Virus record (IMG/VR): IMGVR_UViG_3300044837_000078
Span: 1-64,000 of that record
Strand: one strand, 5' to 3'
DNA length: 64,000 bases
Source: a virus
A model generated the notes under the pieces. That model was not told the DNA's origin and ran no database searches. It saw only the letters and a list, made by a program, of their open reading frames with translations. The first letter of the stretch is position 1, and the number at the start of each line of letters is the position of its first letter. Shown here piece by piece: positions 1 to 64,000 of the stretch. The position numbers and the translations under genes were made by a program.

Positions 1-597
1 GGTCGGCGCGACGAATACCGGGATGCCCATCAGCACCGCATCAACTGCGACGTTGCTGGAGTGGGTCACCAGCGCCCAGCAGTTGCGCAGATCATCAGCT
101 AGCGGCGTCTTGCTCAATCGGTCGCGTACGACAATGGGGCGGTCGGTGCACCGCCTGACGTCCGCGACAATGCTAGCGATCCACGGCGGCATGTTGAAGC
201 CGATGGCCTGTCCGAACTCGCGGCCAGGCATCGCGATCAGAATGTGTCGCCCGTCGGCGTGCCACGGCTTCATAGCGACGCTGATGCGCGATGGCGGCGC
301 GTCCGTAAGAAGCGCCGGGCTCATGCCGCGATAGGTCATCCGGTAGTAGCAATCCGGTCCCTGGCCGCCGCGGCCTGGTTTCACCCATCCGTTGTCGAGA
401 TGCCAGAACGGGCGATTGCGTTTCATGGCCAGCGGTATCGCGACCAGCGCCAGCCACAGCTGGCCCCAGATTACGATGGCCTGATCGTCATCCGGCGGCA
501 GACCGTATTTCTGCCTTGCCCCGGGCCAACCTTGCGCAAGCGCCTCCATCAGCATCCCGGATTTTGCGGGACGCTGAGGCTCGACGCAGCACCACAC
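1..597 (-). CDS. GT-B-like glycosyltransferase or capsule-processing protein, partial
   Basis: An open frame of 199 codons runs from a GTG at 597 off the left edge, so the C-terminus is missing. The motif THSSNVAVDAVLMGIPVF near the visible end resembles the donor-binding region of GT-B sugar transferases and capsule-processing proteins. The N-terminal part is rich in Trp and Arg and shows no signal peptide. It lies directly behind the FkbM gene (same frame, one codon after its stop) in a cluster of sugar-modifying genes, which supports a role in glycan transfer. There is no clear ribosome binding site, so translation may be coupled to the upstream gene. The family call is inference. Confidence 0.6.
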   Translation of the reverse strand, partial: MWCCVEPQRPAKSGMLMEALAQGWPGARQKYGLPPDDDQAIVIWGQLWLALVAIPLAMKRNRPFWHLDNGWVKPGRGGQGPDCYYRMTYRGMSPALLTDAPPSRISVAMKPWHADGRHILIAMPGREFGQAIGFNMPPWIASIVADVRRCTDRPIVVRDRLSKTPLADDLRNCWALVTHSSNVAVDAVLMGIPVFVAPT

Positions 598-600
598 GGG

Positions 601-1254
601 CTATTTCCAGCGACAGATAAAGTCGCCGCTGATCTCCTTGACCACTTCCGCACCCCAAGAAACCAGCAGAGTGACTGCGACCGTATCGGCCAGACCGAAT
701 TGCGATCCCTTGCCGGGTTTTTGTTCAACCACGATGCACGGTTTATCGCGCTTGATCGTGTGCTCGCCGCCTCTTAGTGCGAAGTACTCATAACCTTCGC
801 AATCGAGCTTTAGAAAATCAACGTCCTTCAGTTCGAACGAGTCCAGCGTCTTCATTTGCGCCGAGTGCTCGCCGCCTTCCTTCACGTAGGTATCGCCGGA
901 CGACGATTCTCCGGTGTGAAGCGAGACGTTCCCCTCATGATCGCCAAGCGCATACGGAAACAGCGTGACGTTCCGAACTTCGAACCACTTCATGTTCCGC
1001 TCGAAGCAAGCGCGGTGGTTGACCACAGGCTCGAAGGCCGTCACACCGCCGAAGCATGCTGCCATCGGCCTGGCCCAAAGCCCGCAGTGCCCGCCTACAT
1101 CGACGGCGTGGCGAAAGTTGCGGATGAGCGGCATCGCCGCCATCAGCTTGTGCAACTGATAACTTGGGCCGCCCGCAAATTGCGGCCCATTCTCGAGGAA
1201 CGAAACCAGATGTTCCTCGCCGTCCGGCAGCCAAAACCCGTTGACCTGTTTCAC
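601..1254 (-). CDS. FkbM-family SAM-dependent methyltransferase
   Basis: This 217-residue protein has the FkbM signature: an AdoMet-binding loop AVDVGGHCGLW near residue 50, the acidic strand FEPV about 25 residues later, and the family hallmark VDFLKLDCEGYEYFALRGG around residues 143-161. Family members O-methylate sugars or polyketides. It starts with GTG and sits among genes for glycosyltransferases and a sugar cupin, so the likely substrate is a sugar attached to the virion or to the host surface. The fold assignment is firm; the substrate is inferred. Confidence 0.88.
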   Translation of the reverse strand: MKQVNGFWLPDGEEHLVSFLENGPQFAGGPSYQLHKLMAAMPLIRNFRHAVDVGGHCGLWARPMAACFGGVTAFEPVVNHRACFERNMKWFEVRNVTLFPYALGDHEGNVSLHTGESSSGDTYVKEGGEHSAQMKTLDSFELKDVDFLKLDCEGYEYFALRGGEHTIKRDKPCIVVEQKPGKGSQFGLADTVAVTLLVSWGAEVVKEISGDFICRWK

Positions 1255-1255
1255 T

Positions 1256-1468
1256 TCAATTCATCCGCTCTGCTTCCTCGGCGTCCCTGTCCCGATCCAG
1301 CCAATGGGCGTTGTCAGCCTGCAGCTTTTCTCGCGCCGCCTGATCTGGTGTGACTTTAAAAGCGTGCTCATACGCCGCCCGCCGCCAGTTGAATGGCTCG
1401 GTCGCATTATGCGGAAGGCCAATTTCATAGTTACTCGACTGCCAGAACTTTTCACCTATCCCAAACAT
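1256..1468 (-). CDS. Hypothetical 70-residue protein
   Basis: A short gene between the small membrane protein and FkbM. The chosen ATG at 1468 lies within the last codons of the upstream small gene; an in-frame start at 1513 would add 15 residues. The product begins MFGIGEKFW and has a charged, helical C-terminus (HWLDRDRDAEEAERMN). It ends almost at the FkbM GTG start, so the two are probably translationally coupled. No function is recognised. Confidence 0.6.
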   Translation of the reverse strand: MFGIGEKFWQSSNYEIGLPHNATEPFNWRRAAYEHAFKVTPDQAAREKLQADNAHWLDRDRDAEEAERMN

Positions 1469-1604
1469 GTACTGCACTCCTCCAAATATCGAACGCCGCA
1501 ACGGCAAGAACAAAGTAAGTCGTCATCACCACAAGAGCAAATTCGAAAGGTTCACTCGGCCGCGGCTTGCGCCGTTCCGATAGAACGATAATCTCTGCGG
1601 TCAT
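1452..1604 (-). CDS. Small single-span membrane protein
   Basis: A 50-residue frame begins at an ATG inside the 3' end of the GT9-like gene and overlaps the next gene by 17 bases. After a basic N-terminus (SERRKPRPSEP) it has one hydrophobic segment of about 20 residues (FALVVMTTYFVLAVAAF). The overlap pattern matches the rest of the operon, and the composition is not what a random shadow frame would give. It could anchor a glycosylation complex to the membrane, but that is speculation. Confidence 0.42.
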   Translation of the reverse strand: MTAEIIVLSERRKPRPSEPFEFALVVMTTYFVLAVAAFDIWRSAVHVWDR

Positions 1605-2364
1605 CCAAAATCCCTCGCGCCGCGTCCAAAACCTGTTCCGCCTCGATCGCGTCCATCGCCTGCCTGCAGTGCCAGCACTCTTGCGTGTTGCCGCAGGCCT
1701 CGTCCGCGCCGAACAGGTTGACGTGGGTCGCATAGCCCGTCGTCATCGGGTGAATATAGCCGCCGAAGATCACCACTGCCGGCGTGCCGACCGCGGCGGC
1801 ACCGTGGTGCAACCCGCCTTCGGGGCCGATGTAGAGCGAGCATCGCGCCAGCATCGCAAGCGAGGTGCGGAAATCCGGGCTTGAGATTGCAGTGGCGCCA
1901 GGAACGATCCGCTGGCCGTAATTGAACTGCACGACCTGATGGCCATCGCGCGCCAGTTGTTTTGCAACCGCCTTGTAGCGCTCCCACGGCCAGCGCTTGT
2001 TCGGCGCCAGTGCCTTGACGTGCGGCTCAATCAGAACGGCCCCAGCTGGCATCTCGAAGGCGGCGCGCTCGATCTCCTGCGGCGTGAAAAACATCTCGCC
2101 AGGTGTGGCGCGAAAATCCTCATTCCAGCGCCAGCCGCCATTCCGAGGCGTGCCGTAGAGCCTGTGCGCAGTATAGTGCCCAATCCATACGATGTCGCGA
2201 TCACGCTCCGAACCGGGCGGTGCGACGTTCTCATTGCCCTGAAAAATCAAATGCGCGTTTGCGTGCCAGTGGATGCGCCGGCCGTCGCCGAAGGCTATCC
2301 GCTTGCCGCGCGCGCGGGCGCCCCGGGCCATGCCGGAGCCCATGACCTCGTCACCTAGCCCCAC
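1552..2364 (-). CDS. GT9-like (heptosyltransferase-type) glycosyltransferase
   Basis: This 270-residue protein starts MGLGDEVMGSGMARGARARG and carries, in the C-terminal half, the GT-B donor site pattern CSLYIGPEGGLHHGAAAVGTPAVVIFGG typical of ADP-heptose:LPS transferases (GT9). The N-terminal domain is shorter than in bacterial GT9 enzymes (usually 320-350 residues). A Cys-rich stretch (CGNTQECWHC) precedes the end. It overlaps the cupin gene by 14 bases. Known relatives transfer a sugar from a nucleotide donor; the acceptor here is unknown. Confidence 0.78.
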   Translation of the reverse strand: MGLGDEVMGSGMARGARARGKRIAFGDGRRIHWHANAHLIFQGNENVAPPGSERDRDIVWIGHYTAHRLYGTPRNGGWRWNEDFRATPGEMFFTPQEIERAAFEMPAGAVLIEPHVKALAPNKRWPWERYKAVAKQLARDGHQVVQFNYGQRIVPGATAISSPDFRTSLAMLARCSLYIGPEGGLHHGAAAVGTPAVVIFGGYIHPMTTGYATHVNLFGADEACGNTQECWHCRQAMDAIEAEQVLDAARGILDDRRDYRSIGTAQAAAE

Positions 2365-2713
2365 GTTTCACCAGCCCGCCAACGTCCTTGCGAATGATGT
2401 CCTCGGATAGTTCCGGCGGATAGTAAATCTCGATCGCCTGTGCGCCGCGGGCGCCGGTCATGAACCGATGTTCCTCACCGGGCGGCACCGTGGTGAACTC
2501 GCCGGCCTTGATCTCAGTCACGTCGATCAGATCGTAAGCAGCCTTGTGGACCTCGATCTTGAGCGCACCCGACTGGACGAAAAACGCGTTCCACTTGTTG
2601 CGATGCAGGTGCAGCGAGCAGCGCGAATTCGGCTTGATGGTGAGGCGATGCACTTCGATGAACGGTGTCCGCAACAAAAGCTCGGTGCAGCCCCAGACCT
2701 TGCCGACTTTCAT
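2351..2713 (-). CDS. Cupin-fold sugar isomerase/epimerase-like protein
   Basis: A compact 120-residue single cupin. The two metal-binding motifs are visible as HLHRNKWNAFFVQSG (around residues 36-50) and PPGEEHRF (around 78-85), as in the cupin domain of type II mannose-6-phosphate isomerase and WxcM/epimerase-type enzymes. It overlaps both neighbours by a few bases. In this setting it probably isomerises or epimerises a nucleotide sugar for the adjacent transferases; the precise reaction is not deducible. Confidence 0.72.
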   Translation of the reverse strand: MKVGKVWGCTELLLRTPFIEVHRLTIKPNSRCSLHLHRNKWNAFFVQSGALKIEVHKAAYDLIDVTEIKAGEFTTVPPGEEHRFMTGARGAQAIEIYYPPELSEDIIRKDVGGLVKRGAR

Positions 2714-3492
2714 CGCCTATAGTCACCGAACGGCTCTGTCCGGTAGCGGTCCAGCGTATAGCCGGCCTCGATCGCGTCCCGCAGATACTTGTCGAACAGC
2801 GCCTGCACCTCGACGCGCGGGTGAGGGCGCGACTCGCCGGCGAACCAGTGCGGCCGCCCTTCGGCGGCAAGCCTCGCCTTGGCGTGCTTGTGCGTTGGCT
2901 GCGTCGGAATGTTGGTGTAGTGCAGCGCCTTCACGTCGGGATCGAAGATCGTGGGATAGCTCTCGCCGTCGCGGCAGTTCCAGTTGCCGTCGAAGGCTTG
3001 AATCCATTTTGAGCCGCTGTCGGCCAGCGTGCGGCGGATATTGCGGTAGCAGTTTGGGGCCTGCCGGATGTCGTGGATTGGTGGCAGGATGCGCTCCAGC
3101 GCCTCGCAATCCATCAGCATCGTGCAGAACGTGTTGCCGTCGCCCTTGGAGATGATCGCCTTGCCGGGCTCGAATGCCTGATCGTTGAGCTTGGCGATGT
3201 CGTCCATGACGATCATGTCGCAATCCATGTAGATTGCGTTGCCCTTGTAATTGCACGCCGCCGGGATGCCCCAGCGCAGCGCCGAGAACGGCGTCGCCCA
3301 GGTCGAGGTTCGCCAGCCTTGGCCCTTGTCCGGGTTCGAATACCAGAAGCTCGCAGGATCCTTCGACAATCGCATCCAGACCAGATCGATGTCGTCGGCC
3401 GGGTGATGGCGCCGCAGCGAATACTCAAACACGGCCTGTGCTTCCAGATCCTCGTCGTTGGCCGAGGTTCCGATAAACATCCTGATCGTCAT
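2710..3492 (-). CDS. GT8-like (DxD) glycosyltransferase
   Basis: A 260-residue protein starting MTIRMFIGTSANDEDLEAQ with a GT-A arrangement. An N-terminal Rossmann-like part is followed by the metal/nucleotide-binding DxD motif in IYMDCDMIVMDDI near residue 109, then a C-terminal HYTN and HWF region like that of glycogenin/GT8 enzymes. It would transfer a sugar from a UDP- or GDP-donor. It overlaps the genes on both sides by 4 bases, so it is fully embedded in the late operon behind the capsid gene. Confidence 0.75.
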   Translation of the reverse strand: MTIRMFIGTSANDEDLEAQAVFEYSLRRHHPADDIDLVWMRLSKDPASFWYSNPDKGQGWRTSTWATPFSALRWGIPAACNYKGNAIYMDCDMIVMDDIAKLNDQAFEPGKAIISKGDGNTFCTMLMDCEALERILPPIHDIRQAPNCYRNIRRTLADSGSKWIQAFDGNWNCRDGESYPTIFDPDVKALHYTNIPTQPTHKHAKARLAAEGRPHWFAGESRPHPRVEVQALFDKYLRDAIEAGYTLDRYRTEPFGDYRR

Positions 3493-4205
3493 TGCGCCGC
3501 CAGTTGGGTAAGGAGCGCCACGCCTTCATCGACGCTGCATTTGTCGAACGCGCGTACCGTGGTGACCGGCGAGGCGTTCATGACCTTGATATTTTTGACC
3601 AGAAGCTGGTCGCGGCAACCGAGGAAGTTGTCTCCCCAGTTTTGCCAATAACGGGCGTTGTGACGTGCGCCATTGCGCCACGTCTCCGGGTCCATCTCGA
3701 CATAGCGCTCATGGTTGTGGTGAACGTCGGGATGATCGAGATAATCGAACCCGAACAGCACCCATTGCCATGGATGCCGGCGCGGCCCGCGCTTGTGGAA
3801 TCCTAGTTGCGTTGCGCCAAAACCGGAATTGCCGCCCGATTGAATGACGCTAGGGTCGTTGCTGTAGCCGTCGAACCGCGAGCGCAGATAATAGGTCGCG
3901 CCTTCGATAACAGCGCACGGCCCATATTCAGGCTCGACGGCGAAATGTTTTTCCATCCGCAGCGCGTTGAACCGCGCGGCCCGCTTGTTGATGTAGGGAC
4001 GATCCAGCGAGAACAGCGCATCCGCGAACGGCACATCCCAAATCGTCTCGTTGACAGCAATGACGCGGATGCCAGGTATGCGCAGCCGATCGAAGTCAAA
4101 GCCTTTCAGAGATGGGCCGCCGCCAACTATCGCTAACGGGCGATCGTCCCACCACGGCTCGGCGACTGAGCCGAGCGGCGGCAGCGGCGAATTACGCTGC
4201 AGCAT
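3489..4205 (-). CDS. DUF115-like protein (MptE-type Rossmann fold)
   Basis: A 238-residue protein with an N-terminal nucleotide-binding loop LAIVGGGPSLKGFDFDRL (about residues 24-41), followed by VIAVNETIWDVPFADALFSLD. This pattern is seen in DUF115 proteins, some of which modify glycans or flagellin. A long aromatic/His-rich middle (HPWQWVLFGFDYLDHPDVHHNH) is characteristic of phage-encoded versions. Placement before a GT8-like gene supports a role in glycosylation. The family call is moderate and the activity unknown. Confidence 0.65.
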   Translation of the reverse strand: MLQRNSPLPPLGSVAEPWWDDRPLAIVGGGPSLKGFDFDRLRIPGIRVIAVNETIWDVPFADALFSLDRPYINKRAARFNALRMEKHFAVEPEYGPCAVIEGATYYLRSRFDGYSNDPSVIQSGGNSGFGATQLGFHKRGPRRHPWQWVLFGFDYLDHPDVHHNHERYVEMDPETWRNGARHNARYWQNWGDNFLGCRDQLLVKNIKVMNASPVTTVRAFDKCSVDEGVALLTQLAAQ

Positions 4206-4464
4206 TCTTGCGCGGTCGGCCGGGCCCGCGTTTGGCGCGCTGCTCTAGCACTTGCGCCACAGCGGTCATCGGGGGCGATGCGACCGCGATCCATCGCTTG
4301 ACGTACATTTCTTCCAGCACGCGCGGCGAGTTGATCGTGGTCTTGTCGAACGGCTCGCCCGGCTTCGGCTGGTAGCCGTTGACGGTAAAGCCTTGCGGCC
4401 ATGCCGACACCTCGAAATCGGCGTAGGGATCGAACTTCGGGAGCCAGTAATACGATGGTGCCAT
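4192..4464 (-). CDS. Small basic-tailed protein downstream of capsid
   Basis: Ninety residues starting MAPSYYWLPKFDPYADFEV, ending in KRGPGRPRKNAAA, which looks like an AT-hook (GRPRK). The ATG at 4464 is preferred because it lies just after the capsid stop; an upstream start would overlap that gene. Position after the major capsid gene is where HK97-type phages place connector or minor capsid genes, but no such family is recognised here. Confidence 0.7.
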   Translation of the reverse strand: MAPSYYWLPKFDPYADFEVSAWPQGFTVNGYQPKPGEPFDKTTINSPRVLEEMYVKRWIAVASPPMTAVAQVLEQRAKRGPGRPRKNAAA

Positions 4465-4487
4465 AGAACCGGCTCCCGCTTTCGTTA

Positions 4488-5501
4488 TCAAGCAACCACG
4501 GTCGCGAAAAACGTTCCGCATTCCGCAGCTACAAGCTTTTGCGTGAACGCCATCTGCATTTCGATCCGGTCGGATTCCAGATTCTCCATGCGGAAGCGCT
4601 TGACGCGCTGGCCGGCATTGCCCGCGCCGAGGAATCCCGTCCAGGAGAACGTGTAACCGCCGGATGGCTGCATCAGACTCGGCGCCGGAGCTGCGTACAC
4701 CAGCAACGCCGCCTTGCCGCCGATGAAGGCGTTGGACTCAAGTCCGTTGAACGTGCCGCTTTCATGGCCGGTGTTCTGCACAGCGTCCATGACCAGGAGG
4801 CTGTCGATTTCCATCAAGGCCGCAACCGCCTGCTTGGTGACGATCGCCGGTGCGCCCGGGGAAGCGCCGTATTTGATGCGGTCGGTGATCGACCCGTGAT
4901 CCTCGAGCTTCGACCAGACCTGTCGGCCAAGCACGAGCTTGTTGGGACGGAAACCGCCGGACGCCAGATGGATCTTGTCCGCGTTGGAACGCACGTCGGT
5001 GATCGGCGTGGCGTTCGGGTCGTTCCATTGCAACACGGTGTTGCCCGCGGGCGAGGCCGAAACGCCGGTGACGTCCACACCAGAGCCGGTCCAGATGCCG
5101 GTGGTGAAGTAGTTCGACGCCCACTGCACTTCGCGGCTGATCAGCGCCTGATTGGACAGGAACATGGTGGCGTCGCGGTCCATGTCCAGCGGCGAATCCG
5201 CGTTGGCGCGGATCTGGTCTTCGACGTCCTTGTGCAGCGCCCAAACCGGGGCGTAGTACGACGGCGTATTGTCGATCCGGTAGCTAGCGCCGGCGGATTC
5301 CGTTCCTGGCGCGCGCTGGCGCATGGTGTCGCGGTTAAAGTCGCCCCGCGAATAGGTGTAATAACGGTCAGACTGCTTGGCGACCGGGACGTTCGGGAAG
5401 ACCTGATCCGCCACGAAAGCGGAGGCATTCTGCATGAACGCGATCGAGATGTTGGTGAGCGGGGTGTTTACGTGGACATCCCCTGCTGTCGGGTTGCTCA
5501 T
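4488..5501 (-). CDS. Major capsid protein
   Basis: A 337-residue protein beginning MSNPTAGDVHVNTPLTNISI with no signal or membrane segment. Its size, position after protease, scaffold and decoration genes, and segments such as VWALHKDVEDQIRANADSPLD and RNLES-type C-terminal strand (KRFRMENLESDRIEMQMAFTQ) fit an HK97-fold coat protein of the family common in alphaproteobacterial phages. The exact Pfam family is not certain. A strong hairpin terminator lies just upstream, so the gene may have its own promoter or depend on readthrough. Confidence 0.82.
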   Translation of the reverse strand: MSNPTAGDVHVNTPLTNISIAFMQNASAFVADQVFPNVPVAKQSDRYYTYSRGDFNRDTMRQRAPGTESAGASYRIDNTPSYYAPVWALHKDVEDQIRANADSPLDMDRDATMFLSNQALISREVQWASNYFTTGIWTGSGVDVTGVSASPAGNTVLQWNDPNATPITDVRSNADKIHLASGGFRPNKLVLGRQVWSKLEDHGSITDRIKYGASPGAPAIVTKQAVAALMEIDSLLVMDAVQNTGHESGTFNGLESNAFIGGKAALLVYAAPAPSLMQPSGGYTFSWTGFLGAGNAGQRVKRFRMENLESDRIEMQMAFTQKLVAAECGTFFATVVA

Positions 5502-5542
5502 TTGACTTATCCTTTAAGTCGGATCGAATAGAAAATGCCCAA

Positions 5543-5565
5543 CAAAAAGCCGCCCGAAGGCGGCT
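5543..5565 (-). terminator. Rho-independent terminator between decoration and capsid genes
   Basis: On the minus strand AGCCGCC-TTCG-GGCGGCT is followed by TTTTTG: a perfect 7-bp GC stem, a stable UUCG-type loop and a U-run. It lies after the decoration protein gene and 40 bases before the capsid start, so it would reduce or reset transcription inside the head operon. Confidence 0.75.
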
Positions 5566-5595
5566 GTCAGGGCGGAGGGTGCAGCGCTAGTCGGG

Positions 5596-5967
5596 TTACG
5601 ACAGGCCGCGGGGCTGGATCAGCATCGCGAAGATGTCACCGCTTGAGGCCGAAGCCAGAGCGATGCCCATGAAATTATTGTCGGCCGACGAGGCGTTGAC
5701 CGCAGCACCGTTGGCATCGGCAACCAGCGCCTGGCCTGCGGTGATCGAACCGCCGGCCACGACCTTGCTAATGCCGCTGGGACGGATGCGAGCGGCGCGG
5801 GTAGCCGCCGCAGGGGCATCCTGCAGAACGCCTGCGGAAAGCTGGCCGCGGGTCGAAACGGCTGCGTTGCCCGACGAGTCGACGGTGATGAAGCGGTACT
5901 GCTTGGTGGAAAGATCGGCTGCCGCAGGCAGCGAGAAGTCGAGATTATTACCGTGATCGAACGACAT
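5596..5967 (-). CDS. Capsid decoration / head-stabilising protein (DUF2190-like)
   Basis: A 123-residue, Ala/Gly/Ser-rich beta protein (RFITVDSSGNAAVSTRGQLSAGV; GGSITAGQALVADANGAAV) resembling small decoration proteins encoded directly before the coat protein. An AAGGAA ribosome site precedes the ATG. No catalytic motif is present. The call combines composition and gene order. Confidence 0.68.
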   Translation of the reverse strand: MSFDHGNNLDFSLPAAADLSTKQYRFITVDSSGNAAVSTRGQLSAGVLQDAPAAATRAARIRPSGISKVVAGGSITAGQALVADANGAAVNASSADNNFMGIALASASSGDIFAMLIQPRGLS

Positions 5968-6078
5968 GGGTCGTTCCTTTCATTTTATCGAAGATAAAAG
6001 GGAAATGCGGGGGCGCGCCCGCCGGCCGTCAGGAGGACCAGCCAGCGAGCGCTAACCGCGCGATTGCCGCCCAGGAGC

Positions 6079-7188
6079 TTAAGCGGCGCGCTTCTCGGTG
6101 AGCGACTTGGCGTAGGCAGCCTTGCCCTCGGCCGTCTCGAGCACCTTGGTGTAGGCGACTGCCTTGGACACCGTCTTGTCCGCGGCCATGTAGGTCGCGA
6201 CCATCTTCTCGATATCGCCTTCGCCAGTGCCTTCGCCGCTGCCGTCCTTGCCGAGCGTGGTCAGTTGGGTTTTCATCGCCGCATTGCCGCCCTTGAGCAT
6301 GGCCTCGACGACCTCGCGGTCCTCTTTCGCCAGTTTGGAGACAGCGCGCAGGGCTTTCGCCTTGGCGATCGACGTGCCAGGCAGCGACGGGATTTCGGTC
6401 TCGGCGCGCTTGGTGAAGGCGTTGATCTCGTTGGTCTCGGTCAGGGATTTCATGACCTTGAACTGATCCTCGCCGATCACCGACTTGCGCAGCACAACGC
6501 CGTCATGCTCGAGAGTTTCATCGCTCTTGGCAATGTCGGCGCGTTTGGCGATCTCGGCGTCGAACTCTTCCTTGGCCTTGGCGACCGCCTTGGCGACGCG
6601 CTTCTCGGTATAGGAGCGCCATGCCTTCTTGGCATTGTCGTCCATATCGTCCGCGTCAGGCTCGGGTTCGCCGTCGGTGGAGCTGTCGTCATACGGCTTT
6701 TTCTTGGGTGCCGCCTTCTGCAGAGCGGTAAGCGCCGCCGTGGTGTCAGTGAGTTTCTTGGTGATCTCGCCGGTCGACTTTGCGACCGCGTCTGCGATCA
6801 TCTTCTGGATTTCTGCTTCGGTCATGTCTTCAATCCTTTCATGGCCGTGGTGGCTTTTGGCTACCCAACCGTCGGGCAGCATGGAGGTTGCGCCGAGCGA
6901 CTTGGCGCGGCTGATGATATGGGCTTTTGCCTTGGCCGGGTCTTTGGCCCTGCCGATGGCGTGGATGGCGTTCTTGAGGTCCGCCGTGGTGGAAATGGGA
7001 AAGCTGCCGTCTGGCAATGCCGCCCCGGTGGATGCGAGATGATCGCGCTGGTCGGACGTAAAGTCGCGTTTCCAGTATTCATCGGCGCTGTCGTCGCGCT
7101 TCATGATGGTCATGCGCGCGCCGGCCTGGGCCGGCCGGTCAACGGCGCTGATCTCGTTCATCTTGAACGCCCGCATGATGCGTTTCAT
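6079..7188 (-). CDS. Scaffolding-type coiled-coil protein with N-terminal S78-like EISAVDRPA motif
   Basis: A 369-residue protein. The ATG at 7188 overlaps the previous stop (ATGA). Residues about 10-30 read MNEISAVDRPAQAGARMTIM, which matches the 'E(V/I)S.VD.PA' strand found in S78/XkdF head maturation proteases. The rest is charged and helical, with long Lys/Ala/Glu coiled-coil stretches (about residues 120-230) typical of internal scaffolds that are degraded on maturation. It lies between the protease and decoration/coat genes, the usual scaffold position. Whether the N-terminal motif completes the separate protease is an open question. Confidence 0.7.
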   Translation of the reverse strand: MKRIMRAFKMNEISAVDRPAQAGARMTIMKRDDSADEYWKRDFTSDQRDHLASTGAALPDGSFPISTTADLKNAIHAIGRAKDPAKAKAHIISRAKSLGATSMLPDGWVAKSHHGHERIEDMTEAEIQKMIADAVAKSTGEITKKLTDTTAALTALQKAAPKKKPYDDSSTDGEPEPDADDMDDNAKKAWRSYTEKRVAKAVAKAKEEFDAEIAKRADIAKSDETLEHDGVVLRKSVIGEDQFKVMKSLTETNEINAFTKRAETEIPSLPGTSIAKAKALRAVSKLAKEDREVVEAMLKGGNAAMKTQLTTLGKDGSGEGTGEGDIEKMVATYMAADKTVSKAVAYTKVLETAEGKAAYAKSLTEKRAA

Positions 7189-7445
7189 TTTGGAGGCTCT
7201 CCGACTTCGATGATGACGTCGCCGCGAACAACTTCCTCTAAGACGTTTTCGCCATCGGTGGTGATATCGCCGTCCTCGTTCACGACAGCGCGGCGCACCC
7301 ATCCTTTGACCGCATCGGCAGCGGTGCACAATTTTTGCGGCACGCCATTCAGCGTTATGGTGATATTCTGATTATTTTTGGACGCCTCGCAATATTGGGT
7401 ATAGCCGGGCTCGCCATCCACAATCGACGCGCGCTCAAGCCTCAT
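7185..7445 (-). CDS. Hypothetical 86-residue head-region protein
   Basis: Starts at an ATG overlapping the previous stop and ends in an ATGA overlap with the scaffold gene, so it is translated in series with its neighbours. The sequence (LERASIVDGEPGYTQYCEAS then KLCTAADAVKGWVRRAVV) has two cysteines and a negatively charged C-terminus. No family is recognised. Confidence 0.68.
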   Translation of the reverse strand: MRLERASIVDGEPGYTQYCEASKNNQNITITLNGVPQKLCTAADAVKGWVRRAVVNEDGDITTDGENVLEEVVRGDVIIEVGEPPK

Positions 7446-7771
7446 GCCGGCAATCCCACCTGTTTCATCGTCTCGCACCGATACCAGCGCTTGATTTCCT
7501 CAAGGTCGCGGTCGGAGCACGTCACTTCGACGCCGGGCTCTGATGTCAGGCTGTGCCGCGCCATCTTCATCTTGAGCCGCACGCACGGCAGCGGCACGGT
7601 CTGGCCGCGCTTGCCGAAATACAGTTTCAGGTCTTCGTCGGTCGGCGGCCCGGCGACGTCGATTTCCTCGCGGCCCATGCCGGCGAGGAACGCGCGCACC
7701 GCATCATGAACGCCGGAGTCGAACGAGATCAGCCAGCGAACGGGCGCGGCAGCGGCAAGGCCGAAGTTCAT
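7442..7771 (-). CDS. Hypothetical 109-residue head-region protein
   Basis: Starts MNFGLAAAAPVRWLISFDSG; the ATG at 7771 overlaps the stop of a 56-residue upstream gene, which makes it preferable to the in-frame start at 7834. It contains a basic segment (VRLKMKMARHSLT) and a Cys-containing C-terminus (CSDRDLEEIKRWYRCETM). No function is recognised; it lies between protease and scaffold. Confidence 0.68.
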   Translation of the reverse strand: MNFGLAAAAPVRWLISFDSGVHDAVRAFLAGMGREEIDVAGPPTDEDLKLYFGKRGQTVPLPCVRLKMKMARHSLTSEPGVEVTCSDRDLEEIKRWYRCETMKQVGLPA

Positions 7772-7938
7772 TGCGCTTTCAGTTCGCGCGTTTTTGCGTC
7801 GATAATTTCGGCACCGATACGCATAAGAGACCAACCGATAATGATTGCCTCTTCCTGTAACCCGCGCTCAATCGCATCTTCGCGAAGCAACCATAGTGAG
7901 CGGCCTACGGGCGAAAGATAGCGAGGCGCCGGTTTCAC
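7768..7938 (-). CDS. Small 56-residue protein in an overlapping gene chain
   Basis: A GTG-started frame overlaps the protease stop (GTGA) and its own stop overlaps the next start (ATGA). The product starts MKPAPRYLSPVGRSLWLLRE and continues with a helical segment including IIIGWSLMRIGAEIIDAKTR. The double overlap exactly fills what would otherwise be a 160-base gap, which is strong circumstantial evidence that it is a gene. Confidence 0.6.
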   Translation of the reverse strand: MKPAPRYLSPVGRSLWLLREDAIERGLQEEAIIIGWSLMRIGAEIIDAKTRELKAQ

Positions 7939-8669
7939 GCCGCGACCTCTTCGTCCTCAACGCGCCAGCCGCCTATCGAAAAGCCTGTGTATTCGCCTGA
8001 GCGATATTTCGCGAGGATGTCTGGCGGCGGCATCATCGCAATCATCAGGCCGGTGGTGTCGCATTGAATGTTCATCGCCTTGGCGATGTCTGTGGTGAGC
8101 GGCCACGCGAACACCACGGGACCAATCTCGCTGCCACGGTGCATGTCCTTGGCGACGCGGCTGTTCTGCATGAAGTCAGCAGCCGCCTTCAGCATCGAAT
8201 GTTCCGGGATGTGATCCGGCTCCGGCTCGCCGGTCTCTTGGTTGCACTGCAGATCGAAATACGGCTCGCCCTTGATCTTGCAGACGATGGCCCAGCCGAA
8301 CACGAGGCCGAGCGAATCATCGACCTTGAACACCTGTGCGGTTGTCTCGAATTTTTCCACGTCTTCCCCATAAGGCTTGCGCTTGGGCGGCTTTTTGCCA
8401 GCGCCGAGCGGGACATCGACATGAACGTCGCCAGCGCCGGGGCCATCCGAGGTTGTGCCGCCGTCATCCTTGAAAACCCACTTCTTGCCGGTTGCCGGAG
8501 CTTCCCAGCCTGCGCTCTTAACCGCCGCCCAGCCCTGCCGAATGCAGCCGTTATGGTCGATCTTGGCTTGCTCGGCTTCCGATGCGGCCTTACAAAAGAC
8601 GTCCAGCGCCGCCTGCGGCAGGAACCGCGCGACGGCGGACACAGCGGGCGACGTTGCGTTAAATGGCAT
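7935..8669 (-). CDS. Head maturation protease: ChaB-like N-terminus plus XkdF-type S78 serine protease
   Basis: A 244-residue protein. Residues about 10-50 (FLPQAALDVFCKAASEAEQA ... QGWAAVKSAGWE) resemble ChaB-type domains found at the front of phage proteins. Residues about 100-240 form a protease-like domain of the XkdF/S78_2 group: a strand LGLVFGWAIV, a D-M-H near the presumed catalytic His, and YTGFSIGGW with the presumed nucleophilic Ser. It would cleave scaffold and capsid during head maturation. The ATG at 8669 is chosen because the protein then begins at the conserved domain. The C-terminal 'EISxVDxPA' strand is absent here and appears in the scaffold gene. Confidence 0.75.
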   Translation of the reverse strand: MPFNATSPAVSAVARFLPQAALDVFCKAASEAEQAKIDHNGCIRQGWAAVKSAGWEAPATGKKWVFKDDGGTTSDGPGAGDVHVDVPLGAGKKPPKRKPYGEDVEKFETTAQVFKVDDSLGLVFGWAIVCKIKGEPYFDLQCNQETGEPEPDHIPEHSMLKAAADFMQNSRVAKDMHRGSEIGPVVFAWPLTTDIAKAMNIQCDTTGLMIAMMPPPDILAKYRSGEYTGFSIGGWRVEDEEVAA

Positions 8670-8774
8670 GATCAGTCTTTGTCCTTTGCCCACCAAGGTC
8701 GCGGCATCCCGCCCTTTTCAACGGTGGTCGGCGGCGGAGGCGGCGGAACATCCTTTGCAGGGATTTTTCCCACG

Positions 8775-8987
8775 ATGACTTCTCCGTTCTGCAGCGACGA
8801 AACGGTCGACACCCCGCTGGCCGAGCCTCACGGTTCAGCGCTGGCGTTCCTCTCAGACCTGCACGAGCAGGTTGAGATGCAGATAAATCAGTGCAGCGAC
8901 GACAGCTTGCGGCAAATTCTGGTAGACTTGCGCGGCCGGATTGAAGCGGCGGGGTTGTTGGTTATGACGGGAGGAGTGAAGCGATGA
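8775..8987 (+). CDS. Small acidic protein of a plus-strand insertion
   Basis: Seventy residues (MTSPFCSDETVDTPLAEPHG..., then SDLHEQVEMQINQCSDDSLR) encoded against the direction of the head operon. It ends in an ATGA overlap with the next plus-strand gene, so the two form a mini-operon, a moron-like insertion between protease and head morphogenesis genes. No family recognised. Confidence 0.55.
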   Translation: MTSPFCSDETVDTPLAEPHGSALAFLSDLHEQVEMQINQCSDDSLRQILVDLRGRIEAAGLLVMTGGVKR

Positions 8988-9232
8988 CGGACTGGCAACC
9001 GATTGAGACAGCGCCTGACGACGAGGTAATATGGCTAGGTTGCGAGAGCGATCCTGCTGTCGATCGCCATATGTTTTTCGTTGGCCTTGGTTGGAAAGAG
9101 AAAGACGGCTTTTGGGACGTGACCGAAAACGACATCCGTTACTTCTCGCACTGGGCCAAGATCACAAGTCCAGTGCCTGGAGCTGCAGTTACGTTTCACC
9201 GGCGCGGCGAATACACTGTCAACGCAGCTTGA
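8984..9232 (+). CDS. DUF551-like small protein
   Basis: The 82-residue product opens MTDWQPIETAPDDEVIWLGC, the W-x-P-I-E-T-A-P signature of small DUF551-type phage proteins, and ends in a beta-rich, aromatic region. It converges with the head morphogenesis gene, overlapping its 3' end by 14 bases. The molecular role of this family is unknown. Confidence 0.7.
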   Translation: MTDWQPIETAPDDEVIWLGCESDPAVDRHMFFVGLGWKEKDGFWDVTENDIRYFSHWAKITSPVPGAAVTFHRRGEYTVNAA

Positions 9233-10361
9233 ACCTGTAAATCAGACTGCATCGGCAGTTGATCGTCAGCTCAGGCTCAGCGCTCGGATCACCGGGATAG
9301 GCTAGGCCGTAAGAGAAAAGATCATTCAGGCCGACTGTCTCGCCATCCATCTCGGCATGTTCCGGCCTGACCTTGTGGTCGCCGACTGTTATCCATTTCT
9401 TCGTGACTTGCCCAACCTCGAGCTTGCCGGAATTTACGGCCTGATTCCAAAGTTGATTGTTGCCTGCGTTCAAAGCCCGGATCGATTCCGTCCGCGCGAT
9501 GGTCTTGGATCGATATTTGAGGTACCGCGCCGAATAGCGCGAGACCATGGTGTCGATCTGCTCGGTCGACAAAGCACTCTCGCCGCGAGCAGCACGAGCC
9601 ACAGTCGGATCAAAGCGTCGGTCGCGTAGTTGCCGCGAAAGCGCATCGCGTGACCCGCTGGTCAGAGCACCTCTATAGTTCTGCACAGCTTTCGTCTGTG
9701 ATTCGGTCAGGCCGATGAACTGCCGCACGTCGCGCGCCACGTCGATCGGGTTGCGCCCGGCCGCGGCGCCTGCCTGTATCGCCGTGCGCACGCTGGCCAG
9801 GGCATCCGAACTCATGGCCCGGATCAGGCCCATCTCATAAGTTCGCAGGAAACTCACCGTCTGCGGATTGGTGATGCCGAACGATATGTTCATCTCGCCG
9901 AGCGCATTGACCGCGCGCGCCGTCTGCCGTGCCGCGTCGACCGCCGCGCCGGTGATAGCTTCTGCGACCGGCGCAAACCCCTGTTGCAGCAGCTGCGCGT
10001 CAACGGTGCGGATGGCTTGGTCGACGCGGCCCTGTTCCAGCAGCGACTTGATCTGCTCGACGTCGATCTGGTCGCCGAGAGCATTCACCGCGTCCAGAAA
10101 CGCCTGCCGGACCTTGGCGCTGATCTGGTCGGCTTGGCGGAGCAGGCGGTCGAGTTCGGCCTGGTCGGCGGCGGACATCTTGGCGATAAAGTGCCGGGGC
10201 TTTTTGATTGTCTCGGGTAGATGCAGTGCATCGGGCTCCGTAGCCCATAACCGATTCGCGGGTAGCTTCCCGGCTAAAACCCCGCCACGACTAGGTCTAG
10301 CATGACGATGCCGCGAGAGCCACCTCGGATCAGTGGCGGACTTGGCGACGACGATCTGCAT
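9219..10361 (-). CDS. Phage head morphogenesis protein (Mu gpF-like)
   Basis: A protein of about 380 residues whose C-terminal part has the head morphogenesis signature: RSKTIARTESIRALNAGNN, then KKWITVGDHKVRPEHAEMDG and NCRCSLIYRF at the end, matching the SPP1 gp7/Mu gpF family of minor head proteins. The N-terminal third is a coiled coil (residues about 62-110). The ATG at 10361 overlaps the stop of a 31-residue upstream frame (TGATG); an internal ATG at 10178 (MSAADQAEL) is the alternative start. It follows the portal gene, as in Mu- and SPP1-like phages. Confidence 0.85.
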   Translation of the reverse strand: MQIVVAKSATDPRWLSRHRHARPSRGGVLAGKLPANRLWATEPDALHLPETIKKPRHFIAKMSAADQAELDRLLRQADQISAKVRQAFLDAVNALGDQIDVEQIKSLLEQGRVDQAIRTVDAQLLQQGFAPVAEAITGAAVDAARQTARAVNALGEMNISFGITNPQTVSFLRTYEMGLIRAMSSDALASVRTAIQAGAAAGRNPIDVARDVRQFIGLTESQTKAVQNYRGALTSGSRDALSRQLRDRRFDPTVARAARGESALSTEQIDTMVSRYSARYLKYRSKTIARTESIRALNAGNNQLWNQAVNSGKLEVGQVTKKWITVGDHKVRPEHAEMDGETVGLNDLFSYGLAYPGDPSAEPELTINCRCSLIYRFKLR

Positions 10362-10456
10362 CAATGTAAGAACTGCACCACAAGGGCAATCAGGCACAGC
10401 AAGACACTAAATCCAGCAAGCATATTGCAAACAATGTCGCCTGTTCGATGGCTCAT
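10361..10456 (-). CDS. 31-residue membrane peptide
   Basis: The frame MSHRTGDIVCNMLAGFSVLL... is one hydrophobic span of about 20 residues (LAGFSVLLCLIALVVQFL). Its stop overlaps the start of the head morphogenesis gene (TGATG). It is too short for certainty, and the ribosome site is weak. Confidence 0.35.
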   Translation of the reverse strand: MSHRTGDIVCNMLAGFSVLLCLIALVVQFLH

Positions 10457-10473
10457 CTCGCTATTATCCGCAT

Positions 10474-10689
10474 TTAGCCGACGCTGGCAAACGCCCGCGT
10501 GTCAGGCGGATTGGACACAAACCGCGTGATATTGCCGTCCAGCGCGCGGGCCATGCCTGGATCGCTCTGCTTGAGCTGCGAGATCAGCCAGCCTGCCAGC
10601 ACCACCTGGTTGCCGTCGGCGAGCGTATACGCCGCAATCGCGGTCTTGAGCGTGCCCCACGCGGTATCGATATCAGTCTGAACGGTCAT
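10474..10689 (-). CDS. Hypothetical 71-residue protein
   Basis: Starts MTVQTDIDTAWGTLKTAIAA with an amphipathic helical N-terminus and ends in a Pro/Asp-rich tail. It overlaps the upstream small gene by 17 bases. It lies between portal and head morphogenesis genes; no family recognised. Confidence 0.62.
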   Translation of the reverse strand: MTVQTDIDTAWGTLKTAIAAYTLADGNQVVLAGWLISQLKQSDPGMARALDGNITRFVSNPPDTRAFASVG

Positions 10690-10873
10690 TCAAGTCTCCA
10701 TTATTTCGAACCGTAGCCTTTTTATCGCACTGGGCATGGTCCTCGGCCGTCATCGACTCGATTGTGCCAAATGGCGCAATTTCAGGAGGGTCTTTGCCAA
10801 ACTTCTTTCTGTAGAGATCATCATCGTACAAAGCGCCATCTGGTCCAATTGTTCGAAACCCATCCCGTGCCAT
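10673..10873 (-). CDS. Hypothetical 66-residue charged protein
   Basis: MARDGFRTIGPDGALYDDDL followed by a Lys/Asp-rich helix, 11 bases after the portal stop. Probably a minor head or assembly factor by position only. Confidence 0.62.
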   Translation of the reverse strand: MARDGFRTIGPDGALYDDDLYRKKFGKDPPEIAPFGTIESMTAEDHAQCDKKATVRNNGDLNDRSD

Positions 10874-10884
10874 AAACTGAACTC

Positions 10885-12405
10885 CTATTTTCCGCCGCGC
10901 CCGGGCCCGGCCGTATTGGTCTCGAACCCTTCGGCGGCTAGGTCCGTAGTGTTGCCACCAATGTCGGCCCCGGCTTCGTCCACAGAGGCTTCACTGACAC
11001 CGCCCGGCAGTTGCAGCCCGGTTTCCTCCGGCGGTTCCGGCAATCCCGCCACATCAGCGAGATGATCGGACAATTCCGGATTGGGAAACAGCGGCGCGCC
11101 GGCGGCGGCCAATTGCTGAATATAGGTCCCTAGTTCTGACAGATCGACCGGCGCAACCCGGCCAGGCTTCATCTCCGGCATCAAGTTATAGGGCAGGCCG
11201 TTGTAGGCCCAGATGCGTGGCAGCAGGAAGCGATTAAGCACCGCGGCGATCTGGTTGAGGTAGGTCTCGCAGGCCCGCAGGAACAGTTCCGACTTGTTCT
11301 TGCTCAGCGCGTAAGAACCCTTCTGGTCGCCCAACGTGATGAAATCGGCCAGCGCCGACATCGCGATGTTGCGGTTGTACCGGGCAATGATCGGATCGGT
11401 GTCGATGGCGCGGCGGCCGCCGGTGGACAGCAGCCTGACGTCGACGAGCGGCGCCGCCGAGATGGTGCCATCCGGGTTCGGATATCGGTCCGACGGCAGC
11501 ACGATGCCGCCCTGCTGATTAAACTTTACGTCGCGGGCGATCTTCTCATAGAGCGCGCGCACCGCCTTGTCTTCCGCAGAAGCGTTGGCCAGCAGATACT
11601 TTGCCGGGATCGACACCACGGGAAGTCCGGCTAGCTCGCGCTCGATGCCGATCGCCTCCATGTCCTCGATGTTTTTCTTCTTGTACCAGGAACGATACGC
11701 CGCCCGAAGGATCGAGACGCCCTCCGGGTTGTTCTTCTTCGAGGTAGTGCGAAACAGCAACCCGCGCACGATCGGGATAAACAGCAGCGGTCCGCCTTGA
11801 GGCGGCATCTGCCACAGCCCATCGATACCGCCGTCGCTCTGCATTTCCCACCGCATTAGCGAGTCTTGCGAGCGAATCGGAAGCTTGCGGATGCCAATGC
11901 GGCCGTCGGTGAATTTCGACCGGGTAGACGCATCGGTTTGATCGGGCCCGACGCGGCGCTTGAGAATTATCTCATGGTACGACCAGCCGAACGTCAGCAT
12001 CGACATGATTTCGGAAATCGTATCTTCCCAGCTGTGCGACATGTCGTCGAGCAGTGAGCGTGCGAATTCGGCCTCCTTCTCAGCCTCCGGCGTGTCATTG
12101 GCGGGCTCAACCCGCCAATCCACAGCGCGCAAAATCAGGATAATCGCGGTCAGGACCGCGTTGACGATCGCATCGCCTTCCGACATCTCCTTGTAGATGC
12201 GGATCGCTTGGACGCCGCGAAGTTCTTGAATGTACTCTTCGTTGACGTAGCCCGAGAAAACCTTGAGGCCGGAAACGCCGATCTCGCCAAAGGCTTTCGC
12301 TTTCGGATCGCCCTGAATGGTTGAGGCGCCGCCGCCGTAGGGCGATCCATCTGTCTTTGGCGGTCCCGGCGGTGCGACCTTGGCGATGTCGTCTGCTTCA
12401 GCCAA
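10885..12405 (-). CDS. Portal protein (DUF935/Mu gp29-like)
   Basis: A 506-residue protein at the normal size of this portal family. Diagnostic stretches are MSEGDAIVNAVLTAIILILR with DWRVEPAND, the wing/stem region YHEIILKRRVGP, and the C-terminal SALADFITLGDQKGSYALSK that lines the channel in DUF935 portals. It forms the dodecameric DNA entry ring. It lies 9 bases after the large terminase stop and ends in a Gly/Pro-rich tail. Confidence 0.9.
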   Translation of the reverse strand: MAEADDIAKVAPPGPPKTDGSPYGGGASTIQGDPKAKAFGEIGVSGLKVFSGYVNEEYIQELRGVQAIRIYKEMSEGDAIVNAVLTAIILILRAVDWRVEPANDTPEAEKEAEFARSLLDDMSHSWEDTISEIMSMLTFGWSYHEIILKRRVGPDQTDASTRSKFTDGRIGIRKLPIRSQDSLMRWEMQSDGGIDGLWQMPPQGGPLLFIPIVRGLLFRTTSKKNNPEGVSILRAAYRSWYKKKNIEDMEAIGIERELAGLPVVSIPAKYLLANASAEDKAVRALYEKIARDVKFNQQGGIVLPSDRYPNPDGTISAAPLVDVRLLSTGGRRAIDTDPIIARYNRNIAMSALADFITLGDQKGSYALSKNKSELFLRACETYLNQIAAVLNRFLLPRIWAYNGLPYNLMPEMKPGRVAPVDLSELGTYIQQLAAAGAPLFPNPELSDHLADVAGLPEPPEETGLQLPGGVSEASVDEAGADIGGNTTDLAAEGFETNTAGPGRGGK

Positions 12406-12414
12406 GGCCTATCC

Positions 12415-14064
12415 TCAATAGTTGCTTTGCGGACCTGCCGAGACCTGAACCGGGCTGCCGATGTCGATATCGCGCGACGCTGGCGGATCGACGAAAGTGA
12501 GCATCAACGCATCGGCGTGGTCTGGGCTTGCGATGCCGCGTCGAGCCAACGCTTCTTTCTTTTCAATCACGATCTTGCCGCGCTCATTGCGGCCCCACTT
12601 CACCAGAGATAGCTGAAGGCAAAGCGCGTCGCTTTCCTTATCGCCACTCGGCAGCGCCAGCAGATCCGTCAACGCGTGCTCTTTGCCACCTTCGGCATTT
12701 TCAAGAAACCGGACGTGCTCATGGGTGCGCTGTAAGGCCGTACGGCACAGCCACCAGACTTCGGCCTTGAGGTTGCCGAACATCTCCTCGGATGTCCGAT
12801 CGTCAGGCCAAAGACGTCGCGATGGCGGCAGGCCGGTATTGATCGCAACAACGCCGATCCCGGCGACCGGGTTTTTCATCAACGTGGAAGAGACGCCGGC
12901 GCCGACGCCGGGCGCGTCAAAACCGATCCACCTCACCGTGGTGGTGCGGGCGATACCAATTGCCCAGAACGCGGTCTCCGTCGTGTCGGGATCACCGCGA
13001 GATTGCGGCGTGTCGACGATCGCGCCTCTACGCACGACGGCAATAGACTTGGCTTTGCCGGCGCCGACATCGAGGCCGAGAGTGCTCTGGTTCGATGCGA
13101 CGAGGCGAGGCTCCAGCGCCTTCAACCGCTTTGCGCTTTCAACCCAGATAGCCGGGATACACACGCCCTCAACCGAGGCCGAATAGTCGATGTCGTATTC
13201 GCTGGCCCATGTCGTTGGGTCAGAGAAGCTTGCCTGCTTCGTCGCAGCCCACTCGTTCGTCTTCCGTGGATCATCGCGCCAGTGCAACCGGGCAATCTGC
13301 CGCTGGCCCAAAATCGAATGCCGCTTGCGGGCGAAAAGGTTCCCCATGCCGTTGACGGATGAAATCCAGATCACGCAATCGGTGTTGCCGGATAACGCCT
13401 TCTCGACTGTCTCGGCATTGGGAACGTGTGCGGCCTCGTCCAGAAAATAGACCGTCGATCGGCCACCGCGGCCCATGTTATCACCGCCTTCACCGGAGAT
13501 GACCGCTTCCGACTTCGGGTTGGCGAGGCGCATGTAGTTGTCGTGAACGCCCGCATTGAACCCCTCGGGGAGCATCTCGGTCGGCAACCTCCGCAACATG
13601 ATCCGTAGCTTCGCGAAGATGCTGTCCGGGTTATCCTTCTTGTCCACAAAATCGACGATGCGTGAGCCGAACGTCGCCTTGAAACCAGGCACGAACAGCC
13701 ACTGATGCAATGCGACGCCGGCACACAAGTACGTCGCGCCGGTGTCCCGGCTTTTTTCGATCAACCCTTCTTCGGGAACGCGGATCCGATCAAGTATCCA
13801 AAGCACGATCTCGCGCTGCTTCGGCCATAGCTTGAACTGAAGGAACGGACCACCGGGTTTGCCGGTGAGCCTCGGGTCATAGGTCCAAACCCAGCGATCG
13901 AACCAGTACAGAATATCGGCCGCGCACTTCGCGCGCTCGACTTCCCATCCACCTTCCTGCGCAGCGGCTGACCTACGTTCCCTCTCCGCCCTGATCGCCG
14001 CCATCATCGCTGCCGGCTGCGGCAAGGGGACCGAAGATAGCTTCGAGCGCTGCGAGTTGTTCAT
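12415..14064 (-). CDS. terL: Terminase large subunit
   Basis: A 549-residue packaging motor. The ATPase part shows a degenerate Walker A, EKSRDTGAT (residues about 103-111), and a Walker B VYFLDEAAHV (205-214). The C-terminal RNase H-like nuclease is marked by LGLDVGAGK (about residue 337) and SPDHADALMLTF near the end. The frame overlaps the small subunit gene by 92 bases from the first ATG or 35 from the ATG at 14007; neither has a strong ribosome site. Cys-rich HEN insertions or inteins are not visible. Confidence 0.92.
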   Translation of the reverse strand: MNNSQRSKLSSVPLPQPAAMMAAIRAERERRSAAAQEGGWEVERAKCAADILYWFDRWVWTYDPRLTGKPGGPFLQFKLWPKQREIVLWILDRIRVPEEGLIEKSRDTGATYLCAGVALHQWLFVPGFKATFGSRIVDFVDKKDNPDSIFAKLRIMLRRLPTEMLPEGFNAGVHDNYMRLANPKSEAVISGEGGDNMGRGGRSTVYFLDEAAHVPNAETVEKALSGNTDCVIWISSVNGMGNLFARKRHSILGQRQIARLHWRDDPRKTNEWAATKQASFSDPTTWASEYDIDYSASVEGVCIPAIWVESAKRLKALEPRLVASNQSTLGLDVGAGKAKSIAVVRRGAIVDTPQSRGDPDTTETAFWAIGIARTTTVRWIGFDAPGVGAGVSSTLMKNPVAGIGVVAINTGLPPSRRLWPDDRTSEEMFGNLKAEVWWLCRTALQRTHEHVRFLENAEGGKEHALTDLLALPSGDKESDALCLQLSLVKWGRNERGKIVIEKKEALARRGIASPDHADALMLTFVDPPASRDIDIGSPVQVSAGPQSNY

Positions 14065-14461
14065 CCGAGGCTTTGGTCAGGTCAACGGTCGTGATCGGGC
14101 CGCCACCTCTGCCGGTCAGTTCGATTAGTGATTTTTCAGTTTGCCCAAGATGGAATTTCGACAGGTGCACCGTCATCTGCACGCCGGCGCTGTTGGGCAA
14201 CAGCATCAATTGAAACTGCCGGCGCCGGATGGAAAGCATGCCGAGCGCCTTGCCACGGTCCCAGATTTCCCGGAGTTCCGGCTCTTTCAGCCGCCGCTTC
14301 ATGGTGTCGAGCGACACCTCGAAGAAGGCTGCCAGTTCCTCCATCGTGCACTGAAGCTTCGATAGCCGCAGCAAATTGGCCTTGTTGACGGCGATCTTCG
14401 GCCGGCCGATTTTCCTGCGCTTGCGCTTTTTTGGTGCCTTTGGCTTCTCGGACTCGCTCAT
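13973..14461 (-). CDS. terS: Terminase small subunit
   Basis: A 162-residue basic-to-acidic protein. A very basic N-terminus (KAPKKRKRRKIGRPKIA) leads into a helix-turn-helix (LQCTMEELAAFFEVSLDTMKR), then a coiled region and an acidic Gly-rich tail. This layout and the place immediately before TerL identify it as the DNA-recognising packaging subunit. It overlaps the YkgJ-like gene by 4 bases. Confidence 0.88.
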   Translation of the reverse strand: MSESEKPKAPKKRKRRKIGRPKIAVNKANLLRLSKLQCTMEELAAFFEVSLDTMKRRLKEPELREIWDRGKALGMLSIRRRQFQLMLLPNSAGVQMTVHLSKFHLGQTEKSLIELTGRGGGPITTVDLTKASDEQLAALEAIFGPLAAAGSDDGGDQGGEGT

Positions 14462-14814
14462 GCCAAATCACCGTCGGCCCCGGCCTCAGATCCACCAAAG
14501 TGAACGCAAAGCCTGTCGCTCAACGGCTCATACCTTCGGCACAATGCCGGACGGTCCTGATAGATCGAACAGCGCCCGCCGTCTGTCAGCTTCGTGCACC
14601 GGAACAGCAGTTCCGCGTACTCGCGGCCTGTCTTGTCGTCCGTCCACCTGCCAAGTTCCTGCATCGGTTCAAACGGCAGACCCTGCGCCTGCAGCTGGTT
14701 AACCACGCTGACATCACCATCAACCCAATACGTGGCAGCCGCGCCATCCTCGCCGGACAGATGAAGCATTTTGCAACATTGACCTGGCGCATAGCATCGA
14801 TCGCAAATTGTCAT
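14458..14814 (-). CDS. YkgJ-like Cys cluster protein
   Basis: 118 residues with CDRCYAPGQCC at the start and RCTKLTDGGRCSIYQDRPALCRRY later, the metal-binding pattern of the YkgJ/CxxCxxCC family (zinc or iron binding). Overlaps TerS by 4 bases and the cold-shock gene by 4 bases. Its role in a packaging operon is unknown. Confidence 0.8.
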   Translation of the reverse strand: MTICDRCYAPGQCCKMLHLSGEDGAAATYWVDGDVSVVNQLQAQGLPFEPMQELGRWTDDKTGREYAELLFRCTKLTDGGRCSIYQDRPALCRRYEPLSDRLCVHFGGSEAGADGDLA

Positions 14815-15032
14815 GCCAGTTCGACGTTGGCCGCCTTCTTGCCGTTGCCCTTGCGAGAACCTGAATCTACCAAATCGTAACTCACGGCCTGGTCGGGCAG
14901 CAGGATGGTCAGCGAGGCAGCGAGATCCGTCCGGTGGACGAACACTTCCGGGCTACCGTCGGCCGGCTTGATGAAGCCAAACCCCTTCTCGTCTGAAAAA
15001 AACTTGACGATACCGGTGATGCGTTCGGCCAT
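14811..15032 (-). CDS. Cold-shock domain protein
   Basis: A 73-residue single cold-shock domain: MAERITGIVKFFSDEKGFGF contains the RNP1 motif KGFGFI, and EVFVHRTDL the RNP2 motif. Such proteins bind single-stranded nucleic acid and act as RNA chaperones. It lies directly upstream of packaging genes; phage copies are uncommon in this place. Confidence 0.9.
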   Translation of the reverse strand: MAERITGIVKFFSDEKGFGFIKPADGSPEVFVHRTDLAASLTILLPDQAVSYDLVDSGSRKGNGKKAANVELA

Positions 15033-15040
15033 GGCGATGT

Positions 15041-15457
15041 TCAGGCTGACGGTGCGGCCGGTGCAGATGGGGCCGCAGGTGCGGGTGCCGGTGCAGGCGG
15101 CAAGGACGCCACCAGCGCGGTCGTCTCCTGCGAGACGGTTGCGGAACTCGCCGCGATGCTGGTCGAGAGCGTGCCCAGCTTGTCGATCGAGGCCTGGATC
15201 GCAGGATCCGCAGCGGCCGAACTTGCGGCGACCGCGGCGGCAAGCGCCACCAGTTCCGCCTTCACGGCGTTGTCGTGCGCCACGACGTTGTCGTTCAGGC
15301 TTTGGACCTTGCCGTCAAGGTCGGTGACGGCGGCGGCGAGTGCATCGGATTGCGTGGTCATTTTGCGTATCTCCTCGAGGATAAATTGGACGGTTTCTAA
15401 GGTCGCGAACACGGCGCGCGCGAGCAGCTTCTGGATTTTTGGGTCGTGAACGTTCAT
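15041..15457 (-). CDS. Coiled-coil protein with Ala/Pro-rich tail
   Basis: 138 residues: a helical N-terminus (FATLETVQFILEEIRK), a heptad-like Ala/Val/Asp coiled coil, and a tail of PAPAP/APSAP repeats. The ATG at 15457 overlaps the previous stop (ATGA); a second ATG at 15361 has an excellent GAGGAG ribosome site, so a shorter 106-residue form may also be made. Resembles small virion or tail-needle accessory proteins only in composition. Confidence 0.65.
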   Translation of the reverse strand: MNVHDPKIQKLLARAVFATLETVQFILEEIRKMTTQSDALAAAVTDLDGKVQSLNDNVVAHDNAVKAELVALAAAVAASSAAADPAIQASIDKLGTLSTSIAASSATVSQETTALVASLPPAPAPAPAAPSAPAAPSA

Positions 15458-15603
15458 GCGATCAACAGCCCGAGGCCCAGGATCAACGCCACCGCGGCGC
15501 CAATCACCACGAACGGCCAGATCGGGTCCCGCTCGCCTTCGCCCTCATGCCAGAACGAGCGCCAGGCGCTGTCGCGATGGCGAAGACCGAAGTTTCGGGA
15601 CAT
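15454..15603 (-). CDS. Small single-span membrane protein
   Basis: 49 residues starting MSRNFGLRHRDSAWRSFWHE; a C-terminal hydrophobic span (WPFVVIGAAVALILGLGLLI) ends the protein, so it would be tail-anchored. First gene of the late head operon after the control region. Confidence 0.6.
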   Translation of the reverse strand: MSRNFGLRHRDSAWRSFWHEGEGERDPIWPFVVIGAAVALILGLGLLIA

Positions 15604-15651
15604 TTTTTGGAACTCGCGCGCAAGGGCGGGGCAAAAGGAAGTAGCTGCCAA

Positions 15652-16039
15652 GGGATGCTTGTCAGTTTTTCCGTTAACGATTGAGGGGAAGTAGCAAGCG
15701 CCGTCAGGCGCGCTTGGCTTTCACCAAAAGCGCATCAGCTCAGTAGGAAACTTTAATGCTCTGCGGGGTGTCTTGTGGGGGAGCGCGAGCTTAGGGCTCG
15801 CTCCCTGGTCGGCCTCGTTTTGTGGCCGGGGCATAGTTCGCCGGGGTGTTGTTCTGGGCGCGATAGGGGAGCTATGCATTTTTGAATGTCAAGGGACATC
15901 GAGGACAGGACATACTTTTTTTGATGTCCCTTTTCCAACTAACACTTTGCAACATAACATTAAAAAATTATTTTCAAAAAGCCATGAGGACATCGAAAAG
16001 GGACATCGTGTTTTTGCCACTCCTAACCGATTTTAACCT
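15652..16039. promoter_or_regulatory. Intergenic control region between early and late minus-strand operons
   Basis: No convincing gene lies in these 388 bases. They hold a hairpin CAAGCGC/GCGCTTG (15695-15716), a larger hairpin GGGAGCG..CGCTCCC with a two-base bulge (15779-15805), a GGCC-paired hairpin just after it, an AT-rich stretch (15940-15990) and a cluster of GGACATC repeats. Position upstream of the whole head operon makes this the likely late promoter and possibly the packaging site; no clear sigma-70 promoter could be picked out by eye. Confidence 0.5.
15894..16007. repeat. GGACATC repeat cluster 1
   Basis: Copies of GGACATC at 15894-15900, 15988-15994 and 16001-16007, a near copy GGACATA at 15908, and the reverse complement at 15923-15929. 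The pair at 15908/15923 forms an inverted repeat across a T-rich spacer. Five sites in 114 bases is far above chance; related clusters occur near 18.5, 18.6 and 27.4 kb. Confidence 0.65.
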
Positions 16040-16837
16040 TCACTCACGTTTCCTGAACGAGTGATTCGACCAACCGCGATTCGCATAGACGCGGCTGCTT
16101 GGAGGTGGGTCAGTGAACTCTTCCTCACGCCTGAAGATGCCAAGCGAGCCGGGAAAAATCGACGATAGCCCGGCAAACTTGTCAGCACCGGATGCGACGT
16201 TCTCGGCTATTCGCTTCGCCATCTTGATCTTGAAACCCAACAAGTATGTCGAATAGGTAGTTGCGGCCACACCCGTCGCCTGCATCGCCAATCTATATCT
16301 TTTGTACCCCGCGTTCAGTGAGGAAAGACCGCCCGAGGCGTTCAGCGCTACAATATGGCGCTCCACCTCATCGACGGCAGTTTCGGCAGTGGCGACAATC
16401 TCTTGCGTTAATCGCCAGGCCGCACCGAGGTTGCCAGCTTCATTCACCACAGTGTCTCGCACTTCGGCTGCGCATAGGTTGATAGCCACATCCTGCTCGA
16501 CGTCCAGAACGGCGAGGCACTGCTGGTAGACCAACTCGGCATGACTGGCTTTGGAGAACCATAGCGTGTCGAACGTCACCAGCGGGCCATCGCTTTCGAT
16601 CAGATCGGGCTCGGCCTGTATCTGCAGCCAGCATGGTGTCTCCCCAGCGTTGCCGACCAATACCTTGATCGCCGTTAATCCGAGGCCGCCGACATAGGCC
16701 AACATCAGCTCGGCTTTGGCTTTGGAAAGCTTCTCGCCTGCACCCATACGGCAAGGCAATACCGCGCTGGATTTAAGTTCGCGTAAAGGGTGAAGTGTTT
16801 CACGTGAAACGATTGGTTCCGCTTGCATAATGCCCAT
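16040..16837 (-). CDS. Hypothetical protein whose coding sequence contains parS
   Basis: 265 residues, no recognised family. The N-terminus reads MGIMQAEPIVSRETLHPLRE; codons for VSRET are the parS palindrome. The middle is helical and Ala-rich (LTQEIVATAETAVDEVERHI) and the C-terminus basic. It starts at the base after the DUF5131 stop. The alternative start MQAEP is four codons downstream. Its partner relation to the DUF5131 gene is suggested only by adjacency. Confidence 0.72.
   Translation of the reverse strand: MGIMQAEPIVSRETLHPLRELKSSAVLPCRMGAGEKLSKAKAELMLAYVGGLGLTAIKVLVGNAGETPCWLQIQAEPDLIESDGPLVTFDTLWFSKASHAELVYQQCLAVLDVEQDVAINLCAAEVRDTVVNEAGNLGAAWRLTQEIVATAETAVDEVERHIVALNASGGLSSLNAGYKRYRLAMQATGVAATTYSTYLLGFKIKMAKRIAENVASGADKFAGLSSIFPGSLGIFRREEEFTDPPPSSRVYANRGWSNHSFRKRE
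16796..16811. promoter_or_regulatory. parS-like centromere site
   Basis: TGTTTCACGTGAAACG matches 15 of 16 positions of the bacterial chromosomal parS consensus TGTTTCACGTGAAACA, with a perfect 14-bp palindrome at its core. It lies inside the 5' end of a coding sequence, as host parS sites often do. It should be bound by host ParB. Confidence 0.8.
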
Positions 16838-17893
16838 TCAGGAACCGGGCATTCCGTTGTGCTCGAGGCCGTCCAAAAGGCGGCCCGCCTTGGCCTTACC
16901 GACCCGTCGCAACCACGCCGCACCTTTGGGCATCGTCAGCAGATCGGCGACCGTGTCGCCATATCGTCCGTCCGGTGCAACCAATAGGTGATGATGCGAG
17001 CCGTCATCGTCGGCCCATTCCTGTTCGGATGACGGCGCATATTCGCCAAACTGCTTGAAAAAGAACGCCACGTCCGCGGCCGCGCACTGTTCACGGAGCG
17101 AGCGCGGCCAATCCGGATGCATAGGTCGGGCGCCGCGACCGCTCTCGCCGCCGACGATGACCCAATCCAGCGTCGCTTTTGGCGCGACACCTTCCAGTGA
17201 CGGATTTGCTTTACCGGTCAGCACGTTCATGTGCTGGGTTCTCGCCCAATGCCTCCTTTGCACCATTGTCAGATCGAGAGGCCCGAGCAGCGGCTCGGCT
17301 GAGATGAAGCGCACCGCCGCCGGCGTTTCCAGTAACCACAGAATACGATCATCGGCTTCCTGCTGGCGCTCGGCCGAGACGCCGAGCCAGACGTTGGGGA
17401 GCGGCCACATGGTCCATAGGTCATCCGCCGTAAAGCAGCCTCCGCGCCCTGTGGACGCATCAGCAACACGCCGACAGATTTCTATGGGAGAGCCGGAGAA
17501 ATACTCGCGCATCCGTTCCGGGCGTTTTGTCAAAACCTGAAACGTATGCTGCGGCGACAGCGCCATCACCGCGAACATCCGGTCGATCCACTCATCCGGC
17601 ACGAAGTCGGCGAACAGGTCGGTCATCGAACAAACGAAAATCATGCGCGGCTTTTTCCAGCGCAGCGGCTGGGTCAGCATCTTGTCGTCGAGAAACAGCT
17701 CGATGTCCTTGCGATGGCCTGGCTTGAACGGAAGCCCGGTGCCGAGGCGCTTATTAAAGCCTTCGGCGTAGCAGAACTCGCAGCCGGTGGTGGCATGCTC
17801 GCAATGCCAGCCGACCTTGCCGGTTCTCAGGTTGCGCGCCCGGATCGGATTCCAAGTCGCGTCGGTCCATTCGATCGCGGATTTGTCGGCCAT
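16838..17893 (-). CDS. Phage Gp37/Gp68-type protein (DUF5131)
   Basis: 351 residues starting MADKSAIEWTDATWNPIRAR, the signature opening of the Gp37/Gp68 family, followed by a Cys cluster C..HATTGCEFCYAEGFNKR with the CxxC arrangement of iron-sulfur or radical-SAM-like proteins. Later VIVGGESGRGARPMHPDW is also conserved in the family. The ATG at 17893 has a strong AGGGGGA ribosome site, so an upstream extension is rejected. The biochemical role is unknown; members are often linked to three-Cys-motif partner proteins, but none is seen here. Confidence 0.85.
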   Translation of the reverse strand: MADKSAIEWTDATWNPIRARNLRTGKVGWHCEHATTGCEFCYAEGFNKRLGTGLPFKPGHRKDIELFLDDKMLTQPLRWKKPRMIFVCSMTDLFADFVPDEWIDRMFAVMALSPQHTFQVLTKRPERMREYFSGSPIEICRRVADASTGRGGCFTADDLWTMWPLPNVWLGVSAERQQEADDRILWLLETPAAVRFISAEPLLGPLDLTMVQRRHWARTQHMNVLTGKANPSLEGVAPKATLDWVIVGGESGRGARPMHPDWPRSLREQCAAADVAFFFKQFGEYAPSSEQEWADDDGSHHHLLVAPDGRYGDTVADLLTMPKGAAWLRRVGKAKAGRLLDGLEHNGMPGS

Positions 17894-17901
17894 GCTTCCC
17901 C

Positions 17902-18585
17902 CTACGAAACCAGCACCTTGTCCCGGATTAGCCCCATTGTGATGATGGTGATGCCGTGCGTACGGCGACGAAAGAAGGTCCGCGGCGAGATCCCGCGGGC
18001 CTTGCAGCGCCGCGCCAGATCGGCCCTGATCGCCTCCCATTGCGCGCCCAAGCCAACTGCCTTGGAAACCTCCGGCTTGTCAGCCAGATACCGCGGCGTC
18101 CACTGAAACGCTTGCTCCATACGGGTGATCTGGGCCGATGACGGTCGGCGCTGAACCCGGTTTTTAGCCTCTTCCTCCTCAGCAAGGTCTCCGCTCCGGT
18201 ATTTTTCGATCCACTCCATGTTCGACATTTGCGGTCGCACCACTTCCGGCATCGCCGAGCCGTAGCCCTTCGGCCGCACGGTCACCGGCAGGCGCGCCAG
18301 CACCTCATAGGCCTCGGTGATCCGGTCCATCACATGGACCACGTTCCACCGCTCGGGCAACTCGCGCGGCCGGCGGAGCGCGCTTTTGGACTTCTCACCC
18401 ATGGCACCAACCAGGTGCGCGCGCAGCGCCTTATCGCCGTCCGCCTCAATCAAGACCCCAAGCCTGGCCCGCTCCAAAAGGGACATCGAGGACACCTGGG
18501 ACATCGAAAAAGGGACATCCTCGTCCGGATGTCCTCCAGTTGCATTTTCTTGTTTCTTTTCAGCCATTTGATAGTGCATTCCCAT
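17902..18585 (-). CDS. DUF6362-like early phage protein
   Basis: 227 residues. The C-terminal half (WNVVHVMDRITEAYEVLARLP ... EAIRADLARRCKARGISPRTF) resembles a helical family common in alphaproteobacterial phages. The N-terminal region (residues about 24-38, PFSMSQVSSMSLLERAR) is encoded by GGACATC repeats in reverse. A second start at 18567 is possible. Function unknown; the Arg-rich end suggests nucleic-acid binding. Confidence 0.7.
   Translation of the reverse strand: MGMHYQMAEKKQENATGGHPDEDVPFSMSQVSSMSLLERARLGVLIEADGDKALRAHLVGAMGEKSKSALRRPRELPERWNVVHVMDRITEAYEVLARLPVTVRPKGYGSAMPEVVRPQMSNMEWIEKYRSGDLAEEEEAKNRVQRRPSSAQITRMEQAFQWTPRYLADKPEVSKAVGLGAQWEAIRADLARRCKARGISPRTFFRRRTHGITIITMGLIRDKVLVS
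18481..18534. repeat. GGACATC repeat cluster 2a (inside a gene)
   Basis: GGACATC at 18481-18487, 18499-18505 and 18513-18519, a variant GGACACC at 18490, and the reverse complement at 18528-18534, all within the 5' coding part of the gene ending at 17902. Confidence 0.6.
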
Positions 18586-18604
18586 GCTGAAAAATCCGGT
18601 TTGA

Positions 18605-18629
18605 GGACATCAGGGACATCGAGGACATC
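18605..18629. repeat. GGACATC repeat cluster 2b: three tandem 9-bp units
   Basis: Three consecutive nonamers with the GGACATC core at 18605, 18614 and 18623 sit in the 50-base gap between the primase-helicase gene and the next gene. The exact 9-bp period resembles iterons for a DNA-binding protein. Confidence 0.65.
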
Positions 18630-18635
18630 GGGCCT

Positions 18636-20927
18636 CTACTGCGAAGGTATTTCCGGGAATTCGGGTTGCTCACCGGCCAGCGCCAGCGGGTCCTCGTTGA
18701 CCTGTTTGCCGGGCACGATCCAGACAAAGGGATTGATCCGGCCGATCAGCCCGATCGTCTGGAACTGGTTGGAGGCATCACGCAGCCGCTTGTTGATGGT
18801 GTTGTCCGGCGCGGTTCCACCGTCCGGGGCCTTCTGCAGATAGATGTCCTTCCAGCGACCAGCCTTGACGACCCGGGAGATCGAACGGGGCAGCTTCAGC
18901 ACGCCCGGCGTTGGCTCGCCATGCTCCTCGATCGCGGTGCGCAGGGCGTTGAGGATCACGGTGCGGTCATAGGTCAGACGCGGCCCCTTGGGCACGTCCG
19001 CCCGCTGGCGAGTTTCGCCCGCCCCCTCGAACGGCACGATCACGCAAGAAGTCCGCGCGCTGCCGAACTTGTTCACGGTGCCGTCCTTGACCGCATGAAG
19101 CACAAAATCGAACTCGTCGCCCTGCTTGCCCTCGCGCTGCTTGATCACCTTCAGCGTCCGAATGTCGCGACCGTCGTCGTCCTTGATCTGGATAATCTCG
19201 CGGCCCTCGATCCGGGTTTTGAACGAGACCTTTAAGATGGTATCGACGTTGTTGGTCAACTGCTCGTTGCCGCGGTGCTTGCCGGATGAATTGGTATGTC
19301 CGACGATGATCAGGGTGGCGCCGGTTTCGGCCACCGCCCGGCGGAAATAGCTGCGAATCCGCGACACCACCTCGCTATCGATCTCGGAGGCGCCAGGGGT
19401 TGCTGCGTTGTAGGTATCGACCACGATGGCGCCCAGCCGGATGCCGTCAAACCGGGTCCGCTCGATGCCGAGCACCTCGTTGATCAGCAAGTCCCCGTTG
19501 GGCTCATTCGGCCACAGCGGCAGCGGGTGCTGTAGCGCGGCAAAGGGTAAGGGCTCGAGCGATAGGCCATAGTGCCGCCGGTAGGCCCGCATCCGCGCGC
19601 CGGCGCCCTCGGCAGCCTCATAGGCGCACCACACCACGCCGGTGGACTTTAGGATGCGGCGCCCCAGGAACGGCACGCCGCGGGCCAGCGCCATCGCCAT
19701 CGAAAATGTCAGGAACGACTTTCCGGTGCCGGTATCGCCCATCAGCACCACCACCTGGCGCTCCGGGATCATGTCCTCGATCAGGTATTCGTATTGGGCC
19801 CCGGGCAGGTCCTGGTCAGCCCACATCCGCAGGCCCATGGTGGATTCGAACGGCGCCGGCCGCCACTCCGGGGCCCGCCCGGCTATCTCGGCCAGCTCCT
19901 CGGCCGTGCCCTCGCGTTGCCGTACCCAGTCGGTGACGTCGGCGCCCTTCGGCGCGTCCGGCCATACGCCGGAAAAGTCGGCGAGCCGAATCCGGCTGGC
20001 GATGCCGTGCAGCGACCGCGCGATTATGTCGCCACGCTCTCGGCCGGGCTGGTCGTTGTCGAGCAGGATCACGACGTCGCGGCCGCGCAGCACCTCGGCA
20101 TGATCGGGGCGCCAGTTCCTCGCCCCGCCGCTGTTGGTGGTGGCCGCCAGGCCGATGCCGCGCAGCGTCTCGACGTCCTTTTCGCCCTCGGGGAGATAGA
20201 CGATCTCGGCAGCCCCGGCCTCCTCGCGCAATTCCATCAGGCGGTAGAGACCGTGATTGACGCCGGTCGGGAAAGACTGGTGCTCGGCACCGGTCCACTT
20301 TTGGACCCGATCTTCCGTCGCCTGGTACCAGTCGCCATCGCGGCCGCGGATGAACTCGCCGCCGCTCAGGCCCCATATCCAATGCCCGGCGCCATCGGGC
20401 CGGCGCTGCATGAAGGTCTTTTTGTGCTTGCCGTCGTCCCGCCATTCGATCCGGCAGACCTGGTACAGCAGGTTACCGCTGCCGTCGGCGTAGTCGTAGG
20501 CCTTGGTGATCTCGCGCTTGGTGGTCTGGCGCGGCGCCGGCGCGGCATCGTAGGCGTCGGGGTCGAACGGAGCCTCGTCATGCCGCAGATGGCCGTTGGC
20601 GGCCTTGGCGGGCTGGTGCTGGACACCGCCGTCCGCAGGCAGCGGCAAGCCCGCGATCTGCGCGCACTCAACCACGGCGGCGCGGAAGTCGATGCCGCTG
20701 GTCTCCATCAAAAACGAGAAGATATCGCCGTGCTTGCCGGAGGAAAAATCGTGGTAAAATCCCTTGCTGTCGTTGACGGTGAACGAGGGCGACTTCTCAT
20801 CCTGAAACGGCGACAGCCCCTTGAACTCGGCACCCTGCTTCTTCAGCTTGACCTTGCGGCCGACGACTTCGGAGACCGGAAGCCGGGCGCGCAACTCGTC
20901 GAGAAATAGTGCGGGGAATGCTGTCAT
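18636..20927 (-). CDS. Primase-helicase (DnaG-like + TOPRIM + RepA/AAA_25 helicase)
   Basis: 763 residues in three parts. Residues about 30-100 align with the CHC2 zinc finger of DnaG (GLSPFQDEKSPSFTVNDSKG; FYHDFSSGKHGD), but all four zinc ligands are replaced (S, Q, D, S). Residues about 240-310 are a TOPRIM domain with the catalytic Glu in LPEGEKD and Asp pair in LLDNDQPG. Residues about 385-620 are a RecA-fold helicase with Walker A GDTGTGKS (397-404) and IVVDTYN. The C-terminal 100 residues look like a winged helix. It would prime and unwind phage DNA. The start overlaps the previous stop (ATGA). Confidence 0.88.
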   Translation of the reverse strand: MTAFPALFLDELRARLPVSEVVGRKVKLKKQGAEFKGLSPFQDEKSPSFTVNDSKGFYHDFSSGKHGDIFSFLMETSGIDFRAAVVECAQIAGLPLPADGGVQHQPAKAANGHLRHDEAPFDPDAYDAAPAPRQTTKREITKAYDYADGSGNLLYQVCRIEWRDDGKHKKTFMQRRPDGAGHWIWGLSGGEFIRGRDGDWYQATEDRVQKWTGAEHQSFPTGVNHGLYRLMELREEAGAAEIVYLPEGEKDVETLRGIGLAATTNSGGARNWRPDHAEVLRGRDVVILLDNDQPGRERGDIIARSLHGIASRIRLADFSGVWPDAPKGADVTDWVRQREGTAEELAEIAGRAPEWRPAPFESTMGLRMWADQDLPGAQYEYLIEDMIPERQVVVLMGDTGTGKSFLTFSMAMALARGVPFLGRRILKSTGVVWCAYEAAEGAGARMRAYRRHYGLSLEPLPFAALQHPLPLWPNEPNGDLLINEVLGIERTRFDGIRLGAIVVDTYNAATPGASEIDSEVVSRIRSYFRRAVAETGATLIIVGHTNSSGKHRGNEQLTNNVDTILKVSFKTRIEGREIIQIKDDDGRDIRTLKVIKQREGKQGDEFDFVLHAVKDGTVNKFGSARTSCVIVPFEGAGETRQRADVPKGPRLTYDRTVILNALRTAIEEHGEPTPGVLKLPRSISRVVKAGRWKDIYLQKAPDGGTAPDNTINKRLRDASNQFQTIGLIGRINPFVWIVPGKQVNEDPLALAGEQPEFPEIPSQ

Positions 20928-21289
20928 GCGTCCAGCACCGCGCGAAATAAATCATCCGCCGCCACGATCTCGGATACCCGCGCGATCAGCGTTGCCGCCT
21001 TGACGCCGCGGCGCGCGGCCTCGCGCTGGATCATCTCAAGCGCCTCACACCCGATCGGCACCTCGATCGTTCGATATTGCGGGCGGCCGCCGTCGGCGAA
21101 GTGGTATGGACTCAACGGCGGCGCGCCATCTTCTGTCGCGACCAGTTCAATGCCGTGCTTGGAGCAGATGCTTTCCACCGTGCCGGTCGAGCAATTGAGC
21201 ATCCCGGCGATGAACGAGGCATCGCGGCGGTTGCCGGCATGGCGCCGGATGATGGTCAGCGTCAAGGGGGTGAAGCGGAAGCTGCGCAT
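20924..21289 (-). CDS. HTH/ribbon-helix-helix-like regulator
   Basis: 121 residues starting MRSFRFTPLTLTIIRRHAGN; residues about 20-45 (DASFIAGMLNCSTGTVESIC) look like a helix-turn-helix and the C-terminal 45 residues (CEALEMIQREAARRGVKA) like a ribbon-helix-helix dimer. The ATG overlaps the methylase stop (TAATG), so a much longer upstream reading is rejected. Probably a transcription or replication regulator. Confidence 0.72.
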   Translation of the reverse strand: MRSFRFTPLTLTIIRRHAGNRRDASFIAGMLNCSTGTVESICSKHGIELVATEDGAPPLSPYHFADGGRPQYRTIEVPIGCEALEMIQREAARRGVKAATLIARVSEIVAADDLFRAVLDA

Positions 21290-22032
21290 TAGGCCGGCAA
21301 CCATTGATCCCGAGAGACTGGCCTGCCCACGCCGAGCTGCAGTGTTTGACGAATCTTGGCGCGCGCGTTCTGATTTGCTCTGGCCTTCGGATGATCCTTG
21401 ACCAGCGCCCAGATGTCGGCGATGCGCAATGGTTCGGTGGCGCCCTCGATCACGCTCGCAACCAACTCGGACCATGTCACGTCGCGTAGCGCTGTGACCA
21501 GGACGGATCGCGAAAAGATCAATGGCACAAACTGCCCGTCGATCGCACAGCAGGCGAGAATGTCCGCGTCGGTCGAGCCGTAGGCGCACAGTACCGTCGG
21601 CGCCCCGCTGTTGGCGGACGCGCGGGTGCCGTCGAGATGGTGAAAGTTGACACGGCCGCGCATGAACAGCAGCGCAGAGGCCCGATCCCAGACGTAGCGG
21701 AAGAACGCATCGGTCTCGGTGCGCGCGAATATCAGCGCGGTGCCGTGGTTGTGATCGGCCATGCGCCCCATCCACTTCGCGATGTCGTCGCTGGTGTAGG
21801 GCGGATTGAGAAAGACGCGCCCGAACCAGCGCTGCATCAGGCCATTATCGTTGCGCGTGTAGCGATGCTTTGCCGTCGGCCACGGCTGAACTTCCGGCGT
21901 GGCGGGGTCGAGATCGAACGAGTCTGCACCACCAACCGCAGCAAGGATTGCCGGCGGCGTGAGCCATTCGACGGTCGCAGCACGATTGCTGTGATGGCCA
22001 CCGATCCCGCCAAAGCGCGACAGCTTGCTCAT
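21289..22032 (-). CDS. Phage DNA N6-adenine methyltransferase (Dam family)
   Basis: 247 residues. SFDLDPATPEVQPWPTAKHR, then NDNGLMQRW and the catalytic GRVFLNPPYT (NPPY at 76-79) identify the phage N6A/Dam-type methylase family. It has an extra C-terminal stretch of about 75 residues (VTWSELVASVIEGATEPLRI and on) not needed for catalysis, perhaps a target-recognition helix-turn-helix. The ATG at 22032 overlaps the upstream stop. It probably protects phage DNA or modulates GANTC/GATC methylation; the specificity is not readable. Confidence 0.85.
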   Translation of the reverse strand: MSKLSRFGGIGGHHSNRAATVEWLTPPAILAAVGGADSFDLDPATPEVQPWPTAKHRYTRNDNGLMQRWFGRVFLNPPYTSDDIAKWMGRMADHNHGTALIFARTETDAFFRYVWDRASALLFMRGRVNFHHLDGTRASANSGAPTVLCAYGSTDADILACCAIDGQFVPLIFSRSVLVTALRDVTWSELVASVIEGATEPLRIADIWALVKDHPKARANQNARAKIRQTLQLGVGRPVSRDQWLPA

Positions 22033-22322
22033 ACCGCCGCCGCCCTTGCAAACATGCCCCAGCGCCCGCTTTTCTTGCGCAGCACCATGGCGCGGACTTC
22101 GTTCTCGGCAGCGGAATTGTTCTTGAAAAAGTGGTGCGCGTGTACGATCAGATCGAGATTTTTCTTCAACTCGGAGACGGCGATCGAGCATCCCATCGGA
22201 GAGAGGTTGATGCGGGCTGCAATCAGCTCCATCTGGTCAAGGTCAAGTTTTAGCTTTGAGGCTGCGAGCGCGAGTGCAACCGCAATATCGTCGAAGCATG
22301 GCGGTGTGATTGCGTTAGGCAT
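22029..22322 (-). CDS. Hypothetical 97-residue protein
   Basis: Helical protein MPNAITPPCFDDIAVALALA with a basic His/Lys-rich C-terminal half (VHAHHFFKNN ... VLRKKSGRWG). Overlaps both neighbours by 4-8 bases. No family recognised. Confidence 0.68.
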   Translation of the reverse strand: MPNAITPPCFDDIAVALALAASKLKLDLDQMELIAARINLSPMGCSIAVSELKKNLDLIVHAHHFFKNNSAAENEVRAMVLRKKSGRWGMFARAAAV

Positions 22323-22884
22323 GCTTGCGCCCCACGGGTTCGAACAATTGGAAATTTTGAATGGATGCCGCGCGGCTTCCGAAGTTGGCGCAGGCCCAGT
22401 CGTGGATCGCGAGGGCGTCGCCGCGGTTGTCGTCGTGGCAATCAGGCGACATCAGCTTGAGCGCGTGGCACCGCGCGACCACGGCGCGCTTGGTCTCCTC
22501 GCGATCACCTGTCCTTGCAATCCCGATGAAGTGTTTTCTCGCCGTCGAGTCTGCCACTTCATCCCAAGGGATGTTGAACCTGACGCATAGGCCATCGACG
22601 ATCGCGTGATAACCGGCATGGGCGCGCACCGTGCTTTCGGCATTGCCCATGGCCATGAACGCCTGCAGCGCCAGCATCTTTTCCTTAACGACGAGGACCG
22701 GTCGCTCCCGCGCGAACTCGCCCGCCAGAAAGGCGATCAAGTTCGCATACGCGACATCGATCGTTTCACCCTTTTGTTTGAGCCGAACCGTTCCGGACAC
22801 AGGCGCGTCGCCGGGCTTACCCTTGGCAAAGCCAGTGGTGATGCCGAGATCAAGGCAATAAATCAGCCCGGTGACGCGGTCCAT
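22315..22884 (-). CDS. RuvC-like Holliday junction endonuclease
   Basis: 189 residues with an RNase H/RuvC layout: first catalytic Asp in YCLDLGITTGFA (about residue 11), Glu in LVVKEKM (about 68), and the paired acidic residues in CHDDNRGDALAIHDWA (about 148-160). Such enzymes resolve branched DNA before packaging. It lies between DNA replication and regulatory genes. Confidence 0.82.
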   Translation of the reverse strand: MDRVTGLIYCLDLGITTGFAKGKPGDAPVSGTVRLKQKGETIDVAYANLIAFLAGEFARERPVLVVKEKMLALQAFMAMGNAESTVRAHAGYHAIVDGLCVRFNIPWDEVADSTARKHFIGIARTGDREETKRAVVARCHALKLMSPDCHDDNRGDALAIHDWACANFGSRAASIQNFQLFEPVGRKHA

Positions 22885-22888
22885 GATT

Positions 22889-23473
22889 TCACTGCGTTAT
22901 TTGAAACGTCGGGCGCGATGAGCCGATCGCGGCGGAATTCTTGACGTCAGCCTTCTCGTCGGGTTCGAGTTTAGAAAACCCCTTGGTTGCAAGGGTTTTT
23001 TGGCCTTCCGCAAAGCCTTCATCATATTTGCGCGCCGCTTCCGTCGTGTGGTGGTGCGGGTTGCTGACAGGCTCGCCGGCCAAGCCTTGCCGCTTGCCCT
23101 CGTTGAACGCGCGCTCGGTAAGCGGAGTGCGGTCGGCATCCCCGAACAACGCGCCTTGCGAGCCGATCGGGATATTCATCCATCGCATCACCCGCACCTG
23201 GCGTTCCATCTCCGCTTTCATCGCGGCCTCGCCCTCCGGCGTCGACAGCTCGATCAGGTCCTTGATGTCCTGCAGACCCTTGGCGCCCAAGTCTGATTTT
23301 ATGATCTTGCCCAGATCAATCAGCGCCTTGTTGGCCTTCTTTTTGACCTCCAGCACCACCTCGTATTTCTGCCGGTGCTGTTCGGTCAGCGAATACAATT
23401 GATCGTCGCTGATGGTCTCGGCAGTTTGCTTCGGCGCCGCTGGCTTGGCTCCGTCTTTCGGCTTGCGTCCCAT
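22889..23473 (-). CDS. Hypothetical 194-residue coiled-coil early protein
   Basis: Starts MGRKPKDGAKPAAPKQ behind a GAGGAG ribosome site. The N-terminal 80 residues form a Lys-rich coiled coil (EHRQKYEVVLEVKKKANKAL would be its core in this region), and the C-terminal part has GNPHHHTT-like and RKYDEGFAEGQ segments seen in phage proteins of unknown role next to resolvases. Function not known. Confidence 0.72.
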   Translation of the reverse strand: MGRKPKDGAKPAAPKQTAETISDDQLYSLTEQHRQKYEVVLEVKKKANKALIDLGKIIKSDLGAKGLQDIKDLIELSTPEGEAAMKAEMERQVRVMRWMNIPIGSQGALFGDADRTPLTERAFNEGKRQGLAGEPVSNPHHHTTEAARKYDEGFAEGQKTLATKGFSKLEPDEKADVKNSAAIGSSRPTFQITQ

Positions 23474-23497
23474 GGCTTTTGCTCCTCAGGTTGAAGA

Positions 23498-24109
23498 TCA
23501 GGATTGTGTGTCGGCTCGATGCATTGCCCATTTATCGGCGGCAACGCGCGCTTTCGGCGGCGCGTAGGCCAGTCGTGTATGGCGCGAGCAATAGGGGCGA
23601 TCGGGAAGCGACTTGCCGCCGCAGAATTCGAAGTCGTCATCGGTCGGAGTTCCGCGCGGCCAGCGGCAGCTATCAGGCTTGAGGTCGATCAGCTTGATGC
23701 CCGTGCCGTCCGGCTTCTCGCCCCTGAGCATCGGCGACAGGCCCGGCTCGGCGGCATCGATTGCGATCTTGGCGAGGATGTTGTGCGAGGGATTGCGCCG
23801 TTGCGGCGGCGCAAGGCCCGGATCGTGGCCGTTGACGACGGCCTGCAGCCGGGTTGGATTGCGGATGCGGCCGGCCGATGTAGCCGGTGGAGGCGCAAGG
23901 TGCGGCCGGTCGATCGGCCTTTGCTTGGTGCGAACCGGCGTCTTGCCGCGTCGCTCAAGTTTGAGCCGCATAACCTTTCCGATGATGGCGTTGCGCGAAA
24001 ACCCGGCCTGCAGCTCATTGGCTATTTGCGAGCAGGTGAAGCCGTCAGCCCATAGCTGCTTGAGTTTAACGACGTTGGCATCGCTCCATTCGCCATACAT
24101 CAGGCCCAT
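23498..24109 (-). CDS. gcrA: GcrA-family cell-cycle regulator
   Basis: 203 residues. The N-terminal domain MYGEWSDANVVKLKQLW, GFTCSQIANELQAGFSRNAI, IGKVMRLKL is the GcrA DNA-binding domain. The C-terminal Cys/His module SCRWPRGTP ... FCGGKSLPDRPYCSRHTRLAY is the GcrA sigma-70-binding end. GcrA activates promoters carrying GANTC sites methylated by CcrM in alphaproteobacteria. The ATG at 24109 has GGGGA at the right distance and is chosen over starts at 24121 and 24175. A long variable linker (residues about 60-150) is normal. Confidence 0.92.
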   Translation of the reverse strand: MGLMYGEWSDANVVKLKQLWADGFTCSQIANELQAGFSRNAIIGKVMRLKLERRGKTPVRTKQRPIDRPHLAPPPATSAGRIRNPTRLQAVVNGHDPGLAPPQRRNPSHNILAKIAIDAAEPGLSPMLRGEKPDGTGIKLIDLKPDSCRWPRGTPTDDDFEFCGGKSLPDRPYCSRHTRLAYAPPKARVAADKWAMHRADTQS

Positions 24110-24270
24110 GCGTTTCCCCATTTTTTGGCGCAAGCGCGCTCGCCGTCCGCAACCGACGCGATGACGAAGGTGCAAAAAAGTCCTGACACCGGGCGCCGCT
24201 TTCCCGATTGCGTCTGCCGCAGGTTTCGCTGCGGGCTCGTACTGTGTGTTGGCTTTACTGGTAGAAAAAC
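24110..24270. other. Short intergenic segment with hairpin
   Basis: 161 bases with no gene; CCGCAG-GTTTCG-CTGCGG at about 24223-24240 can pair, without a U-run. It could be a processing or weak termination site between the CII-like gene and gcrA. Confidence 0.35.
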
Positions 24271-24732
24271 CTAGACCGCGCGCAGTTTCGCAACCGCCTG
24301 CACGGTGTCTTCCGCCGCCCCGATCAGGGCGCCGGCGCAGACTTCTGTCTGCTTGATTTCGTTGTTGGAGGTCTTGCCGTCGGCGACCGCGTCGAGCGCT
24401 GCGCTCTCCAGGTCAGCGCCGGCGTGAGCGAGCCGCCCCACGATCTTGCTGACGCTCTGCGCTAATTCGAGATGCTGCTCGTGGGTGATGACCTCAAAGC
24501 CGCGCCGTCGCGCCCAGGCTTTGAGCATCACGTCGCCCGCAGCCTCGTCAAGCGTCATCGCCCGCCACAGCGAAATATGCTTGTTGGCGTCGTCGTTGGC
24601 GAACAGGCTGAGTTCCGATCCCTGAAAGCCGGTCCACTCCGCCGCGGCCCGGTTGCCGCCCGCCTTGTGGATCGCCAGCCGCACCAGGCGCTTGGTGAAG
24701 GCCTGCAATTCGGTCAGTACGATTTTCTCCAT
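24271..24732 (-). CDS. CII-like phage transcriptional regulator
   Basis: 153 residues with a helix-turn-helix near the start (LAIHKAGGNRAAAEWTGFQG SELS split over residues 18-43), typical of phage CII/CP76-type regulators. A long helical C-terminus follows. GGGGAAAG ribosome site upstream. It is the second gene of the leftward lytic operon after the Cro-like gene, as expected for a CII-like switch protein. Confidence 0.65.
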   Translation of the reverse strand: MEKIVLTELQAFTKRLVRLAIHKAGGNRAAAEWTGFQGSELSLFANDDANKHISLWRAMTLDEAAGDVMLKAWARRRGFEVITHEQHLELAQSVSKIVGRLAHAGADLESAALDAVADGKTSNNEIKQTEVCAGALIGAAEDTVQAVAKLRAV

Positions 24733-24826
24733 TCACTTTCCCCGTCCACTAATTGTTCCCTGAAAATGTTGGCATGACAGCGGGGCCTACGGTGGCGCTG
24801 GATGCGTCCCCAAAGGAGACGCCCCA

Positions 24827-24919
24827 ATGCTGGCCTTGATACTGATCCTGCTCTCCGCGGCCGTGGTGCTGTCGGCGGTGGCCTGTCTGCTCAACGTGCT
24901 GGACGGAGGGCGCGCGTGA
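24827..24919 (+). CDS. 30-residue membrane peptide
   Basis: MLALILILLSAAVVLSAVAC then a short polar end (NVLDGGRA). It has an excellent AAAGGAGA ribosome site 8 bases upstream. It lies on the plus strand between two minus-strand regulators, so it would need its own promoter. Toxic-peptide-like in composition. Confidence 0.45.
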   Translation: MLALILILLSAAVVLSAVACLLNVLDGGRA

Positions 24920-24930
24920 TCCGGCGGGGG

Positions 24931-25179
24931 TCATGATTCAGCCCTCGCCGGCGCCGGGCGCGGCACGCCGAGCGGCCAAGTCTCGTCAGCTTCGGGCCAG
25001 TTATCCGAGAACCACGAGAGGGCTTTTTCGAATTGAGCGGTGCCGAGATCGCCGCCGCGCTGGATGGCGTCGAATCGCTTGCCGTCGTTGAAGATCAGGG
25101 TTGAGACGCGCGCCAACGAAATTGACTTGGCACCACAATAGGTTGTGGCAACGGATAGCAATTGCTCGGTGAGTTTCAT
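24931..25179 (-). CDS. Cro-like early regulator
   Basis: 82 residues starting MKLTEQLLSVATTYCGAKSI; the segment SLARVSTLIFNDGKRFDAIQ looks like the helix-turn-helix-type domain of small alphaproteobacterial phage regulators facing the repressor. The ATG at 25179 is only 5 bases from the -10 of the leftward promoter, so the message is probably leaderless. A longer frame from 25263 is rejected because it would run through the operators. Confidence 0.65.
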   Translation of the reverse strand: MKLTEQLLSVATTYCGAKSISLARVSTLIFNDGKRFDAIQRGGDLGTAQFEKALSWFSDNWPEADETWPLGVPRPAPARAES

Positions 25180-25184
25180 GCCGG

Positions 25185-25214
25185 AAATATGCGGGTTTAT
25201 TCCCGCATCGTCAA
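25185..25214 (-). promoter_or_regulatory. Leftward early promoter with embedded operator
   Basis: On the minus strand TTGACG (25214-25209), 17 bases, CATATT (25191-25186). The spacer is almost entirely operator O1. The predicted start point falls at the ATG of the Cro-like gene. Confidence 0.65.
25191..25206. promoter_or_regulatory. Operator O1
   Basis: GCGGG-TTTATT-CCCGC, a perfect inverted repeat extended by AT on both sides (25189-25208), inside the leftward promoter. Confidence 0.75.
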
Positions 25215-25220
25215 GCCATC

Positions 25221-25236
25221 GCGGAAATTTATCCGC
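25221..25236. promoter_or_regulatory. Operator O2
   Basis: GCGGA-AATTTA-TCCGC, the same half-sites with one symmetric change, centred 30 bp from O1. Confidence 0.72.
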
Positions 25237-25255
25237 TAACTCGCCTGAACTGTGC

Positions 25256-25271
25256 GCGGGCATAATCCCTC
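25256..25271. promoter_or_regulatory. Operator O3 / repressor promoter
   Basis: GCGGG-CATAAT-CCCTC: one perfect and one degenerate half-site, 35 bp from O2. The spacer CATAAT is a good -10 box for the repressor gene, whose ATG follows 7 bases later, suggesting a leaderless repressor message and autoregulation. Confidence 0.62.
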
Positions 25272-25273
25272 AC

Positions 25274-25948
25274 ATGAGGGCGTCGGGCAAAGGCATCATC
25301 AGCAGAATTGAAAAGCGCCTCAAGGCGTTAGGACTCACCGAGAATTCGGCGAGCTCAAGCGCTGGCCTGTCGAGAGATGCCATTCGAAGCATCCGCCGGA
25401 ACATTGAGTCCGGCAAGCAGCGAGGGGTTTCATCCGAGACTCTGGAAAAGCTGGCGCCCGTCCTGCAAACCTCGAAGGCGTGGCTCCTATCCGGAGACGG
25501 CCCCGAGGTTGTCGGCGGAGATCATATCGAAAGCGGGGATATCCTGCAGGACAGTGACGACCGCAGCAAAACCGTCAGAGTGGTCGGCTACGTCGGCGCC
25601 AGCGGCGAGGCGGTCTACTACCGTTTCTCGGACGATCAGTTCGAGTATGTCGAGCCGCCACCTGGCGCCACCGATCAAACGGTCGCCGTCGAAGTACGCG
25701 GCGGCAGCTTGGGCGACGCGTTCAAGAGTTGGCTGGTGTTCTACCGCGACATTCGCTCGCCGGTGACCGAAGACCTCTACAACCAGCTTTGCGTCGTGGG
25801 CCTCGCCGACGATAGGATCCTCGTCAAGATCATCAAGCACGAGCGCAACGGGAGTTTCACTCTGCTTTCGAACGCCAACGTCGAGCCGCCGATCGAAGAT
25901 GCTGGAATTGAGTGGGCGTCGAAAGTCACCGACATGAGGCCGCGGTAG
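25274..25948 (+). CDS. Prophage repressor (HTH + S24/LexA-type domain)
   Basis: 224 residues. Residues about 8-70 are a helix-turn-helix (SRIEKRLKALGLTENSASSS, then LSRDAIRSIRR). Residues about 100-210 are an S24-type domain: VRVVGYVGASGEAVYY, then AVEVRGGSLGDAF with the likely nucleophile Ser145, and RILVKIIKHE with Lys185 as the general base. Such repressors hold lysogeny and are inactivated by RecA-stimulated self-cleavage, but the usual G-D-S-M motif is G-G-S-L here, so cleavage is not certain. The ATG directly follows O3; the longer in-frame reading from 25145 would cover the operators and is rejected. Confidence 0.88.
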   Translation: MRASGKGIISRIEKRLKALGLTENSASSSAGLSRDAIRSIRRNIESGKQRGVSSETLEKLAPVLQTSKAWLLSGDGPEVVGGDHIESGDILQDSDDRSKTVRVVGYVGASGEAVYYRFSDDQFEYVEPPPGATDQTVAVEVRGGSLGDAFKSWLVFYRDIRSPVTEDLYNQLCVVGLADDRILVKIIKHERNGSFTLLSNANVEPPIEDAGIEWASKVTDMRPR

Positions 25949-25959
25949 GAGGGGAAACC

Positions 25960-26466
25960 ATGAGAAGTTTTTTATGTGCCGTTTCGTTTGCTTTCGCATT
26001 TCTGGCCGTTGAAGCGCAAGCACAAGAGCAACGCGAATACACCATTCGGAACGTACCGCGGTGCACGTCGAATCTACCGCCCGGCATGGCCGACCCTTGC
26101 CGTGACGGGGTTATCACCTATCAGACGCTGGCGCGGGCACCGGAAAGTTTCGTCAATTCCACCGTAAACGGGCGCGGCAAGGTCATTCAAATTATGGAAA
26201 ACGGCGATGACATCACGCTTCGCGTCGATACCACGCGCGGCCCGCAAGGGCTCACCACGTCAGACACCATCTATATGGAATATCATAGGGAATTAATTTC
26301 AGAGCCGCATATTTTGGTGAACGATGTTGTCGCTTATTCCGGCAAATTTATGGGATTGAAATCGTATCGCACCGTGCGCGGCGATACCCTCCAGCTGCCC
26401 TACGTGGTGGCCCGAACATTGGCCAGCGTACCGCCGCTGCCGGGACGCACTGCAGACCGGCCCTAA
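25960..26466 (+). CDS. Secreted protein with OB-fold (tRNA_anti-like) domain
   Basis: 168 residues with a clear signal peptide (MRSFLCAVSFAFAFLAVEAQA, cleavage after AQA) and a beta-rich domain, residues about 65-155 (GRGKVIQIMENGDDITLRVD, then VAYSGKFMGLKSYRTVRGD), like the tRNA_anti-like OB family of periplasmic proteins. A strong AGGAGGGGA ribosome site sits 11 bases after the repressor stop, so it is probably expressed in the lysogen and may alter the host envelope. Confidence 0.72.
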   Translation: MRSFLCAVSFAFAFLAVEAQAQEQREYTIRNVPRCTSNLPPGMADPCRDGVITYQTLARAPESFVNSTVNGRGKVIQIMENGDDITLRVDTTRGPQGLTTSDTIYMEYHRELISEPHILVNDVVAYSGKFMGLKSYRTVRGDTLQLPYVVARTLASVPPLPGRTADRP

Positions 26467-26507
26467 AATGACCCGCCTCTCGCGCTGGAGGAACGAGGGC
26501 TGATCTG

Positions 26508-26894
26508 ATGGCGGACGATCCGGAGCATGAGGTGGACGGTGCCATGCACCTATATCTAATCCAACTGACTGAATGCCAGCATTCGGACGGCAATACGCTT
26601 CTGACGTTCCGCTCTAGGAGCGGGTCCGAGCATAAGATCGCGGTAAGCAAAGATGTTCGCGAGAGCCTGCTTCGCGAACTTCAGATTGAGGCAGCTCATC
26701 AAAACGTAGATTTGCTATCGCTGACCTTAACAGGGACATCGAATGCGGTGTCGGCTGTGGGCAAGGCGCTAGTTCTTCGAACGCGCGAGTTAGGCACCAT
26801 CGCAGTCGTGGTAGATGATCGTTCAATTGACAGTCTCCAACAAAATTTGGCCGAGCTGGCCGCGGTCCCGCCCTCTAGTGATAGCCGAAACTAA
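26508..26894 (+). CDS. Hypothetical 128-residue protein
   Basis: MADDPEHEVDGAMHLYLIQL then a beta-rich middle and Ser/Pro-rich end. It lies in the repressor-side operon, so may be a lysogeny or accessory gene. No family recognised. Confidence 0.65.
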   Translation: MADDPEHEVDGAMHLYLIQLTECQHSDGNTLLTFRSRSGSEHKIAVSKDVRESLLRELQIEAAHQNVDLLSLTLTGTSNAVSAVGKALVLRTRELGTIAVVVDDRSIDSLQQNLAELAAVPPSSDSRN

Positions 26895-26919
26895 TCTCCC
26901 TCGCACTGGAGCATCTGAC

Positions 26920-27210
26920 ATGCCGACGATCGGAGGTGCTATCGGTGCGTTGTATTCTGCTGTTTCGGTCGAACAGATTTTTTCACGCTCGCTGGCCGCT
27001 GTTTTGATTGCGCGCGAGATTGCGCGTTCACCTGATCCCGAGGCCGAGCTTCGACTCCTGACAGGAGAGATACATCGCGTGATCGATCGCTACGGGATCG
27101 ACCGGCCAACACCGGAACACCATTTGGAAAAAGACAAGGAGGCCGCACGTCTCGTGGTGGACGCAGTGGTCCAGATTGTTTCGCTGCTGCGAACGCAACC
27201 GGATCGATAA
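26920..27210 (+). CDS. Hypothetical 96-residue helical protein
   Basis: Begins MPTIGGAIGALYSAVSVEQI at 26920; an upstream in-frame start would overlap the previous gene. Helical, with SRSLAAVLIAREIARS and an acidic/basic C-terminal helix. Last gene before the 27.2-27.7 kb control region. Confidence 0.6.
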   Translation: MPTIGGAIGALYSAVSVEQIFSRSLAAVLIAREIARSPDPEAELRLLTGEIHRVIDRYGIDRPTPEHHLEKDKEAARLVVDAVVQIVSLLRTQPDR

Positions 27211-27433
27211 CAGGCAACCCGAACAGTTCCCGTAAAAGCATCTCACGACCTACCATCTTCGCGCCTCCTAACAAGAAGCCACCAGCCGTAGCCTCTCGGT
27301 TGTAAAATACCCGAATCACACGGGAAGTGAATGTGGCGAATCACTGTGAAGAAACTACTCGCATCCGACTAACGTAGTAGCTGCCAAGCCTCTTAAAGGC
27401 GCTGGCAGCGTACTTACTGACAGTTGTATCTTG

Positions 27434-27473
27434 GAGGACATTCTTTGGTTCGGATATGTCATTTTTGATGTCC
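27434..27473. repeat. GGACATC repeat cluster 3
   Basis: GGACATT (27434), ATATGTC (27455) and GATGTCC (27467-27473, reverse complement of GGACATC) around a T-rich core, similar to the pair in cluster 1 at 15908-15929. Confidence 0.5.
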
Positions 27474-27533
27474 TTTTTGTTCTGGCACGGTATTTGCTCC
27501 ATACAGATTAGACTTACAGACTCTCAGCAAGTA

Positions 27534-27559
27534 GGAGCGGGGATTTAAGACCCCGCTCC
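27534..27559. terminator. Strong GC hairpin, terminator-like
   Basis: GGAGCGGGG-ATTTAAGA-CCCCGCTCC, a perfect 9-bp stem. There is no U-run on either side, so it may block or process RNA rather than terminate alone. Confidence 0.45.
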
Positions 27560-27615
27560 CAGCACTGAGTCTAAAATTGGAAACGTCCGCGCGCGCGACC
27601 CCTCGAAAAATAATT

Positions 27616-27631
27616 GCGGGTTTTTTCCCGC
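27616..27631. promoter_or_regulatory. Operator O4
   Basis: GCGGG-TTTTTT-CCCGC, same half-sites and 6-bp spacing as O1, 29 bp upstream of O5 and just before the -35 box. Confidence 0.72.
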
Positions 27632-27638
27632 GCGGTAG

Positions 27639-27667
27639 TTGACTGCGGGGAAATACCCGCATATGTT
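27639..27667 (+). promoter_or_regulatory. Rightward early promoter with embedded operator O5
   Basis: TTGACT (27639-27644), 17 bases, TATGTT (27662-27667). The spacer is the operator GCGGG-GAAATA-CCCGC (27645-27660). This has the same build as the leftward promoter and should drive the long plus-strand early operon under repressor control. Confidence 0.72.
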
Positions 27668-27691
27668 CCCTCCATCACCTTGGAGGGTTCG

Positions 27692-27886
27692 ATGCAGCCT
27701 CGCCTCAAAACACAACCACAACTTCCCACACCGCTGGTGACCAGCCAGCTCGCTCTGTCCGCGCTCGTTGTCGTGCTCGGCGACGCGCTCGATGAACTGA
27801 AACAGCCCGGCGCCGCCTTCGACCGCAGCGACATCGTCGGGCGGATTGAGGACGTACTGGCCTCGGCAGAGGCGGTGCTGCAGTGA
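27692..27886 (+). CDS. First gene of rightward early operon, unknown
   Basis: 64 residues starting MQPRLKTQPQLPTPLVTSQL with a GGAGGG ribosome site. A hydrophobic helix (ALSALVVVLGDAL) is followed by an amphipathic one. It is the first product after repressor release, a position often used for host-takeover proteins. Confidence 0.62.
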   Translation: MQPRLKTQPQLPTPLVTSQLALSALVVVLGDALDELKQPGAAFDRSDIVGRIEDVLASAEAVLQ

Positions 27887-28146
27887 CACTCACCGTCCTG
27901 AATTTACTCGACGAATGCACCGGCGAGATCAACCGCGCCGTGCTGCGCTCGATGGTCCACCGCCGCGCTATGGCCGACTACGGCGCGTTGACGCCGCGCT
28001 CGCTCCGGCAGGCCCAGCGCTACTACGCCAGCGTCATTGCACAGCGGAAGGCCGGCTGGCGCCAGCGCCACGGGCTACCAGTCAAGATCACCATAACGAC
28101 ACCCTTTGGCCGTCCGGCCGAAGGCGTCCGCCGCTCGGCGTTTTGA
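27883..28146 (+). CDS. Hypothetical 87-residue early protein
   Basis: Basic, helical (SMVHRRAMADYGALTPRSLR), overlapping the preceding stop by 4 bases. Possibly nucleic-acid binding by charge; no family recognised. Confidence 0.62.
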   Translation: MTLTVLNLLDECTGEINRAVLRSMVHRRAMADYGALTPRSLRQAQRYYASVIAQRKAGWRQRHGLPVKITITTPFGRPAEGVRRSAF

Positions 28147-28154
28147 GGTCCGTG

Positions 28155-28415
28155 ATGAAAAGCGACGAGGATATCGCCAAGACGTTCCTGCTTCGCGGCA
28201 TTCAGCAATGGGGGCAGTCACCCGCCGATCGCGAACAAGCCACACGCGAATACGTCACCGCTGCCGGGTTTGTTTTCGGTTCGGATGATGGAAACGAATG
28301 GCTCAGGCACATCCTCCAGAACCTCAAGCGAGGGAAGCTTGAGACCGAGATCGAACAGTTGGTAGCAGCTCTTGCTAGCCGCGCATCCATCCTCAAAGCG
28401 GCGAGGGCGCAATGA
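28155..28415 (+). CDS. Hypothetical 86-residue early protein
   Basis: Starts MKSDEDIAKTFLLRGIQQWG with a helical acidic N-terminus and a basic C-terminal helix. Overlaps the next start. Unknown. Confidence 0.62.
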   Translation: MKSDEDIAKTFLLRGIQQWGQSPADREQATREYVTAAGFVFGSDDGNEWLRHILQNLKRGKLETEIEQLVAALASRASILKAARAQ

Positions 28416-28636
28416 TGCTCGCTCAACATCCGTTCATCCTCGGCATTCTGACCGGCGGCGGATTACTCGGCGGCGCGCTCGGCATCATCGGATGGTGCCT
28501 CGGTCACGACGCCGCAATGCGCAAGGTTGTGGGCTGGATGCGGCCGAAGGTCGACGAGGCGCACGGCGACGTGCCGGAGCTGCCGCCGATTCGTGAGCGG
28601 CGATTTATTCCGACAACGCCGGGACGCTGGACATGA
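28412..28636 (+). CDS. Small membrane protein
   Basis: 74 residues; a Gly-rich hydrophobic span near the start (FILGILTGGGLLGGALGIIG) then a polar cytoplasmic-type tail. Overlaps neighbours by 4 bases on both sides. Confidence 0.62.
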   Translation: MMLAQHPFILGILTGGGLLGGALGIIGWCLGHDAAMRKVVGWMRPKVDEAHGDVPELPPIRERRFIPTTPGRWT

Positions 28637-28821
28637 ACGCGCTCAATCTCAAAGACCGGCTGAACGAAATTATCGCCTCGCTTTGCCGCGATGCCGACAT
28701 GCCAAACGGCGGCCTATGTGAGGCGTCGCGCGTCCAGTCACGGAATCTTGTCGCCGCGCTTCGGGATGAGGTGACCGGCAAGCGCCCGAAATCAATCGAT
28801 CCTTCATGGGGTGACCGATGA
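28633..28821 (+). CDS. Hypothetical 62-residue early protein
   Basis: MNALNLKDRLNEIIASLCRD with two cysteines; helical, mixed charge. No family recognised. Confidence 0.58.
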   Translation: MNALNLKDRLNEIIASLCRDADMPNGGLCEASRVQSRNLVAALRDEVTGKRPKSIDPSWGDR

Positions 28822-29135
28822 GTGCCCTCAGCCGCTTCATGTCCACCGCGCGCGGCATCCTCGACGAGAAGCCCGCACCGAAAGCGCAACCGCCGTTCTT
28901 CGTCCGCACGACGTGGCTATTCGCCGAACTGGAGGAGCTGGCGACGCCCGACGAGATCGAGACCTTCATGGCGATCAAGATAGCGTGCCTTCAATGCAAC
29001 GTCGCAAAGATCGCGCCTCTAATCGAGGTAATCGCAATCAATAGCGAAAGACTGACGGACGGCCGCCAGCGCCACGAGCGGAAACAGCTCTGCGCCTGGA
29101 TCAAGGAACAGATCGCGCGGGATGGCTTGAAATGA
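28818..29135 (+). CDS. Hypothetical 105-residue early protein
   Basis: MSALSRFMSTARGILDEKPA followed by a helical domain with a CLQC motif (IKIACLQCNVAKIAPLIEV). It overlaps the exonuclease start by 4 bases. Unknown. Confidence 0.65.
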   Translation: MSALSRFMSTARGILDEKPAPKAQPPFFVRTTWLFAELEELATPDEIETFMAIKIACLQCNVAKIAPLIEVIAINSERLTDGRQRHERKQLCAWIKEQIARDGLK

Positions 29136-30064
29136 CCGTCGAAAGAATTCCGATCGACCCCGTTAAGATGCGCCCGCAATGGCTCGACCTGCGCACTAAG
29201 TTCATCACGGCCTCCGACGTGCCGGCCGTCTGCGGCGAGGGCCTGTTCGGCTCGGCCGCAAAAGTATGGGCCGAGAAAAAGGGCCTGCTATCGCCGCAGG
29301 AAATGAACGACGCGATGTTCCGCGGCATCATCGGCGAGCCCGCGGTGATGCGCGCCATCCAGTGGCACTTTCCCGATTGGGAAATCCGGCCGACCGGCGT
29401 GTTTCTGTGCGATCGCGAGACCCGTCTCGGCGCAACCCCGGATGGCGCGGCCGTCATTCCCGGCCGCGATGGCATCGGAATCATCCAATGCAAGACCGTC
29501 TCACGGCCTTGGTATGAGCAGAAATGGCTCGACGACGATGATAAGCCCGTGGTGCCGTTGGCCTATGAGCTACAGACCCTCACCGAGGCCATGTTGGCCG
29601 ACGCGCCATGGGCGATGATCGCGGTCCTGATCGTCGACACGTTCAAGTGGGAACTAAAAGTTTTCCCGGTCGAGCGCAACCCCGGCGCCGAGGCCAAGAT
29701 CAGGCAGTGCGTTGCCGAGTTCTGCCGCGACTACCTCGACGCCAACGTGCAGCCGCCGATCGATCCGGTGCGCGACGAGGAGTTGGTGAAGCGTCTTTTC
29801 CCGCGCGACAACGGTGCCGAGATCGACCTTTCCGGTGACAACTCTTTGCCCGGCATCGTTGCCGATTTCGAGGCCGCCAAAGCCATCAAGAAACGGGCCG
29901 AGACCGAGGAGAAGATCGCGGCCACCGCCATCAAAGCAAAGCTCGGCGAGCACAGCACCGCGCGCCTCGCCGACGGCCGACGGATCAGCCATCGGCTGCA
30001 GCAACGGGCTGGTTACGTTGTCGCTGATACTGAATTCCGAGTTCTAAGACTGTTGAAAGGTTGA
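29132..30064 (+). CDS. YqaJ-type viral exonuclease (recombinase partner)
   Basis: 310 residues with PD-(D/E)xK nuclease motifs of the YqaJ/lambda-exo group: GIIGEPAVMRA (Glu69), LGATPDG (Asp104) and IGIIQCKTV (Gln119, Lys121). The C-terminal 90 residues are a helical Lys/Glu region. It would resect double-stranded ends to feed the RecT protein two genes downstream. Confidence 0.87.
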   Translation: MTVERIPIDPVKMRPQWLDLRTKFITASDVPAVCGEGLFGSAAKVWAEKKGLLSPQEMNDAMFRGIIGEPAVMRAIQWHFPDWEIRPTGVFLCDRETRLGATPDGAAVIPGRDGIGIIQCKTVSRPWYEQKWLDDDDKPVVPLAYELQTLTEAMLADAPWAMIAVLIVDTFKWELKVFPVERNPGAEAKIRQCVAEFCRDYLDANVQPPIDPVRDEELVKRLFPRDNGAEIDLSGDNSLPGIVADFEAAKAIKKRAETEEKIAATAIKAKLGEHSTARLADGRRISHRLQQRAGYVVADTEFRVLRLLKG

Positions 30065-30066
30065 TC

Positions 30067-30828
30067 ATGAGCGTTGCAGCCAGAACGGCAGTAGTCGGCG
30101 ACAACCGCCCCTCGCTGATTACGACCGATCAACTCGCCAAGGACTTTCCCCAGGTCGAGGCGTTCATCGCCGAGCTTGAAAAGGCGACCGCCGAGTCGCC
30201 GCTTGTGATCGAGGATGACGCCGATATGGAGACGGTGAACGCTCTCGCGGTGAAGTTGGGCTCGGCGTCCAAGCGCTGCGACGTGCTGCGCGACGACACC
30301 GGCCGACCGCACCTAGAGGCCAAGCGAGTCATCGACGGGTTTTTCAAGGGCTTCATGGCGCGCGCCGACAAGGCGCAAGCGATGCTCGCCGCGCGCGCTA
30401 CCGCGTACCTGCGAAAGAAGGCAGCGGCCGAGCGGGCCAAGCGAGAGGCCGAGGAAGCCGTAGCGCGCGAAGCCGCCGCCAAGGCTCAGCGCGAAGCCGC
30501 GGCCGCCGTGAAGGCTGGCGACGCCGAGAAAGCCGCACTGGCCCAGGCCAAGGCCGACGAACACGAAAGCTGCGCCGACCAAGCCGCGGACGCTGCCAAT
30601 GCAAAGCCTTCCGAACTGGCGCGGACACAGACCGGCGCCGGCAGTTCAACGCTTGAGGAGCGGTGGTCGTTCGAGATCACCGACATCAACACCATCGACC
30701 TGAATGCGCTGCGCCCCTTCCTGCCGCAGACGGCCATCGAGCAGTCACTGCGCGCATTCGTGAAATCCGGCCGGCGCCAGATCGCCGGCGCCCGCATCTT
30801 CCCCGACACAAAGGCGCGCTTCCGCTGA
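30067..30828 (+). CDS. Coiled-coil protein between exonuclease and RecT
   Basis: 253 residues starting MSVAARTAVVGDNRPSLITT. The centre (residues about 110-180) is an Ala/Lys/Glu coiled coil, and the end (FEITDINTIDLNALRPFLPQ, then FVKSGRRQIAGARIF) matches the conserved C-terminal domain of phage proteins that travel with RecT. The family has no assigned activity; a loading or single-strand accessory role is plausible. Confidence 0.72.
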   Translation: MSVAARTAVVGDNRPSLITTDQLAKDFPQVEAFIAELEKATAESPLVIEDDADMETVNALAVKLGSASKRCDVLRDDTGRPHLEAKRVIDGFFKGFMARADKAQAMLAARATAYLRKKAAAERAKREAEEAVAREAAAKAQREAAAAVKAGDAEKAALAQAKADEHESCADQAADAANAKPSELARTQTGAGSSTLEERWSFEITDINTIDLNALRPFLPQTAIEQSLRAFVKSGRRQIAGARIFPDTKARFR

Positions 30829-30857
30829 TCGCGGACGGCCGACACAAGGAGGCTACC

Positions 30858-31973
30858 ATGTCTGAAGAAGCCGCAACTGCCGAAGTCGTTCACCTGCCGG
30901 CGACACGCCACTTCGTATCGACGACGGATGTTTTCTCCGATCCCGCCTCATTCGAACATGCCCAGCGCGTGGCTAAAGTGTTTGCCTCGTCAAACCTGGT
31001 GCCACCGCACCTCAAGGGTCAGGTTGCCGATTGTCTGATCGCCTATCAGATCGCGCGCCGGCTCAATGAGGAACCGCTGACAGTTTTCCAAAACATCTAT
31101 GTCGTCTCCGGCCGGCCGGGCTGGAAAACCGAATATGTGATCGCGCGCGCCAACAAAGCCGGCGTGTTCAAAAGCCGGATCACATGGAAGCCGACAGGCG
31201 AGGGCGACAACCTCGCGGTGACGGCCAGCGCGGTGCTCGCCGATTCCGGCGAAGTCATCTCGGTTACCTGCGACATGAAGATGGCGCGCGCTGAGCACTG
31301 GACGAAGAACGCCAAATACACCTCGATGCCGGAGCACATGCTGCGCTGGCGATCGGCCGCCATGCTGATCAGGCTCTACGCGCCGGAAGTCATGCTCGGC
31401 ATGCCGGTGATCGAAGAACTGGAAACCATGGAGCCCGCGCCGATGCGCGACATCAGCCCGGCGATGCGCCGCTCGCTTGATGATTTTGCCAACGGCATCA
31501 ACTCGGCCAGCGCTGCCGAGAGTGAAGTATCCGAAGATCAAACCAATTCCACCGCGTCGTCGTCAGCAACCGGAGAACATTCATCTGCCGGCGCGGCGGA
31601 GGCAGGGGAGGCCGATCCAGCACAGGATCCTGACAAGGCCGGCCCTGCCAACAATCAACAGAGTTCGCCGCAACCGTCCTCGCCGCCCGCTGGGCCGGAA
31701 GCGTCGGGCCAGGCCGCTGCCAAGTCCAATCCCTCCAAGGAAGATAAGGCAGCGGCCAAGGCCGGAGATAAACCACCTTCAACGGAGGCGGAATACGTCG
31801 AGGCCACCACGATCTGGATTGCCAATCTGCTTGATGCGGACGCCGGCGAGAAGCGCTGGAAATCTGAAAAGACGCTTCGCAACAAAGCCAACGTCGGCGC
31901 CGATGCGCGCGAGTCCCTGCAAGAGAAGCTGGCGGCCAAGTGCTCCGAGATCAGGGACGCGGATCGGTCATGA
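30858..31973 (+). CDS. recT: RecT-family single-strand annealing protein
   Basis: 371 residues behind an AAGGAGG site. Residues about 30-190 carry RecT features: LKGQVADCLIAYQIARRLNE, GRPGWKTEYVIARANKAG, and CDMKMARAEHWTKNAKYTSM then MLRWRSAAMLIRLYAPEV. The following 100 residues are a low-complexity Ser/Ala/Pro linker and the end a small basic domain. It anneals DNA strands in phage recombination with the YqaJ exonuclease. Confidence 0.9.
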   Translation: MSEEAATAEVVHLPATRHFVSTTDVFSDPASFEHAQRVAKVFASSNLVPPHLKGQVADCLIAYQIARRLNEEPLTVFQNIYVVSGRPGWKTEYVIARANKAGVFKSRITWKPTGEGDNLAVTASAVLADSGEVISVTCDMKMARAEHWTKNAKYTSMPEHMLRWRSAAMLIRLYAPEVMLGMPVIEELETMEPAPMRDISPAMRRSLDDFANGINSASAAESEVSEDQTNSTASSSATGEHSSAGAAEAGEADPAQDPDKAGPANNQQSSPQPSSPPAGPEASGQAAAKSNPSKEDKAAAKAGDKPPSTEAEYVEATTIWIANLLDADAGEKRWKSEKTLRNKANVGADARESLQEKLAAKCSEIRDADRS

Positions 31974-32407
31974 GCGCCGAGCGCAACGAAGTCATGTGGT
32001 GCGTCGATTGTGGCGCTCGCTTCACCCAAGAAGAGATCAAGGGCTGGGGCTGTCCGAAGTGCGGCAGTCGTGGCGTTCCATGCGGCTGCGACAAAGATAC
32101 GAGTGTAGAGATCAACTGGCACGAGCTGCGCATTCTTGTCATCTGGGCCGAACAATGGGCCCGAAAAGCGAGCGGTGACAGTTCGAAAACGATGCCTGAT
32201 ACAGTTCATGCGATTGCGAGGCGCCTGCAGAGCCAGCATCCGGATTTCGGTCACCTTACACTGTCCGGCGAAATCGCCTCGCTGCCAGCCGATCTTGCGA
32301 AGGCTGGTATTGAGATCGGTTCCGTTGAAACCAGCATTCCGAAGCCCGGCTTGCTGCCCGTCAATGGTCCCGGCGCCGTGGGACATTCTGCGCGGGAGCG
32401 GTCATGA
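31970..32407 (+). CDS. Zinc-ribbon protein
   Basis: 145 residues with two CxxC pairs (MWCVDCGARF and GWGCPKCGSRG) and CGC after them, then a helical domain. Overlaps RecT by 4 bases. Probably nucleic-acid binding. Confidence 0.72.
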   Translation: MSAERNEVMWCVDCGARFTQEEIKGWGCPKCGSRGVPCGCDKDTSVEINWHELRILVIWAEQWARKASGDSSKTMPDTVHAIARRLQSQHPDFGHLTLSGEIASLPADLAKAGIEIGSVETSIPKPGLLPVNGPGAVGHSARERS

Positions 32408-32775
32408 CAACCCACGCCGACCGCCTAAAGGCCTCCCACCGCGGCGCGCAACTGGCGGCACCGGCGAGCGCGTCGCGGCTCGCCTCGCTCGAATACCACA
32501 AGCTGCGATACGAGATGCTCGACGACGGAACGGTGCTGGTTGAAGGCGAGTTCGTTTTCAATCTCGCGGCCAGCCATTGGCGATCGAACAAGCACAGCGA
32601 CTGCCATGGCTATACTGTCGTTGGCTTGGCTGGAGCGATCAAACAACGAACGCCTGAGAAACCCGCCGCGGGCAGGGACAACATGCAGGTCGAACTGGAG
32701 ACCACTGAATCACATCAGCACGTCGAGTCCGCGGCGGGCCCCAATACGGTTCTGCCGATGAGCAAGTGGCCATGA
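32404..32775 (+). CDS. Hypothetical 123-residue protein
   Basis: MTTHADRLKASHRGAQLAAP, then a beta-type core (KLRYEMLDDGTVLVEGEFVF) and HSDCHGYTVVGL. Overlaps both neighbours. No family recognised. Confidence 0.65.
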   Translation: MTTHADRLKASHRGAQLAAPASASRLASLEYHKLRYEMLDDGTVLVEGEFVFNLAASHWRSNKHSDCHGYTVVGLAGAIKQRTPEKPAAGRDNMQVELETTESHQHVESAAGPNTVLPMSKWP

Positions 32776-33500
32776 GCAAGGAACCAACTGCCATCGGCGA
32801 TGCTCTCGCGGCGCTTGGTCTCAATCGCTCTGAATATGAGTTTGCCGCCGCTATATCGAAACTGTGGAATAGTGGGGTTACAGCCGAACGCGGGCGCGTA
32901 ATTTACGAAACGCTTGCCGAAAGAATGCCGGGGAAGGGCCAGGAAGATTTTGCCAGCGATGGCCAGAAGTTGGATGCCAAGCCCCGGCAACCAATGCCGG
33001 ACATCAGCCAGAGCAACCGTGCCAGCGATGGCCATCGATCAGATGCTGACAGTCCGGCGCCTATTGAAGATGATGGGGCCAATGAGCACAAGCCTCTAGG
33101 CCACGGGCCGGATGCCCCGTCATCTTCGCCCGCTCGCGGCGGGGAGGGCCAGAGTGCGCATGCTCAAGACCGCCGAATCGGTGTTGCTCTTCCCGCCGCG
33201 ACACCCGCGCGAGAGCCATCTCCGACCTACCTGAAAGCCGCCGGCGACTCTCGCAGAGAAACCGCCCGCAGCATTCTCTACAGGTACAAGACAAGCACCG
33301 GCGCATGGTGGGGAGATGTCCACCCCTACGAAGTCAGCGGTATGACGCGCGACAGCATTCGCGGCCTGGCCATCATGTCAACTTTAGGTCCTCTCAACTC
33401 CAAGCAAATGAACATGACGTTCGATCAGTTGCTCACACCAGAGCAAGCGCAAATCGCTATGGAAAAGGCAGACAAGGAACTCGCGAATGTCGCACAGTGA
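32772..33500 (+). CDS. Hypothetical 242-residue protein with linker and C-terminal domain
   Basis: The N-terminal helical domain (LGLNRSEYEFAAAISKLWNS) resembles an HTH-type fold, followed by about 90 residues of Asp/Pro/Ser-rich linker and a C-terminal aromatic domain (RYKTSTGAWWGDVHPYEVSG). Overlaps the next gene by 14 bases. Confidence 0.65.
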   Translation: MSKEPTAIGDALAALGLNRSEYEFAAAISKLWNSGVTAERGRVIYETLAERMPGKGQEDFASDGQKLDAKPRQPMPDISQSNRASDGHRSDADSPAPIEDDGANEHKPLGHGPDAPSSSPARGGEGQSAHAQDRRIGVALPAATPAREPSPTYLKAAGDSRRETARSILYRYKTSTGAWWGDVHPYEVSGMTRDSIRGLAIMSTLGPLNSKQMNMTFDQLLTPEQAQIAMEKADKELANVAQ

Positions 33501-34413
33501 AATCATCGATCTAATCCGCGCGAAGCATCGAGAGCGTTGCTTCGCTATGGATCAGCGCAAGCGGCTTGATCTCGCGCTCGGGGCGTTTTTGCGCCTCATG
33601 ATGGGCTGGCGCAAAGACCTCCCCGAAGCTGAGCGGAAGGCGATCGCAGCGGAGGTGTCCGGCATGATGGACGATGGCGGCGGTCCCTGGGCGGAAGTCA
33701 TCGCGGCCTCACGCATAGGCAGCGCGCCATTCGAAAAAATCGAGGGCGACGCCAAGAAGGAAATGGCGCGACTCGCCAAGCAACTGCCAGCCTGGGAAAC
33801 GTTCGGCACTAAACACCGCGGTTTCGGCGAGGTCTCGCTTGCTGTGATTATTGCCGAAGCTGGCGACTTGTCGAACTATGCGACGCATTCGAAGCTGTGG
33901 CGTCGCATGGGCATGGCTCCTTATTCCAGGGAGGGGGTTACGAAGTCAGGCAAGCAGTGGCGAGTAGAAGGCGGACTCAGTGACAAGGATTGGACCGCTT
34001 TCGGTTACAGCCCAAAGCGGCGAAGTGCGATGTATGTGATCGAGGATTCGCTCTACAGGCAGCAAGGGTTCTACCGCGAAGTTTACCTGAAGCGGAAGGA
34101 GTATCTTCGAAGCCGCGCCGCGCGGAACGGACTTGCGGTCGCGCCTTCCGCCAAGATTCCAGCGAAGAGCCGTGATGAGTTCGTATCGCTCGGCCACATC
34201 GATCAAGACGCAAAACGATACATGGGAAAGCGCCTTCTGCGCGATTTGTGGAAGGCGTGGCGGCGGGCCATCACCGCGGTGGCTGAAAAGTCCGGATCGC
34301 GATTGCCCGCCGACGAAATCTCGCCGAAGGGCGAGGGGGAGGCCACCTGCGGTGGGCCTAAACAGGCCAGAGAAGCATTGCCTCTCCGTCAATTCATGGA
34401 TGCCGCCGAGTGA
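33487..34413 (+). CDS. IS110-like helix-hairpin-helix protein, domesticated
   Basis: 308 residues. The middle (WETFGTKHRGFGEVSLAVII, then AEAGDLSNYATHSKLWRRMG) is like the Transposase_20 helix-hairpin-helix domain of IS110/IS116 transposases, and the Lys/Arg-rich later part (SPKRRSAMYVIEDSLYRQ) like their C-terminal helices. The N-terminal DEDD nuclease domain of IS110 enzymes is absent, and no terminal repeats flank the gene, so it is probably a phage DNA-binding protein rather than a mobile element. Confidence 0.6.
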   Translation: MSHSEIIDLIRAKHRERCFAMDQRKRLDLALGAFLRLMMGWRKDLPEAERKAIAAEVSGMMDDGGGPWAEVIAASRIGSAPFEKIEGDAKKEMARLAKQLPAWETFGTKHRGFGEVSLAVIIAEAGDLSNYATHSKLWRRMGMAPYSREGVTKSGKQWRVEGGLSDKDWTAFGYSPKRRSAMYVIEDSLYRQQGFYREVYLKRKEYLRSRAARNGLAVAPSAKIPAKSRDEFVSLGHIDQDAKRYMGKRLLRDLWKAWRRAITAVAEKSGSRLPADEISPKGEGEATCGGPKQAREALPLRQFMDAAE

Positions 34414-34576
34414 GGCGGCGGTGTCGGCCAGTCTGCATGCGCCGAAAGGCCAAGGCGTGGTTGCCGACACCTTCAATTCGCTGGCCAGTCCATCGTTGTC
34501 GAAAAACCATATCGGCACTGCCAGCGACCTCTCCGGGAAACCGGGGAGGACAAACAAGGAAGGAAGCGGTGACGCG

Positions 34577-34825
34577 ATGACCAGAGACGAGGCTTACAAC
34601 ATTGTTTGCAGGGCGTTCGATACGACCGACCAAAATGGCCACTTCCGGACCAACCCGCGGATGCTGGTGGAAACTTTCGTTTCGCTCGGAATACTTAAAC
34701 TCGATGAGCCGAAGAATTTGAAAGATCGCCTTCGATGCGTCCTTGAGCCGCCGGGATATTTTCGATCGCCGGATGATTTTATGCGGGCGCTTGATGCGGT
34801 GCATCTCAAGATCGTGGAGAAATAA
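34577..34825 (+). CDS. Hypothetical 82-residue protein
   Basis: MTRDEAYNIVCRAFDTTDQN then a helical region and FRSPDDFMRALDAVHLKIV. It follows a 163-base gap whose only other frame is a basic 46-residue one. Unknown. Confidence 0.65.
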   Translation: MTRDEAYNIVCRAFDTTDQNGHFRTNPRMLVETFVSLGILKLDEPKNLKDRLRCVLEPPGYFRSPDDFMRALDAVHLKIVEK

Positions 34826-34826
34826 C

Positions 34827-35105
34827 ATGCCGCTGTCCCGCCGCTCGCTTCTCACCGCGCTTGCGTCTCTCACCGGCTTTGCGGTCGCGGGGAGGGCGAG
34901 CACTGCGCCAGTGGTTGAGCCCGTGATCGAGCGGGAGCTCGCTGGGCTACCTGTCTTTGCAGCGGCTCGTGGCGAGACCGTCAATATCACTGTCCGCGCC
35001 GGTGTCAGTGCCGCCGCCTTTAGAAGATCGCGGGCGCAGATCATGAAGGAATTGCAGCGCCGGAAAATAGATGACGACAATGCGGATGGAATGGAGCCAG
35101 CATGA
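34827..35105 (+). CDS. Possible Tat-exported small protein
   Basis: 92 residues starting MPLSRRSLLTALASLTGFAV, a twin-arginine-like signal (SRRSLL) with a hydrophobic core. The mature part is short and basic. It starts 1 base after the previous stop. Function unknown. Confidence 0.6.
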   Translation: MPLSRRSLLTALASLTGFAVAGRASTAPVVEPVIERELAGLPVFAAARGETVNITVRAGVSAAAFRRSRAQIMKELQRRKIDDDNADGMEPA

Positions 35106-35416
35106 TCATGCCCGCCGCCCGCCGCTATTCCACCAGCCGCGCCGCTTCGCTGCAGCCGGAGATCGTGGCCTCGCTCTCCGATGACGAGTGGCGCAACATC
35201 ACGGCGATCTGCGCAAAGCTCCATCGCTCCAGCGACGACGCCGAAGTGGCGGCCGAGATCGCGGCCGATGCCGCCGCATACGGCAAGCTGCTCGCGGCCG
35301 GCGATGACCGCGGCTGTCTTGAGATCGAGCAGAAGTACGGCCTGACAGGTCTGCCGCCGCAACAGGTCTCCGAGCAGCTGGCGGAAATGTCGAAGCCGGA
35401 AGGTGGTGGGGCGTGA
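35102..35416 (+). CDS. Hypothetical 104-residue protein
   Basis: Helical, Ala/Asp-rich (SDDEWRNITAICAKLHRSSD), in 4-base overlap with the HerA-like gene, so the two are co-translated and may act together. A second ATG lies two codons downstream. Confidence 0.65.
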   Translation: MIMPAARRYSTSRAASLQPEIVASLSDDEWRNITAICAKLHRSSDDAEVAAEIAADAAAYGKLLAAGDDRGCLEIEQKYGLTGLPPQQVSEQLAEMSKPEGGGA

Positions 35417-37143
35417 AGCAACCTATCCCGGATGCTGCGCTTGATGATCGACTCGGCTTTGTCGGCACCGCCGGCAGTGGCAAGAGCTACAACGCGATGG
35501 GCCGCGTCGAGCGGCTGCTGGAGCGCAAGGCCCGCGTCGCTATCGTTGACCCGCTTGGTGTGTTTTGGGGCTTGCGCCTCTACGCGGACGGCAAGACGAA
35601 GTCCGGTTTCGATATCCCGATCTTCGGCGGCCCGCATGGCGATCTGCCGCTGACCGAACATTCCGGCGCCTTGATCGGCGAGACGGCGGCCGGCATGGCA
35701 GAAAGCTGCATCATCGATTTGAGCGAGATAGGCACCAAGGCCGGCGAGCGACGGTTCATGCTGCATTTCCTTACCGCGCTTTATCGCAAGGCCAGCGGTG
35801 AGCCGCTGCATCTCGTCATCGACGAGGCAGATATGTTTGCGCCGCAAAAACTCACAGACAAGGATGGCGAGGCGGCAAAGCTGCTCGGCATGATGGAGAC
35901 GGTTGTTCGCCGTGGTCGCATCAAAGGATTTATCCCGTGGCTGCTTACTCAGCGTCCGGCCGTCATCGCGAAGGATGTCCTGAGCCAGGTCGACGGTCTT
36001 GTCGCGTTCAAACTGACCAGTTCGCAGGATCGCAACGCGCTCGGCGCATGGGTCGAGGGCACGGCCGATAATAATGACTGGCCTGAGATGAAGGCCAAGC
36101 TGCCATCCATGGAGCGCGGGCAGGGCGTCGTCTGGATTCCAGGTCGCGGCATTCTTGAGACTGTCAGCTTTCCGGAAAAGATCACGTTCGATTCATCTCG
36201 CACCCCGAAGCGTGGCGAGAAGAAATCGACCGCGGCTTTGACGCCGCTAGACCTCGGCAAGCTAAAGGACAGGCTTGCCGCAGTTGATGCCGAGACCAAG
36301 GCCAACGATCCGAAGGCGCTCAAGGCCGAGATCGCCGCTTTACGCAAAGAAGTGACCGCAAAAGCCCTGATTGCGCAAAACGCGGCTCCGGACCCGAGGG
36401 CCATTCGGGACGCGGAGGTTCGCGGACTGGAGGAAGGCTTCGTGGCCGCCATGCGCTTGCAAGCGAAGGCAATCGAGGCAATATCCATTCCGCTCAATTC
36501 CGCTGCCGGTGAACTGTCCGCGTGGAACAAGCGTCTTTCCGAAAGTGTGCCTGTTCGTCCATCGGGCTCGCCACCTTCGCAGGCATTCAACCTTTCCCCT
36601 GCGAAGCTCACAGCCCCGGCGCGGGAGGCCGTTCGCGCGGCACCGCGCAAGCCAATGCCGGCGGCGAGCGGCAACGGCGCCTGGAATTCTCCGCAACGGC
36701 GCGTGCTGGACTCACTCGCATTCTGGCGCACCATCGGCCACGAAATGCCGAGCCGCGAACAGGTCGCGTCCGTTGCCGGTTATTCGCCGGGATCGGGCAA
36801 CTTCAACAATCTGCTCGGCGGGTTAAGGGCACACGGCGCGATCGATTACCCGGCGACAGGCTCGGTTGCGCTCGCGATCGATCATGAGAGCAACATGGAC
36901 GCGGACGACGCCCGCCGGATGCTCGACAAAATCCTGACCGGGCCGCAGCAGAAAATCCTCGAAGCGATGCGCTCGCTCGGAAGTCACGCCTCGCGCGAAC
37001 AGATCGCGGAGGCCAGCGGCTACAGCGCTGGCAGCGGCAATTTCAATAACCTGCTTGGGCAGCTTCGAACGCTTTGCGTGATCGACTATCCGCGCACGGG
37101 CGAGGCTCAGATTACAGATTGGGCGGGGCAGGTGCTGGGATGA
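35413..37143 (+). CDS. HerA-like P-loop ATPase with two C-terminal winged-helix repeats
   Basis: 576 residues. The ATPase has Walker A GTAGSGKS (18-25), VDPLGVFWG, a Walker B LVIDEADMFAP (134-144) and the sensor-type WLLTQRP, as in HerA/DUF87 and VirB4-related DNA translocases. A coiled coil (about 290-350) joins it to a tandem duplication at about 447-490 and 527-570 sharing SREQ.A..(A/S)GYS.GSGNFNNLLG, which look like winged helices. It starts with GTG overlapping the previous stop. It may move or load along DNA; a nuclease partner is not seen. Confidence 0.78.
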   Translation: MKQPIPDAALDDRLGFVGTAGSGKSYNAMGRVERLLERKARVAIVDPLGVFWGLRLYADGKTKSGFDIPIFGGPHGDLPLTEHSGALIGETAAGMAESCIIDLSEIGTKAGERRFMLHFLTALYRKASGEPLHLVIDEADMFAPQKLTDKDGEAAKLLGMMETVVRRGRIKGFIPWLLTQRPAVIAKDVLSQVDGLVAFKLTSSQDRNALGAWVEGTADNNDWPEMKAKLPSMERGQGVVWIPGRGILETVSFPEKITFDSSRTPKRGEKKSTAALTPLDLGKLKDRLAAVDAETKANDPKALKAEIAALRKEVTAKALIAQNAAPDPRAIRDAEVRGLEEGFVAAMRLQAKAIEAISIPLNSAAGELSAWNKRLSESVPVRPSGSPPSQAFNLSPAKLTAPAREAVRAAPRKPMPAASGNGAWNSPQRRVLDSLAFWRTIGHEMPSREQVASVAGYSPGSGNFNNLLGGLRAHGAIDYPATGSVALAIDHESNMDADDARRMLDKILTGPQQKILEAMRSLGSHASREQIAEASGYSAGSGNFNNLLGQLRTLCVIDYPRTGEAQITDWAGQVLG

Positions 37144-37415
37144 AAAACAAACTCACCGACCTCAACGATCATCTATTCGCGCAGCTGGAGCGACTGTCAG
37201 ACGAGCAGCTGACGCCGGAGCAGGTCGACAAAGAGGCCAAGCGCGGCAAGGCCATCGTTGCTGTCGCGGATCAGATCGTCAAGAACGCTAGCCTCCAGGT
37301 GCAGGCGGCAAGACTCGTCTCGGAAAAGGGCGCGATCAGACCGCATCTGCCCTCGGTTCTCGGAGATTTGATTGAGGCGCCGCGCCCGAAGCTTATCGAG
37401 GCGAAAACCCAATGA
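37140..37415 (+). CDS. Hypothetical 91-residue helical protein
   Basis: MKNKLTDLNDHLFAQLERLS resembling small phage proteins that precede HNH genes; helical with a conserved-looking VADQIVKNASLQVQAARLV segment. Overlaps both neighbours by 4 bases. Confidence 0.68.
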   Translation: MKNKLTDLNDHLFAQLERLSDEQLTPEQVDKEAKRGKAIVAVADQIVKNASLQVQAARLVSEKGAIRPHLPSVLGDLIEAPRPKLIEAKTQ

Positions 37416-38248
37416 AGCGCATGCGCATCAACTGGCGGCCGCGCGAGCTGACCTGGATCAAGCGCCGCAGGAAGTGGGAGCGGCGCAAGCTGCACGCCGC
37501 GTTCGTGAAACACTTCCGTCGGCACCGCGACGTACCTTTTGGGACGTTCAAGTCGCTCTGCGCTCGTGCAGGCTGGTGGACCGGCCGGAAGAGCGGCCGA
37601 ACTCCGGGCTACTTGCTGGCGTACACCAAGCCCGAACTTACGTGGATCAAGCGCCGGCGCGCCATGCCACGGCGCGAACTCCATGCCGCATTCATCGCCG
37701 CATTTCCCAACCACACCATCTCGCTCAATGGGTTCAGACAGCTCTGCAAGGCCAAGGGGGTTATGACGGGTCGAGATGGTCGTCTGGTGAAGGGCAATAT
37801 CCCCGCCAACAAGGGCAAGAAGATGCCCTTCAATGCGAACTCGGCGCGCACCAGGTTCAAGAAAGGCGACCTGCCCGCCAACACGAAATACGCCGGTCAC
37901 GAGCGCATATCCAAAGACGGTTATGTCGAGATCAGCGTCCAGCAGATCAATCCGCACACGGGCTTTGAGCGTCGTCACGTCCTCAAGCACCGCTGGTTGT
38001 GGGAGCAGAAGCACGGTCCGGTCCCCGAAGGCATGTGTCTCAAGTGCAAGGGCGACCGGCTCAACACTGATCCTTCGAACTGGGAGTTGATCCAGCGCGC
38101 TCTATTGCCGCGATTGAACAGCCGTTGGGGAAAACGCCGCTACGACCAGGCGCCTTCTGAAGTGAGACCGACGATCATGGCTATCGCAAAGCTGGAGCAG
38201 CGGCTGCGCGAAAAGCCCCGCAACCAACAATCCGCAAAACAGGAGTAA
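37412..38248 (+). CDS. HNH endonuclease with duplicated N-terminal DNA-binding repeat
   Basis: 278 residues. A repeat, (E)LTWIKRRR..RR(K/E)LHAAF, occurs twice (about residues 12-60 and 76-120) and looks like a SANT/HTH-type DNA-binding unit. GNIPANKGKKMPFN follows as a NUMOD-like linker. The HNH part has RRHVLKHRWLWEQKHGPVPE and LNTDPSNWELI. It is a free-standing homing-type nuclease. Confidence 0.78.
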   Translation: MKRMRINWRPRELTWIKRRRKWERRKLHAAFVKHFRRHRDVPFGTFKSLCARAGWWTGRKSGRTPGYLLAYTKPELTWIKRRRAMPRRELHAAFIAAFPNHTISLNGFRQLCKAKGVMTGRDGRLVKGNIPANKGKKMPFNANSARTRFKKGDLPANTKYAGHERISKDGYVEISVQQINPHTGFERRHVLKHRWLWEQKHGPVPEGMCLKCKGDRLNTDPSNWELIQRALLPRLNSRWGKRRYDQAPSEVRPTIMAIAKLEQRLREKPRNQQSAKQE

Positions 38249-38253
38249 CCACC

Positions 38254-38796
38254 ATGCAGATCATCGAAGCCAAGCTTTCCGGTTTGAAGATCGACCCCGC
38301 CAACGTCCGGCAAACCGACAAGGCGCCTGACGAAGGACTACTCGCCTCAATCCGCGCCAAGGGGATGCTCTCGCCACTCACGGTGAGGAAGAACGGTGGC
38401 GCCGGCTACTACGTCACCGACGGCGACAAGCGTCTCGCGGCGCTGCATATCCTGGCTCGCGACGGCGACTTCGACAAGACAAAGCCGATTCAGTGCGCGT
38501 TGAGCGATGATGATGCAGCGGCCGCCGCCGATACCAGCCTGACGCTGAACTTCATCCGCGAGGACATGCACCCGGTCGACGTCTCCGAGGCGTTCGCGCA
38601 GCTTGAGAAGGCTGCGGTCTCCGGCGAGCGCTGCCCGATCACCGGCACGAACGGATTGACGAGCAACCTGACCGGGGCTCTGGCCCGCGCCGGTCAAATC
38701 AGGATCGACGTCTATCCGCATAACTGGCGCGTCGTCACGATCATGTGCGGCCCGCATGCCGGCAATGCAACCGCGCCGCCGAAGAACAAGGACTAG
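38254..38796 (+). CDS. ParB/Srx-fold protein, probably interrupted by an amber codon
   Basis: 180 residues to a TAG stop. Residues 1-125 have the ParB N-terminal pattern: a NVRQTDKAP loop, LLASIRAKGMLSPLTVRKN, VTDGDKRLAAL (box II-like) and LNFIREDMHPVDVSEAFAQL. After that the expected ParB helix-turn-helix is missing and an unrelated stretch (SNLTGALARAGQIRIDVYPH NWRVV split) follows. The frame stays open past TAG for 28 codons to a TAA at 38881-38883, directly before the next ATG. It may bind CTP or nick DNA; the full-length product may need readthrough. Confidence 0.72.
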   Translation: MQIIEAKLSGLKIDPANVRQTDKAPDEGLLASIRAKGMLSPLTVRKNGGAGYYVTDGDKRLAALHILARDGDFDKTKPIQCALSDDDAAAAADTSLTLNFIREDMHPVDVSEAFAQLEKAAVSGERCPITGTNGLTSNLTGALARAGQIRIDVYPHNWRVVTIMCGPHAGNATAPPKNKD

Positions 38797-38883
38797 CGAC
38801 CGTATCTCACCATCGAAAAGGGATCGGCGCCGAAAAAGCAATATACGCGCGACTACCTTCAGACGACCCGCGCCGGAAAGTAA
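38797..38883 (+). pseudogene. In-frame extension after the amber stop
   Basis: Reading on from the TAG gives RPYLTIEKGSAPKKQYTRDY and then LQTTRAGK before TAA. The composition looks coding, and the TAA abuts the next start (TAA-ATG-ATG), as is usual in this operon. It is either the C-terminus of the ParB-like gene after an amber codon or the remnant of a fused small gene. Confidence 0.45.
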
Positions 38884-39111
38884 ATGATGTCTCACCCTAA
38901 GTCACTCAAGCCCATGCTTCGCCGAGCAGCGCCGCCGATGAAGCCATGCAATCTCGTCAGCCGGATGCGGCGGATCCGATGGGAGCTGGCGATCACCCAG
39001 GATCGCACCCGCGACCCTGCGGTCGCCGACGAACTGGCAAGGTTGGTGCAGCAAACCGATGAGGCGATCGGGCGGATCGAGATCAAGCATCAGAGGCGGG
39101 CCGAGACATGA
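38884..39111 (+). CDS. Hypothetical 75-residue basic protein
   Basis: MMSHPKSLKPMLRRAAPPMK then an amphipathic helix (LARLVQQTDEAIGRIEIK). Second ATG three bases in. Unknown. Confidence 0.6.
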   Translation: MMSHPKSLKPMLRRAAPPMKPCNLVSRMRRIRWELAITQDRTRDPAVADELARLVQQTDEAIGRIEIKHQRRAET

Positions 39112-39422
39112 GCCATCTCGCCGCGATTATCATCAGCTTCTTTGTGTGGCCGTTCACCGCCATGTGGCGGGCTTACGTCATCATTGTTCTGTGGGGCTGG
39201 TTTGTCGTGCCGGCCACCTCTATCCAGGCGCCGTCTATTTATTTGGTCGTCGGCATGATGATGACGCTGCACATGATGCTGCCCTACCCGCGATACCCGA
39301 AAGAAGAAGGCGACGCCCTCGCAAATTATTTGAGCAATTTGATCGTCTATGGCGGATTGGCGCCTGCGGCGTTTCTGGGACTCGGCTGGGTTTGGAAATG
39401 GCTGCAATGGGGGGTGGTATGA
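39108..39422 (+). CDS. Multi-span membrane protein
   Basis: 104 residues with about three hydrophobic spans (IIISFFVWPFTAMW, VIIVLWGWFVVPA, IYLVVGMMMTLHMML, and near the end LIVYGGLAPAAFLGLGW). Overlaps both neighbours by 4 bases. Superinfection-exclusion or holin-like roles are possible but unsupported. Confidence 0.7.
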   Translation: MSHLAAIIISFFVWPFTAMWRAYVIIVLWGWFVVPATSIQAPSIYLVVGMMMTLHMMLPYPRYPKEEGDALANYLSNLIVYGGLAPAAFLGLGWVWKWLQWGVV

Positions 39423-39808
39423 ACGAAGTTCGCGTACTCCCTGAGTGGATCGGAAAATCGCCGAATAGCGCCGTTCCGCCGCGGGTGCGCTTGCGCGTGT
39501 TCGATCGATACAGCGGTCGTTGCTGCTGCGGCTGCAACCGAAAAATCCGTGCTGGCGAGCGCTGGGATTGCGAAGATACCATCGCGATCATCAACGGCGG
39601 ACAGCGGCGGGAAAACAACCTCAAGCCCTGGCTTGCCGCGCATCATCCGAAAAAGACCAAGCTGGATGTTGCCGAGAAATCCCGCGTCTATCGCAAGCGC
39701 GCGAAGCACTTAGGGATCACCGGACCAAAGCAAAAGATCGCATCGCGCGGATTTGCCAAACGCCCGCCGCAACGAACTGCCAGCAGGCCATTGGAGAGAC
39801 GGACTTGA
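39419..39808 (+). CDS. HNH endonuclease
   Basis: 129 residues: FDRYSGRCCCGCNRKIRAGE, then WDCEDTIAIINGGQRRENN and KPWLAAHHPKKTKLDVAE form the Cys/His metal site and HNH core; a basic tail follows. The ATG overlaps the previous stop. Likely a small nicking nuclease. Confidence 0.8.
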   Translation: MNEVRVLPEWIGKSPNSAVPPRVRLRVFDRYSGRCCCGCNRKIRAGERWDCEDTIAIINGGQRRENNLKPWLAAHHPKKTKLDVAEKSRVYRKRAKHLGITGPKQKIASRGFAKRPPQRTASRPLERRT

Positions 39809-40071
39809 CTTGGAAGCGCGGAGAAATGTGTGGATCATGCGCCGGTCGAAAGGGGACTGACGCCAACCTTGCGCCGGATACCATGAAAACGCTGGGCGAA
39901 TGTATCGCAAGCGGCGAGCCATTCTACTGTCACGAAAGCACGGCGGAACTTGACCCGAATAGCCTTTCAATCGACCGCTACGGAAACAGATACCGCAAAT
40001 TGCCGTTCAGTCGCTGGCGTCTATGTCGCGCATGGATGACCGCAATCGAATCTCTGAAAGCCCTGGCATAG
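39805..40071 (+). CDS. Hypothetical 88-residue phage protein with CxxC
   Basis: A TTG start overlapping the previous stop (TTGA) behind GGAGA is preferred to the ATG at 39826. The product has CGSCAGRKGTDANLAPD, CIASG..FYCH and ends in a helical Trp-rich part (RWRLCRAWMTAIESL). Confidence 0.65.
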   Translation: MTWKRGEMCGSCAGRKGTDANLAPDTMKTLGECIASGEPFYCHESTAELDPNSLSIDRYGNRYRKLPFSRWRLCRAWMTAIESLKALA

Positions 40072-40081
40072 GAGAATGAGA

Positions 40082-40264
40082 ATGAAACACCGCTGGCATT
40101 TTCTTGGCATCGAATGGCATCGCCGCTGGCGTGAAGGAAAAACTTGGCTCGACAATGCGGGTGGCGACCACCTGTTGGTTCACCACGGTTTCTATTCGCT
40201 GGAATGGGCGCGTGGACCCGACGTTGATTTTTACCGCGCTCGTAAAGCAGCACAAGCATCATGA
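40082..40264 (+). CDS. Hypothetical 60-residue protein
   Basis: MKHRWHFLGIEWHRRWREGK, Trp/His-rich. The ATG at 40082 is 8 bases from the GGAG ribosome site, better spaced than the ATG at 40076. Confidence 0.6.
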   Translation: MKHRWHFLGIEWHRRWREGKTWLDNAGGDHLLVHHGFYSLEWARGPDVDFYRARKAAQAS

Positions 40265-40452
40265 CTGACCTTCTTGCCTACCTGCTTATCGGTTTTGTGC
40301 TTCACTGGATTGCCACGCAAATTCTTCGCGTTGAAACTAACCTGGATTGGCGGTGGGAACTGGCGGCAACTATTTTTTGGCCGATAGCTGCGATCTGCGG
40401 AATTATTTTAGTGAGGCGTGATCGTCAAATTCGTAAACGAGGTGCATCATGA
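40261..40452 (+). CDS. Two-span membrane protein
   Basis: 63 residues with two hydrophobic spans (LLAYLLIGFVLHWIATQIL and LAATIFWPIAAICGIILV) and a basic C-terminus; a hairpin membrane protein in the early operon. Confidence 0.65.
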   Translation: MTDLLAYLLIGFVLHWIATQILRVETNLDWRWELAATIFWPIAAICGIILVRRDRQIRKRGAS

Positions 40453-40727
40453 ACAAAAAATTGGCTAAGGAAAAGAGTATTGCTGGCGAAATCAGCGTTG
40501 GCGAGTTGCGCAAGATGATCGCGACTGCCAGACCGCGCGGGGGCATGAGTCGGGTCAATCCTCAGTTCACGCTAGAGCAAACTTGTGACATTTTCGAGAA
40601 GGCGTTGACCGGCCGCGACGATACCGAAATTCCATCTGGAATGCGGCTAGATACTTATCGTCAGCAGATGGTGCCTAGCCGCGACAGTCTGATAATACGC
40701 AATATTTTGCGAGATTGCGCATCATGA
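40449..40727 (+). CDS. Hypothetical 92-residue protein
   Basis: MNKKLAKEKSIAGEISVGEL with a basic middle and helical C-terminus. Overlaps both neighbours by 4 bases. Confidence 0.65.
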   Translation: MNKKLAKEKSIAGEISVGELRKMIATARPRGGMSRVNPQFTLEQTCDIFEKALTGRDDTEIPSGMRLDTYRQQMVPSRDSLIIRNILRDCAS

Positions 40728-41680
40728 CCCAATCCCCCGATACCAAACCCGAGACAGCCCGCGCCGTTGAACCCAGGGCCGATGCCGGAGGGGCACTGGC
40801 GGAGGAACCGTTTGAAATGTCAGAAGACGTGCAAACCGAATACGAGCGCGGCATCGAAGACGGCAAAACGCGTATGCGTAGCTTGGCTGACGATGTTCTG
40901 GCGCGGGCGCGGGCAGACGAACTTGAAATCGAAGCTCTCAAAGCGCGGGTTGATGATTTGAACCGTCGTCTTCGCACCCCCGCACTTCCCGCAGCGGGTG
41001 AGGTGCTGAGCAAGGTTCTTAGTAGATGGCAGGAAAAGCTTGCTGACTTAGAGGACATGAAGCGGCGGGGCGACTTAACCAAAGATTGGGGAGAATGCTC
41101 TCTCATCAATGCGCGCACCATCGTTCAAGATTTAACCGCCGCCCTCGCCCTTCTGCAATCGAAGGAGGCGGGGCGCTGTAGAAATTGGGCCGGCGACTGC
41201 GCGGCCTTTACCGATCATGGCATTGTTTGCGACTCCTGTTCGTCATTCCAAGCTTCACCTGTCCCGCAAGGGCAAGAGCCTCGCACTATTACACTCACGC
41301 CGCCGACGCCGGATCAGGTTGAATATCTGAGGGGCCTCGCGGCTGAAAATCCCGGCGCTAAAATCTTCGAACACAAGTGGTTAAACCCGAACTGCATTGA
41401 AAACGGTTGCCAGTCTCCCGCCCCGACCGGAGTTGCGCCGGTAGCATCGGGGGGCAGTCCGGTGGCGGATGAGTTGGGACAAACCGCCGGCGATGTTTAT
41501 GGTGTTTCAACGGTCCGCCCCACCGGAGCGCTGCGGAAGGGGCTAACTGAAATCGCCGAAGCTTGTGAGAAAGCCGCGCATCCGTTCGCCCCGGTTTGCC
41601 TTTCGGAAATACACTTGGACAGCTTGCAACAGATTGCGGCAAAAGCACGCGCCACCCTCGCCGCATCGGATCGGGAGTAG
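40724..41680 (+). CDS. Hypothetical 318-residue coiled-coil protein with Cys cluster
   Basis: The N-terminal 120 residues form a Glu/Arg-rich coiled coil (DELEIEALKARVDDLNRRLR). A Cys cluster CRNWAGDC...CDSC (about residues 150-172) may bind zinc. The C-terminal half is Pro/Ala-rich with a final helical domain (LHLDS-type QQIAAKARATLAA). Modular and probably assembled from exchanged phage pieces. Confidence 0.65.
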   Translation: MTQSPDTKPETARAVEPRADAGGALAEEPFEMSEDVQTEYERGIEDGKTRMRSLADDVLARARADELEIEALKARVDDLNRRLRTPALPAAGEVLSKVLSRWQEKLADLEDMKRRGDLTKDWGECSLINARTIVQDLTAALALLQSKEAGRCRNWAGDCAAFTDHGIVCDSCSSFQASPVPQGQEPRTITLTPPTPDQVEYLRGLAAENPGAKIFEHKWLNPNCIENGCQSPAPTGVAPVASGGSPVADELGQTAGDVYGVSTVRPTGALRKGLTEIAEACEKAAHPFAPVCLSEIHLDSLQQIAAKARATLAASDRE

Positions 41681-41684
41681 CGGG

Positions 41685-41744
41685 ATGGCAATCAAACTCA
41701 AGGTGCATGAACGCTGCCAACGGTGCGGACGGATCGCAGCATGA
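41685..41744 (+). CDS. 19-residue CxxC micro-peptide
   Basis: MAIKLKVHERCQRCGRIAA, in ATGA overlap with the next gene. One CxxC pair; too short for certainty. Confidence 0.3.
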   Translation: MAIKLKVHERCQRCGRIAA

Positions 41745-41968
41745 GCTATGAATACATCAAGCGCGCCTATTCGGTCGAATTAAAGGTCGGCCAGCGCGTC
41801 AGGCATCAGGTAACCAACCGCGACGGATCGGTGGCGCGCGAAAGCAAGAGCCAATCGCATTACGCAATGGTCCGCTTCGACGGCGATAAACATTCGCTGC
41901 CCTGCCATCCGTTGGAATTGGATGTTCCCGCTGATGGGGCGCTGCGCTCTGATGGAGAAACGAAGTGA
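41741..41968 (+). CDS. Hypothetical 75-residue SH3-like protein
   Basis: MSYEYIKRAYSVELKVGQRV, then RHQVTNRDGSVAR and VRFDGDKHSLPCHPLEL suggest a small beta barrel. The ATG overlaps the micro-peptide stop. Confidence 0.62.
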   Translation: MSYEYIKRAYSVELKVGQRVRHQVTNRDGSVARESKSQSHYAMVRFDGDKHSLPCHPLELDVPADGALRSDGETK

Positions 41969-42339
41969 AAACCGTGAGCCACATAATGTTAATCGGGCCG
42001 CCAATTTTCCCGATTTTTAATGAGCATTTACTGACAAGCATGGAGCCGATCAATGACGCCGACATAGTGCCATTTATCCGAAGCGACAACGCCGACATGA
42101 ACTTCGCGACAAACTGCGCATGGAGTTCGGACACCGAATGGTTCTTCGTCGTGCTGCCAGAAGGTATCGCCCTTTGGAACGTCTATAGCCGCAATGGGCT
42201 CCTATGCCAAAAACAAAGCGGCTCGTTCATCGGCCATTGTCTCGATAGCGGATTATTGAGCAGCAGTATCCGAAAACGGGGCGAACGTCCGAACGTTAAG
42301 CACACCGCGCTGCGCTCTGATGAGGAACGGGATGGATAG
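41965..42339 (+). CDS. Hypothetical 124-residue protein
   Basis: GTG start overlapping the previous stop. The sequence is beta-rich with SSDTEWFFVVLPEGIALWNV. Base composition is noticeably less GC-rich than its neighbours, suggesting a later acquisition. Confidence 0.58.
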   Translation: MKTVSHIMLIGPPIFPIFNEHLLTSMEPINDADIVPFIRSDNADMNFATNCAWSSDTEWFFVVLPEGIALWNVYSRNGLLCQKQSGSFIGHCLDSGLLSSSIRKRGERPNVKHTALRSDEERDG

Positions 42340-42499
42340 TTTCCTTTGGTGGTCAGGTGCTGTGGCTTGGGGCGCCCTTGGTGTTGCCGGGTTTCTCGGC
42401 ATTTCAGATAAAATCATCGAATACACGGTCAATAGCTTGTGGACGCAGCGCGAGTTTCTGGCATTCGTCGCGGACCGTCTGAAAAGGAGCCGCATATGA
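42332..42499 (+). CDS. Small 55-residue membrane-associated protein
   Basis: MDSFLWWSGAVAWGALGVAG has one hydrophobic span, followed by a charged helix (WTQREFLAFVADRLKRSR). Overlaps the previous stop by 8 bases and the next start by ATGA, which supports it as a gene. Confidence 0.55.
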   Translation: MDSFLWWSGAVAWGALGVAGFLGISDKIIEYTVNSLWTQREFLAFVADRLKRSRI

Positions 42500-42750
42500 G
42501 CGACAAGGAAGAAACCATCGGCGAGTTAATCGAGAAAAAACGAGCGGCTGGTTACGATCCTGAATTTGAGGCTCGACTAGCGAAAATATGGCTATGTCCA
42601 AACTGCCAACGCCGCGCAACAATCCTTGAACTCCTGTTCGCTCCCAACAGAGGCATGGCCTGCCCACGCTGCTTATCCGAAGAAATCGAGCCTATCGATG
42701 GCGGCAATCCTGATCTCTCAGTAATTGTTGGAGGAAAACCCCTCCGATGA
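42496..42750 (+). CDS. Zinc-ribbon protein
   Basis: 84 residues, MSDKEETIGELIEKKRAAGY then CPNCQRRATI and CPRCLSEEIEP: two CxxC pairs of a classic ribbon. ATGA overlap with the upstream gene. Confidence 0.68.
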   Translation: MSDKEETIGELIEKKRAAGYDPEFEARLAKIWLCPNCQRRATILELLFAPNRGMACPRCLSEEIEPIDGGNPDLSVIVGGKPLR

Positions 42751-42812
42751 CCGATGACCGTCAAACCTTGCCGAGCGGTGCGGTGAACCAAATGTTTGAA
42801 ATGCGGGAGTGA
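42747..42812 (+). CDS. 21-residue micro-peptide
   Basis: MTDDRQTLPSGAVNQMFEMR E, in ATGA overlap with the upstream stop; only gene-chain position supports it. Confidence 0.25.
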   Translation: MTDDRQTLPSGAVNQMFEMRE

Positions 42813-42815
42813 GAG

Positions 42816-43025
42816 ATGACATCTGCACAGAAAGCTATTGTAGCACTCCGCAAACCAGATGCCACACTTGCGCGGGTGCCAAATACTATTCGTCAATCCA
42901 TCGCGGACATTATAGAGGAACAAAATCGCAAGGTCGATAAGTGCGGTTTAGCCCTGATGATGATTGCAGAAGGGTGTGCCGATCCGGCCGGATTTGCCGC
43001 GAAGATAATGCGCGAACTGCCGTGA
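42816..43025 (+). CDS. Hypothetical 69-residue protein
   Basis: MTSAQKAIVALRKPDATLAR, then a helical part with CGLALMMIAEGCADPAGF; GAGAG ribosome site. Confidence 0.6.
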   Translation: MTSAQKAIVALRKPDATLARVPNTIRQSIADIIEEQNRKVDKCGLALMMIAEGCADPAGFAAKIMRELP

Positions 43026-43068
43026 CCCTCCCCACCTTAACCCTTGAGCCATTAGAGATGGAGACGAG

Positions 43069-43428
43069 ATGAAACCTACAACACAGATCGCGCTCGATTG
43101 GGCCTGCCGCAGCTTTGGCACTGAGCATGTCTACAATTTTCCGATCCGCGCGCTGCGGGTCGCGGAGGAAGCCGTGGAACTGGCGCAAGCCTATCGCATT
43201 CCGAAAGAGAAGATGCTGGACCTGGTTGAGATCGTCTACAGCCGACCTCCGGGCGAGCCAGATCAGGAACTAGGCGGCGTCGCCATGACGGCTGAGGTTC
43301 TTGCCGCTGCGCACGGCCACGACTTGAACGCCTACTTCGAAATCGAACTGCGGCGCGTGCTGGCGAAATCTACCGAACATTTTGCGAGGCGCAACCAAGA
43401 CAAGATCGATATTGGACTGACCGCCTAG
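43069..43428 (+). CDS. MazG-like NTP pyrophosphohydrolase
   Basis: 119 residues with the MazG-fold active-site helices: ALRVAEEAVELAQAYRIPK and ELGGVAMTAEVLA (E-x-x-E-L and E-L-G-G pattern), then HFARRNQDKIDIG. Such enzymes hydrolyse nucleoside triphosphates, and phage copies may adjust nucleotide pools or the stringent response. Confidence 0.82.
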   Translation: MKPTTQIALDWACRSFGTEHVYNFPIRALRVAEEAVELAQAYRIPKEKMLDLVEIVYSRPPGEPDQELGGVAMTAEVLAAAHGHDLNAYFEIELRRVLAKSTEHFARRNQDKIDIGLTA

Positions 43429-43467
43429 ACTTTCACCCGACAGCGCCGATGCTGATGCGAGAAAGAG

Positions 43468-44247
43468 ATGAACTGTAGGAAAGCATTGGCCATCGATTTG
43501 TATTGCGGGCTTGGCGGCTGGACGGACGGCCTGCTTGCCGAGGGCTTTGACGTGATCGGTTTCGATATCACTCGGCACGCCTACGGCGAGCATCGCTATC
43601 CGGCGCAACTCGTCATCCAGGACGTTCGCACGTTGCACGGCTCGCAATTCAAGAGTGCTGACCTGATCGTCGCATCGCCGCCATGCCAGGCATACAGCTA
43701 TCGGGCGATGCCGTGGAAACGCGCGAAGGCTTTGCCGCCGCCGTGCAACGCGCTTTTCGAAACGTGCTTCCGAATCCAGCGTGAAGCCTGCGAGGCCGCC
43801 GGGCGGCATATCCCGCTGATCGTGGAGAACGTGCGCGGTGCCCAGAAATGGGTCGGGCGAGCGCGCTGGAACTACGGCTCGTTCTATCTATGGGGCGACG
43901 TGCCAGCGCTGATGCCGGTAACGTTCAAGGGCGTGAAGGTGCCCAGCTTTCGTTTCGATGGCAGTGGAAGATCATTCCAGAGCGAATCGGTGAAGGTCGC
44001 GGGACTGAATTTCAGCAATTACGGAAAGCCGGGCTACAAAGCTCAGGCTTTCAACACGACCGCAGAGCAGCGCTTACGAGGCGAATACGGCGGCAACTTC
44101 GGCTGGGACGGCTCGCCGCTTCGTCGTGGCAATTCCAAATCCCCCGGCCGCAAGATGGCGTCCGCCATGATCGCAAAGATTCCGCTGCCGTTAAGCCGGT
44201 ATATCGCCGCGACTTTCCGTCCTCAAATCGCACAGGCCGCAGAATGA
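43468..44247 (+). CDS. DNA cytosine-5 methyltransferase
   Basis: 259 residues. Motif I AIDLYCGLGGWTDGLLAEGF, motif IV ASPPCQAYS (Cys73) and motif VI IVENVRGAQ (120-126) are present. The target-recognition part is short. It probably protects phage DNA from restriction; the recognition sequence cannot be read from the protein. Confidence 0.88.
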   Translation: MNCRKALAIDLYCGLGGWTDGLLAEGFDVIGFDITRHAYGEHRYPAQLVIQDVRTLHGSQFKSADLIVASPPCQAYSYRAMPWKRAKALPPPCNALFETCFRIQREACEAAGRHIPLIVENVRGAQKWVGRARWNYGSFYLWGDVPALMPVTFKGVKVPSFRFDGSGRSFQSESVKVAGLNFSNYGKPGYKAQAFNTTAEQRLRGEYGGNFGWDGSPLRRGNSKSPGRKMASAMIAKIPLPLSRYIAATFRPQIAQAAE

Positions 44248-44330
44248 CCCGCCCGCCCCTCACGCTGGAGAGGTTGCCGCTGTACCCGACAGAAGCCGAG
44301 TACGCGCGGGCGATATTGGGGGGACGATGA
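44244..44330 (+). CDS. 28-residue small protein
   Basis: MTRPPLTLERLPLYPTEAEY ARAILGGR; ATGA overlaps at both ends. Chain position and sensible composition support it. Confidence 0.45.
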   Translation: MTRPPLTLERLPLYPTEAEYARAILGGR

Positions 44331-44476
44331 CGCTGCCCTCGACCTATCCGCGCCAGCCGCGCCGCTTCAACTGCCTTCGCTGTGGCTGCGAGGTCTACCG
44401 GCCGGAGAGCGACCGCTTCGATGACTGGATCTGTTTAAATTGCAGGTACGGGCGGGTGAGGCCGGAGGAAGCATGA
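44327..44476 (+). CDS. 49-residue zinc-ribbon protein
   Basis: MTLPSTYPRQPRRFNCLRCG, then WICLNCRYGR: two CxxC pairs. Overlaps both neighbours by ATGA. Confidence 0.6.
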   Translation: MTLPSTYPRQPRRFNCLRCGCEVYRPESDRFDDWICLNCRYGRVRPEEA

Positions 44477-44646
44477 TCGACCGACAGCACGGCAAGCTTA
44501 TCTTTGAGTGTGACAGCTGCGATGAAACGCTGACGTGTGACACCGACAATTTCAACGAGGCTTGGAACGAGGCTAAGCGCGAGGGCTGGCGCTCGCGCAA
44601 GATCGGCGACGAATGGGTCCACGGCTGCCCGAGTTGCGGGGTTTGA
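44473..44646 (+). CDS. 57-residue zinc-ribbon protein
   Basis: FECDSCDETLTCDTDNF and VHGCPSCGV give two or more CxxC pairs. A similar small protein is common in phages next to integrase genes. Confidence 0.65.
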   Translation: MIDRQHGKLIFECDSCDETLTCDTDNFNEAWNEAKREGWRSRKIGDEWVHGCPSCGV

Positions 44647-44918
44647 TGACCAAGCTACAGAACACACTCGCCTATCCGCCCCGTGGCATGTGCGCCGATC
44701 GGGCTGCGGCCTATTGCGACCTGTCAAAAACAAAATTCCTGGAGGGTGTGAATAGTGGGACTTGGCCGCCCGCAAAGGATGTAGATGGCGCACCAAGGTG
44801 GGATCGTCGGGAACTCGACGCTGCCTGGGATGCCTTGGATTATCGAAAGAAGGCCAGCAGTCGCGTCAAGACGGTGAGCGAACTGCTGGAGAAACTTGGT
44901 GGGGGCGGTGGACATTGA
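44646..44918 (+). CDS. Excisionase / AlpA-like DNA-binding protein
   Basis: 90 residues. MCADRAAAYCDLSKTKFLEG then WPPAKDVDGAPRWDRRELDA matches the winged-helix AlpA/MerR-type excisionase fold (R-A-A-x-Y...W-x-x-x-x-L). It precedes and overlaps the integrase gene, as recombination directionality factors often do. Confidence 0.82.
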   Translation: MTKLQNTLAYPPRGMCADRAAAYCDLSKTKFLEGVNSGTWPPAKDVDGAPRWDRRELDAAWDALDYRKKASSRVKTVSELLEKLGGGGGH

Positions 44919-45960
44919 GTTTGTAAATAGCTTTGAGGACCGACATGGTCATTGGCGCTACTATTTTCGAAAGAACGGCAAGCGCTACGCGCTGCCTGGT
45001 GCGCCAGGCACGAAGGTTTTCACGGAAGCTTATGACGCTCTGTGCGCCGAGCATGCGCCGCACGTCCTGCTGAAGAACAGGGGACCGAAGGCTCTGATTG
45101 ACGGGTCGATCAATTGGATCATTGCCGAGTATAAAAAGTCGGGTAGCTGGAGCAATCTCGCTGACACGACGAAGGAAGTCTATAATCGTCGTTTCGATTG
45201 GCTGAAGCAACATTGCGGCACGGCGCAATTCAAGTCGATGACAGAGCGCGACGTGCGAACAATCAGAAATCTGTTCAAGGACAGGACAACCGTTGCAGAC
45301 GCGATGGTCGAGAAGATCGGCATGCTTTGGGGCTTTGCGAAAGAGCATCTCGACATGGCCGAACTTGGCCCTAACCCGACGAAGGAAGTGGCCTCGCTGC
45401 ACAAGGGCAGCACGCCGCACCCGAAATGGCCGGAGGCGCTTTGCAAAGCTTTTGAGCAACTCAACAACCCGCGCATGGTGCGTGCGTACTACCTTCTGCG
45501 CTACACCGGTCAACGCCGTTCCGATGTCGTGAAGATGCAGCCGCGGATGTTCGACGGCTCGGCAATCGAGGTCGTCCAGCAAAAAACCGGAACCTACTGC
45601 TGGATCCCCTGCCATCAGAACCTGCGTGACCACCTGACGGCGACCGGCATAGACGATCCATACCTGTTGACGCACTCGCTGGGCGGTCGCTACCAGGCGA
45701 CCAGCCTGACGAACCTCATCATCATCGAATGCAAGAAACTGGGCTTTCCCGGGTTCTCACCGCACGGTCTGCGGCACCTGGCCGGAGCCGCGCTGGCGGA
45801 GGCCGGCTGCACGGTCGACGAGATCATGTCGATCCTGGGCCATAAGACCGAAGGCGAGGCGAGGGTCTATGTCCAGCAGGCCAACCGCAAGGTCATGGCG
45901 TCGTCCGGTGTCCTGAAATGGGAACAAAAGTCGAAAGGAAGTGGCAAACCGGTGTCCTAA
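44896..45960 (+). CDS. int: Tyrosine integrase
   Basis: 354 residues (TTG start behind GGAG; a GTG at 44908 is the alternative). The catalytic set is present: Arg207 (LRYTGQRRSDVV), Lys230 (VQQKTG), His290-x-x-Arg293 (SPHGLRHLAG), His316 (ILGHKT) and Tyr325 (ARVYVQQ). The N-terminal arm-binding and core-binding regions precede. The gene ends 33 bases before the attP core, so it acts on that site. Confidence 0.93.
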   Translation: MVGAVDIEFVNSFEDRHGHWRYYFRKNGKRYALPGAPGTKVFTEAYDALCAEHAPHVLLKNRGPKALIDGSINWIIAEYKKSGSWSNLADTTKEVYNRRFDWLKQHCGTAQFKSMTERDVRTIRNLFKDRTTVADAMVEKIGMLWGFAKEHLDMAELGPNPTKEVASLHKGSTPHPKWPEALCKAFEQLNNPRMVRAYYLLRYTGQRRSDVVKMQPRMFDGSAIEVVQQKTGTYCWIPCHQNLRDHLTATGIDDPYLLTHSLGGRYQATSLTNLIIIECKKLGFPGFSPHGLRHLAGAALAEAGCTVDEIMSILGHKTEGEARVYVQQANRKVMASSGVLKWEQKSKGSGKPVS

Positions 45961-46114
45961 AATAGTGGCTACCCCATTGATCCAACTAAATCTTGGCGAT
46001 CCCAGCAGGATTCGCCCTAACCCTAGAAATCATTCAGCTTTTTCAATCGGAGTGGCAACCCTTTGACCGTATCAAGTATTGATAGCGTTGCAGAAAAACG
46101 ACCATTGGCAACCC
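45941..46114. repeat. Arm-type integrase repeats flanking attP
   Basis: Four direct copies of about GTGGCAACCC: 45941-45950 (GTGGCAAACC), 45965-45974 (GTGGCTACCC), 46052-46061 (GTGGCAACCC) and 46105-46114 (TTGGCAACCC). Two lie on each side of the tRNA-like core, as arm-type binding sites do. Confidence 0.65.
45994..46014. other. attP core: 3' end of a tRNA gene
   Basis: On the minus strand the sequence begins CGAATCCTGC and ends GGGATCGCCA: the T-loop, T-stem, acceptor and CCA end of a tRNA. No other tRNA part is present, so this is a phage-borne copy that restores the tRNA on integration. It lies 33 bases after the integrase stop. G73 before CCA would fit several tRNAs (for example serine); the exact target is unknown. 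Confidence 0.75.
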
Positions 46115-46485
46115 TAAAGGGCGGCCGAAGGTTAACTGAAGGCCTGCTTAAATCGGCCAGCGCTCGCCTCTTCAAATATGCGCGCAGGAGAGCATGGAAT
46201 TCGAAGGGGGCGATTCCCTTTGCTCTTTCCGTGGATGACGTTTTCGCTCGGCTTCGTGAAATTGACGGCAAGTGCGCCATCACAGGCCTTCCGCTGGATT
46301 TTGGTCGCCCGCTTGCTGGCCATGCCGGTCCGTTCAGCCCAAGTATTGACAGAAAAATCCCGGAGGTGGGCTATGTGCCAAACAATATCAGGATTGTCTG
46401 TTTAGCCGTTAACATGGCCCTCAGCTTCTGGGGTGACGACATCTTCGCGGTGGTGGCCGACGCGTATCTTCGGAAGCGGGTCTGA
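46063..46485 (+). CDS. HNH/endonuclease VII-like protein
   Basis: 140 residues with a TTG start behind CGGAG. GKCAITGLPLDF, FSPSIDRKIPEVGYVPNNIR and IVCLAVNMALSFWG follow the C-x-x-x-G...D-R...GY...N.(R)...N pattern of small HNH/endonuclease VII-type nucleases. It follows attP; base composition is lower in GC than its surroundings. Confidence 0.68.
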   Translation: MTVSSIDSVAEKRPLATLKGGRRLTEGLLKSASARLFKYARRRAWNSKGAIPFALSVDDVFARLREIDGKCAITGLPLDFGRPLAGHAGPFSPSIDRKIPEVGYVPNNIRIVCLAVNMALSFWGDDIFAVVADAYLRKRV

Positions 46486-46664
46486 CAGCCCAATTCTAAC
46501 GCCCCATGCGTTCCGGCGATGCCGGCGCTATCTCACCACTTGTTTCGGGCCAGACCACTCACGGGGCTTCCTACGGGGTTCCGGCATTTAGGCAACAAAA
46601 AAAGCCCCGCTGCCGGTGAGGGAGCGGGGCGTTTAACTTTTAGCCGGAAACCTAACGTGGTCGC
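46486..46664. other. Intergenic between convergent operons
   Basis: 179 bases with no gene apart from the terminator at 46596-46643. A weak pairing CCGGCGATGCCGG lies near 46515. Confidence 0.4.
46596..46643. terminator. Bidirectional terminator between early plus and late minus operons
   Basis: GCCCCGCT (46604-46611) pairs with AGCGGGGC (46623-46630). An A-run precedes it (U-run for the minus strand) and GTTTAACTTTT follows it (U-rich for the plus strand). Confidence 0.8.
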
Positions 46665-46898
46665 TTAGGTCAGGCTGCCTGGCATGCCATCTTCGGCACC
46701 CTTTGGCTTGTAGCGATGGGCGCCCTTTTGCCGATCGGGCTTACTGTCATCGTCAAGGATGCTCAGAACAAGCTGATCCCGGCCGATGATCTCGATCAGT
46801 CTTCCCAAAAGCGCTGTTTTGGACATGTTGCGGATGCGGGCGCAAGCATCGAGGTACGGCCCATATTCGTCAGGGATTTTTTTGAGAAAAGCCTGCAT
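46665..46898 (-). CDS. Hypothetical 77-residue protein
   Basis: MQAFLKKIPDEYGPYLDACA then a helical part (KTALLGRLIEIIGRDQLVLS) and a basic tail. Last gene of the lysis/tail operon before the terminator. Confidence 0.65.
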   Translation of the reverse strand: MQAFLKKIPDEYGPYLDACARIRNMSKTALLGRLIEIIGRDQLVLSILDDDSKPDRQKGAHRYKPKGAEDGMPGSLT

Positions 46899-47255
46899 CT
46901 AACCCATCGATCCCGGCATGAAGCACCTGATCTCGATCCGGTCCAGCGCACCATTGCTGTGATAGTAGATCGGCCACACCATGGTGCGTCCGGCTTTATT
47001 CGGTTCGGTAATCACGGCATCATCTGGCACGTTCCACCACTGCTCCTCGAGGCGGACGCGGTAGCGGCCGTCCTTGGATTCCCAGTCGACATCACTTAAC
47101 GCGGTGCCATCGGCATCGCTGCAACACAGCCCCTTGCCCGAGGCGAGATGGTTGAACCATTCCTTCAGCGGTGAAGCGGCATAGCGGCCGTCCAGATCGC
47201 GCGCCATCGCGGGAGCGCAGAGCAGCAGGATCGCGATCAACGCTCTGCCAAACAT
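46899..47255 (-). CDS. Secreted periplasmic protein
   Basis: 118 residues with a signal peptide (MFGRALIAILLLCAPAMARD) and a conserved-looking beta domain (GLCCSDADGTALSDVDWESK, then EEQWWNVPDDAVI). The ATG at 47255 has an AAGGAGG site. Similar secreted proteins occur in rhizobial genomes and prophages; function unknown. Confidence 0.72.
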   Translation of the reverse strand: MFGRALIAILLLCAPAMARDLDGRYAASPLKEWFNHLASGKGLCCSDADGTALSDVDWESKDGRYRVRLEEQWWNVPDDAVITEPNKAGRTMVWPIYYHSNGALDRIEIRCFMPGSMG

Positions 47256-47452
47256 CGCCTTGCCTCCTTGATCGTCTCTTCCGAATATCCGTGCTCCCGC
47301 GCCCATTTCTCCGCAGCCTTGATACCTTGCTTGGCAAACGGCGCGTAGCTCAACTTGATGAGCCAGCAAGGCGCAGCTTGGGCAGGGAATGGCATCAGGA
47401 GGGCGGCCAAGAGCGCGAGGGCCGACAGGGCCGGAACCTGCCTGCTACTCAT
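47237..47452 (-). CDS. Small secreted protein
   Basis: 71 residues: a signal peptide (SALALLAALLMPFPAQAAPC) then a helical basic part (KQGIKAAEKWAREHGYSEET). Overlaps both neighbours. Confidence 0.65.
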   Translation of the reverse strand: MSSRQVPALSALALLAALLMPFPAQAAPCWLIKLSYAPFAKQGIKAAEKWAREHGYSEETIKEARRCLAER

Positions 47453-47738
47453 GGCGCTTGCGATAGTTTCGATACTTCCAATATTCGTGCTTATCTCCGA
47501 AGTCGGAATCGACCCAGCTTTCCCACTTGCGTTCGACCCAGCCCCATTTGAGATATCTCATCTTGCCGTCCTTGATTTCGCTATTGTCGTAAGCATCCAC
47601 ATAGACCGGACGCCACGCGAAATAAGGTTGCCAGTCAGCTCTCGGAGCCGATCCATAGGCAGCGTTGATGGCGAACACGATTACGATCACCACCAACACT
47701 CCGCATGTCACCATCACATAGTCGCGCGTCGTCAGCAT
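47445..47738 (-). CDS. Single-span membrane protein
   Basis: 97 residues starting MLTTRDYVMVTCGVLVVIVI; one N-terminal span then a Trp/Tyr-rich periplasmic domain (WGWVERKWESWVDSDFGDKH). Part of the lysis-side membrane gene cluster. Confidence 0.65.
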   Translation of the reverse strand: MLTTRDYVMVTCGVLVVIVIVFAINAAYGSAPRADWQPYFAWRPVYVDAYDNSEIKDGKMRYLKWGWVERKWESWVDSDFGDKHEYWKYRNYRKRHE

Positions 47739-47783
47739 CCCTTGCACACTCCCGGCTTGAACGGCTCGATCGGCTGATAGTCG

Positions 47784-48002
47784 CTATCTGAGAGAGGGAA
47801 AGTGCATGCTGCTGCCGCCTCCCGACAGCAGCGTCAGCGCGCCGATCAGGCAGAGAATCAAAACTATCGCCCACACCGCCTGTTCAATGCGAGGAGGGAT
47901 TGGCGCGAACAGCTTGACCACGTAAAGGGCAAGCCACACGACGCCAAGCAACACGATGACCCCGATCAGGAGCCATAAGATAGCGATTGCAAGTCCGATC
48001 AT
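47784..48002 (-). CDS. Two-span small membrane protein, holin candidate
   Basis: 72 residues with two strong spans (LAIAILWLLIGVIVLLGVVW and AVWAIVLILCLIGALTLL) joined by a short basic loop and a short polar C-terminus. This is the class II holin layout; its place among spanin and endolysin genes agrees. Not proven. Confidence 0.6.
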   Translation of the reverse strand: MIGLAIAILWLLIGVIVLLGVVWLALYVVKLFAPIPPRIEQAVWAIVLILCLIGALTLLSGGGSSMHFPSLR

Positions 48003-48014
48003 GACGGTTCTCCT

Positions 48015-48446
48015 TTAGTCGATGACATTGAATGGAATATCGGGCGTCTGTACCTTAAGCGGCCAGATATGGTGCAACGGGTTGCAGACGTATTCGGCGT
48101 TGGACCGGTACAGCTTTGGCCCCGGCTGCATTTCTTCTGGCAGAAAGAACGTCCGCTCCAGAAATGTGTCACCCATCTTTATCGTCGTGAGCGCAGCCGT
48201 CGGATCGTAGGAAACCGTAGCGCCGGTCTTGGCGTCGACGATGGTCCGCACGATGATGCCCGGGCACAGACGGTTTATTGTTAATTGCCAGTGCACCGTG
48301 ACCTGGCGCCCAGCATGCGACGGATTGGGGATGACGTAGCTTTCGCTGATGATGTAGCTGTAGGGCGGTGTGGTGTCCGCAACCATGTAAGAAACCCATC
48401 CGAACAGGGAAGCAATGATGCAACCGACGATCCAAAACCGCTTCAT
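48015..48446 (-). CDS. Membrane-anchored periplasmic protein
   Basis: 143 residues from MKRFWIVGCIIASLFGWVSY: an N-terminal anchor then a beta-rich domain with two cysteines (RLCPGIIVRTIV, YVCNPLHHIWPL). The ATG overlaps the previous stop (ATGA). Confidence 0.65.
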   Translation of the reverse strand: MKRFWIVGCIIASLFGWVSYMVADTTPPYSYIISESYVIPNPSHAGRQVTVHWQLTINRLCPGIIVRTIVDAKTGATVSYDPTAALTTIKMGDTFLERTFFLPEEMQPGPKLYRSNAEYVCNPLHHIWPLKVQTPDIPFNVID

Positions 48447-48745
48447 GGTTTGCCGAGCCACGGCGCGAAGATCGCCTTGCCGTATGCGAGCAGGACACCA
48501 CCAAGCGTCCCGACCGCAGACAGACCTATTAGAATTCCAATGCCTCTGCCGATCGATCCTTCGATCTTGGAAATACGCGCCTCTAGCTCGCGCTCGCGAT
48601 CTTCGCGTTCGGCCCTTTCCTGCTCAAGGTCGCGCTCAAGGTCTTCCTTTTCCTTGCTGAGATTTTTGACGCGCTCCGCCAGCAGAGCAAGGGCGGTATA
48701 GGGGTTGTTCGGATTGAACTCGTCGAAGTCATGCGGACCCGGCAT
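48443..48745 (-). CDS. Coiled-coil protein with C-terminal membrane span
   Basis: 100 residues: residues about 22-62 are a heptad-rich Glu/Arg coiled coil, and about 68-92 a membrane span (GILIGLSAVGTLGGVLLAYG). A strong AAGGGG site precedes it. Resembles phage tail-anchored haemolysin-XhlA-like or spanin-accessory proteins. Confidence 0.65.
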   Translation of the reverse strand: MPGPHDFDEFNPNNPYTALALLAERVKNLSKEKEDLERDLEQERAEREDRERELEARISKIEGSIGRGIGILIGLSAVGTLGGVLLAYGKAIFAPWLGKP

Positions 48746-48775
48746 TTGCGCCCCTTGTCACGGATTGGGGTCCGA

Positions 48776-48985
48776 TCACCTCGACGGCCAGCAGCCCTGC
48801 GCCGCGCCATACAGATTATGCTTCAGGATCTGGCGCTCGGTCCCCTCGGTCATCTTGTCCTTGCTGGAGGGGTCGATCTCGCTCCAGCCGGTGCAGGAGA
48901 AGTGCGAGCAGCCGCTCGCGCTAATCCCTATTCCAGCGACCAAGATCAGTGTGCACAGTCGGCGCATCTTTCTTTTCAACGTCAT
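48776..48985 (-). CDS. o-spanin-like lipoprotein (Rz1-like)
   Basis: 69 residues starting MTLKRKMRRLCTLILVAGIG, with a lipobox around SASGCSHF. The start lies inside the upstream membrane protein gene in another frame, the nested Rz/Rz1 arrangement. It would be anchored in the outer membrane and act at the last step of lysis. Confidence 0.68.
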   Translation of the reverse strand: MTLKRKMRRLCTLILVAGIGISASGCSHFSCTGWSEIDPSSKDKMTEGTERQILKHNLYGAAQGCWPSR

Positions 48986-49253
48986 TGTCCACCTTCGCTC
49001 TGTTTTCAAGCGCGTCGGCATCGCGCCGCGCCTGCAGGTCCCGCTCGTCCTTGGCTCCCTTGTAGCGGCCGGCCAACACGGCACCGATGATCGCCACGAT
49101 AGACGCGAGGGCCCATTTGACCGGCTTGGGTGTGATCGCCCACAGCGGCACCAGGACCGGCGAGAGGAAGTAGAACGCCGCGGCCGCGCCCAGGCATCCC
49201 ACCGTGACGTAGAGCCATAGCGGGATGTGATCGAGGATCGCGTTTAGGATCAT
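48921..49253 (-). CDS. i-spanin-like membrane protein (Rz-like)
   Basis: 110 residues with two hydrophobic spans (VTVGCLGAAAAFYFLSPVLV and WALASIVAIIGAVLAG), then a basic and acidic helical tail (KGAKDERDLQARRDADALEN). It overlaps the lipoprotein gene by 65 bases. Two spans are unusual for Rz, so a holin-like role is the alternative. Confidence 0.58.
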   Translation of the reverse strand: MILNAILDHIPLWLYVTVGCLGAAAAFYFLSPVLVPLWAITPKPVKWALASIVAIIGAVLAGRYKGAKDERDLQARRDADALENRAKVDNDVEKKDAPTVHTDLGRWNRD

Positions 49254-49256
49254 GGC

Positions 49257-50231
49257 TCAAGCCGCTTTCGTTTCGGTATCGCCCGCGACGCGCCCGGATT
49301 GCGTGACGTGGCCCAGCGCAATGTTACCGGTTTCAGAGCCTGTGGCCTTCGGATCGACGTACTGCGACAGGACTTCGGGAGGCACAACGTCGTTGTCGTT
49401 GTCGGCTTTCACCGGCAATAGATCGAGCGCATCGGAAAGCGCGGCGTTCTTGGAGCGCGCCCAATAGGCATAGGCAAATCCGAAGGCGGTCGCCAAGCCG
49501 CCTGCGACCAGTAGCCCGATGATGATCTGATCGACGATGCTGGAGTGGCCCTGCAGCGGCGCCAGCGTCGTCTGTACTGTTGTAAGCGCGGTCGTCACAG
49601 TGCCGCCGGCGGCGGTCGCATCGGCGGGCGCGGTGCTGACCAACGGCCTGGCGTCGACGATCTTGGCCTTCTTGTTGCCGTTCGGAATAAAGACGACTTC
49701 GGGGCCGATCGAGCCCATCGCCCAGGCCTGCCCGGTCTTGCGCAGCGAGTCGACGCGCGCGGTCCAGCCCTTACCGAAGTGATCGAATGTCTTCAGCGAC
49801 TTGAGAAACGCGATGCGGCGATCGAGGATTTGTCCGATCAGGACGTCATGATCCTCGTGGTTGAGAATGCGCTGCATCGTCACCGAGCCCAGCACGCCGT
49901 TGGCGGTGATGCCGAGCGCGCGCTGCGCCCACTTGATCGATTGCGAGGGGCCGGAATTGATCGCGCCGTCGAGCAGCACAAGATCGATGCCTGGCGGCAG
50001 ATCGTCGAATTGAATTTTCTGCCCATAGTTCTGGTAATAAATCTCGTCGCGCTCGTCGGGCGTCATCAGGAACACGTCCTGATTGGGGAGGCCCTTGCGC
50101 AGCCGCCATGCCGAATATTCGCGCTGGATAATTCCCTCGTTAGTGCGGCCGCCTGGATCGACCGGATCGTCGTCCTTGCCACCTTCGTACTTCAACTCAA
50201 TTTGCATCGAGCGCGAATAATTTTCTTTCAT
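49257..50231 (-). CDS. Endolysin (GH108-type) with C-terminal membrane span
   Basis: 324 residues. The lysozyme-like GH108 motif YEGGKDDDPVDPGGRTNEGI (catalytic Glu16) opens it, followed by the GH108 core and its C-terminal peptidoglycan-binding part (SGPSQSIKWAQRALGITANG). Residues about 233-257 are a membrane span, then an acidic tail. The C-terminal span is uncommon and suggests the enzyme is membrane-tethered. Confidence 0.87.
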   Translation of the reverse strand: MKENYSRSMQIELKYEGGKDDDPVDPGGRTNEGIIQREYSAWRLRKGLPNQDVFLMTPDERDEIYYQNYGQKIQFDDLPPGIDLVLLDGAINSGPSQSIKWAQRALGITANGVLGSVTMQRILNHEDHDVLIGQILDRRIAFLKSLKTFDHFGKGWTARVDSLRKTGQAWAMGSIGPEVVFIPNGNKKAKIVDARPLVSTAPADATAAGGTVTTALTTVQTTLAPLQGHSSIVDQIIIGLLVAGGLATAFGFAYAYWARSKNAALSDALDLLPVKADNDNDVVPPEVLSQYVDPKATGSETGNIALGHVTQSGRVAGDTETKAA

Positions 50232-50377
50232 AGCGCCGCTCGCAGCGCCTTCGCCTTAGCCTCGAGCGAGGTTGCGAGCGCTTCCGTGCCGGTTACCAGC
50301 GCAATGATCTTGTCTTTCGCGAACCAGCACAGCGCGAAGCCGCCCGCGGCTCCCAGTGATATCAGAAATGCCGTCAT
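50228..50377 (-). CDS. Small 49-residue single-span membrane protein
   Basis: MTAFLISLGAAGGFALCWFA then a helical tail (TSLEAKAKALRAAL). ATGA overlaps at both ends place it in the chain between the LapG-like gene and endolysin. Holin or antiholin is possible. Confidence 0.58.
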   Translation of the reverse strand: MTAFLISLGAAGGFALCWFAKDKIIALVTGTEALATSLEAKAKALRAAL

Positions 50378-50910
50378 GACAACTTCCTCTCATTGAGCAC
50401 TTCGCTGATTGAAAATTCCCGGCCGAAATGCACCACCTGATCGTCGTGCATTGCCGCGGCCGGAATCCAGTTGAGATAATCCTCGGTCTTGATGATCTGG
50501 TTGAACATGTTGTCCAGTGCCCGCCACGCGCCGTCGATGAATGCCGCGCACCAGGCGTGCTGCGGATTTTTCTTGTACGTCGATCCGATCTCGCCGATCA
50601 CGATGCGAACCGGAATGCCGATCGTCCGCAGCACCGCGTATTTCACCAATGCAAAATCCTTGCAGTCGCCCTGCGCTTGCTGAAGCGTTTGCGCCGGCGA
50701 TTGCCATGCGTCGAGTTCTTCAGACTCAAGCTGGTTGAAGGTGATGATCTGATTGACGTGCAGGTTGAAGGCGGCGATCGAAGATAGGTTTGGCGCGGGC
50801 ACGGCCAAGCCGGAAAAATCCAGATTGGCGCGCATTTGATTCCACTTGGCGCGCAAGGGATCGTCAGGGCCGACCGGAAGCGGCCGGTAGCCCGCAAATG
50901 CAAGGTCCAT
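50374..50910 (-). CDS. LapG-like transglutaminase-fold cysteine proteinase (C93)
   Basis: 178 residues. The Cys-His-Asp triad fits the bacterial transglutaminase-like proteinases: AQGDCKDFAL (Cys83), QHAWCAAFID (His118) and WRALDNMF (Asp133). Known members such as LapG cut surface adhesins in the periplasm. No signal peptide is visible, so delivery would be by lysis or within the virion. It lies between tail-fibre and lysis genes. Confidence 0.82.
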   Translation of the reverse strand: MDLAFAGYRPLPVGPDDPLRAKWNQMRANLDFSGLAVPAPNLSSIAAFNLHVNQIITFNQLESEELDAWQSPAQTLQQAQGDCKDFALVKYAVLRTIGIPVRIVIGEIGSTYKKNPQHAWCAAFIDGAWRALDNMFNQIIKTEDYLNWIPAAAMHDDQVVHFGREFSISEVLNERKLS

Positions 50911-50968
50911 GGGGATTGCCTTTTAGGTGAAGCGGCCGACCGCAGTCATGTAGGCGCGCATGTGATTG

Positions 50969-51739
50969 TCATGATCGCGGGAACGGCACGGTCGGCACCG
51001 TGAAACCGGAATCGCTGGCGTAGCGCGCGACGCCCTTGGTGATGCGCAACTCATCTAGGTAGCCAGCGTAGTTGGCAGAGGTGATACCGTTAGCGGCGCT
51101 CCCGATCGCAAGAGCAAGACTGCTATTGTGTATCGTCGTCGGGGTGCTGTACGATCCCTCCATCACGCCGTCCAGATAGAGACGATACTTTGAACCATCG
51201 TAATCAACGCAGGCATGGTACTGCGAGGAATCGATGACGAGAGTGGTGGTCCCGGTCATGCCAACCGCAGCGCCACCGCCACCTGTGGCGGTCATGAGCC
51301 ACGCCAATTTGTTAGTCGCGACGTAGAATACCCAGCTCTGATCGCCGTCGAAAATTGACCACTGGTTACAAATAAACTGATTGAAGGCGGGCAGCGCGTG
51401 CGGCCTGATGAACCCTTCTATCGTAAATAGCCCGGCCCCGAAGTCCCAGTCGCTGCTGTCGGTAAAAAGTATGTCCGAAGCACCGTCCAGGAAAAGGGAT
51501 GATGCGCCCGCCTTGAACTGGGCCGTGGAAATGCTGGCCCCTGTGTTTACTGTCGCGGTGCCGTGCGCGGCAGAACTTTCATCGGTCATGCCGGGGGCAC
51601 CGGTCGAGCCGTTGCTCCCCTCGAAGCCCATCAGCAGTTTGACGTTGGCGAAATTTGGATCGGTCGGGCCGCCACCGCCAGCCGCCGGATCAATCGCGCC
51701 GCGCCCGCTGATAAATCCGCGCCTTGCCTGCCACAACAT
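50969..51739 (-). CDS. LamG/concanavalin-type fibre protein
   Basis: 256 residues. A Gly-rich start (AIDPAAGGGGPTDPNFANVK) leads into a LamG-type beta sandwich: FLDGASDILFTDSSDWDFG, FTIEGFIRP and KYRLYLDGVMEGSY, ending YAGYLDELRITKGVARY. It is a paralogue of the C-terminal domain of the tail-tip protein and probably binds host sugars. Confidence 0.8.
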   Translation of the reverse strand: MLWQARRGFISGRGAIDPAAGGGGPTDPNFANVKLLMGFEGSNGSTGAPGMTDESSAAHGTATVNTGASISTAQFKAGASSLFLDGASDILFTDSSDWDFGAGLFTIEGFIRPHALPAFNQFICNQWSIFDGDQSWVFYVATNKLAWLMTATGGGGAAVGMTGTTTLVIDSSQYHACVDYDGSKYRLYLDGVMEGSYSTPTTIHNSSLALAIGSAANGITSANYAGYLDELRITKGVARYASDSGFTVPTVPFPRS

Positions 51740-52315
51740 TTAGGTGAAGTTCCCGCAACCGATGGCGGTCACGTTCGCACCAGTGCTTACTTTCCACGCT
51801 CCTCCCGTGCTCTTGATCCCGAGCGGCACAAAGAACGGCACCAGATTGCTGACGCTGGACGCGCCACCAGCGAAAATGCTGATGGATGATCCCGAGCCAT
51901 CCTTGATGCTTACCGCGCCCGGCGAGGTCGTGCCCGGCACGATCAGGACGCCGGAGAGATAATCGCCAGCTGCCCCGGTGGCGCCCATCGCCTGGTCGGT
52001 CTGCGAGGCCGCAACCGTTTCATATTCCGCGTCGGAAATATCGGTCAGCCAGACCTTGTTGGTTGTGCCAGGCGTGGTCTGGTCAATGCCGACCTTGCCG
52101 ATGATATTAGAGCCGGCCGCAAGAACGATCAGGGATAGCAAATCCTTTAGGCGACCAAGCACAGTGTTCGCGGTCGGGCTTGCCGTCACGCGGCCAAGGA
52201 CTTCGGCTTCGGCCTCGTCATAAAGGATACGCGCGGTGCCATGACCGGTTGCGCCGAAGTCCTTGGTCTTGAACTTGGTTCCGGCCGGGATTGGCGTGGT
52301 GATATTATCGGTCAT
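51740..52315 (-). CDS. Tail fibre/tip-associated protein
   Basis: 191 residues, beta-rich and Gly/Thr/Ser-rich (SPGAVSIKDGSGSSISIFAG). Similar proteins sit between tail tip and fibre genes in rhizobial phages. Exact role unknown. Confidence 0.65.
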   Translation of the reverse strand: MTDNITTPIPAGTKFKTKDFGATGHGTARILYDEAEAEVLGRVTASPTANTVLGRLKDLLSLIVLAAGSNIIGKVGIDQTTPGTTNKVWLTDISDAEYETVAASQTDQAMGATGAAGDYLSGVLIVPGTTSPGAVSIKDGSGSSISIFAGGASSVSNLVPFFVPLGIKSTGGAWKVSTGANVTAIGCGNFT

Positions 52316-52317
52316 GC

Positions 52318-52752
52318 CTAGGCCTCAGTGATCACGCTGGTGGTCGGGAGCGTTGGTGCGGGAGTGCCAGCGCCGATTGGAATGTTCGGTGAAACTGTCC
52401 CGCGATAGAGAATTTTCCCAGCCCCGCTGGGTGCCGTTCCAACCGCTGCATGCGTTGCACTTGCGGTGCTGCCGCCCGTCCATGCCGGGAAAACAATAGG
52501 GCTTACTGGCGACACGTCGGAGCCAGTCACCGTCCATCCACTTGAGGTGCGCACGATCGCAACACGGCCATAGGAGGTGTAGGCGCATTCATTGGTGGTC
52601 TGATCGCCCGCGCCGCCTGGGTCTGCGATGTGCAGCGAGAGATAGAGATTTGTCAGCGGCGACGATGCCGCATTATCGGCGAGGTTGGCGATCGGCGTTC
52701 CATTAAAGATTAGCAACAGCAAATCGTGGTCGAAGGCGTCCGATTTTGGCAT
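52318..52752 (-). CDS. Tail fibre-region protein
   Basis: 144 residues; NLYLSLHIADPGGAGDQTTN and YTSYGRVAIVRTSSGWTVTG match a small family (tail fibre/attachment-type) common in phages. Beta-rich, no catalytic motif. Confidence 0.72.
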   Translation of the reverse strand: MPKSDAFDHDLLLLIFNGTPIANLADNAASSPLTNLYLSLHIADPGGAGDQTTNECAYTSYGRVAIVRTSSGWTVTGSDVSPVSPIVFPAWTGGSTASATHAAVGTAPSGAGKILYRGTVSPNIPIGAGTPAPTLPTTSVITEA

Positions 52753-52760
52753 TCAGGCTC

Positions 52761-54923
52761 CTAGAGCAGCAAGAGGAAGATGTCGTCGTCGTCGGAACTA
52801 GACGTGAAGGTGACGCTCGCTGCGCCCGCTGAGGTAAAGATGCCGACGCCGCCAGCGGAAAACGATGCGGTTGACGAGCCTTCCATCAGAAATCCCAAAT
52901 TCCCAATGATGTAGCTGCCGGCATATTTTGCCGTGTTCAAGGTGATGATAAGCCTGTCCATGTTGCCGCTGAAGAAACCGGCAAAATTGTCGGAGTTGGC
53001 GCCTATCGCCAGTGGTTTTGTGCCGTCCGCAAAGGACAGATTGCTGATGACGGCTGAATCGACCACGATGCCATTGATGTACAATCTCGCCGTGGTGCCG
53101 TCATAATCAACGGCGGCGGCGTTCCATCTGTTAGCCGCAAGCGTGCCGCCACGTAACAGCTCGTTGTTGTCAACCCCGCCAACGCTGTAACTGAACACCA
53201 ACTCGTCGTCGTTCTGCCACAGGATCCACGAGAGATCGACGGATGGACCAAAGGGCTCCAGGTTGCCCCACTGCCCGACAATAAAACCAGCAGTCGAAAC
53301 AATACTGGTCGGGCGTATCCAGTCTTCCACGGTGAAGCGGCCGTTGCGGCTGCTGTTGACAGCGGTCAGATGCCAGTCGGGACTATCGGCGAAGTTTAGC
53401 GCATCGTCGCCATCGAACAGACCCGACGAGCCGCCGAATTTATATTGTGTGGTGTCGACCTGAACGTCGCCGATGACTGTTGCGTTGCCGTGATGCGCCG
53501 GGCTTTCGTCGGTGAAGATCGTGCTGCCATTCGCGCCCGGAAAATTGAGTAGCAGCACGACTCTTGGGATGTTGCGCCGGCCACCATTAAGCGACATGCC
53601 GCCATTGATATCGGCACCGGCCTCAGTCAATAGCGCCAGCCCTTGTATGCCGGTCGCTCTCGATTTGGTGTAGGTCGCTTCCTCGACCAAAATCGTATAG
53701 GCATCGCCTTCATTAGTGGTGAGCCGGATCACGTCGGACACTTCGGTCACGACGTTGTCCAACTCGATTGGAAATCGCAGTGCCTTGGCTCTGAGCCGAT
53801 AGAGTAGATCGAAGGCCATCTCCCGCGCAGTGGTGTTGTCGGTGCCAAAGATCGACTGCACCGATGTGATCACGGTCGAGGCCGCGGTGCCTTCGTGCAG
53901 CGCCGGTTCCATTCCGGTATCGAAATCTGTGTCGACATTCGGAAACTGGAAATTGATCCCAATCGGCAATTGCGATGGATTGACACGCGTGCTCGGCACG
54001 GCCGGCGCGCCGTTGGCGCGGTCGACGTCGGCTTCCGCCACCTCCAGATCGATGACCAGGCTTGAACTGATCGGCTTGCGCACGATCGTGATCGGATCGC
54101 CGTCTAGGATTTGATAATTGTAGATATCCTTGTGCCGGGTCAGAACATCGACAGCCGTACCCTGATCGGAGATGGTGGCGCCATAACACTCATCGTCGAT
54201 GCCATCGGTGTCAAAGGAGATGCTGACGCCAGTGCGCAGGATGTAGCGGTCAATGATCTTCTGAAAGCAGGTATCGACGCGCACCAGAATCGTATCGGTG
54301 CGCCTGAACAGGCAACTGATGGTCGGGATGGCGTTGCCGGAGATCAACACCGGAAAATCGATAAAGGTGATGGTCCGCAGGCCGCGGTTCGCTGGCACAT
54401 TGGCCTCGCCAAGAATGCTGACCATGGTGGCGTCGGCGAGTTCGCCGGGTCCGCCGGTGTGCAGCACCATGCTGGCGATACAGGCGTCGAGCGCGCTCTG
54501 CGCATCCGGCGTCAGGTTGGCGACCGCGAGGCCAGCCGTTGGATTGACAGAGAAATCATAAAACTGCGTGCCGTTGGCCCACAGTTTTTGAATGCGGATC
54601 GGCTCGTCGGGATCGGCGGGCTCGCAGAATGCCCACATCCCCGTCACCAACCCGGTCTGCGTCGCATCCGGACTGGCCACAATTCCGGTCGTCCAGATGT
54701 TCTGGCCTCCTAGCCGCCCCGTGCCGTAGGCCATCATGACCGTCGAGCCGATGGTGTTGGGGCTGGTTAGGTTGAATACTGGTGCTGGAGCCGGGGCCGG
54801 GGTTGGCGCAACTGTCGCGGCAGTCGGCTGGCTATTGGAGTAGTTCCAATAAAAGTTTGACCCCATCCCAATGATGTCGCCATTCGGCGCAACATAGGTT
54901 CCTCCAGGGCCGAAGTTGCTCAT
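52761..54923 (-). CDS. Tail tip/host specificity protein with C-terminal LamG domain
   Basis: 720 residues from the ATG overlapping the previous stop (TGATG). Residues about 50-450 have the hub-like features of tip attachment proteins (GSTVMMAYGTGRLGGQNIWT; DTCFQKIIDRYILRTGVSIS). Residues about 470-700 are a LamG sandwich (ESPAHHGNATVIGDVQVDTT; FTVEDWIRPTS; ARLYINGIVVDSAV). It probably both forms the tip and binds the receptor. Confidence 0.78.
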   Translation of the reverse strand: MSNFGPGGTYVAPNGDIIGMGSNFYWNYSNSQPTAATVAPTPAPAPAPVFNLTSPNTIGSTVMMAYGTGRLGGQNIWTTGIVASPDATQTGLVTGMWAFCEPADPDEPIRIQKLWANGTQFYDFSVNPTAGLAVANLTPDAQSALDACIASMVLHTGGPGELADATMVSILGEANVPANRGLRTITFIDFPVLISGNAIPTISCLFRRTDTILVRVDTCFQKIIDRYILRTGVSISFDTDGIDDECYGATISDQGTAVDVLTRHKDIYNYQILDGDPITIVRKPISSSLVIDLEVAEADVDRANGAPAVPSTRVNPSQLPIGINFQFPNVDTDFDTGMEPALHEGTAASTVITSVQSIFGTDNTTAREMAFDLLYRLRAKALRFPIELDNVVTEVSDVIRLTTNEGDAYTILVEEATYTKSRATGIQGLALLTEAGADINGGMSLNGGRRNIPRVVLLLNFPGANGSTIFTDESPAHHGNATVIGDVQVDTTQYKFGGSSGLFDGDDALNFADSPDWHLTAVNSSRNGRFTVEDWIRPTSIVSTAGFIVGQWGNLEPFGPSVDLSWILWQNDDELVFSYSVGGVDNNELLRGGTLAANRWNAAAVDYDGTTARLYINGIVVDSAVISNLSFADGTKPLAIGANSDNFAGFFSGNMDRLIITLNTAKYAGSYIIGNLGFLMEGSSTASFSAGGVGIFTSAGAASVTFTSSSDDDDIFLLLL

Positions 54924-55981
54924 CACGCCCGCCCCGTCGCGAAGTCAGTCCCCGGCGCATACGGCACGCCGCGGAAATTATCCTTGTTTAAGAAAACGTC
55001 GCGGCAAGTGGCGAACACCTTGTCGCAGCCGCGGTGGATCAGAAAATGTGTGCCAACCGGGAAATTAGACGGCGCGAACGGCTCGAATGTGGTGACGATA
55101 TTGGTGCCGCTATCAAACGCGCAGATTGGAATCTTGATGCCGGCCAGGGGTCCGTCCTGCGGGATGATGTTGCCGGTGATCGTCGGCAGAGGGTTTGGCG
55201 TTGCGGTAAGTTGAATAATGAAGAAGTCCGTCGCATGGCCGACCGCGGCCACCAGCCACGCCTGCCGCGCGGTGAATACCGCCGTTCCGTCGGTTATCGT
55301 GTTGCCGATGATGGTCGGATAGACCGGCTGTATGGTGGCGTGAGTGGTCCCAGCTGTGGTGCATTCATAGGCGCGATCATTGTAGGAACCGCCCTGAAGC
55401 ACGCGGCCCCAGACGTCGCTGGTTTTAATGAACAGCGCCGGTGTCGCTTGCGTCACGAACGCAACGCCGCGGCCGATATCTGGAACATAGTCAGAGCCGA
55501 GCGGAATATGGCAGCGGTTGTCGCCGAATTTTGCTTTGCAGGTGATGGTATGAACTTCGGTGACTGGCCCAAGCATCAACGCCAGCGGGCCTTGCGCGGC
55601 AATCACGACGACGCCGTTGGTGTCTTCCGCAGCCGAGCCGATGATGGCATTCGGCAGCATGTCGAAGGTGCCGGCCGATGGATTGCCGACGTCGAAAATC
55701 TCTATTTTGATCGGCCGCCCGTCGAGCAGCCCGCGACGCGCCATGCCTGGCGTGATGATGACACCGTCCGGCGAAATGCGAACATCGGCACCCGCAGGCG
55801 TGCCGTCGGTGGTATAGAGGATTTGCGTGAGGTTCACTGCGCTTTCGGCAAGGAAGATGTTGCCGTTGAGCAGAACGTCTTCAGACGCCGTCGTCACCCG
55901 CAGCGTTTCGGCAAACAGCTGGATCGTGATCGCGGCGTGAATGCCGAGCGCTTGCGGCCCGTTGAACGGCAGTGTCCTCAA
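54923..55981 (-). CDS. Tail tip protein (DUF2163/phage BR0599)
   Basis: 352 residues. The C-terminal pattern HRGCDKVFATCRDVFLNKDN, FRGVPYAPGTD and the beta-rich front match DUF2163/phage_BR0599 proteins, the homologues of gene-transfer-agent gp13. TTG start overlapping the previous stop. Confidence 0.82.
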   Translation of the reverse strand: MRTLPFNGPQALGIHAAITIQLFAETLRVTTASEDVLLNGNIFLAESAVNLTQILYTTDGTPAGADVRISPDGVIITPGMARRGLLDGRPIKIEIFDVGNPSAGTFDMLPNAIIGSAAEDTNGVVVIAAQGPLALMLGPVTEVHTITCKAKFGDNRCHIPLGSDYVPDIGRGVAFVTQATPALFIKTSDVWGRVLQGGSYNDRAYECTTAGTTHATIQPVYPTIIGNTITDGTAVFTARQAWLVAAVGHATDFFIIQLTATPNPLPTITGNIIPQDGPLAGIKIPICAFDSGTNIVTTFEPFAPSNFPVGTHFLIHRGCDKVFATCRDVFLNKDNFRGVPYAPGTDFATGRA

Positions 55982-56586
55982 GATGTCCGCCTGATCAACT
56001 CTTTTGCAAAAATCTGCTCCAGCCGGATGTCATGAAACTGATATTGCCCCGGCCCGAAGGCATTGGCGCTCGGCGCGTCCAGCATGCAGACCGGCCTGAG
56101 GTAATTGGCGGTCACCTCGACCGTGTCGCTCAATGGATTGAGTGCCGGGCTCAAGGTGATGACCCCATAGTCGCCGAGCACGGCATGGCCGGAGGTGGCG
56201 GCGACGCCGTTGATCTCGATCAGCACCGAGCCGTCGAAAATCAGCACGCGCTCGAATACCTGGAGGTTTCCGGTCGATGGTGCCCAGGTCTTGCCGACCA
56301 GCGCTGAGAGACCATCAGCCGCGATCAGCGCCTCTTCGTTGACAAGTGCATTCGCGATGGGATCTCGCATGCACAGCAGTTTGTCCGTGCCTGCCACCAT
56401 GATGATGGCCTGCATTTCATCGGCATAGTCCGGCGATACCGTGACGATATAGTTGCGCAGAACATCGCGCATCCGTTTGCGGCCAGAGATACCGCCCTCG
56501 GAAGTGTTTTTCGCCGTATCCGGCACAGGGGTTACGGTGGCGCCGGCCGCGATCGCGTCCGGGATTCTTGGCAGGTTGACCGTCAT
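55978..56586 (-). CDS. Distal tail protein (DUF2460, GTA gp12-like)
   Basis: 202 residues. SEGGISGRKRMRDVLRNYIV and GDYGVITLSPALNPLSDTVE then GQYQFHDIRLEQIF fit the DUF2460 distal tail family. It sits after the tape measure, as expected. Confidence 0.8.
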   Translation of the reverse strand: MTVNLPRIPDAIAAGATVTPVPDTAKNTSEGGISGRKRMRDVLRNYIVTVSPDYADEMQAIIMVAGTDKLLCMRDPIANALVNEEALIAADGLSALVGKTWAPSTGNLQVFERVLIFDGSVLIEINGVAATSGHAVLGDYGVITLSPALNPLSDTVEVTANYLRPVCMLDAPSANAFGPGQYQFHDIRLEQIFAKELIRRTS

Positions 56587-59500
56587 CCGCGCATCGCCCG
56601 CTGAATTTGGGCGCGAGACCGCATGAAGTCGTCGGCCTGCACGCCCTGCTGCACATAAATCTTGACGGATCGATCCGCGCCGGGGCCGCCCGCGCTACCG
56701 CCGCTCGCCGCGACCGCCGCACTGACGCTGCCGCCGATCGCCGAGTCCGACATCACGCCAGAGCTGGAGCCCGGGATATTGTCCTGCAGCGCCGGCATGA
56801 ACCTGGAGAGCGATTCCGGCGTGACGCGAATGGTGTTCTTCAGATCGTCGAAGGCTTTGGCCTCGTTCGGCGGCAGCACCACAATCCGCTCGCCTGGCGT
56901 GGCCTTGATCCCGACGGTAACATTGTCAGCACCACCAACACCGCCTGGCACGACGAACGTGCCGCCGTCGGCCATACCGGCGAACGGCGAAATCTGGCCG
57001 CCAAAGCTCGGGTTGCCGCCGTTGACATGGGGAACGCCTGCGACAGAGCCGGCTGCGTACTGGACAAGATTCGCGTGCTGCGTTGCATTCAGGTAAGCGG
57101 CATAGGCGGCCGCGTCCTGCGGAGTCTGGCCGATGATGCCGGTTGATGTGCCTGTCGTGCTCGCCATAGCCCTGGCGCTCGCCGCCATCTGCGCCAGCGC
57201 CGCCGTCACCGTGTTGCTGATGGAATTGGCGCCAGCCGTGATCGCATCGATCACCTTGGCCGCGATCTGGTCCAGCTTGTCCTTGAGGTTGGCGGTCTGG
57301 TCCTGCGTATTCTCGGCGAGGTGCGCGGCCACGATGTCGGCACCGGCCAGCCACGGCTCGCCCATGGCAGCGCCGAGCGTGAACTGCCCGCCGGTGGCAA
57401 ATGCCATGATGCCGGTTTTGGTCGACGGAGATCCTGCCATCGAAGGATTAGGCGGCGGCGTGCCGCCGGGCGGGGTGATGGTGACCGTCTCGCCGGGGCT
57501 GGCCATGAACTCGACGTGTTCGGTGTCGGTGCCGCCGGCGCCCTGGACGGTGAACTGGCCGCCGATCGCCATCGCCGGCAACGAGCCATCGGCGACCGAT
57601 GAGGCAATGTCGGTGCTACCCATGCCTTGGGCGAAAAAGGCAGCGCTTGGCGTAAATCCGCCGCTGTCGCTGCCGGACGATCCGCCACCTACCGACTGGC
57701 CGCCGCCGGCCGAACTGTCGCCTCCGGATGAGCCGAATATGCCACTGCCGCCAGATAGGCCACCGCCGCCGCTGAGGCCCCCGCTGAAGCCTCCGCCGCT
57801 TGAACTGGCTACCGAGACCGCGCCCGATACGGCGCCCGCTACCGAGTTCGCTATCGACGGCCCTAGCGCGTTGACCGAACCGACGATGTCGCTGGAGCCT
57901 GTCGAGACCGCTTCCGTGGTCTGGCCGACACCTGCGGTGGTTGCCATGCTGGCAACGTGGACGTCATCAAGGCCGGCGTTGGTCGCGCTAAATCCCGAGG
58001 TGGTGGCTTGATTACCCGCCAGCGTCGCCTGGTTGACGCCGTCGAGCGTCCGCAGCGAGCCCTGCGTCGCCTGCTCGACGCCACTAAGCGAGGTGTTGGT
58101 CTTGTCGCCGATCGAGGTCATATTCTCGGTTTGGCTTATGACCGTGTCGGCGACCGTCCTGCCGCTGTTGTCCTGCGATTGCTTGAGCGCATCGGTCTGC
58201 TGCTGGACATCATCTTTCCCAGCTAGGTTGGTGCCGCCTGGGCCAAACCCCGCGGATTGCAGCGCGGTCGAGCCCGACGGGTTGGCGGGGAAATAAGGAT
58301 TACTGTCGTAGTAGCTCGATTGCGCTGTGCCGAGGGCCTGCATCGGCGCGTTCGGAGTTGAGATGCCCTGCGCATCCGCCCCCGCGGGACGCGGTTGCGG
58401 CAGCGGTATAGTGGGAGCCGACGTATCCTGCACGTACTTGTTATAACTTGGGAACGATATCGGTGCGCTGATGCCGGGCTGGTACGGAAACGGATTTTGC
58501 TGGCCAGCGAACGTGTAGTCATTGGTCTTGGGCTGGAAGCCGTAGCCGACGTTGCTGGGATTGTTCGGTATAAACGCCATCGAGGCTTCGTCATAGTGCC
58601 CTAGCACTGGCGGTGGATAGCTTGAAGAAACGCCGCCTGGAGGAAGCGTCTGGAGTCCTCCGTTCTGCTGCGCGATATTCTGGTTGAAAGACTGCTGCGA
58701 CTGAAAATCCCTCTGCAGCTCTTGCAGCTGGTTCGTGAACATAGCAGTCTGCTGCGAGATGCTTTGGGGAGCCATGCCTTTAATGAGGCCGTCCGCGTTG
58801 AAAACCTGCCCAGCCGTAGGATTGGCATCGAACGGATTGAGCGGGTTAGCGATGGTATCAGCGGAACTAACCCCCGGATTTGGAAATGACTTGCCGGAGC
58901 TCGTGCTGGTGCTCGTGCTCGTGGCGGGCTGAAAGCCGGCGGCCCGGATCGGCACGGCCAGCCCAGCCGCCTCGCCCATGCCTTGCATCTGCTCGGCGCG
59001 AATCTGGTCCGGCGTCAGCGTCGCCCGTTGTCCAGATTGGTTTGTCTGCGGCTGCTGCTGCGAAGGCGTCGATTTAAAGCCGCCGAAGGTAGCGCCGCCG
59101 CTGGCCGTGCTGGACGCGGCCGCTGCTGTAGTCGCTGTCGACGTGGTCGATAGTGTCGCCGTGGTTCCGGTTGCCGCGGTTGCAATCGTGGTCGACGCCA
59201 TCACGCTCTTGAACGAGATCGCCAGACCGGCAATTGCCGCCGTGACCGCAGCAGTCACGATCCCGAGTTTGTCGATAATCGCCGCCGTCTGTGTCTGGAT
59301 GTCCTGCGACAAATGCGCCGAGACAATGTCGCCTTGGGCTGCCGGGGTGTTATCGTTGGTCGGAATCAGCGAGCCCAGCGTTTGTGCGCCGCTGCCGCCG
59401 ACTATGCTCGGCGTGTCAATCGATACCGTCTCGCCAGGCGTCGCCATGAACTGAATGAGCTGGCTGTCGGTGCCGCCGCTTCCTCCAACCACGAAGCTTC

Positions 59501-61004
59501 CGCCACTGGCGAAACCCTGAAGGTTGGAGGCTACGGCGTCGTTGATGAATGAGGAATTGTCGAAGCTGAAAGGACTGGCGCCACCGCCGCCTCCAAGCCC
59601 TGCGCCGCCGAATTGCTGCGCGGCCATGCCCGCACCTTCAGCGCCGCCTATGCCGCCGGACGCGTTTATATTCTGCTGCACAATGCTCGGTATCTGGGGA
59701 ATGCTCTTGATAGCGTCGGCAAGGGACTTGGCGTCCCTGGCGTCCTGCTGAAGGATTTCACCAACTGTGCTCAGGATGCCGTTTACGCCCTGAAATGCGC
59801 CGGTTTGTGCGATGGTTTCAAGCAGATTGCCCCACGATATCTTGAGTTGCCTAGTTGCCTGATCGAACGTCTGCGGCTTGGTCGGGTCGAAGTTGGCGTC
59901 AACGGCCGGCTTAATTCGGTTGATCGCAGCTTCAAGGTCAGCGAGTGGAATAGGTGTCTTGGCGAGTTGCCTGGCAAACTCGTTGACGTCGGTGTAATTG
60001 AACGCCGATGAGATAGCGCGTGCGACTTGCGGCGAGGTATCGCGGATTGCCTGAAACGTATCTGCTGTGAGGCCGCCGACCTTGCTGATCCCCTGCGAGA
60101 GCGAATCTAACACCTTGCTTTCTTCTGCGGCGTTCGCGCCCGACGACTGCATCACCTCGCCCAAGGTGGTGAACATTGAGTTGAGGTTTTTGATTTCGCT
60201 CGCGGTCTTGTTGCTGCCGAGCTGAATCACAGGCCAGCTCGTGCTCATTTTGTCGACGCCCTGGGCGGCCTTTTCGACCGCGCTTGCCAGCGTCGTGAAT
60301 TCAACGCCCGTCGCGTTGGCACTTTGCTTGATAAGGCCGAATGAGGCAGCGCCCTCCTTGATGCTGCCCGTGATCGCAGACAACCGGCTCTTGGCCCGAT
60401 CGACCTCGTCGCCGGCCTTGACGATGGCCATAGCGGCAACACCAGCCGCCGCCGCAATGCTACCAAACTCAAACGTTGCGGAATGCACATATGTGGCCAG
60501 TGACTTGAGCGTCGTGCCGCCAGCGCCGGCCGCCTGCGCGATATTGTTGAGGGGCAGAACGGCGCCGCCCGCCGCGCCGGCCAGCGTGTTGAGCGCGCCG
60601 CTATGACTGGTCGCGGCATCGCCTGCCGCCTTGTGGGCATCGACCGCGCCTTTCAGCGCCGCGCTGGCGGCTGTGTAGGAAGCACCGGTCTTTGCGACGA
60701 TGGTATCCAGCGCTTGAGATATGTTGAGATATTTCCCGCCTTCTGCGGCAGCGCTGACGAGGGACTTCGCCATTCCATCCACAGACTGCGCCGATGCAGT
60801 CGCGCTGTTCTTGATATTCGAGGTGGACGATGCAACCTTGTCCAGCCCGGCCGATGCGCTCGCGCTCGAGGCTTGGGTCTTGTCAAGCTCGGCGTTGAGG
60901 CCCTGGACCTTGGCCTTGGTATTGTCGAGTTCGTCCTGCAGCGACTTGAGGCCGCTCGTGTCGCTACTGAAGCCCACGCTCGATATATCGACCACTTCGC
61001 TCAC
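56583..61004 (-). CDS. Tape measure protein
   Basis: 1473 residues with a GTG start. The N-terminal 450 residues have the helical tape-measure domain (FGLIKQSANATGVEFTTLAS; FQAIRDTSPQVARAISSAF). The rest is Gly/Ser/Ala-rich with three copies of a GG(x)F(x)V..GG.(D)...F.A(S/T)PGE(T/R)V unit near residues 498, 1146 and 1345, and two copies of (D)IV.AHL..(N/D).Q.QTA...DKL. By the usual 1.5 angstrom per residue the tail would be roughly 220 nm long. Membrane-like helices are few. Confidence 0.9.
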   Translation of the reverse strand: MSEVVDISSVGFSSDTSGLKSLQDELDNTKAKVQGLNAELDKTQASSASASAGLDKVASSTSNIKNSATASAQSVDGMAKSLVSAAAEGGKYLNISQALDTIVAKTGASYTAASAALKGAVDAHKAAGDAATSHSGALNTLAGAAGGAVLPLNNIAQAAGAGGTTLKSLATYVHSATFEFGSIAAAAGVAAMAIVKAGDEVDRAKSRLSAITGSIKEGAASFGLIKQSANATGVEFTTLASAVEKAAQGVDKMSTSWPVIQLGSNKTASEIKNLNSMFTTLGEVMQSSGANAAEESKVLDSLSQGISKVGGLTADTFQAIRDTSPQVARAISSAFNYTDVNEFARQLAKTPIPLADLEAAINRIKPAVDANFDPTKPQTFDQATRQLKISWGNLLETIAQTGAFQGVNGILSTVGEILQQDARDAKSLADAIKSIPQIPSIVQQNINASGGIGGAEGAGMAAQQFGGAGLGGGGGASPFSFDNSSFINDAVASNLQGFASGGSFVVGGSGGTDSQLIQFMATPGETVSIDTPSIVGGSGAQTLGSLIPTNDNTPAAQGDIVSAHLSQDIQTQTAAIIDKLGIVTAAVTAAIAGLAISFKSVMASTTIATAATGTTATLSTTSTATTAAAASSTASGGATFGGFKSTPSQQQPQTNQSGQRATLTPDQIRAEQMQGMGEAAGLAVPIRAAGFQPATSTSTSTSSGKSFPNPGVSSADTIANPLNPFDANPTAGQVFNADGLIKGMAPQSISQQTAMFTNQLQELQRDFQSQQSFNQNIAQQNGGLQTLPPGGVSSSYPPPVLGHYDEASMAFIPNNPSNVGYGFQPKTNDYTFAGQQNPFPYQPGISAPISFPSYNKYVQDTSAPTIPLPQPRPAGADAQGISTPNAPMQALGTAQSSYYDSNPYFPANPSGSTALQSAGFGPGGTNLAGKDDVQQQTDALKQSQDNSGRTVADTVISQTENMTSIGDKTNTSLSGVEQATQGSLRTLDGVNQATLAGNQATTSGFSATNAGLDDVHVASMATTAGVGQTTEAVSTGSSDIVGSVNALGPSIANSVAGAVSGAVSVASSSGGGFSGGLSGGGGLSGGSGIFGSSGGDSSAGGGQSVGGGSSGSDSGGFTPSAAFFAQGMGSTDIASSVADGSLPAMAIGGQFTVQGAGGTDTEHVEFMASPGETVTITPPGGTPPPNPSMAGSPSTKTGIMAFATGGQFTLGAAMGEPWLAGADIVAAHLAENTQDQTANLKDKLDQIAAKVIDAITAGANSISNTVTAALAQMAASARAMASTTGTSTGIIGQTPQDAAAYAAYLNATQHANLVQYAAGSVAGVPHVNGGNPSFGGQISPFAGMADGGTFVVPGGVGGADNVTVGIKATPGERIVVLPPNEAKAFDDLKNTIRVTPESLSRFMPALQDNIPGSSSGVMSDSAIGGSVSAAVAASGGSAGGPGADRSVKIYVQQGVQADDFMRSRAQIQRAMRG

Positions 61005-61052
61005 CCTGATTTTATGTTACGGTGCTTCGATTGCAAAAGTCGGAGCGTTGTA

Positions 61053-61784
61053 ATGCGCAAGCTTGGTATGATCGGAAAGACGTTTGATAGATGGACAGTC
61101 GTCAGCGAAGCGGACAAGCGCGGTCGCTTGCATCTTTACTGGAATTGTGTTTGCAAATGCGGAGCTACTAAGGAAGTTCTCGGCAGTGATCTTCGCAGAG
61201 GCCGCAGCCGAAGTTGCAGCTGCATACGAGTTGAAATCGCTGCACCGTACTTAAAGCCGACGCCGAAAGCCAAACTAGTCGGCCAGCGTTTTGGGAGACT
61301 TCTTGTCACCGGAGAAGCGGATTCTGTCCGCTTGCCATGCGGGACTTTTGTAACCCGTTTTTTCGTCCGGTGTGACTGCGGAGTAGAAAAGATCGTACAA
61401 CGCAGCGGACTTTCTAATGGCGACACGAAAAGCTGCGGCTGCTGGCTGACGGAAGTAAGACGACGGCCGAAGAAGCACGGCGAAATCATGGTAGGGAAGC
61501 CGACGGCTGAATACACCGCCTGGCAGGGCATGAAGCAGCGATGCAATAATCCAAATGATAAGAAATTCAAACACTACGGCGGTCGCGGCATCACCGTCTG
61601 CGCGCGCTGGCTCGATAGTTACCAAAACTTCCTCGCCGACATGGGCCGGCGTCCGTCTGCCGATCATTCAATCGATCGCTACCCCGACAACGACGGCAAC
61701 TATGAGCCTAATAACTGTCGATGGGCGACGCCGAGCGAGCAGAACTTCAATAAACGCCCGTACAGCCAGACCAAAGCCGCCTAA
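61053..61784 (+). CDS. Homing-type endonuclease on the opposite strand, with zinc-ribbon repeats
   Basis: 243 residues. Two repeats of (G)(K/Q)(T/R)F(D/G)R..V....(S)...W.C.C(K)CG...SC(S/G)C (about residues 6-55 and 75-135) suggest zinc-ribbon DNA-binding modules. The C-terminal KQRCNNPNDKKFKHYGGRGI, VCARWLDSYQNFLADMG and DGNYEPNNCRWATPSEQN are typical of phage AP2/HNH-type homing nucleases. It is inserted antisense between the tail chaperone and tape-measure genes. Confidence 0.8.
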   Translation: MRKLGMIGKTFDRWTVVSEADKRGRLHLYWNCVCKCGATKEVLGSDLRRGRSRSCSCIRVEIAAPYLKPTPKAKLVGQRFGRLLVTGEADSVRLPCGTFVTRFFVRCDCGVEKIVQRSGLSNGDTKSCGCWLTEVRRRPKKHGEIMVGKPTAEYTAWQGMKQRCNNPNDKKFKHYGGRGITVCARWLDSYQNFLADMGRRPSADHSIDRYPDNDGNYEPNNCRWATPSEQNFNKRPYSQTKAA

Positions 61785-62164
61785 GACCTCTTCGCTTTCA
61801 TACCGAGCGCGCGGAACATGCCGAGCAGGCCACCGGCCGTACCGGCCACGGCCGGCGGCGGCGGATCGTTCTTGATCCGGACGTAGAATTCATCGATCAA
61901 CGTGAGGCCCGCGAACTGCCACGGCTCGATATCGAGCCGTGCCATCCGTGCCCAAGACTCGATGCGTTCCGGCGAGATGTGCAGCGACCGCGACTTGACC
62001 TGCCAGCCGAGCCGGCCGTCCGGCATCTGCACCGGCTCGGTCAGCCGCGAATACTCGCGCAAGACGTTGAGATGATTGAACCAGCGCCAGACCTGGCGCA
62101 GCGGCTGCGGCAGATTGGGCTTTTCCGCTGGTACGACGTGGGCGCCGTGGCCCAGCGCCACCAT
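61781..62164 (-). CDS. Second tail assembly chaperone (possible frameshift product)
   Basis: 127 residues from the first ATG, but the frame is open well upstream: reading on from the -1 frame of the preceding gene gives FYADLCEQIVRFAEVEIMVA directly before it. ARLDIEPWQFAGLTLIDEFY and a C-terminal small helix are typical of the T part of tail chaperones. It overlaps the antisense endonuclease by 4 bases. Confidence 0.72.
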   Translation of the reverse strand: MVALGHGAHVVPAEKPNLPQPLRQVWRWFNHLNVLREYSRLTEPVQMPDGRLGWQVKSRSLHISPERIESWARMARLDIEPWQFAGLTLIDEFYVRIKNDPPPPAVAGTAGGLLGMFRALGMKAKRS

Positions 62165-62187
62165 GATCTCGACCTCGGCGAAGCGGA

Positions 62188-62628
62188 CTATTTGTTCGCA
62201 GAGGTCGGCATAAAATTCAGCCGGTTGGTCGCCCTGACCGACATCTGCTCGGCGATTTCCGGAAAGCGCTGATAGAGAATTCTGGCATTGACCTTGGAAA
62301 ATGCCAGCGGCTTGCCGTCCAGTTCGACATTGTCGGTCCAGCCTTCGGTCAGAAGCACCAGGTCGTCGACGATATCCTGCTCACGCATTTGCCAGTTATA
62401 TTCGACCACTTCGCCCTTCTTGGCATCGGCATCCAACGCCTTTCGCGCGGCCTGGCGTTCCTCCACCGCGCTCTTGATGCGGGAGGCATCGCCGCCCGAT
62501 ATCTTGATCTTGATCTCGCTGCCCGCATCGTCCTTGAGCGGTTCACCTGTCTTGGGATGCAGCACCGGGAAGAACACGCCTTCCTCGGCGTATTTGCGAG
62601 TCTCAATCACACCTAAGTCAAACCCCAC
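62188..62628 (-). CDS. Tail assembly chaperone (lambda gpG-like)
   Basis: 146 residues, MGFDLGVIETRKYAEEGVFF then a charged helical part and ILYQRFPEIAEQMSVRATNR near the end. Size, place between tail tube and tape measure, and the overlapping -1 frame downstream match the G/GT chaperone pair. Confidence 0.75.
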   Translation of the reverse strand: MGFDLGVIETRKYAEEGVFFPVLHPKTGEPLKDDAGSEIKIKISGGDASRIKSAVEERQAARKALDADAKKGEVVEYNWQMREQDIVDDLVLLTEGWTDNVELDGKPLAFSKVNARILYQRFPEIAEQMSVRATNRLNFMPTSANK

Positions 62629-62646
62629 GTCGTCCTCCTGTGAAAT

Positions 62647-62690
62647 GCAAAAAAGAGCGCCGCGCCCCGATCAAACAGGGACGCGGCGCC
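62647..62690 (-). terminator. Terminator after the major tail protein gene
   Basis: On the minus strand a 12-bp GC-rich stem with one mismatch (positions 57-68 and 78-89 of the 62600 block), 9-base loop, followed by CTCTTTTTTG. It would lower expression of chaperone and tape measure relative to the tail tube. Confidence 0.75.
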
Positions 62691-62699
62691 TAACTGTGT

Positions 62700-63164
62700 T
62701 TAGGTCGCGGCGACTTCGAGGAAGGTGGCCGCGTTGATGCCGAGCTGGATCGTGGCCATCACCGCGGCACTCGTTGTGAACGGGCCGGTCTGGTAGCTCA
62801 TCACCTTGGCCTTGAAATAGATGATTGTGCCGTGCGATCCCGTGGTTTCCGACGAGTCGTTCAGCGTGACTTTGAAGTTGAAATCGAGATGCGAGGCCAG
62901 CGCGGCGATGCAGGCCGCCTGGCCGCCATCGGAGGCCTTGCGGCCGAGACCGAGCTGCGGACTGCCGCCCTGACCGATCGCCTTGAAGAAGCGCTCGAAA
63001 CCGTCCGCGAGCGCCGCAAACGTAATCGAGGTATAGGAAAGGCCGATCGGGGGAATGGTGACGACCTCGGCGATATCGGTATAGCTGTCGGTCAACTGGT
63101 TGGAAGCCGTGGTGCCGATCGCAATCGTGCAACCAAGGCCGGCATTGACGAGGCCTGCGGTCAT
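62700..63164 (-). CDS. Major tail (tube) protein
   Basis: 154 residues starting MTAGLVNAGLGCTIAIGTTA; beta-rich with VTIPPIGLSYTSITFAALAD and YFKAKVMSYQTGPFTTSAAV, the tube-protein layout of siphoviruses. Followed by a terminator, as for a highly expressed gene. Confidence 0.8.
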   Translation of the reverse strand: MTAGLVNAGLGCTIAIGTTASNQLTDSYTDIAEVVTIPPIGLSYTSITFAALADGFERFFKAIGQGGSPQLGLGRKASDGGQAACIAALASHLDFNFKVTLNDSSETTGSHGTIIYFKAKVMSYQTGPFTTSAAVMATIQLGINAATFLEVAAT

Positions 63165-63252
63165 GGTGGTGATCCTTTCTTAGACGAAAACTGGACATGG
63201 GAAAGCGGCACGGCCGCGGACGTGCAGGCCCATAGGCTTGCAGTGGATGATT

Positions 63253-63660
63253 TCAGCTTGGGAAGTTGCGCCAGGAGACGGTGATCGGCGCATGGAGAGC
63301 GTCGGGTTGCTGCAGCAAGGGACCGCGCTGCGCGTAGTAGATCGAAACCCGCGTCGTGCCCTTGAACAGACTGTGATTAAGCGGGAAGGCGTCGACCACG
63401 GCGTCGGCGACTGCATCGATTGTCGCGGTGCCCTTGTCGATCGGATAGAACAGATCGACCTGAAACAACCCGCCAGTGATCTTGCTCAAGCCGTCGAGCG
63501 AGAACGGCTGGCGCGAATTGTTGAGCAGCGTCATCCGCGCCCAGGGCACCCCTAACACCGGGCTGAAACCAACGCCCTCATAGTCAACCGAAGTTGGAAA
63601 GCCTGCGGCAGACGCTGCCTTTAGCTGCAGCGCCCCCCTGATGTCGGCGATCAAACTCAT
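63253..63660 (-). CDS. Tail terminator-like protein (DUF4128)
   Basis: 135 residues: MSLIADIRGALQLKAASAAG, then GGLFQVDLFYPIDKGTATID and AFPLNHSLFKGTTRVSIYYA, matching the small tail-completion proteins that precede the tube gene. Overlaps gp10 by 4 bases. Confidence 0.75.
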   Translation of the reverse strand: MSLIADIRGALQLKAASAAGFPTSVDYEGVGFSPVLGVPWARMTLLNNSRQPFSLDGLSKITGGLFQVDLFYPIDKGTATIDAVADAVVDAFPLNHSLFKGTTRVSIYYAQRGPLLQQPDALHAPITVSWRNFPS

Positions 63661-64000
63661 GACTGCGATACCCGAACCGCGGCGGCATCTGCGAATTGCT
63701 GCGCCCGGTCGATCACGCCGCGCACAAAGGCGCGCGGGCGCATGTGCTGTGTGCCGAACTCGACGAACACGGCATAGTTGGCGCCGTTGGTGGCATTGTA
63801 GACGTCGCCGATTTTCAGATCGGCCAGCGTCAGGTTCATCCGGGCGATAGCTGCGGCTCCGGACGGATCAGGCTGACCGGCGCCGTCAGGCGCGCTGTTC
63901 AATCCGGCGTACCATGAGCCGCGCAGAAAGCCGGTCTTGAACGGCGTTTCCGTCACCACCGCTTCGTTGATGTCCTGGATCACCTCGACTGCGAATTCTG
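63657..64000 (-). CDS. HK97-gp10-like head-tail joining protein, 5' end outside window
   Basis: The visible 114 codons run to the right edge with the frame still open (EFAVEVIQDINEAVVTETPF). TPFKTGFLRGSW is the conserved T-P-x-x-T-G-x-L-R-x-S/N-W motif, and VEFGTQHMRPRAFVR the C-terminal one, of the HK97 gp10 family. A GTG at 63983 is unlikely to be the true start. Confidence 0.85.
   Translation of the reverse strand, partial: EFAVEVIQDINEAVVTETPFKTGFLRGSWYAGLNSAPDGAGQPDPSGAAAIARMNLTLADLKIGDVYNATNGANYAVFVEFGTQHMRPRAFVRGVIDRAQQFADAAAVRVSQS

Follow-up and report, generated by a model that had tools for sequence, protein, structure and literature searches.

What is a run of sugar-transferring and methylating genes for when it lies between the capsid and connector genes of a phage? 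We examined this question in a soil phage; the window analyzed is a stretch of 64,000 nucleotides, positions 1 to 64,000 of IMG/VR record IMGVR_UViG_3300044837_000078, which is circularly complete at ~66.5 kb. The record is 66,636 bp long and its ends share an exact 127-bp overlap, so the last gene of the island, which encodes a GT-B-type glycosyltransferase, runs on past window position 1 to record position 66333, making the island slightly longer than first described. An earlier note on this DNA had placed the island between capsid and connector genes, and this is confirmed, with strand and approximate coordinates unchanged: seven enzyme and small genes form an overlapping chain with the major capsid gene on one side and neck genes on the other, and all named genes are on the minus strand. 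The features, starting from the capsid side, are as follows.

4488..5501, minus strand: major capsid protein, E-type (phrog_1005, E 3e-82), the upstream flank of the cassette
4192..4464, minus strand: small protein between capsid and cassette, 90 aa from its ATG (at most 109 aa, from 4521)
3489..4205, minus strand: DUF115/MptE-like, sialyltransferase-like glycosyltransferase, 238 aa (phrog_4603; PF01973 in its family; fold)
2710..3492, minus strand: GT8-like GT-A glycosyltransferase, 260 aa (invariant DxD and distant matches)
2351..2713, minus strand: cupin, 120 aa (Cupin_2, E 5.5e-8; mannose-6-P isomerase C-terminal, E 1.2e-5)
1552..2364, minus strand: GT9 heptosyltransferase-family glycosyltransferase, 270 aa (PF01075/Glyco_transf_9, E 3.5e-12)
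1452..1604, minus strand: small window-specific ORF, 50 aa, one apparent transmembrane segment (translation)
1256..1468, minus strand: small soluble window-specific ORF, 70 aa (gene call)
601..1254, minus strand: FkbM-family methyltransferase, 217 aa (PF05050 [Methyltransf_21/FkbM], E 1.6e-15)
1..597 plus record 66509-66333, minus strand: KpsC-like GT-B glycosyltransferase, 257 aa in full (predicted fold)

Consecutive genes overlap by 4 to 53 nt or are separated by gaps of 1 to 3 nt. Beyond the cassette are genes for a 324-aa Ser/Thr-rich protein, a phrog_1732 protein, and head closure protein Hc1 (phrog_161), with tail completion, tail terminator, and major tail proteins further downstream. 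Strand and overlapping layout suggest that the cassette is cotranscribed with the structural genes, and in this form the proposal of late expression is upheld. Promoter and terminator scans gave matches no more frequent than expected by chance. The small protein next to the capsid gene, which overlaps the following gene by 14 nt, is 85% identical in locus L004 and 80% identical in L003 and has no Pfam match. The GC content of the cassette is 0.609 and the genome average is 0.602; GC content thus gives no support to insertion from a foreign source.

The gene identities named in the earlier note hold up to Pfam, PHROGs, family, and fold matches, the GT8 and sialyltransferase labels being the weaker ones. 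The GT9 protein scores 46.6 bits against PF01075 (curated cutoff, 22), matches the profile of heptosyltransferase II (1psw; E 8e-6), and is 78 to 80% identical to its counterparts in L003/L004 and 38% identical to gp522 of Caulobacter phage CcrBL9. The FkbM protein scores 58.1 bits against PF05050 (curated cutoff, 22.7), matches phrog_8156 (E 5e-27) and the FkbM structure 2py6 (E 6e-6), and is 38% identical to CcrBL9 gp481. The cupin is possibly a sugar-modifying enzyme, and cupins also recur in the related marine cassettes L067 to L073. No 50-aa ORF is seen between GT9 and FkbM in L003/L004, and the 70-aa ORF belongs to no known family, an 85-aa longer form having no Pfam or PHROG match. Catalytic-type motifs of the cassette enzymes are invariant.

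The GT8 label is based on an invariant DxD (D90-x-D92) and distant matches, without Pfam support; the best PDB profile matches are to GT8 proteins but are weak (E 0.12 and 0.035). An hhalign comparison with the GT8-like protein of sister cassettes gives 98%, and the variant found in the window is common to Mu-like myophages (44 to 52% identity with L033/L034/L044). For the DUF115-like protein, the PHROGs match is to "alpha-2,3-sialyltransferase" (phrog_4603; E 6.6e-15). PF01973 (DUF115/MptE-like) is matched by 18 of 23 family members (best E 1.4e-7), the window protein itself falling below threshold. Its AF2 model (pLDDT 90.6) retrieves viral MptE-like proteins in Foldseek (E 3e-7), and similarity to the GT42 enzyme CstII is slight by both profile (E 0.011 over 22 residues) and fold (Foldseek E 0.037, prob 0.84), so that after these tests the sialyltransferase label is weak.

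Comparing the sequence of the GT-B protein with solved structures gave nothing usable, and Pfam Capsule_synth was not matched above the cutoff; only fold comparison was informative. The AF2 model of its L004 homologue (60% identical to the window protein; pLDDT 93.4) has KpsC/WbbB Kdo transferases as all of its top 16 Foldseek matches (E 4e-6 to 6e-4), which makes this the best-matching predicted fold. DUF6716, a "putative glycosyltransferase" domain, is found in 11 of 21 family members. A D-N-G motif is invariant in the family, and its Asp (D68 in L004) is a candidate for the KpsC-type catalytic Asp/CMP-Kdo site. The family looks nearly virus specific: viral contigs contain 155 related stretches, whereas 84,980 genomes of bacteria and archaea contain 3, of which 2 adjoin phage portal or connector genes.

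The island had been described as a complete route for donor modification, transfer, and methylation. This description fails, since Pfam, PHROGs, and gene calls reveal no nucleotide-sugar synthesis gene in the island (the cupin, whose activity is putative, aside), and the donors must therefore be derived from the host. The same searches of the island found no GtrA/Wzx-type flippase, GtrB, or polymerase.

Our main new result is that the cassette recurs beside virion genes in unrelated phages. A cassette of five families (DUF115-like, GT8-like, GT9, FkbM, and KpsC-like GT-B) is represented at 62 nonredundant loci, 19 of which have all five, and so it is recurrent rather than a one-off. Because gene set and order are conserved across dozens of other phages, a chance arrangement is excluded. 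A virion gene (capsid, portal, connector, or tail) was recognized within 4 kb upstream or 6 kb downstream of 35 of the 39 nonredundant DUF115-containing cassettes, which occur in several unrelated phage architectures. No virion gene was recognized near 20 of the 23 cassettes lacking DUF115, but these counts are biased because loci with DUF115 supplied most of the structural queries. Many IMG/VR contigs (e.g., L029, L031, L041, L045, and L108) keep the gene order of the window, flanked by the same capsid genes and neck genes as there. In the Mu-like phages L033/L034, a homologous cassette lies between portal and adaptor; in L035, it lies between tail sheath and tail tube; and in L054, L060, L065, L078, and L100, cassettes adjoin adaptors. 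Several Ser/Thr-rich proteins are neighbors of the cassettes; the window has the 324-aa protein, and L003 and L029 have others. An IMG/VR search with the window DUF115-like protein alone gave no match; its homologues there were reached only by profile searches through relatives.

The cultured phage CcrBL9 has a version of the cassette, and those cultured phages that are related to the window phage by their capsid lack it. The gene set is also less exact than had been supposed: where the window has the GT8-like/cupin pair, its two closest relatives have a different GT8-like gene and a class I methyltransferase. Nor is the label "rhizobial" proven. The major capsid protein is ~50% identical to those of Pseudomonas phages RSP/KPP23 and Roseobacter phages RDJL, the hosts of the capsid relatives are Rhizobium, Roseobacter, and Pseudomonas, and a GcrA gene is the only pointer to an alphaproteobacterial host.

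The explanation that we consider somewhat probable is that the cassette carries out cytoplasmic glycosylation and methylation of the phage's own virion proteins with donors made by the host. All cassette genes would be expressed late and in step with those for capsid and neck, as strand and overlaps suggest. A first host-derived sugar would then be placed on Ser/Thr of a virion protein, perhaps of the head, neck, or fiber, either by the DUF115/sialyltransferase-like enzyme, much as Maf acts on flagellin, or by another of the four transferases. Family and fold suggest that the GT8-like, GT9, and KpsC-like enzymes may extend this sugar, plausibly from host ADP-heptose and CMP-activated ulosonic acids. 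FkbM would O-methylate the glycan, the cupin or the alternative methyltransferase would tailor it, and swapping of its central genes from phage to phage would alter it, so that the particle surface would vary. What the analysis itself establishes is the identity of the genes, their conservation, the exchange of modules, and the siting of cassettes in blocks of virion genes. A virion target is favored by the position of the cassette inside a capsid-neck chain that is kept in many contigs, by its recurrence beside virion genes elsewhere and after the tail genes of CcrBL9, by the near virus specificity of the KpsC-like family, by the Ser/Thr-rich flanking proteins, by the lack of flippase and polymerase genes noted above, and by the precedents of mycobacteriophage capsids and Maf. 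Against it, the Pelagibacter phage Mosig has its cassette beside nucleotide-metabolism genes, and most loci without DUF115 have no recognized virion gene.

The earlier note had left virion and host surface as alternatives. Building and methylating a sugar on one or the other is still the best available reading; recurrent placement at head and neck strengthens the virion half, and the target is putative. Late modification of the host surface, in which nascent LPS or capsule precursors are altered at the inner membrane and masking of the receptor would either spare progeny from sticking to debris or infected cells or shut out rival phages, seems to us possible but rather doubtful. The synthesis of LPS and capsule is where enzymes of the GT9, KpsC-like, and sialyltransferase-like kinds are best known, and these families fit host-surface targets equally well: GT9 is the LPS heptosyltransferase family, and the GT-B fold resembles KpsC, the capsule-linker Kdo transferase, and WbbB. 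In addition, genes for UDP-galactopyranose mutase and an epimerase adjoin the L070 cassette, and jumbo-phage glycosyltransferase clusters are read in this way in PMC7824862. However, the window phage is probably temperate, because it has an integrase gene at 44899-45960, and yet the cassette belongs to the chain of virion genes and not to a region expressed in lysogeny. Expression that is late would leave little time for surface remodeling, the genes for flipping and polymerizing are missing from the island, and placement in the neck region is repeated in unrelated phages; the same gene set among the virion genes of unrelated phages makes decoration of the particle probable and the host surface less so.

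It is unlikely that the genes are ordinary cargo, gained separately in a tolerant late-operon spot and having no joint function or some other host target, such as flagellin. The makeup is mosaic, with a GT8-like/cupin pair that is swapped between relatives and two small ORFs specific to the window, and the GT8-like and GT-B reading frames are broken in L003. Nevertheless, the five families repeatedly occur together with their order kept, their catalytic-type motifs do not vary, and cassette GC content equals the genome average. Very improbable is DNA hypermodification, with sugars on modified phage bases blocking restriction: phage glycosyltransferases often modify DNA, e.g., in Shewanella phage Thanatos (PMC12838424), and a C5-methylase-like gene lies at 43486-44247, but neither a TET/JBP oxygenase nor a pyrimidine hydroxymethylase turned up in a Pfam scan of 20 nonstructural proteins, the cassette is distant from DNA genes and has virion genes as neighbors, and its families are of the protein/LPS type, not DNA glucosyltransferases.

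To our knowledge, glycosylated phage particles have been established experimentally mainly for mycobacteriophages. Virion glycosylation by the cassette, if true, would influence how particles adsorb, how stable they are, and how they are recognized, and a common, syntenic, nearly virus-specific set in the virion block would suggest that particles are frequently glycosylated among phages of Gram-negative hosts. More tentatively, we propose that this may be a widespread, virus-dedicated cassette, swapped among sipho-, myo-, and jumbo-type phages of such hosts and mostly anchored at head and neck, that may use host LPS/capsule donors (CMP-Kdo or other CMP-ulosonic acids and ADP-heptose) to build a methylated, variable virion glycan coat whose gene swaps might track bacterial and protist recognition. 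A literature search covering few subscription papers found no description of this gene set.

Compared with known systems, the differences are instructive. Serotype-conversion gtr clusters have a GtrA flippase, the bactoprenol transferase GtrB, and a multipass Gtr, none of which is in the island, whose sole membrane candidate is the single-segment 50-aa ORF. The polysaccharide clusters of jumbo phages and cyanophages, interpreted as surface-polysaccharide modifiers by Iyer et al. 2021 (PMC7824862), also have glycosyltransferases, cupins, and methyltransferases; unlike the cassette, they carry sugar-nucleotide synthesis genes, and that paper does not mention FkbM or sialyltransferase. In Mosig, as in the window, FkbM and GT8-like homologues share a block with GT-B homologues, of which Mosig has two, but no DUF115-like or GT9 homologue was found there. 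The retaining Kdo transferases KpsC/WbbB share the predicted fold of the phage GT-B (best match E 4e-6, prob 1.00), at ~12% identity and a TM-score of ~0.5. Maf, which O-glycosylates flagellin in the cytoplasm (PMC4065374), belongs to the same DUF115/MptE-like fold family as the phage proteins, which are short single-domain versions with putative acceptor and donor. In mycobacteriophages, enzymes of the phage make the glycans that the capsid carries (Freeman et al. 2023, cited in PMC11256854). Like the cassette, the Che8-type system uses phage-encoded glycosyltransferases, and its capsid glycans have been shown by experiment. Homology between the two was rejected, as Che8 gp108-110, which lie at the genome end rather than at capsid/neck, match no cassette profile even at E 10.

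A close parallel is CcrBL9 (Dolichocephalovirinae), in which gp522 to gp527, annotated mostly as hypothetical, unite homologous DUF115-like, GT-B, GT8-like, class I methyltransferase, and GT9 genes in one block. This block is located after the tail genes and before endolysin, not at capsid/neck; it differs further in having two GT-B copies, FkbM elsewhere (gp481), and no cupin. Since CcrBL9 can be grown on laboratory Caulobacter and carries a version of the cassette, the question of virion glycosylation is directly testable.

Because the first and last 127 bases of the 66,636-bp virus record are identical, the genome is circularly complete, with a length of ~66,509 bp, and the GT-B gene that is cut at window position 1 resumes at the other end of the record. 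The sugar-enzyme island runs on the minus strand from the capsid gene toward the neck genes and comprises seven genes, encoding enzymes or small proteins, and an additional, second small ORF. It is delimited as follows.

4488-5501, minus strand: major capsid gene, upstream flank of the island
end at record position 66333, minus strand: GT-B gene, wrapping past the window edge

Past the GT-B gene lie an 80-aa ORF, a 324-aa Ser/Thr-rich protein, a phrog_1732 protein, head closure Hc1, tail completion, tail terminator, and major tail genes. Between adjacent genes there is either an overlap of 4 to 53 nt or a gap of 1 to 3 nt. Based on strand, position between capsid and neck, and this tight spacing, the island is likely to be expressed late together with the structural genes. 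A small ORF (61488-61784) runs on the plus strand within the otherwise minus-strand tail operon; it falls between the tape measure gene and the tail genes and by eye resembles a homing-type insert.

The cupin, GT9, and FkbM proteins pass Pfam cut-offs. The first island gene encodes a member of the DUF115/MptE-like group: PF01973 is matched by 18 of 23 relatives, and the protein's confident AlphaFold2 model (pLDDT 90.6) matches viral MptE-like proteins and, weakly, the sialyltransferase CstII (its PHROGs label is alpha-2,3-sialyltransferase). No Pfam family matches the GT8-like protein, whose DxD is invariant and which profile comparison finds homologous (98%) to the GT8-like protein of sister cassettes. 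Among the island enzymes, the GT-B protein tells us most. Its fold was tested through the homologue in contig L004 (60% identical; model pLDDT 93.4), for which the top 16 solved-structure matches are KpsC and WbbB (E 4e-6 to 6e-4). These transferases take Kdo from CMP-Kdo. Since the TM-scores are ~0.5, the modeled relation is one of fold kinship, from which the same donor does not follow.

In the closest relatives, contigs L003 and L004, the capsid is 88 to 89% identical to that of the window, with 58 to 59% identity for the DUF115-like protein, 78 to 80% for GT9, 73 to 74% for FkbM, and ~60% for GT-B in L004 (the gene is split in L003). These four genes keep the window order, while another GT8-like gene and a class I methyltransferase replace the window's GT8-like/cupin pair. 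The window's GT8-like variant occurs in two Mu-like phages (52% and 48% identity). From these sequence comparisons we conclude that the cassette is modular, with parts exchanged between unrelated phages. Annotated glycosyltransferase or methyltransferase genes are absent between capsid and neck in the cultured capsid relatives (Pseudomonas RSP, Roseobacter RDJL1, Rhizobium RHph_TM3_3_9 and Y52, and Ruegeria Tedan), where annotations give small or structural genes only; an IMG/VR contig, L005, has small ORFs and then tail genes there. In L003, the GT8-like and GT-B genes (5730-6471 and 8404-9169) are each broken by a frame change, which may be sequencing error or real inactivation, and a downstream extension (9869-14372) encodes a TPR-containing protein, a further methyltransferase, and four Ser/Thr-rich proteins (21 to 24% Ser+Thr).

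Profiles of the five core families, together with structural proteins, served as queries against the retrieved contigs; a locus was defined by at least three core families on one strand, and loci were clustered by shared 31-mers. The 96 loci form 62 clusters, 19 of them with all five families. A recognized virion gene lies no more than 4 kb upstream or 6 kb downstream in 35 of 39 DUF115-containing clusters and in 3 of 23 cassettes lacking DUF115; the latter, low count is biased, since most structural queries were drawn from loci that contain DUF115.

Genomic contexts of the cassette
Capsid to neck: window phage
Portal to adaptor: Mu-like phages, with PHROGs confirming the portal, adaptor, sheath, and tube genes
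Protease/head to portal: also seen in the survey
Tail sheath to tail tube: survey contig L035
Adaptor to tail genes: survey contig L078
After tail genes, before endolysin: cultured Caulobacter phage CcrBL9

Related clusters can also occur outside virion genes, as in Pelagibacter phage Mosig. Some relatives' cassettes include radical SAM/SPASM proteins (L045, 7061-8017; L108, 3462-4445) or a 2OG-Fe(II) oxygenase (L044, 7329-8132, where the cassette is upstream of the head module on a 118-kb contig).

Profiles of the KpsC-like family, in a pattern-based search that misses distant homologues, found 155 related stretches in the viral collection versus 3 in the 84,980-species genome collection (search patterns differed slightly). 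The latter sit in two Kiloniellaceae metagenome bins, and phage portal or connector genes adjoin the matches at loci L123 and L125. This skew speaks against a recent origin from a gene widespread among hosts.

The window phage is probably temperate, since it carries tyrosine integrase and helix-turn-helix regulator genes (44899-45960 and 25274-25948). A GcrA cell-cycle regulator gene (23498-24109; PF07750, E 2e-35) hints at an alphaproteobacterial host. Two fibre-region genes (50969-51739 and 52761-54923) share a related C-terminal module and match phrog_3545. Also present are a Dam-type adenine methylase gene (21289-22032) and a C5-cytosine methylase-like gene (43486-44247) whose match is confined to the N-terminal part.

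Given that the island enzymes are predicted to be soluble, and that neither a flippase or polymerase nor nucleotide-sugar synthesis genes were found in the window's island, the simplest scheme would be cytoplasmic transfer of sugars, supplied by host donors, to concurrently made proteins. The GT9 and KpsC-like kinship suggests that donors are drawn from host LPS or capsule pathways. Some cassette versions include donor synthesis, as the UDP-galactopyranose mutase and NAD-dependent epimerase genes of the L070 cassette (14380-18411) indicate. The acceptor could be the capsid protein, other virion proteins, or the 324-aa protein after the cassette, in which Ser+Thr make up 20% of residues against 11% for the genome median. 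The chief alternative is that the enzymes modify the host surface late in infection, which is the published interpretation of jumbo-phage clusters (PMC7824862). Judging from gene content, with 20 non-structural proteins scanned, DNA modification is unlikely.

Cytoplasmic transfer onto protein, as proposed for the cassette, would resemble flagellin glycosylation by Maf enzymes, which fall in the wider DUF115 group. Flagellin receives sugars from Maf in the cytoplasm (PMC4065374). No description of the cassette or of its head/neck placement was found in the literature searched. Mycobacteriophages, according to work cited in PMC11256854, bear phage-made virion glycans. In our comparison, the mycobacteriophage enzymes are not homologous to those of the cassette. 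Phage-made virion glycans are already known, and setting this cassette beside them rests on observed synteny and on a proposed function.
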